From Alphaproteobacteria bacterium (GTDB lineage Bacteria > Pseudomonadota > Alphaproteobacteria > Micropepsales > Micropepsaceae), in contig CANBZE010000006.1 of assembly GCA_947373775.1 (NCBI GenBank), forward strand, positions 1 to 19,701: a DNA stretch of 19,701 bases, in the 5' to 3' direction. Position 1 is the first letter of the stretch; each line of letters begins with the position of its first letter. Below are positions 1 to 19,701 of this stretch, piece after piece. A model generated the notes under the pieces. The model did not search any database. It was not told the DNA's origin and saw only the letters and a list, made by a program, of their open reading frames with translations. A program made the translations under genes and the position numbers.

Positions 1-1900
1 GCACGGCCTCCAGCAACGCCGCCGCCGCATCGGCTGCTTGCGGCGGTGCGGAGCGTTCTTGCAGGACCAACGCACCCAGGCGTTTCTGCTTGCGCGCCAG
101 CACACTGCCGGAGACCGGATCAAGGCTCGTCTCCACCGTCTCCTTTATCCGCGCCGTGAGCGCGGCCGGCAGCGCCGCGACATCCAGCGGCGCCGCCATG
201 CGGATCAGCGGCGATGTCTTCATCTCCAACGCCGCCACCGCAAGAAGGTCGGATTTGGCGAGCGGATCGGTCACCGCGAGTCTCGCGCCGCCGCCGCCCG
301 AAAGGCGGAAGCTGCCGGGTTCGCTGCGGCGCTGGGCCAGGCGGTCGGGAAAAGCCGCGGCGATCAGCGGCGCCGGATCGCCCGCGCCCGCCTGCCCTGC
401 GCCGATGCCAAGCCGCGTTCGATACTGCCGCGCCGCCTGGCGGATCGCGTGAACGGCATTGCGGTCGGCTCCAGCAAAGGCGGACGGATCGGCAAGCGCT
501 TCCAGCCGCGTCATGATATCGGCTGGCGTCTCGGCGCCGCGCAGAGGATCGCGGCCTTCCAGCAGCGCGGCGATATCGCAGGCGCGCGCCGCCTGGGCGC
601 TTCCTTCCGCCGCCAGCATCATGGCGGCCAGGCGCGGATGGGCGCCCAAGTTGCTCATCCGCTTGCCAAGGGGCGTGATGCCGCCCGTTTCATCCATGGC
701 GCCAAGATCGGCAAGCAATGTGCGGGACGCGGCAACCGCGCCTTCGGGCGGCGCATCGGGAAAGGCGAGCTTGCCGGGCGGCGTGCCCCAGGCCGCGCAA
801 TCCAGCACCAGGCCGGAAAGCTCAGCCTCGAGGATTTCCGGCCGGTCATGGGGACGCAACCCACGCTGGATCGCAGCAGTCCAAAGCCGGATGGCGATGC
901 CGGGCGCCTCGCGTCCCGCGCGGCCGGCGCGCTGGTCGGCGGCGGCGCGGCTGACACGCTCCGTCGCCAGCCGGGTCAGACCGCTGGCCCCATCAAAGCG
1001 GGGACTGCGGCGAAAACCGCCATCGATGACGATGCGCACACCCGGCACGGTGAGCGAGGTTTCGGCAATCGCGGTGGCCAGCACCACGCGCCGGCCCTGT
1101 GCCGGCCGCAGCGCCAGGTCCTGCGCCGCCGCCGGCAAGTCGCCATGCAGCGGCAATACCAAAGCATCAAGCCCTTCCAGCGCTGCTTCCGTACGGCGGA
1201 TTTCGCCCATGCCCGGCAGGAAGGCGAGAATGTCACCCGGCGCCTCCGCCAGCGCGGCGCGGATGGCGCGCGCCATCGTCTCGGGCAGATCGCGCGCGGT
1301 CGTGATATCGCGCACGGCATGGCGGATTTCCACGGCATGCATGCGTCCGGTGCTTTCCACGATGGGCGCGTTCATGATGGCGCAAAGGCGCGCGCCATCC
1401 AGGGTCGCGGACATGGCCAGCAGCCGCAGCTCGGGCCGCAGCATCGCCTGCGCATCCAGGCACAGCGCCAGCGCCAGGTCGGCTTCCAGCGAACGCTCGT
1501 GGATTTCATCCAGGATGATGGTGGAAACACCCTCCAGACCGGGATCGCCCAGCAGGCGGCGCACCAGCAGGCCCGTCGTCACCACTTCGATGCGCGTGGC
1601 GGCACAGATGGCGCTTTCCAGCCGCGTGCGAAAGCCGACTGTCTGCCCGACCGGCTCGCCGATCAGGCTTGCCATGCGGGTGGCCGCGGCACGGGCGGCC
1701 AGCCGGCGCGGTTCCAGCATCAGGATGCGGCCCTTATTCATGGGCGCAGCATCCAGCAACGCGAGCGGCACCGAGGTGGTCTTGCCCGCACCGGGCGGGG
1801 CGACCAGCACTGCGTTGGGGCCCGCGCTCAACACTTCAAGCAGGCGGGGAATGGATTCCGCTACGGGAAGGTCGGGCACGGAGAAATTGGACAATGACAT
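1..1900 (-). CDS. hrpB: ATP-dependent helicase HrpB (3' end beyond window)
   Basis: DEAH-box RNA helicase of the HrpB family. I translated the minus strand from the ATG at 1900; the frame stays open for 633 codons to the left edge, so the C-terminus is missing (HrpB is usually a little over 800 residues). Visible motifs in order: Walker A APPGAGKT (residues 34-41), the DEAH-variant box DEIH (131-134), motif III SAT (164-166), motif V around TAIAETS (276-282) and motif VI QRAGRAGR (323-330). The DEIH box plus the QRAGRAGR arginine fingers place it in the DEAH helicase group; the compact N-terminus starting directly before Walker A and the overall order fit HrpB rather than HrpA. The physiological RNA substrate of HrpB is poorly known. 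The gene is divergent from the next one and has no visible link to the oxygen-response genes. Long antisense ORFs over it come from GC-rich codon bias. Confidence 0.93.
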   Translation of the reverse strand, partial: MSLSNFSVPDLPVAESIPRLLEVLSAGPNAVLVAPPGAGKTTSVPLALLDAAPMNKGRILMLEPRRLAARAAATRMASLIGEPVGQTVGFRTRLESAICAATRIEVVTTGLLVRRLLGDPGLEGVSTIILDEIHERSLEADLALALCLDAQAMLRPELRLLAMSATLDGARLCAIMNAPIVESTGRMHAVEIRHAVRDITTARDLPETMARAIRAALAEAPGDILAFLPGMGEIRRTEAALEGLDALVLPLHGDLPAAAQDLALRPAQGRRVVLATAIAETSLTVPGVRIVIDGGFRRSPRFDGASGLTRLATERVSRAAADQRAGRAGREAPGIAIRLWTAAIQRGLRPHDRPEILEAELSGLVLDCAAWGTPPGKLAFPDAPPEGAVAASRTLLADLGAMDETGGITPLGKRMSNLGAHPRLAAMMLAAEGSAQAARACDIAALLEGRDPLRGAETPADIMTRLEALADPSAFAGADRNAVHAIRQAARQYRTRLGIGAGQAGAGDPAPLIAAAFPDRLAQRRSEPGSFRLSGGGGARLAVTDPLAKSDLLAVAALEMKTSPLIRMAAPLDVAALPAALTARIKETVETSLDPVSGSVLARKQKRLGALVLQERSAPPQAADAAAALLEAV

Positions 1901-1983
1901 GAGAGTGGTGGGCCTGCCGCGCCGTGCAGCGGCGCCATGAAATGAAATTGGTGGGCCCGCCAGAACCCACGGCTCGATAAAAT

Positions 1984-1999
1984 ATCTGATCGCTCAGAT
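1984..1999. repeat. Perfect 16-bp dyad between hrpB and the TPR gene
   Basis: ATCTGA-TCGC-TCAGAT is a perfect inverted repeat with 6-bp arms and a 4-bp spacer in the 163-bp divergent intergenic region. It is AT-rich compared with its surroundings. No T-run follows, so it is more like an operator than a terminator. I do not recognise the cognate regulator; it lacks the TTGAT half-site of a FixK box. Confidence 0.4.
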
Positions 2000-2063
2000 G
2001 CTTACTAGGCCGATCCCTGCTCAGGCCCGCTGACACGGCCTTGGGTTTGCGCTATGGGACGGC

Positions 2064-3455
2064 GTGGACCTCCAGGCCCTCTATAATCAGGCGATAGCAG
2101 CACACCGGCAGGGCGACCTGGCCGGAGCCGAACAGGCCTATCTCCACCTGTTGGCGATGGAGCCAAACAACCCCCAGATCCGCCATCCCCTTGGCGTGCT
2201 GCGCGCGCAGCAAGGCCGCGTGGATGAGGCGCTTGCACTGCTGGAAGGCGTGGTGGCGGAAGTTGCGCCAGATGCGGGCCTTTTGAAGGACTATGCCCTG
2301 GTGCTGGCCGGCGCCGGGCGCAATCACGAGGCGTTGGCGGCGTTTGATCGCGCATCGGCACTGAGGCCAGGGGATCTGGAACTGGCCCAACTGCGCATCG
2401 ATGTGCTTCTGCGGCTGGGGCGCCACGCAGACGCGCTGGTCGCCACCGGCCAGCCGTTGGATTTACGCCCCCAGGACGTCATCCTTCTGCATCAGCGCGG
2501 CCGGGCGCTGGCCGGACTTGGCCGTCATGCCGACGCGGAAGCCTGCTTCGCGCGCGTCCTGCAGCTCAAGCCGGACTCCGAAGCAGCACTCTATGAACGG
2601 GGCACGGCATTGGCGGCGCAGCACCGGATCGCCGAATGGTTCGCGTCGTTCCACGCCTTCGCGCAGAATGAAACGAATGCCGGGCCGGCTGGCGGCGGCC
2701 CGACCTTGGCGCGCCACAATGCCGAGCAGCAGGCCTGGCACCGGGAGCGGGGCGTATCGCCCCGTCCCGGCCTGCATATCGAAAGCGGCGAGCGGCTGGC
2801 AGGCCGCGCGGTCAATCCCGTCAACGCCGGGGACGCGAGGAGGCAATGGCGCGAAAACCGTCCGCAGGTCGTGGTGATCGACAATCTCCTGACCGACGAA
2901 GCGCTGGCCGCATTGCGCCTCTTCTGCCTGGGCTCGACCGTGTGGCGCACCGGTTATGACGGCTATATGGGCGCCTTTCCCGAGTACGGCTTTTCCGCAC
3001 CGCTGCTGGCGCAAATCGCGGAGGAATTTCGCAGCGTCTTTTCCGGGATATGCGGCGATCTTCCCCTGAAATATGCCTGGGCCTTCAAGTATGACAGCAC
3101 CATGGAAGGCGTCCACATCCATGCCGATGATGCGGTGGTGAACGTCAATTTTTGGATCACGCCGGACGAGGCCAATCTCGATCCCGACAGCGGCGGGCTG
3201 CTGGTGTGGGACGTGGCGGCGCCGCCGAGCTGGGACTTCACAAAATTCGCCGGCGAACAGCCGGCGATACGCGATTATCTGGCACAGAACGACGCCAAAT
3301 CCATCGCTGTGCCCTATCGCGCCAACCGGGCGGTGATTTTCGATTCCGCGCTTCTTCACCAGACCAACAAGGTCCGGTTCAAGGATGGTTATAGCAACCG
3401 GCGCATCAACCTCACCTTGCTCTATGGCGAGCGGAACACCGGCACGCCCGGCTGA
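2064..3455 (+). CDS. TPR-repeat protein with C-terminal 2OG-Fe(II) oxygenase-like domain
   Basis: 463 residues, starting at a GTG; an in-frame TGA at 2031-2033 limits any earlier start, and a weak GGGAC lies just upstream. Residues 1 to about 230 read as tandem tetratricopeptide repeats: alternating helices with the A..G....A pattern, for example GDLAGAEQAYLHLL near the start and GRHADAEACFARVLQL later. Residues about 265-460 look like a double-stranded beta-helix dioxygenase: HIHAD (351-355) offers the H353-x-D355 iron pair, H432 in LLHQTN the distal histidine, and R446/R447 in SNRRINLTLL the 2-oxoglutarate-binding arginine. The family suggests oxidation or hydroxylation of a substrate held by the TPR part. 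No signal peptide is visible, so it is probably cytoplasmic. The substrate cannot be told from sequence. It appears monocistronic: the next gene is convergent. Confidence 0.8.
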   Translation: MDLQALYNQAIAAHRQGDLAGAEQAYLHLLAMEPNNPQIRHPLGVLRAQQGRVDEALALLEGVVAEVAPDAGLLKDYALVLAGAGRNHEALAAFDRASALRPGDLELAQLRIDVLLRLGRHADALVATGQPLDLRPQDVILLHQRGRALAGLGRHADAEACFARVLQLKPDSEAALYERGTALAAQHRIAEWFASFHAFAQNETNAGPAGGGPTLARHNAEQQAWHRERGVSPRPGLHIESGERLAGRAVNPVNAGDARRQWRENRPQVVVIDNLLTDEALAALRLFCLGSTVWRTGYDGYMGAFPEYGFSAPLLAQIAEEFRSVFSGICGDLPLKYAWAFKYDSTMEGVHIHADDAVVNVNFWITPDEANLDPDSGGLLVWDVAAPPSWDFTKFAGEQPAIRDYLAQNDAKSIAVPYRANRAVIFDSALLHQTNKVRFKDGYSNRRINLTLLYGERNTGTPG

Positions 3456-3635
3456 ATTGGATCAAGCGGCAAACCAACATGCTTGCCGCGCAGGGCGCAC
3501 GGCTGAAGGCACTGATCAACAGTGTCTTGAGTCGAACAATGAGCAGTCGTTCAAACATGTAAATGTGAAGAACCGCATGGCAGCTGCGCCTGCACGGTGG
3601 ACGACGAGCTGGCGACAGGACCAGCCTTGTGGCCG

Positions 3636-4070
3636 TCAGAAGTGCTCGCCCTGGCGAAAGGGCCCATGCCGGGTTGCTGCCCCCACCAGATAGGCGGTGG
3701 ACCAGCCGATCAGCAGGAAGCCATTGATGCCCTCCAGCGCGGTCAGCAACCGCCATGCCGGGTCAACGTGTATTTCGCCATAGCCGACTGTCGAGAACAT
3801 GGCGGTGGAAAGATACAGCGCGTCCGAGAAGGTCCTGGTGGCGCCAAGCAGGTCATAGGCGACTGCCCAGCTCCAGACCTCAAGCGTGAGGATGCCCAGG
3901 ATGCCCAGCACCGTGCCGGTCATCACCATGGTCCGCCCCACGTCATGGTTTTGAAATCCAAGCCAGCGTGCCAGCGGCGGTGTCGTAGCTCCGATCAGGA
4001 TGAGCCCCACGGTATGGATCAGAACCGTAAGTGCGACCAACCCGGAGCCGGCGGCAAGATCATGCAACAT
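3636..4070 (-). CDS. Small potassium-channel-like pore protein
   Basis: 144 residues. Hydrophobic segments lie at about 10-30, 47-71 and 108-131, with a pore loop between the last two carrying TVGYGE (94-99), close to the K+ selectivity filter TVGYGD. This fits the Ion_trans_2 pore-domain family of two-helix channels, with one extra N-terminal helix and no cytoplasmic RCK/TrkA_N gating domain. The last filter-motif residue is Glu instead of the common Asp, a tolerated variant in some bacterial channels. The ATG at 4070 follows a FixK-type box by only 34 bp (box at 4104-4117), so the gene is probably switched on at low oxygen. No good ribosome-binding site precedes the ATG, and the expected transcription start falls almost on it, so a leaderless mRNA is possible. 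K+ selectivity is inferred, not shown. Confidence 0.82.
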   Translation of the reverse strand: MLHDLAAGSGLVALTVLIHTVGLILIGATTPPLARWLGFQNHDVGRTMVMTGTVLGILGILTLEVWSWAVAYDLLGATRTFSDALYLSTAMFSTVGYGEIHVDPAWRLLTALEGINGFLLIGWSTAYLVGAATRHGPFRQGEHF

Positions 4071-4103
4071 GCGGCCACTTTAAGGCCGCCTCTCTGCCTG
4101 TCT

Positions 4104-4117
4104 TTGCGCCACATCAA
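4104..4117 (-). promoter_or_regulatory. FixK/FNR-type box upstream of the channel gene
   Basis: The minus strand reads TTGATGTGGCGCAA: a perfect left half TTGAT, a 4-bp spacer and a right half CGCAA (3 of 5 matches to ATCAA). It differs by one base from the box at 6062-6075, and it lies in the 51-bp gap between the channel start and the peptidase stop. Its orientation and distance (34 bp to the ATG) suit activation of the channel gene. If the box is centred near -41.5, transcription would start at about 4069-4070. Confidence 0.7.
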
Positions 4118-4121
4118 AGAA

Positions 4122-4655
4122 TTACCAGGTACGGACCCGGCCCACATCAACATGGACAAAGTCGGATGCGGGGTAGTAGCCGACGCCGCCGCCACGTTGC
4201 GCCAGCGCCGCGGTATGCACCGCGGCCAGCGAGCGGCCGGCGATACGGATGTCGATCGCCATTCCCTGCATGTGCAGGCTCTTGGAGGCAACGCCGGAAT
4301 GCTCATGTTCGCCGCGCAACAACGCATTCGTCGTGGGCGAGCGATAGCCGGATATCACGGTAACCGGCTCGGCAGTCTCCAGGCGGGTGCGCAGCAATGA
4401 AAGCAGGTCCAGCAACTGGGGGGCGATGGGGTGCACGTCGCCGGAGCGAAAATCGCGCAGTACATGGTTCACTTGCGCCAGCGCATCCGGCAAATACTGC
4501 CCTTCGGCCCAATATTCGACCTTCAGCTTCTCGCCGGTATGGATGTTGTCAAACGCCAGCAGGCGGGCGCCGGGTTGGTTGGCGAGCGCCGGACGCGACG
4601 CAAGCAGGCTGGCGCCTGCTCCGGCAAGAAAATGGCGGCGGCCAAACATGGACAT
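4122..4655 (-). CDS. Tat-exported M15/DUF882 (YcbK-type) peptidoglycan peptidase
   Basis: 177 residues from the ATG at 4655, chosen because AGGTAAGG precedes it and because it gives a twin-arginine signal: GRRHFLAGAGASLLA (5-19) with a likely cut after ALA (23-25). The mature part is a DUF882/peptidase M15 domain. Zinc ligands are visible as H128 and D135 in SLHMQGMAID and H168 in FVHVDVG, with the usual SGYRSP segment at 102-107. Members are periplasmic and act on, or bind, peptidoglycan crosslinks (E. coli YcbK/MepK is a related D,D/L,D-endopeptidase). It lies 62 bp downstream of an L,D-transpeptidase on the same strand, so the pair probably makes and cuts crosslinks as one unit. A longer form with an upstream TTG start (4712) is possible but would bury the Tat motif. 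Confidence 0.88.
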   Translation of the reverse strand: MSMFGRRHFLAGAGASLLASRPALANQPGARLLAFDNIHTGEKLKVEYWAEGQYLPDALAQVNHVLRDFRSGDVHPIAPQLLDLLSLLRTRLETAEPVTVISGYRSPTTNALLRGEHEHSGVASKSLHMQGMAIDIRIAGRSLAAVHTAALAQRGGGVGYYPASDFVHVDVGRVRTW

Positions 4656-4717
4656 GCATGCCTTACCTGTTGGCAGAAGCACTTTCCTAGCAGGTGGGTA
4701 TTTTCGCAGCAAACATT

Positions 4718-6028
4718 TTACCCTTTGTTGCAGGCGTCAAGATTGGCCGCGATCCGCACGGTTTGCGTCCGCATGGCCGGAATCATCCGTTTGTCCCGGC
4801 CATAGATGTCAGGAAGGAATTTCAATTCACCACCGGCGCCGGCATAAGCGGTCCAGTAAAGAAAATAGACTGGCAGCTTTCGCTGAAGCGGCAGGTATTT
4901 CGTTTCTCCCTGGGCAATTGCCTGGGTGATCCGTTCGACGGCGCTGAGGTCTGCTGCCAGTGTATAGGACGCCAGGGGCAGGATCTGCTCGACACGGACG
5001 CAACCATGGCTGGCGGCGCGGGACGGCCGGTCAAAGGCCGATTGCCCTGGCGTGTCATGCAGGTAGACATCGAACCGGTTTGGCAGTTCGATCTTGATGC
5101 GGCCCAGAGGGTTGTGCGCGCCCGGAAATTGACGAATGCGATAGGGAAAGGTGCCGGCGCGGACCGCGCGCCAATTGACGCCAAGACCGTGCGGATCGCC
5201 CGCCGGACCATCGAGCAGAACCATGTCCTGGCCGGCCAGATAGGCATGATTGCGTTTCAGTTTGGGCAGGATTTCCTTGGCCGCTATGGAATGCGGAACG
5301 GTCCAGGGCGGATTGATGGTCACTCCGGCGCCCTCCGCCCGCAGGATCGGCGTGCGATTGTCGGGACGTCCGACGATCACCCGGGAGGTCAGAACCATTT
5401 TTCCGCCCAGCCATAGCTGCAGTTGCGCGTCGGCGGCGTTGATGACAATCCGGTCCGGTTCCAGCGAGGTGGGTAGCCAGCGCCAGCGTTCCATGTTGGC
5501 GGCAATGACGTCCGCAGGCTGTGCGTTGCGCGCCAGCGCGGCTTTCAGGGCCGCATAATCCGAATATTGCGGCGCCAGCGAAGCCAGCATGGCAGCGAGA
5601 CGGCCTTGGCGCAATGCGTCGTTCAGCAAAGCCGGCAAGTCGGGGGACCGCGGCGGCAGAGCGACGTCGTCATCGAGCGACTCCAGGTCGGGACGGCCGA
5701 CCGCCAGGTCGCGCATATATCGCAGCACAGCGGTGCTGATCGCGACGTCGTCCGCCACCACGTTACCGCTGTTCAGAAAAACGCCGTAACGGTCAGGATC
5801 GAGCCCTTCACTGGCAGCATCTGAGAGCACGCGGACCGCCAGCTTGGCATCGGCGGTGGAACCCCAGGCCAGGGCGCCATTGCGCTCCAGGTAGAACTGC
5901 CGGGTCAGCCCACCATCCGATGTTGAGGCCAACGCTGTCTCCAGCGGAGGTGCAAAGCTGGCCGGCTGCGCCGCCGCCGGGCCGCATATCAGCAACAGGA
6001 CTGAGAAAATCAAAGGGCGCCAAGGCAT
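4718..6028 (-). CDS. Periplasmic L,D-transpeptidase, YkuD/YcbB type
   Basis: 436 residues from the ATG at 6028. An N-terminal signal peptide is clear: MPWRP, a hydrophobic stretch, then a likely cut near PAAAQ. The C-terminal half carries the YkuD catalytic signature HD...SHGCVRV; the nucleophile is C343, preceded by S340, H341 and G342. INPPWTVP and the long region before it match the YcbB-like scaffold of these enzymes. It forms 3-3 (L,D) peptide crosslinks in peptidoglycan. At 436 residues it is shorter than E. coli YcbB (about 615), and I do not see a clear separate peptidoglycan-binding domain. It is followed by the M15/DUF882 peptidase. A FixK-type box lies 34 bp upstream of this ATG but points towards the divergent quinone reductase; control of both genes is possible. 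A TTG at 6046 could add six residues. Confidence 0.9.
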   Translation of the reverse strand: MPWRPLIFSVLLLICGPAAAQPASFAPPLETALASTSDGGLTRQFYLERNGALAWGSTADAKLAVRVLSDAASEGLDPDRYGVFLNSGNVVADDVAISTAVLRYMRDLAVGRPDLESLDDDVALPPRSPDLPALLNDALRQGRLAAMLASLAPQYSDYAALKAALARNAQPADVIAANMERWRWLPTSLEPDRIVINAADAQLQLWLGGKMVLTSRVIVGRPDNRTPILRAEGAGVTINPPWTVPHSIAAKEILPKLKRNHAYLAGQDMVLLDGPAGDPHGLGVNWRAVRAGTFPYRIRQFPGAHNPLGRIKIELPNRFDVYLHDTPGQSAFDRPSRAASHGCVRVEQILPLASYTLAADLSAVERITQAIAQGETKYLPLQRKLPVYFLYWTAYAGAGGELKFLPDIYGRDKRMIPAMRTQTVRIAANLDACNKG

Positions 6029-6061
6029 GAACGCATTTTCGGTCAAAAACCCAGCCCTGCC

Positions 6062-6075
6062 TTGATTTGGCGCAA
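6062..6075 (+). promoter_or_regulatory. FixK/FNR-type box between L,D-transpeptidase and quinone reductase
   Basis: TTGATTTGGCGCAA: perfect TTGAT, 4-bp spacer, then CGCAA. It lies 45 bp before the GTG at 6121. With the box centred at -41.5, the start would fall near 6110, and TAACTT (6098-6103, four matches to TATAAT) is correctly placed as a -10. On the other strand GAAAAT (6040-6035) is equally well placed for the transpeptidase, so the promoter may be bidirectional. Confidence 0.68.
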
Positions 6076-6120
6076 AGCGGCAGGAAACAAGCCGCCCTAA
6101 CTTTACGGCAGGAGAAAGCC

Positions 6121-6726
6121 GTGAAGCACGCCATCATATTTGCCCATCCCTGCGCGGAGAGTTTCACCGGATCGGTCGCGCAGGCCTATGCCAGAGCCTG
6201 TGAGGCGCAGGGACATACCACGGTCATGCGCGATCTCTACCGCATGGGCTTCGATCCTTGCCTCAAGGCCGGGGAATTGCCATTCGCCAATCCCTTCTGC
6301 CCCGAGCCCGACGTCGTGATCGAACGCAGCCTGCTGAAGGATTGTGAGGTTTTCGCCTTCGTCTATCCGCTCTGGCTGAATTCTCCGCCGGCGATCATCA
6401 AGGGGTATCTGGAGCGGGTATTCGGCTTCGGCTTCGCCTATGGCGCGGGCAGACACAGCTACAGCCCCCTGCTGACGGGCCGCAACCTGATCAGCTTCAG
6501 TTCCAGCGGCGCGCCGGCGGGGTGGATCAAACAGATCGGCGCGCTGGACGCGGTGCAAAACCTGTTCGACGACTACTTCGCCAGCCTGTGCGGCATGAAG
6601 GCCCTGGCGCATGTCCATGTCGGCGGCGTGGTACCGGGAGCCAGCGCCGACTTCATCAACGCGCGGTTGCGGGAGGTCGAGCACAAGGTGATCGAGCATT
6701 TTGGGAGAGAAACATGTCACTCATGA
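6121..6726 (+). CDS. Flavodoxin-fold NAD(P)H:quinone oxidoreductase (NQO/KefF-like)
   Basis: 201 residues. The GTG at 6121 is chosen because GGAGAAAG sits just upstream. The N-terminus HAIIFAHPCAESF is the FMN-binding first strand and loop of the Flavodoxin_2 family, and FVYPLWLNSPPAIIKGYLER followed by GFAYG is the characteristic second flavin and substrate segment of NAD(P)H quinone reductases and KefF-type proteins. Such enzymes reduce quinones or related electrophiles with two electrons from NAD(P)H; the substrate here is unknown. No signal peptide or membrane segment is visible, so it is cytoplasmic. The preceding FixK-type box suggests low-oxygen induction. It overlaps the next gene by 13 bp, so the two are translationally coupled. 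Confidence 0.87.
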   Translation: MKHAIIFAHPCAESFTGSVAQAYARACEAQGHTTVMRDLYRMGFDPCLKAGELPFANPFCPEPDVVIERSLLKDCEVFAFVYPLWLNSPPAIIKGYLERVFGFGFAYGAGRHSYSPLLTGRNLISFSSSGAPAGWIKQIGALDAVQNLFDDYFASLCGMKALAHVHVGGVVPGASADFINARLREVEHKVIEHFGRETCHS

Positions 6727-7145
6727 CCATCCGTCTCGAACTGGGCCGCACCAGCGAGGCGCCCCAAGGCGATCCACGCCGTGGCTATGAATTTGTCGCC
6801 CCGCTCAACCAGCATGGCCATCTGGACGGCGCGGCCTGGTTGACGGAAAAAGACAAATGCACGGTCCGCAATTTTCGTCCCGGCCAGGAAGACCGCAAGG
6901 GGCTGTTGCGCCGGGTCGGTCGCGGCTGGCGCTTTGACTACCAGCCCGGACGGGAAGACGACGAGCCTTTTTTCAAACTCGACAGGCACGTTATTGCGCC
7001 CGGCTTCTACGTCACTGTTACGGAAGACGATGGCGTTCCGCGCCCTTTTAGAGTTATTGCGGTCACCGGGTTGAAGGTGCCGGGGCTGAAGGCCGATAGC
7101 GTGGAACCCCGGACCGGAATCGGCACAATCACCCGCCAGCTTTAA
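6714..7145 (+). CDS. Conserved-looking protein of unknown function, coupled to quinone reductase
   Basis: 143 residues. The ATG at 6714 follows GGGAGAGAAAC, a good ribosome-binding site, and lies inside the end of the quinone reductase gene (13-bp overlap in another frame). I do not recognise the family. The sequence is soluble, charged and rich in Arg, Asp and Gly, with no signal peptide, membrane helix or cysteine cluster; its single Cys is in KDKCTVRNF. Short beta-strand-like stretches such as GFYVTVTED and PFRVIAVT suggest a small all-beta fold. Coding is supported by the start context, the coupling and the alternating charged/hydrophobic pattern. Its partner suggests an accessory role for the reductase or in the low-oxygen response, but that is only inference. 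Confidence 0.75.
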   Translation: MSLMTIRLELGRTSEAPQGDPRRGYEFVAPLNQHGHLDGAAWLTEKDKCTVRNFRPGQEDRKGLLRRVGRGWRFDYQPGREDDEPFFKLDRHVIAPGFYVTVTEDDGVPRPFRVIAVTGLKVPGLKADSVEPRTGIGTITRQL

Positions 7146-7190
7146 CCCGGTCAGAAGGGCGGCCGGCACCCGAACATGCAGGCCTGCCCC

Positions 7191-7796
7191 CTACCCGGCC
7201 GAAATCACCATCCGCACCAGCTCCGACAGGCTCGACGCGCCCATCTTGGTCATCACATTGGCCCGATGCACTTCGATCGTGCGCGGGCTGATGCCCAGGT
7301 CATAAGCGATGGTCTTGTTGGGATACCCCGCCAAAAGGCCGTCAAGCACTTCCTTCTCCCGAACGGTGAGAATGGCCAGGCGCTTGTGAACTTCGGTCGT
7401 TTCCCGGCCCGGACCGCCTGTTTTTCTTCCATGCTCAAAGGCCACCTCAATCGCCCCCAGGAGTACCTCGTCAGAAAAGGGCTTTTCGATGAAATCCACC
7501 GCGCCTTCTTTCATTGCTGCTACCGCCAGAGCTACATCGGCATGCCCTGTCATGACCACCACCGGCAGGTGAGGCCCCTGCCGGTTGAGGCGCCGCAGCA
7601 GTTCCAGCCCATCAATTCCAGGCATGCGCACATCGCTGACGACACATCCGGACTGCAAATCGTCGCATTTTTCCAGAAAGGCCGAGGCAGAATCATAGAC
7701 TTTCACCGCCATGCCAGCGGTTCCCAGCAGAAAGGCGACCGCACGGCGCACGTCCTCGTCGTCGTCGATGAGGTGAACAACTCCGCTAACGGGCAT
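7191..7796 (-). CDS. fixJ: Response regulator FixJ
   Basis: 201 residues. The receiver domain (about 5-120) has the acidic pocket D11/D12, phospho-acceptor D55 in [10 protein letters not shown]83 and K105 in EKPF. The C-terminal LuxR/GerE helix-turn-helix (about 138-197) shows [20 protein letters not shown] and [18 protein letters not shown]. Domain order, length and close link to FixL identify FixJ, the response regulator that turns on fixK at low oxygen. The ATG at 7796 lies inside the 3' end of fixL (11-bp overlap), so the two are co-transcribed and coupled. A sequence resembling a FixJ site is found upstream of fixK at 10806-10821. Confidence 0.95.
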
Positions 7797-9654
7797 CGCT
7801 GTGCGCCTCCCCTTCGGCAGTCTTCAGAGTCAGAAAAAAGATCGTGCCGCCTTGCGGGTTGGGTTCGGTCCAAAGCCGCCCGCCATGAGCTTCCACAATG
7901 GTGCGTGAAATGGATAGTCCCACGCCCATGCCCTGCGGCTTGGTGGTCATGAAAGGCTGGAAGAGCTTCTCCGCGATTGCCGGCGCGATTCCCGGGCCCG
8001 TATCCCGGACCGCGATTTCCACGGTCTCGGAATCGATCTGCCGGGTGGCAATCTCCAGTTTGCGCCTGTCAACCTCCTGCAACGCCTCCAGCGCATTGCG
8101 CATGAGGTTGAGGATCACTTGCTGGATCTGGATGCGGTCAGCCATGACCAGGCCGATGGCCGTATCGAAGTCAAAGGAGACGTGGACGCCGGTCTCCTTC
8201 GCCCCGACCAGGGCCAAGGCACTGGCTTCTTCGATCAGCTTGCGCAGGTCCTCGGGCCGGCGGTCGCTTTCACCCCGCGCCACGAATTCTCGCAAGCGCT
8301 TGATGATCTGGCTGGCCCGCAAGGTCTGCTCGGCGGCACTGTCCATAGCGCCGCGTGCCATAACGATGTCCGAAGGTTTGCCACTGTCCAACAGCCGGCG
8401 CGCACCGTTGAGATAGCTGGTCATGGCCGTCAGGGGCTGGTTGAGCTCATGGGCGAGGGTGGAGGCCATTTCGCCCAACGCGGTAAAGCGGGACATGAAA
8501 ATCAGTTCAGACTGCAGTTCCTGCAGCCGCTGCTGGGTCTGTTGCCGCTCGGTCAAATCCCGCACAAAGCCAGTGAAAAAACGCCGGTCGCCGGAGCGCA
8601 TCTCCCCAACGGCGAGCTCCATGGGAAATGTCGAACCGTCCTTGCGCTGTCCCACAACCAGCCGACCCACCCCGATGATCCGCTTTTCGCCGGTGGCCAT
8701 ATAGCGTGCCAAATAGGAGTCGTGATGGCCGCTATAGGGCTGCGGCATCAGCATGCTCACATTCTTGCCAATCGCCTCGCTCGCCGAATAGCCGAACAAC
8801 TTCTCGGCGGTGGCGCTGAAAGACCGCATGACGCCCCGCGTGTCGATCACCACCATCGCATCAGGGACCGTATCCAGAACGGACTGCAGATGCGCCTCCC
8901 GTTCGCGCAGGGCCGCCTGCGCGGAACGCGCAGCGGTGATGTCGCGCGCCACCTTGGAGGCGCCGATCAGCATGCCTTCGTCATCCCACACGGGCGAGAC
9001 CGTGACCGAAACATCAATAATGCTGCCATTCTTGTGGCGCCGGCGGGTCTCGAAATGGTCCACCTTTTCGCCCGCACGGATCCTGTCCAGGATTTTCTGC
9101 TCTTCGTCTTCCAGGCCAGGCGGCAGAAGCCGTGAGATGGACTGGCCAATCATTTCCTCGGCGCTGTAACCGAAGATGTTTTGGGCGGCCAAGTTCCAGT
9201 CGGTAACAATTCCGTCGATAGTCTTCCCGACAATGGCATCGTCAGACGAAGACACGATGGCGGCCAGACGCGTATTGGTCAGCTGTGCCGAGCGGCGCTG
9301 GCCAATGTCCAGGACGATGCCGTCCGCAACAAGCCGGTTCGACGCTACTTGCCCCCGCATCCGCCGCCACTTGCCGTCGGGAAAGATGCGAAAATCCAGA
9401 TCGTGCGGCCGGCCGGCATACAGGCAATCTCGCAACGATCGTTCCATCGCCTTGCGGTCATGGGGGTGGACAAGCGCCAGGAAAGCCTCCCGCGGCAGTT
9501 CGGGCGCAGGCGCACCAAGAAGCTTCGCGGCGCGGGGGGAAAGGATCACGCGCTCCTGCGCCAGATGCCAACGCCATGTCCCCGCTCCCGCCGCGTCCAA
9601 TGCGGCGTCGGTTTCTGGCGGGCTCAGGCCGGAAATATCGGGGGCGACCGTCAT
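7786..9654 (-). CDS. fixL: Oxygen-sensing histidine kinase FixL with three PAS domains
   Basis: 622 residues from the ATG at 9654. PAS regions are at about 20-120, 127-242 and 252-370. The third is the FixL haem domain: [11 protein letters not shown] places H311 where B. japonicum FixL has its proximal haem histidine H200, and IIGVGR places R331 where it has the O2-sensing R220; [10 protein letters not shown] ends the domain. The kinase core follows: H402 in [12 protein letters not shown]-box N516/N520 in [11 protein letters not shown]1 DTGPGIAP (551-558), and MGVGLS (576-581). Binding of O2 to haem should inhibit the kinase; without O2 it phosphorylates FixJ. No transmembrane helices are visible, so it is a soluble FixL. 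The N-terminal PAS is extra compared with the two-PAS B. japonicum protein. A FixK box lies 43 bp upstream, shared with the divergent alcohol dehydrogenase. Confidence 0.94.
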
Positions 9655-9675
9655 GGCCGATACCCTAGCCGCGCG

Positions 9676-9691
9676 CTGGCGTAATCGCCAG
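9676..9691. repeat. Perfect 16-bp dyad beside the fixL/adh FixK box
   Basis: CTGGCG-TAAT-CGCCAG is a perfect inverted repeat with 6-bp arms and a 4-bp spacer, five bases from the FixK box at 9697-9710 on the fixL side. It may be the operator of a second regulator or a small hairpin in the fixL leader. I do not recognise the motif. Confidence 0.4.
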
Positions 9692-9696
9692 AAGTC

Positions 9697-9710
9697 TTGA
9701 TCGGCATCAA
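9697..9710. promoter_or_regulatory. Perfect FixK/FNR box between fixL and alcohol dehydrogenase
   Basis: TTGAT-CGGC-ATCAA matches the FixK/FNR consensus in both halves. Centred at 9703.5, it predicts a class II start near 9745 for the alcohol dehydrogenase, and CATTAT (9732-9737, four matches to TATAAT) is correctly placed as its -10. On the fixL side the corresponding -10 position is GC-rich, so activation of adh is favoured; repression or weaker control of fixL is also possible. Confidence 0.82.
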
Positions 9711-9766
9711 GGCGATGGCTGCGCCACTTGCCATTATCCGATTCAATCAAAAGCGGAATTTGGCCC

Positions 9767-10804
9767 ATGAAAGCCCTGGTTTATCGCGGTCCCGGCTTCA
9801 AAGCGCTGGAGGATCGCCCAAAGCCCATCCTGCAGACAGCAGGCGATGCCATCGTCAAAATCACAAAAACCACGATTTGCGGCACCGATCTCCACATCCT
9901 GAAGGGCGACGTTCCCACTTGCGTGCCCGGCCGCATTCTCGGCCATGAGGGCGTCGGCATCGTGGACAGCATCGGCGCCGGCTGCACGCGGTTCAGGCCC
10001 GGTGACCGGGTTCTGATCTCCTGCATCTCGTCTTGCGGGAAGTGCGATTATTGCCACCGCGGCATGTATTCGCATTGCGAGAGCGGCGGCTGGATCTTGG
10101 GCAACACCATCGACGGCACACAGGCGGAATATGTCCGCATCCCCCATGCCGATACCAGCCTTTACCGCCTGCCGGAAGGCGCGGATGAAGAAGCACTGGT
10201 CATGCTCAGCGACATCCTGCCGACCGGCTATGAGTGCGGCGTACTGAACGGCAAGATCGCGCCGGGCGCTACCGTCGCAATCGTTGGCGCCGGGCCCATC
10301 GGCCTGGCAACCCTGCTGACCGCGCAGTTTTACTCGCCGTCCCGGACAATCCTGATCGACCTGGACGACAACCGGTTGGAGGTCGCCCGGCGCTTCGGCG
10401 CCACCGACACCATCAACAGCGGCACACAAGACACCGTGGCGCAGGTCATGGCCCTGACCGGCGGGGTCGGCGTGGACACTGTGGTCGAAGCGGTCGGCGT
10501 TCCGGCGACATTCGAACTTTGCCAGTCGCTGGTGGCGCCGGGCGGTACCATCGCCAATGTCGGCGTCCATGGCTGCAAGGCGGATTTTCACCTGGAACTG
10601 CTTTGGTCGCGGAATATCACCATTACCACCCGCCTGGTGGATACGGCCGCCACCGCCATGCTGCTGCGTGCAATCACGGCCAAAAGCCTGGATCCGGCGC
10701 CCCTGATAACCCACCGCTATACCCTGGACCGTATCCTGGATGCCTATGACACCTTCGGCCGGGCAGCCGAAACCCGGGCTTTGAAAGTCATTATCAGTCC
10801 CTGA
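9767..10804 (+). CDS. Zinc-dependent alcohol dehydrogenase (MDR family)
   Basis: 345 residues from the ATG at 9767. Catalytic zinc ligands are C38 in TICGTDLH and H60/E61 in GHEGVG. The structural zinc cysteines C90, C93, C96 and C104 follow in the C-x2-C-x2-C-x7-C pattern. The Rossmann fold shows GAGPIG (174-179), and acidic D198 in ILIDLDD favours NAD+ over NADP+. The enzyme oxidises an alcohol or reduces an aldehyde reversibly; the substrate is unknown. At low oxygen, reoxidation of NADH by aldehyde reduction would be a sensible role. It sits between fixL and fixK, is preceded by a perfect FixK box with a well-placed -10, and ends just before the FixJ-like site upstream of fixK. The upstream ribosome-binding site is weak (AGCGGA). 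An ATG at 9728 would add 13 residues but overlaps the predicted -10. Confidence 0.92.
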
Positions 10805-10805
10805 C

Positions 10806-10821
10806 TACGTAGAGTCCCTAA
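10806..10821 (+). promoter_or_regulatory. Probable FixJ binding site upstream of fixK
   Basis: TACGTAGAGTCCCTAA closely matches the high-affinity FixJ site I recall from the S. meliloti fixK promoter (TAAGTAATTTCCCTTA): TA.GTA, then TCCCT and a final A, at the same spacing. It lies 72 bp upstream of the fixK ATG in an 89-bp intergenic gap. A weak -10 candidate, TAAACC (10858-10863), would put the site near -56. The consensus comes from memory. Confidence 0.6.
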
Positions 10822-10893
10822 GGGGAATACCGAATATCTGAAGCCACCGCCGGCCGCTAAACCAAAGGGGTAAACCCGCCTCAGGAGACAGCG

Positions 10894-11577
10894 ATGACGG
10901 TACAGATGGCGATCAGCACACGAGTTTCCGCGGCCGTCGAGGCCCGCACGAACTGGATGGCCGAACAGGACCTCCAGGAGCCCCTCCGCACTGCCGGGAC
11001 CGTTATCCATATCGCCCAGGGGCGCGAGATTTTCGCGGAGGGCGACGACACCGATGTGTTCTACAAGGTGGTTTCGGGAGTTGTCCGGGCCTGCAAATTT
11101 CTCAACGATGGCCGGCGCCAGATCGAAGCCTTCCACGTTGCCGGTGACCTGTTCGGGCTCGAACTGGATGAAGAGCGGCTGATGTCGGCCGAGGCGGTCA
11201 GCGACTGCATACTGGTTTGCTATCGCCGCCGCATTGTTGAAACGCTGGCCCAGAAGGACCAGACCATCAGCCGCCAGCTGTTCCAGTACGCCATGCAGAA
11301 CATGGTGTCGGCACAAGCCCACTGCCTGCTGCTGGGTCGCCGGGGCGCCGCCGAAAAGGTTGCCGCTTTCCTGCTTGGCTGGGCCAAGCAGTCGGCGAAC
11401 AAGCGGGTTCTCCATCTCGCCATGACCCGCCAGGACATTGCCGATTACCTGGGCCTGACCATCGAAACCGTCTCGCGCAGCCTGACCCAGTTGGAGCGCG
11501 ACAAGGTTATCGCCCTGCCCAGCACCCGCGAAGTGAAAATCCTCAACAGCGACGTACTGGAAGATCTGGCCGCCTGA
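10894..11577 (+). CDS. fixK: Crp/Fnr-family transcription regulator FixK
   Basis: 227 residues. The ATG follows CAGGAGACAGCG, a strong ribosome-binding site. Residues about 33-125 are a cyclic-nucleotide-type sensor barrel (GREIFAEGD, FYKVVSGVVR), then the long dimer helix, then a Crp-type helix-turn-helix (about 152-222) with TRQDIADYLGLTIETVSRSL. The recognition helix ETVSR (191-195) matches FNR's ETISR, whose Glu, Ser and Arg read TTGAT half-sites. There is no N-terminal cysteine cluster, so it is not a [4Fe-4S] FNR; control should be through fixK transcription by FixJ. Four TTGAT-type boxes in this window are likely targets, as is the cbb3 operon whose promoter lies beyond the right edge. 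No FixK box precedes fixK itself, so I see no direct autoregulation. Confidence 0.93.
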   Translation: MTVQMAISTRVSAAVEARTNWMAEQDLQEPLRTAGTVIHIAQGREIFAEGDDTDVFYKVVSGVVRACKFLNDGRRQIEAFHVAGDLFGLELDEERLMSAEAVSDCILVCYRRRIVETLAQKDQTISRQLFQYAMQNMVSAQAHCLLLGRRGAAEKVAAFLLGWAKQSANKRVLHLAMTRQDIADYLGLTIETVSRSLTQLERDKVIALPSTREVKILNSDVLEDLAA

Positions 11578-11609
11578 CCCCGCCCCCCAGCCCAAGGTGA
11601 GCCCGATAC

Positions 11610-11634
11610 GTCCCCGGCCCCATGGGCCGGGGAC
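11610..11634. terminator. Strong hairpin after fixK, no U-tract
   Basis: GTCCCCGGCCC-CAT-GGGCCGGGGAC forms a perfect 11-bp, very GC-rich stem with a 3-nt loop, 33 bp after the fixK stop and 9 bp before the next FixK box. No run of T follows (ACACCCCC), so it is not a classic intrinsic terminator. It may still stop or pause transcription and keep fixK separate from the microprotein operon. Confidence 0.6.
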
Positions 11635-11643
11635 ACCCCCGGC

Positions 11644-11657
11644 TTGATCGACATCAA
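11644..11657 (+). promoter_or_regulatory. Perfect FixK/FNR box before the microprotein operon
   Basis: TTGAT-CGAC-ATCAA matches the FixK/FNR consensus in both halves. It lies 50 bp before the ATG at 11708. A class II start would fall near 11692, but no good -10 is visible at 11680-11685, so start position or promoter strength is uncertain. Downstream genes run to 14127 with gaps of 6 bp or less, or overlaps. Confidence 0.82.
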
Positions 11658-11707
11658 CGCGCACGACTGAGCCATGTCCCAACCTGCACCAGACAAAGGA
11701 GAGCCAA

Positions 11708-11827
11708 ATGCCCATTCATGATCTTGAAGTTGTCATCTTTATCGTTTGTGCCTTTTCTCTGTTCGGCGGCATCCTGGGTTGGGCGTCCTGGGACGAATCC
11801 CGCAGGGCGCGCAGGGCCCGGAAGTGA
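11708..11827 (+). CDS. 39-residue single-pass membrane microprotein
   Basis: The ATG follows AAAGGAGAGCCAA, a near-ideal ribosome-binding site, 50 bp after a perfect FixK box. The 39-residue product begins MPIHDLEVV, has one hydrophobic helix at about 8-27 and ends in a basic tail, ESRRARRARK. By the positive-inside rule the C-terminus faces the cytoplasm. I do not recognise a family. Size and shape resemble the accessory microproteins of terminal oxidases (CydX, CcoM, CcoQ) but I see no diagnostic motif. Its stop overlaps the next gene's GTG by 4 bp (GTGA), so the two are coupled. Coding is supported by the ribosome-binding site, the coupling and the membrane-protein composition. Confidence 0.72.
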   Translation: MPIHDLEVVIFIVCAFSLFGGILGWASWDESRRARRARK

Positions 11828-12024
11828 CCGGCAGGCGGCGAGCACCGAAGCCGGGCCTGCGGCACATACTTGCGGTTCTGGCTGGTCTGGTCGGCTTTGC
11901 CGTGGTGTACAGGTACAGCGGCGACGCCGATCTTCTGATCGCAGTCAGCAGCGGCCTGGCGGCCAGCGCCGTTTCCTATCTTGCCGCAAACATCTCCATC
12001 GCGATGTATAAAATCCGGAGCTAG
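11824..12024 (+). CDS. 66-residue two-helix membrane microprotein
   Basis: Starts at a GTG overlapping the previous stop by 4 bp. The N-terminus is strongly basic (TGRRRAPKPGLRH), followed by a hydrophobic helix at about 13-30, a short acidic loop (SGDAD) and a second helix at about 37-61, with a basic end (YKIRS). Both ends should be cytoplasmic. I do not recognise the family. It ends one base before the GTG of the nitroreductase, whose ribosome-binding site (CGGAG) lies within its last codons. Confidence 0.68.
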   Translation: MTGRRRAPKPGLRHILAVLAGLVGFAVVYRYSGDADLLIAVSSGLAASAVSYLAANISIAMYKIRS

Positions 12025-12025
12025 C

Positions 12026-12649
12026 GTGGATATCCGCACAGCCATTCGAAGACGCCGTGCGGTCAGGGATTTTACCCGGGAGCCGGTGACGTCATCCGCG
12101 CTGCGCGAACTGATCTCGGCAGCCAGCTGGGCTCCCAGCGCGATGAACGAGCAACCCTGGCATTTCACGGTCATCACCGATGCCGCAATGCTGGACGAGA
12201 TTTCGGCGCGATCCAAGGAATGGATGTTGAAGGGCATCTCCGCGATGCCGCGGCCCGGCCATTTTCAGGATCTTTTGTCCGATCCCGAATTCCAGATTTT
12301 CTACCAGGCCCCCGTGCTGATCGTTCTCTCCGCTTTGGGTAATGGGCAATGGAGCGCGGAAGATTGCGCCCTGGCGGCGCAGAACCTGATGCTGGCGGCG
12401 CTGGATCAGGATTTGGGCACCTGCTGGATCGGATTTGCCCAAGGCTGGCTCAATACCGAGGAAGGCCACGATCTGTTGGCGCTGCCAAGGCCCAGCCGTG
12501 TGGTCGCTCCGATCATTGTCGGACATCCCAAGGCCCTGCCGCCCGATGTATCGCGCAAGGCGCCGTTGATCACCTGGATCGGCACCGTCGCGCCTTCGTT
12601 TGACGAGGTTCCGGAACGGGCAATTCACCACGCACTTTCCCACCCCTAG
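12026..12649 (+). CDS. Nitroreductase-family FMN oxidoreductase
   Basis: 207 residues from the GTG at 12026, one base after the previous stop, with CGGAG upstream. The N-terminus IRRRRAVRDF and APSAMNEQPWHF (36-47) are the FMN-phosphate and flavin segments of the nitroreductase fold; GTCWIGFAQGW is the usual second conserved block. These homodimeric FMN enzymes use NAD(P)H to reduce nitroaromatics, quinones or flavins; natural substrates are often unknown. No membrane segment is visible, so it is cytoplasmic, flanked on both sides by membrane microproteins in one FixK-box-headed operon. That context favours a role in low-oxygen redox balance over general detoxification, but this is inference. 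Confidence 0.9.
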   Translation: MDIRTAIRRRRAVRDFTREPVTSSALRELISAASWAPSAMNEQPWHFTVITDAAMLDEISARSKEWMLKGISAMPRPGHFQDLLSDPEFQIFYQAPVLIVLSALGNGQWSAEDCALAAQNLMLAALDQDLGTCWIGFAQGWLNTEEGHDLLALPRPSRVVAPIIVGHPKALPPDVSRKAPLITWIGTVAPSFDEVPERAIHHALSHP

Positions 12650-12655
12650 GACGTC

Positions 12656-12757
12656 ATGAAAAGCGATCTGGCCCTGCTGGTCTTTGCCATTGTCGCCATC
12701 CTGGTGGCAGGTGCCGCTGTCCATGGCGGACGCTGGAAATCCGGCAAAGACACTTGA
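12656..12757 (+). CDS. 33-residue single-pass membrane microprotein
   Basis: The ATG lies 6 bp after the nitroreductase stop, with AGGA overlapping that stop. The 33-residue product has one hydrophobic helix at about 5-23 and a basic tail, GGRWKSGKDT, so the C-terminus should be cytoplasmic. I do not recognise a family. Its last four bases (TTGA) overlap a TTG start of the next small ORF. A membrane-type composition and tight packing support coding, but at this length that is not proof. Confidence 0.6.
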   Translation: MKSDLALLVFAIVAILVAGAAVHGGRWKSGKDT

Positions 12758-12885
12758 GACCGCCCCTCCGCAATATTGGCACCACGGAAAACTTCACCGC
12801 ATTCCTGTGTGTACTTGTGGTCCTGACCGGGGCCATACTGGTTTGGATGTACATTGCTGGCCTTATCCCTCCTGTGCACCCCTGA
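12754..12885 (+). CDS. 43-residue single-pass membrane microprotein (TTG start)
   Basis: The only upstream start I can find in this frame is the TTG at 12754, which overlaps the previous stop by 4 bp (TTGA), a coupling arrangement. The product begins with a basic stretch (RPPLR), then NIGTTENF, a hydrophobic helix at about 16-37 and a short tail ending PPVHP. It fills the gap to the ATG at 12892 almost exactly (6 bp left). I do not recognise a family. A TTG start and short length lower confidence; an alternative is a non-coding linker. Confidence 0.5.
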   Translation: MRPPLRNIGTTENFTAFLCVLVVLTGAILVWMYIAGLIPPVHP

Positions 12886-12891
12886 ACTCGG

Positions 12892-14127
12892 ATGGGCGAC
12901 GTCGAAATTCTTCAGAGGGCGTGTCTCGCTGCGGCGATCGGACTGCTGATCGGCATCGAACGTGGCTGGCAGACCCGTCAGGCCCCCGACGGCGCGCGCG
13001 TCGCCGGCATCCGCACCTTTACCCTCATCGGCGGGTTGGGCGGCATCAGCGGCCTGCTGCCGGGCGACATCACACTTGGCCTTTGCCTGGTAGCCTTCGC
13101 CCTCCCCTTCGGTCTCTTTGAGTGGCGCCGGGCCCGCGCGAGCAGGAATTTTTCTGCTACCGGCTTGATCGCCGGCATTCTGACCTTTGCCCTGGGCGCC
13201 TATGCGGCGCGAGGCAGCATGGTTGTGGCGGCCGCGGGCGGCGTTGTCGTGGCCGCCGTCCTTGCCGAACGCCGGGTCATGCATACCTTCTTACGCCATC
13301 TGAAATGGACCGAACTGCGGGCCGCGTTGGTGTTGCTGACCATGACGGTCGTGCTGCTGCCCGCTCTGCCGGACCGAAACGTGGATCCGTGGAATGCGCT
13401 GAACCCACATCAGATCTGGTTGATGACGGTTCTGGTGGGCGTGGTCTGCTACGCGGGCTACATCGCGGTGCGGATCGCCGGTGAGCGCCGTGGCTTGCTG
13501 TTTGCCGCGATCGCGGGCGGCCTCGCCACCTCGACCACCGTAACCTGGACATTTGCGCGGCTGGTCAAACGCAGTCCCGCAGCGCTTGCAGAAGTGATGG
13601 CCGCCATCCTCGCAGCCTGGATCGTTTCGCTGCTGCGCATGACCGTGATTGCGGTGGTGATTGCCCCCGTCCTTCTGGTTCCTCTTGGCGCTCCAATTCT
13701 CGCCGCATCAGGATTGCTGCTGGTCCCGGCCGCCCTGGCCTATCGCGCCGCCGGGAAGGCCGGAGCCCAGGGGCTGACCCTGCAGGACCCTTTTGAGCTG
13801 CCTCTCCTGCTGCGATTCACCGGCTTGCTGGCCGCCATCATGCTGCTGGCGAAACTGTTCTCGTCGGGCCGGGCTGGCCTGTTTGCGCTGGGCGGGGTCT
13901 CCGGCCTGCTGGACGTGGATCCCATAACGCTTTCCATGGCCCGGTTGGCCGGCACGGGAATCACGCCGATGCTTGCCGCCTCCACCATACTGATCGCCGC
14001 CGCCGCCAATGCGCTGGCGAAATCAGTCCTGGCGGTCGCCTTCGGCGGCCCACGGCTGGGGATTGCCCTGAGCGGCTCGGCACTCCTGGCGTTTGGTGCG
14101 GGAGCGGCCGCCTATTTCAGCGCCTGA
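12892..14127 (+). CDS. MgtC/SapB-type membrane protein with DUF4010 region
   Basis: 411 residues, very hydrophobic, with about 11-12 predicted membrane helices. The N-terminus shows MgtC signatures: GLLIGIERGWQ (17-27) and GIRTFTLIGGLGG. The rest matches the DUF4010 membrane region that follows MgtC domains in this two-part family. The function is unknown; MgtC proteins are linked to growth at low Mg2+ and to membrane-potential or F-ATPase control in pathogens, but the DUF4010 fusions are not well studied. It is the last gene of the operon headed by the FixK box at 11644-11657, six bases after the 43-residue ORF and without a strong ribosome-binding site, so it probably relies on coupling. 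The next gene is convergent, 28 bp away; I see no clear terminator between them. Confidence 0.87.
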   Translation: MGDVEILQRACLAAAIGLLIGIERGWQTRQAPDGARVAGIRTFTLIGGLGGISGLLPGDITLGLCLVAFALPFGLFEWRRARASRNFSATGLIAGILTFALGAYAARGSMVVAAAGGVVVAAVLAERRVMHTFLRHLKWTELRAALVLLTMTVVLLPALPDRNVDPWNALNPHQIWLMTVLVGVVCYAGYIAVRIAGERRGLLFAAIAGGLATSTTVTWTFARLVKRSPAALAEVMAAILAAWIVSLLRMTVIAVVIAPVLLVPLGAPILAASGLLLVPAALAYRAAGKAGAQGLTLQDPFELPLLLRFTGLLAAIMLLAKLFSSGRAGLFALGGVSGLLDVDPITLSMARLAGTGITPMLAASTILIAAAANALAKSVLAVAFGGPRLGIALSGSALLAFGAGAAAYFSA

Positions 14128-14155
14128 AAAGTCGCGCCTCGCCCGGCCTGTGAGA

Positions 14156-14305
14156 TCATGGCGCAGGCCCGTCCGCGTCATCATCCATCAAAATCCGTAC
14201 GGCGTCGCCGTCAGGATCGTCATACTGGCCGCTGGCAAGCGCCCATAATAGAACTGCGAGGCTGAAAAGCCCCACCAGCAACGCAGAATATATGATCAAC
14301 GCCAA
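14156..14305 (-). CDS. ccoS: cbb3 oxidase maturation protein CcoS
   Basis: 49 residues, starting at a TTG (14305) two bases after the ccoI stop; a second TTG at 14299 is possible. One hydrophobic helix (about 3-24) is followed by ASGQYDDPDGDAVRIL, the conserved CcoS segment (S-G-Q-[FY]-D-D-[LP]-x-G), and an acidic tail. CcoS is needed to insert haem or copper cofactors into CcoN. As last gene of ccoGHIS its position is as expected. Confidence 0.88.
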   Translation of the reverse strand: MALIIYSALLVGLFSLAVLLWALASGQYDDPDGDAVRILMDDDADGPAP

Positions 14306-14307
14306 GC

Positions 14308-16488
14308 TTACCGCGCTTTCCCGGCAGCAAGCCGAAGCGCATTGAGCGTTACCAGCATGGACGATCCCGCCATGGTGGATGCGGCGATCAGGGGCGTGAC
14401 AAAACCCAGCGCCGCCATGGGAATCGCCGTGAGATTGTAGAGAGCAGCCATGGCGAAGTTCTGCAGCACCAGCCGCCGCGCCTTGCGCGCCACGTCATGA
14501 GCTTCCAGGATGGGCATTAGATCGTTGCCGCGCAGCACCATGTCGGAGGCGCGCTGGCTGATGTCGGTGGCGGTACCCGGCGCGATGGAAACATGCGCAA
14601 GCGCCATGGCCGCGGCGTCATTGATGCCGTCGCCCACCATCAGGACGCGGTATCCCTGAGCGGACAGGGATTGCAGCCGTGCCGCCTTTTGCTGCGGCGT
14701 GAAGCCGGCATACCAGTCGGTGATGCCGACCTGGGCGGCAATACCGGATACGATCGGAGCATTGTCGCCTGAGAGCATCTCCACGCGGATGTTGCGTTGC
14801 TGCAAGCCGCGGATCAGCGCAGCGGCATCGGGACGCAATTCGTCCTGGAGTAGAAATCCGATGGGTGCCTGTGCGCCCCGGCGATACCAGAGTTGATGCG
14901 TATCCGCCTCGGCGCCGCACCATGCGGCGCTGCCAAGGCGCTCGATGTCATTGCCGCTGCCGCACTCCAGCCCTGAGCCCGCGATCTCGCGCACATCCGG
15001 AGCCACGGGTCCGACGCCGGCGGCGGCGGCAATGGCATGTGCCAGCGGATGGCGGCTGGCCCGCGCAATCCGGGCCGCACGCTCCAGCACATCCGGCGGC
15101 ACATCCTGCGCGTTCTGGAGCACCGGCGATCCTACGGTCAACGTTCCTGTCTTGTCGAAGATCGCCATGTCGATTTCGGCCAATCGCTCAAGCGCATCGC
15201 CGGACTTGACGAAGACGCCGCGGTTGAACAGCCGTTCGGTGGCGACAATTTGAACCGCCGGGACTGCCAAGCCCAAAGCGCAGGGGCAGGTAATGATCAG
15301 CACCGTTATCGCACTGGTGATGGCCTGCGCCAGACTCGCGCCCGCCATCAGCCATCCGGCGCAAGCCAGCAGCGACAGGGAAAAAACTACCGGCACATAG
15401 GCGCGGGCGGCGCGGTCCGCCAGGCGGACATACAGGCTCTTGGCCTGCTGGCCGGCCTCGAGCAATCGCGCCAGATCGGCCACGAGGGAATTTTCGACTC
15501 CCGCCGTTGCGCGCAAAATGACAGCCGCCCCCGTCACAATCGCGCCAGCCGGCACAGCGGCGCCCGATTGCAGCATCTGGGGAAGGCTTTCGCCCGTGAC
15601 CAACGACATGTCGCACTCGGTCGCATGATCTTGGAGCACGCCATTGACGGGCACGCGATCGCCGCTGGCAAGCAGCAGGCGGTCGCCCGCGCCCACCTCG
15701 CGCGCCGCCACCGTCCGGACGGTACCATCTGCAGACATGCGGCGCACCAGGAGCGATTGTAGCGCCAGAAGATGGCGTGCCGCATCCCGCGCGCGATCGC
15801 GCAGGCGGTAATCCAGATAGCGCCCGATCAGGAGCAGAAAGGCCAGCATCGTAGCGGCGTCGAAATAGGTGTGCATGCCGCCCTGGGCGGTCTGGTACAG
15901 GCTCAGCCCCAGCGACAGCAGCAGCGCCAGGCTTATCGGCAAGTCCATATTGGCGCTGCGCGCCATGATTCCGCGCCAGGCCGCAAGGAAAAATGGCTGG
16001 CCCGCATAAAGCGTGGCCGGAACGGCCACCACACCCGCCAGCCAGAAGAATGTCTGGCGCATGCCCGCGCCCAGGTCCGCGCCGCCGTACCAGACAGAAT
16101 CCGTCAGGCCCATCACGAACACCGTGGCGAAACCCGAAACCGCCAGGCAGCGCAGCAGCAGTCGTCCCTCCGCCTTTTCTCCGCTCAAGGTTTCCGCCGC
16201 CTCGAAAGGCCGCGCCTCATATCCCAAATCACGCACCCGCCGCAGGATCGCTTGCGGCGCAACCTTGCGGCTGAGTACCGCAAGCTTGCCGGTGGACAGG
16301 TTCAGCCGCGCATTTTCGACGCCGGGAATGGCGCCAACGCCCTGCTCGATCTTGGCGATGCAATTGGCGCAGCGCGCGCCTTTGACTGCCACGTCGAAGG
16401 CGTCCGCGCCGGAGGCGTCATGCCGCACCAGCGCCGAAAGATCGTCGGCAAATTCATCGTTGCTGTGCGACAGGATCACGGCACCCAT
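14308..16488 (-). CDS. ccoI: Copper-exporting P1B-type ATPase CcoI/FixI
   Basis: 726 residues. An N-terminal heavy-metal domain has CANC (C40/C43). Membrane helices follow, with CPC (401-403) in TCPCALG as the Cu+ path, phosphorylation D445 in DKTGTLT, TGES in the actuator domain and GDGINDAAAMA in the hinge. Context and size identify CcoI (FixI), which moves copper to the periplasmic side for cbb3 oxidase assembly rather than for detoxification. The ATG at 16488 lies within ccoH (13-bp overlap). Some strings are shared with CopA; the gene order settles the call. Confidence 0.95.
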   Translation of the reverse strand: MGAVILSHSNDEFADDLSALVRHDASGADAFDVAVKGARCANCIAKIEQGVGAIPGVENARLNLSTGKLAVLSRKVAPQAILRRVRDLGYEARPFEAAETLSGEKAEGRLLLRCLAVSGFATVFVMGLTDSVWYGGADLGAGMRQTFFWLAGVVAVPATLYAGQPFFLAAWRGIMARSANMDLPISLALLLSLGLSLYQTAQGGMHTYFDAATMLAFLLLIGRYLDYRLRDRARDAARHLLALQSLLVRRMSADGTVRTVAAREVGAGDRLLLASGDRVPVNGVLQDHATECDMSLVTGESLPQMLQSGAAVPAGAIVTGAAVILRATAGVENSLVADLARLLEAGQQAKSLYVRLADRAARAYVPVVFSLSLLACAGWLMAGASLAQAITSAITVLIITCPCALGLAVPAVQIVATERLFNRGVFVKSGDALERLAEIDMAIFDKTGTLTVGSPVLQNAQDVPPDVLERAARIARASRHPLAHAIAAAAGVGPVAPDVREIAGSGLECGSGNDIERLGSAAWCGAEADTHQLWYRRGAQAPIGFLLQDELRPDAAALIRGLQQRNIRVEMLSGDNAPIVSGIAAQVGITDWYAGFTPQQKAARLQSLSAQGYRVLMVGDGINDAAAMALAHVSIAPGTATDISQRASDMVLRGNDLMPILEAHDVARKARRLVLQNFAMAALYNLTAIPMAALGFVTPLIAASTMAGSSMLVTLNALRLAAGKAR

Positions 16489-16952
16489 AGCCGCCTGCTC
16501 GCCTGGAAAGAATCGGACCCCTTGTTGCTGACCAGCACGTCCCAGTTGCCTGGCGCAACGCCGGCCAGCTCGGCCCGATAAAGGCCGGGCGTAACCTGTG
16601 AAAAGCGCAACGCCCGATCCCGGTTTTCATCGGCGGGATGGCGCAGTTCGCCGGCCAGGCTGGCGCGGTCTTCCGGCGAACCGTCACGTTGATTCAGCGC
16701 GACCGTAACCAGGACCTTGCCCGCAGCCGTGCGCTGGGCCGCAATGCTCGCCTGCCAGCCGAGCCTGGCCTGCTGCGCGCGATGCTCCAGCGTCTGATTG
16801 TAGGCGACGCCCTGGAGGTAGGGCAGCTGTTCGTCCTCGCCGCGAAATGTCTTGACCGCCTCGGTTATGAAAATGGCATTGGTCGCAAAGATGAGGCCAA
16901 AGAAACCGGCCAAACAGAGCAGAACGCCGCGTCCCGTCAAAGTTCTGATCAT
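16476..16952 (-). CDS. ccoH: cbb3 oxidase assembly protein CcoH/FixH
   Basis: 158 residues. One N-terminal membrane helix (about 8-30) is followed by a periplasmic beta-rich domain; EAVKTFRGED and YLQGVAYNQTLEH match the FixH family, and WDVLVSN is near the end. CcoH stabilises the CcoP subunit during cbb3 assembly. Its ATG overlaps the ccoG stop by 4 bp (ATGA). Confidence 0.92.
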   Translation of the reverse strand: MIRTLTGRGVLLCLAGFFGLIFATNAIFITEAVKTFRGEDEQLPYLQGVAYNQTLEHRAQQARLGWQASIAAQRTAAGKVLVTVALNQRDGSPEDRASLAGELRHPADENRDRALRFSQVTPGLYRAELAGVAPGNWDVLVSNKGSDSFQASRRLWVP

Positions 16953-18490
16953 TTGCTGGCTCCTGGTACAAAAACGGCTTCCGCCGCGCGCGCTTCCTTG
17001 CCGGCGGCCAAGGTAAAGGTCAGGGCATGGCTATCCGCCAGGTCGGGGCGCGCCACCGTCACCAGCACGCGCAAGGTGCGAACCTTGTCCGCAGGCACCG
17101 GCAGCAGGACCGACGATTTGATTTCACCGTCGCCAATCACCTTGATCTCACGCGCCTTGATGCCTGAAACGCTGAGCTGCAATTGCCGGGCGACGCCGCT
17201 CCGGTTCATCAGCTTGATGGTGTAGGCGTTGCGCACGGCGCCATCGGCCAGCTGGACGTAGTCGGGGTTGCGGTCGCGCATCACATCCAGGTCCAATGTG
17301 TGGCGGAATGTGAGGGTCGCCAGCATGATCCCTGAAACTGCCGCGAGAACCGCGCCGTAAAGAATGGTGCGTGGCCGCACGAAACGGGTGCGCGGCGCCT
17401 TGCCGCCCAACCGGCGCTCGACATTGGCCTCGGTATCATAAGCGATCAGGCGCGGCGGCTGGCCGATACGGCCCATGACGTCGTCGCAGGCATCTATGCA
17501 CAGTCCGCAATTGATGCATTCCAACTGGGCGCCGTCGCGAATGTCGATGCCCATCGGACAAGCCGCAACGCACTGGTTGCAGTCAATGCAGGAGCCTCGC
17601 CCATCCCAGCTCTCCCCCTTCTTGTGTGCGCCGCGTGCTTCGCCCCGGTCACGCCGATAGGTCACTGTGAGCGCTTCGGTATCCGTCATGGCTGCCTGGA
17701 TGCGCGGCCAGGGACACATATAAGTGCAGACCTGCTCGCGCATCAGTCCGCCCAGCGCATAGGTGGTGAAGGCCAGACCCGCCACCGCGGCATAACTGCC
17801 CATACTGGCGGTTCCAGCCAGCAACTGGTGCAGCAGGGTCGGGGCATCATTGTAGTAGAAGACCCAGGCGCCGCCGGTCGCCACGGCGAAGGCAAGCCAG
17901 ATGGCATGCTTGGACGTGCGTTTGGCAACCTTGGCGGCGGTCCAGGGCGCCGCATCCAGCCGGATGCGCGCGTTGCGATCGCCTTCGATCTTGGTTTCCA
18001 CCCAGATGAAAAGGTCCGTCCAGACGGTCTGGGGGCAGGAAAAGCCGCACCATAACCGGCCGAACAGCGCGTTGATCAGGAATAGTGATACCGCCGCCAG
18101 GATCAGCAAGCCGGTGATGTAATAGACTTCCTGTGGCCAGATCTCGATGAAGAAGAAATAGAACCGCTCATGGGCCAAATCGACCAGCACCGCCTGGTTG
18201 GGCGCGCCGGCACCGCGGTTCCAGCGCAGCCACGGCACCAGGTAATAGATGCTGAGCGTGAAAGCCATCATCGCCCATTTCATGGAACGGTAATGGCCGA
18301 CCGTTTCCCTGGGATGAATGCGCACGCGCGACTTGAAGAGCTTGCGGCTGGCTGCGCTGTTGGTGGCGGAAGCGTCCGAGCGCGCCACACCCTCCGCCGC
18401 CATCCTCGGAAGCTTGCTGTCAGGTATGACGGTGTGCACGATCAATGGCTGCTCCAGGGTACTACTCGCCGCCGCCCAGATTGTGGACAT
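16949..18490 (-). CDS. ccoG: Ferredoxin-type cbb3 maturation protein CcoG/FixG
   Basis: 513 residues from the ATG at 18490. Several membrane helices, then two [4Fe-4S]-type clusters: C301, C304, C307, C311 in GSCIDCNQCVAACP, and C325, C328, C331, C335 in LECINCGLCIDAC. CGFSCPQ and VCTYMCPW add two earlier Cys pairs typical of CcoG. A C-terminal IgG-like domain fits the family. CcoG reduces Cu2+ to Cu+ in Rhodobacter and helps copper supply to cbb3. The start overlaps ccoP by 29 bp; a TTG at 18445 with GGAG upstream or a GTG at 18439 would give a shorter, less overlapping protein, so the start is uncertain. Confidence 0.93.
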   Translation of the reverse strand: MSTIWAAASSTLEQPLIVHTVIPDSKLPRMAAEGVARSDASATNSAASRKLFKSRVRIHPRETVGHYRSMKWAMMAFTLSIYYLVPWLRWNRGAGAPNQAVLVDLAHERFYFFFIEIWPQEVYYITGLLILAAVSLFLINALFGRLWCGFSCPQTVWTDLFIWVETKIEGDRNARIRLDAAPWTAAKVAKRTSKHAIWLAFAVATGGAWVFYYNDAPTLLHQLLAGTASMGSYAAVAGLAFTTYALGGLMREQVCTYMCPWPRIQAAMTDTEALTVTYRRDRGEARGAHKKGESWDGRGSCIDCNQCVAACPMGIDIRDGAQLECINCGLCIDACDDVMGRIGQPPRLIAYDTEANVERRLGGKAPRTRFVRPRTILYGAVLAAVSGIMLATLTFRHTLDLDVMRDRNPDYVQLADGAVRNAYTIKLMNRSGVARQLQLSVSGIKAREIKVIGDGEIKSSVLLPVPADKVRTLRVLVTVARPDLADSHALTFTLAAGKEARAAEAVFVPGASK

Positions 18491-19328
18491 AGACCGCCAC
18501 GGCCTTGATCTCTTCGGGCGACAGGCGCCCCGACCAGGTCGGCATCACGCCGCCATTCCCGTTCCAGATCTGGTCATGAATGTCGTCGCGGGCGGACCCA
18601 TATTCCCATTCATTGTCCGTGAGGTTGGGGGCGCCGAAGCTGCGATTGCCCTTGCCCTCCGATCCATGGCAAGCGGCACAGTTATCCGCGAAAAACGGCG
18701 TTGCGCGGCGCACGGCACGCGCGTCGGCAGCCCGCCCCGACAGGTGCACGACATACTCGGTCAGATCGTCCACCTGCGCCGGTTTGATGATGCCATCCCG
18801 GCCGAATGCGGGCATCTGCGACTGGCGCGTGTCCGCACTGGTGGAACGGACGCCCACTGAAATGGTATGCTGAATATCCGCCAGCTTGCCACCCCACAGC
18901 CAAACATCGTCATTCAGATTGGGATAGCCGCGGGCGCCCTGCCCGCCGGCGCCGTGGCACGGGGCGCAGTTGTCGCCGAAGGCGGCTTTGCCTTCGGCCA
19001 TGGCGAATTGCAGCAAGTCGGGATTCTTCTGGATATCCGCCAGCGAAGCGCTGGCCAGCGATTGTTCCCGGCCCGCGCGGGCCGACTTCAGCGCTGCAAC
19101 ATCCGCGGTGACTTCGTCGCGCTGGGAATGATTCCAGAGTCCGTGTGTGTACGAGGTGATGCCGGGCCAGGCCGGATAAACTAACCAGTAGCCCACCGCC
19201 CACACGATGGTGGCGTAGAGAATGTACAGCCACCAGCGCGGCATGGGCGTGTCCAGCTCCTTGATTCCGTCCCACTCATGGCCCGTCGTCTGGGTGCCGG
19301 AAACGTCGTCAACTTCTTTCTCAGACAT
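18462..19328 (-). CDS. ccoP: cbb3 oxidase dihaem cytochrome c subunit CcoP/FixP
   Basis: 288 residues from the ATG at 19328. One membrane helix (about 33-51), then two periplasmic cytochrome c domains with CAPCH (121-125) and CAACH (217-221), and likely axial Met ligands M172 (QMPAFG) and M262 (VMPTW). It passes electrons to CcoO. The ATG shares one base with the ccoQ stop (TGATG). An in-frame upstream start at 19397 would run into ccoQ and is rejected. Confidence 0.95.
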   Translation of the reverse strand: MSEKEVDDVSGTQTTGHEWDGIKELDTPMPRWWLYILYATIVWAVGYWLVYPAWPGITSYTHGLWNHSQRDEVTADVAALKSARAGREQSLASASLADIQKNPDLLQFAMAEGKAAFGDNCAPCHGAGGQGARGYPNLNDDVWLWGGKLADIQHTISVGVRSTSADTRQSQMPAFGRDGIIKPAQVDDLTEYVVHLSGRAADARAVRRATPFFADNCAACHGSEGKGNRSFGAPNLTDNEWEYGSARDDIHDQIWNGNGGVMPTWSGRLSPEEIKAVAVYVHNLGGGE

Positions 19329-19492
19329 CAGACATCCTCGTCCCGGAAGGGAATCAGTGCCGCCTGCTCGAAGCGCGGGCGATTTTTCGGCCACCAAGCA
19401 TAGGCAAAGGCCGCAATGAACATCGCTACGAAATAGACGGCGCCCCAGCTTTGGGCGAAGGCCAGCACGTCTTCATAAGCCCAGCGTTCCAT
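19328..19492 (-). CDS. ccoQ: cbb3 oxidase small subunit CcoQ/FixQ
   Basis: 54 residues with one membrane helix at about 17-35 and AYAWWPKNRPRFEQA, the usual CcoQ tail after the helix. Starts two bases after the ccoO stop. CcoQ stabilises the CcoN-CcoO-CcoP complex. Confidence 0.9.
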   Translation of the reverse strand: MERWAYEDVLAFAQSWGAVYFVAMFIAAFAYAWWPKNRPRFEQAALIPFRDEDV

Positions 19493-19494
19493 CT

Positions 19495-19701
19495 CTATCT
19501 CCGGTTCTCAGGCGCACGCGCGTGGTAGGTCTTGAAGTCCACCAGCGTGCCCAGCATCTGCAGGTAGGCGATCAACGCATCGCCCTCGCTGACCACAGCC
19601 GCATTGCCGTCGAAGTCACGCGCCTGCGCCTTGGCATAGCGCTTCTGGAAGGCCTCCAGCGCGTCGGAATTGGGATCGGCCTGTGCTTCCAGGTCTTCCT
19701 T
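19495..19701 (-). CDS. ccoO: cbb3 oxidase monohaem cytochrome c subunit CcoO/FixO (C-terminal 68 residues)
   Basis: The open frame enters from the right edge and ends at the TAG at 19497-19495. The visible part, [19 protein letters not shown], is the well-conserved CcoO C-terminus. The haem motif and membrane helix lie outside the window, as does ccoN and the operon promoter, where a FixK box is expected. Confidence 0.92.

Follow-up and report, generated by a model that had tools for sequence, protein, structure and literature searches.

Which functions are brought together in the six packed open reading frames (ORFs) that follow a FixK/FNR box in a 19,701-nucleotide stretch of DNA (the window) from an alphaproteobacterium of the Micropepsaceae, and do their products work as one unit? 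The original prediction described a perfect box followed by six packed plus-strand ORFs, read these as a co-directional operon with a FixK-type promoter in a low-oxygen setting, and suggested that the products may form a single redox complex in which the nitroreductase is the flavin enzyme. We computed operon anatomy, promoter pattern, coding conservation, s39 family membership and modularity, and found the layout to be as described. The box, TTGATCGACATCAA (11644-11657, no strand assigned), is a perfect TTGAT-N4-ATCAA and lies 50 nt before s39 (11708-11827, 39 aa, ATG), the single-helix microprotein at the operon head, which overlaps by 4 nt the two-helix microprotein s66 (11824-12024, 66 aa, GTG). 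After 1 nt follows a nitroreductase-family flavoprotein (12026-12649, 207 aa, GTG), after a further 6 nt the single-helix s33 (12656-12757, 33 aa, ATG), which overlaps by 4 nt the single-helix s43 (12754-12885, 43 aa, TTG), and 6 nt beyond s43 an MgtC-DUF4010 membrane protein (12892-14127, 411 aa, ATG), with all six on the plus strand and the helices (one each in s39, s33 and s43, two in s66) predicted from hydropathy. ORF layout and box together support the co-directional operon, and the fixL, fixJ, fixK and cco genes that we identified by eye in the same window support the low-oxygen setting. That the six ORFs form a low-oxygen operon is a reading from sequence, and the best overall interpretation to which it belongs stands at roughly even chances; within it, regulation of the operon and the s39 family are well supported, while the molecular targets are what we infer.

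The promoter region provides the evidence for regulation. A second perfect box lies at 9697-9710, and two perfect boxes in the window compare with a mean of 0.01 expected, with none of 200 dinucleotide shuffles reaching two. Upstream of the operon lies a CRP/FNR regulator gene (10894-11577, plus strand) whose best NCBIfam match is FixK, at 214.9 bits, below the cut-off of 300. The expected gene order next to fixK or cco genes in relatives held throughout for the former, with a FixK-type regulator gene 5' of s39 in all seven operon loci, and in part for the latter, as cco genes lie on the same fetched contig in 3/7 (the window, L001 and L051), the other stretches being shorter or without cco. 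Aligning promoters on the box revealed A at +37 in 17/24 and T at +41 in 18/24, and this A/T pattern predicts a -10 element, CAACCT, at 11680-11685 (plus strand). Transcription would start near 11692, a position predicted from class II FNR spacing, which we take to apply here; a ribosome-binding-like AAAGGAG (11695-11701, plus strand), read from the sequence, follows 5' of s39. The operon has its box at the class II distance from the predicted -10 element, as expected of a class II FixK/FNR promoter, and a perfect box also lies 50-53 nt before s39 in L001, L002 and L049; in L006, L055 and L056 (3/7 operon loci) there is no recognisable box before s39, which lies downstream of fixK in the same orientation and could be read on one transcript with it.

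This promoter arrangement extends well beyond the operon, to a family of s39 relatives. Database searches returned 143 relatives at E<=0.01 (120 listed), with Rhizomicrobium among the source names; the family consists of single-helix proteins of mostly 29-43 residues, and alignments of 7, 24 and 33 members were built. As for the 13 remote matches, L068, L072, L074 (a near-duplicate of L070) and L076 were left out of alignment A5. Counted from the start codon, the sequences align without gaps, and M1, F19 and L23 recur in almost all of them. The family is present in at least 31 of 385 class genomes (E<=0.001), a lower bound because the class and phylum searches scored no more than 19-21 candidates per genome. 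Of 30 s39-family loci fetched from the class-wide sample, 21 have, in the 200 bp upstream, a FixK/FNR box that carries no more than one mismatch (background 5.2%); in 19 of the 21 it stands 50-65 nt before the s39 match. Among the 17 loci that were not used in the model, 11 have such a box. A -10-like pattern follows the box at class II FNR spacing in s39-family promoters, and, beyond the operon lineage, eight family loci have a FixK-like regulator gene in the fetched 3 kb (L064, L129, L130, L131, L132, L134, L145 and L147). Judged by these sequence features, s39 is a member of an undescribed microprotein family that is switched by low oxygen in many related genomes. FixK/FNR regulons of Alphaproteobacteria are well mapped, yet genes as short as 29-40 codons are easily missed; in literature other than subscription journals, no title or opening of an abstract named the family, and plasmid records gave no match to two of its members or to the nitroreductase.

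The claim that the small ORFs are conserved at the amino-acid level was borne out, with relatives found for all four microproteins. The s39-s66 pair occurs in seven loci with the same 4-nt overlap in each, and s66 has a shared loop motif as well as 43 database relatives at E<=0.01 (s66-like matches in L058-L061 belong to another locus type and were not counted as operons). We found s33 in four loci including the window, with relatives in L001, L049 and, weakly, L006, the fourth locus being only 28% identical. Relatives of s43 are recognised by position and helix: s43-like ORFs in six loci share the position and the single helix at 15-38% identity, a low value, the start in L001 being a tentative one. 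Comparisons of the micro-ORFs with the window sequence gave pN/pS of 0.34-0.70 in 16/16 cases, rough values given how short the ORFs are and how often synonymous sites approach saturation. In all six operons that have MgtC-DUF4010, and also in L005, the last ORF before this gene encodes a single helix (in L006 it is s33-like and lies 43 nt before DUF4010); L004 and L007 have DUF4010 with no such ORF before it.

The composition of the operon varies among the seven loci. Family membership of the nitroreductase is clear (PF00881, 115.3 bits, cut-off 23.5), and its match to BluB (TIGR02476) falls short, at 60.3 bits against a cut-off of 150; it adjoins s66 in 5/7 operons, and in the genomes of the other two its relatives elsewhere are only 46% and 49% identical. 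MgtC-DUF4010 exceeds the cut-offs of both PF13194 (155.6 bits, cut-off 30) and PF02308 (39.1 bits, cut-off 31.4) and is present in 6/7 operons, with none found anywhere in the genome of the seventh. Its predicted structure is all-helical (pLDDT 85.3) and matched no PDB fold at E<=1e-3, and we drew no function from the model; a full-text literature search for this protein class returned a single paper, whose title points to a different subject. A single low-oxygen membrane redox complex of all six products, with the nitroreductase as flavin subunit, would fit the tight packing and coupling of the ORFs, as well as the complete set in L001 and the larger part of it in L002 and L049. However, the absence of the nitroreductase from 2/7 operons and of MgtC-DUF4010 from 1/7 argues against one obligate complex, and s39 recurs without adjoining partners: the search next to s39 relatives in loci fetched from beyond the operon lineage turned up neither s66 nor a nitroreductase nor DUF4010. 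We consider this part of the original prediction unlikely to hold. The 41 more distant DUF4010 loci (L008-L048, mostly Betaproteobacteria) contained no relative of s39, s66, the nitroreductase, s33 or s43 at E<=1e-3 in a comparison whose output omitted weaker Fix, ADH and CcoI matches.

The small ORFs could instead act mainly in cis, as short translated helices whose effect is translational coupling along the mRNA or guidance of the transcript to the membrane, the proteins themselves having little specific function. Such a role would suit the start/stop overlaps of s39-s66 and s33-s43, the presence of s39-family genes whether or not the genome has cbb3 or bd oxidase, and the weak conservation of the s43 sequence, but not the retention of M1, F19 and L23 in s39 or the shared s66 loop motif; s39 relatives without adjoining operon partners, moreover, have nothing to couple to, and we regard this explanation as possible but doubtful. 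We also asked whether s39 is a diverged CcoQ/FixQ, which would make the operon head a copy of a cbb3 subunit. PF05545 (FixQ) was matched by 3/24 s39 members at E 0.017-0.1, but at 13-15.5 bits, far under its cut-off of 29. Against a CcoQ profile (20 loci fetched, seven of which gave no pick), s39 scored a probability of 41%, or 30% with a larger alignment, compared with at most 3.2% for 30 column-shuffled CcoQ controls; L114, an out-of-frame CcoQ pick, was in the set for the 41% value and was dropped before the reversed control was run. Reversed CcoQ, however, scored 66%, above the 30% of forward CcoQ, and because of this we rejected CcoQ descent despite the result with column shuffles, neither PF05545 nor the controls placing s39 in CcoQ/FixQ. 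The window already has its own ccoQ (19328-19492, by eye), and ccoO and ccoN were not found in 9/31 s39-family genomes, leaving a CcoQ origin highly improbable.

A modular, FixK-switched accessory set is the preferred reading. FixLJ-FixK would switch the six-ORF operon on at low oxygen through a class II FNR-type promoter, FixK presumably binding the box, and the products would be a modular set rather than one obligate complex. Co-translated with s66, s39 would be the operon version of the FixK/FNR-box microprotein family; it most likely enters the cytoplasmic membrane and binds a low-oxygen respiratory enzyme, with a terminal oxidase as first candidate, whose assembly or activity it would tune, much as bd oxidase carries CydY/YnhF and cbb3 carries CcoM. 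In this sense s39 probably assists a membrane enzyme. The family's genomes count in part against an oxidase as that enzyme, since 6 of the 9 genomes without ccoO and ccoN also lack a detected cydA, although these assemblies may be incomplete; s39 relatives outside the operon likewise occur in genomes without detected ccoO or ccoN. ccoO was found in 22/31 s39-family genomes versus 156/385 in the sample (Fisher p 0.0004), a cbb3 enrichment to be expected for any FixK target. s43, and s33 with it, most likely act on MgtC-DUF4010 as MgtR does on MgtC, and the nitroreductase would be a soluble redox enzyme that belongs to the hypoxia regulon and was taken into the operon. This explanation as a whole, with each protein partner a proposed one, seems to us as apt to be right as wrong. 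The evidence is similarly balanced for the broader proposal that s39 founds an undescribed, widespread FixK/FNR-switched family, often near fixK and overlooked by annotation, which would be a standing member of the low-oxygen response adjusting a respiratory membrane enzyme, and which in one lineage would have joined an operon with co-translated s66 and an MgtC-DUF4010 protein with its own microprotein partner. With its fixed promoter layout in many genomes, the family offers a testable handle on low-oxygen respiration and would widen the picture of lineage-specific microprotein helpers on respiratory enzymes.

Known systems provide partial parallels for each of these roles. CydY/YnhF is the fourth subunit of the E. 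coli bd-I oxidase and, like s39, a single-helix microprotein encoded outside the oxidase operon and made at low oxygen (PMC6853902), the last being a prediction for s39; our evidence contains no sequence relation between the two, and only the s39 family has this FixK box and operon setting. CcoM, a 36-aa subunit of the Pseudomonas stutzeri cbb3 oxidase, is likewise a single-helix microprotein tied to low oxygen (PMC10433244). Unlike CcoM, the s39 family also occurs in genomes without ccoO and ccoN; we rejected a relation between the two, as the s39 profile did not match the CcoM chain 5djq_N, present in the library, at E<=10. For s43 and s33 the parallel is MgtR, a 30-aa single-helix peptide that is encoded in the same operon as an MgtC-domain protein, binds MgtC of Salmonella and increases its breakdown by FtsH (PMC6813294); the likeness lies in gene position and single helix, and the putative partner of s43 and s33 differs in carrying a DUF4010 domain. 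A microprotein tied to MgtC-DUF4010 would be a lead on a little-treated protein class. Among the distant loci, 40 of them with a start, only L010 and L035 gave weak candidates for a short helix-bearing ORF directly before DUF4010. Finally, the nitroreductase resembles, by description, blr4652 of Bradyrhizobium diazoefficiens, which has a FixK2 site and is induced in microoxia (PMC9104804, PMC6515984). The operon of blr4652 differs in comprising the nitroreductase, dnaJ and a hypothetical gene, and its FixK2 site is the identical 14-mer TTGATCGACATCAA (PMC9104804, PMC6515984).

Re-checking the sequence confirmed the coordinates originally predicted for the operon, which begins with a perfect FixK box (11644-11657) and continues through s39, s66, a nitroreductase, s33, s43 and an MgtC-DUF4010 protein on the plus strand (to 14127), with s39, s33 and s43 single-helix and s66 two-helix microproteins named by residue count. 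The six ORFs follow one another with a 4-nt overlap, 1 nt, 6 nt, a 4-nt overlap and 6 nt, and this close spacing, together with a conserved s39-s66 overlap, leads us to predict co-transcription. Pattern scanning across 11560-14320 gave no sigma-70 promoter; it flagged two terminator-like sites, the same number as in shuffles. Two perfect FixK boxes occur in the window, against 0.01 expected by chance; the second (9697-9710) lies between fixL and a divergent zinc-dependent alcohol dehydrogenase gene (start 9767) that is probably a FixK target too. The operon's box is letter-for-letter the FixK2 site given for the Bradyrhizobium nitroreductase gene blr4652 (PMC9104804). Upstream lie fixL and fixJ (7191-9768, minus strand, by eye), this dehydrogenase gene and a regulator of the FixK type, which scores 214.9 bits against NCBIfam FixK, below the cut-off of 300. 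Genes convergent with the operon include ccoS (NCBIfam match), a P-type ATPase (domain match; ccoI by position) and ccoH, ccoG, ccoP and ccoQ (by eye). Both its anatomy and its promoter mark the locus as a genuine low-oxygen operon.

We then compared related loci, drawing on a DUF4010 scan (48 loci) and an s66 search of 96 genomes from the order of genome G001 (10 matches, 6 to this operon and 4 to another locus type). This gave seven operon loci: the window, L001, L002/L051, L049 (L003 is likely its continuation), L056, L006 and L055. All seven carry s39 and s66, with a 4-nt overlap each time (GTGA, TTGA or ATGA), and a fixK-type gene upstream. A perfect box precedes s39 in four (window, L001, L002, L049); no box was recognised before s39 in L006, L055 and L056, where s39 lies downstream of fixK on the same strand. 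The closest relative, L001, from a metagenome-assembled genome, shares with the window the order fixL, dehydrogenase, fixK, all six ORFs and cco, with one additional divergent ORF after fixK. Its s43 start is ambiguous, and its s33 frame (5751-5859), which follows a G run, is offset from the expected ATG; this may be an assembly error or a real change. The genes between fixK and the box differ among relatives; by eye they encode a divergent TPR protein in L001 (3720-4745) and L002 (3424-4695) and a PfkB-type kinase in L049 (1673-2719).

The four micro-ORFs proved to be real conserved genes, with pN/pS against relatives of 0.34-0.70 in 16/16 comparisons, rough values given short ORFs and many comparisons near saturation; the nitroreductase gave 0.29 and 0.42. 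Database relatives at E<=0.01 numbered 43 for s66 and 143 for s39 (best 120 of 143 listed), named, where names were given, as hypothetical-protein or membrane-protein types. A helix followed by HGGR is kept in 3/4 s33 sequences, and s43-like ORFs, 15-38% identical to the window s43, have their position and a single helix in common. Distant s66-like two-helix ORFs with a YTGDAD-type loop as in s66 (FTGDSD in L061) were also seen in L058 (1465-1665), L059 and L060 (~1500-1660) and L061 (1447-1662, minus), adjoining histidine-degradation genes by eye, opposite a sulfotransferase-like ORF.

The original prediction that the products may form one low-oxygen membrane redox complex, with the nitroreductase as its flavin enzyme, is weakened by modularity: the nitroreductase directly follows s66 in 5/7 operon loci and MgtC-DUF4010 is the last gene in 6/7, and any function ascribed to the operon products is one that we infer. 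The operons of L006 and L055 lack the nitroreductase, and their genomes hold a relative elsewhere (46% and 49% identical). The relative in one of these two genomes, G003, with universal stress protein, Hsp20, CBS-domain and host attachment protein genes around it by eye, is much like FixK2-controlled blr4652 in its neighbourhood, the latter being described in largely similar gene company (PMC9104804, PMC6515984). The operon of L056 lacks MgtC-DUF4010, and a search of its genome gave no match. The window protein passes both Pfam cut-offs, and its predicted structure is all-helical (pLDDT 85.3), with no solved fold matched at E<=1e-3. A single-helix ORF is the last before MgtC-DUF4010 in 6/6 operons having that gene, overlapping it by 4 nt in L001 and spaced 5-9 nt from it in the window, L002, L049 and L055. 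In L006 the gap widens to 43 nt and the ORF resembles s33. Outside the operon setting, L005 has an s43-like single-helix ORF (1958-2107) 2 nt before DUF4010, with no s39, s66 or nitroreductase beside it; L004 and L007 have DUF4010 with no single-helix ORF before it. By analogy, the nearest precedent for this pairing is MgtR: it binds MgtC and promotes breakdown of that protein by FtsH (PMC6813294). L005 also has a perfect FixK box further off (945-958), before a gene that by eye is for cytochrome c4.

The finding of weight is a FixK-box microprotein family headed by s39. A 7-member s39 profile matched 15 of 385 genomes of the class at E<=0.001. The remote matches were short ORFs that begin at Met and keep one register, and several have a FixK box closely upstream. 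A 24-member profile matched 39 of these genomes at E<=0.01, and 31 also at the stricter E<=0.001. A box with <=1 mismatch occurs within 200 bp upstream in 21/30 fetched loci (50-65 nt before the match in 19 of the 21), compared with 5.2% of 6000 random 200-mers from the same loci, and in 11 of 17 loci left out of the model (binomial p = 6.5e-11). Some of the nine box-less loci are poor matches (L106), and L085, L090, L091 and L099 look like true members. Across 349 genomes of the phylum, 21 were matched at E<=0.01; 10 of 20 new loci have the box, whereas the remaining 10 are mostly stretches within longer frames. When promoters are aligned on the box, position +37 is A in 17/24 and position +41 is T in 18/24, which we take to be -11 and -7 of a class II FNR promoter; of 8 alignable phylum loci, 5 keep the T and 3 the A, and the -10-like stretch reads ATAATG or ATATAT in 4. 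None of the 24 members matches a Pfam family above cut-off, nor does the window s39 match NCBIfam; the few source names among relatives include Rhizomicrobium sp. and Desertibaculum subflavum. In 61 s39-family locus records of ~3 kb each (41 class-sample, some duplicates; 20 phylum), no relatives of s66, the nitroreductase or DUF4010 were found, and a FixK-like gene lies nearby in eight distinct loci.

As to a partner for s39, ccoO is present in 22/31 s39-family genomes vs. 156/385 in the sample (Fisher p = 0.0004), an enrichment expected for any FixK target because FixK regulons and cbb3 go together. Neither ccoO nor ccoN was found in 9/31. cydA was found in 18/31 (three via weak partial matches), and in 6/31, which may be incomplete assemblies, none of ccoO, ccoN and cydA was found. 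We favour a link to high-affinity oxidases, short of proof, and consider s39 unlikely to be a strict cbb3 subunit.

Between the cco genes and the operon of L051 (genome G002) lies a hypoxia island (1181-7716) whose ORFs, named by eye, include a small ion channel with a FixK box at 1334, cytochrome c4, PRPP synthase, thymidine phosphorylase, a metallo-beta-lactamase-fold protein and a BON-domain protein. A 144-aa membrane ORF in the window (3636-4070, minus) resembles this small ion-channel ORF by eye.
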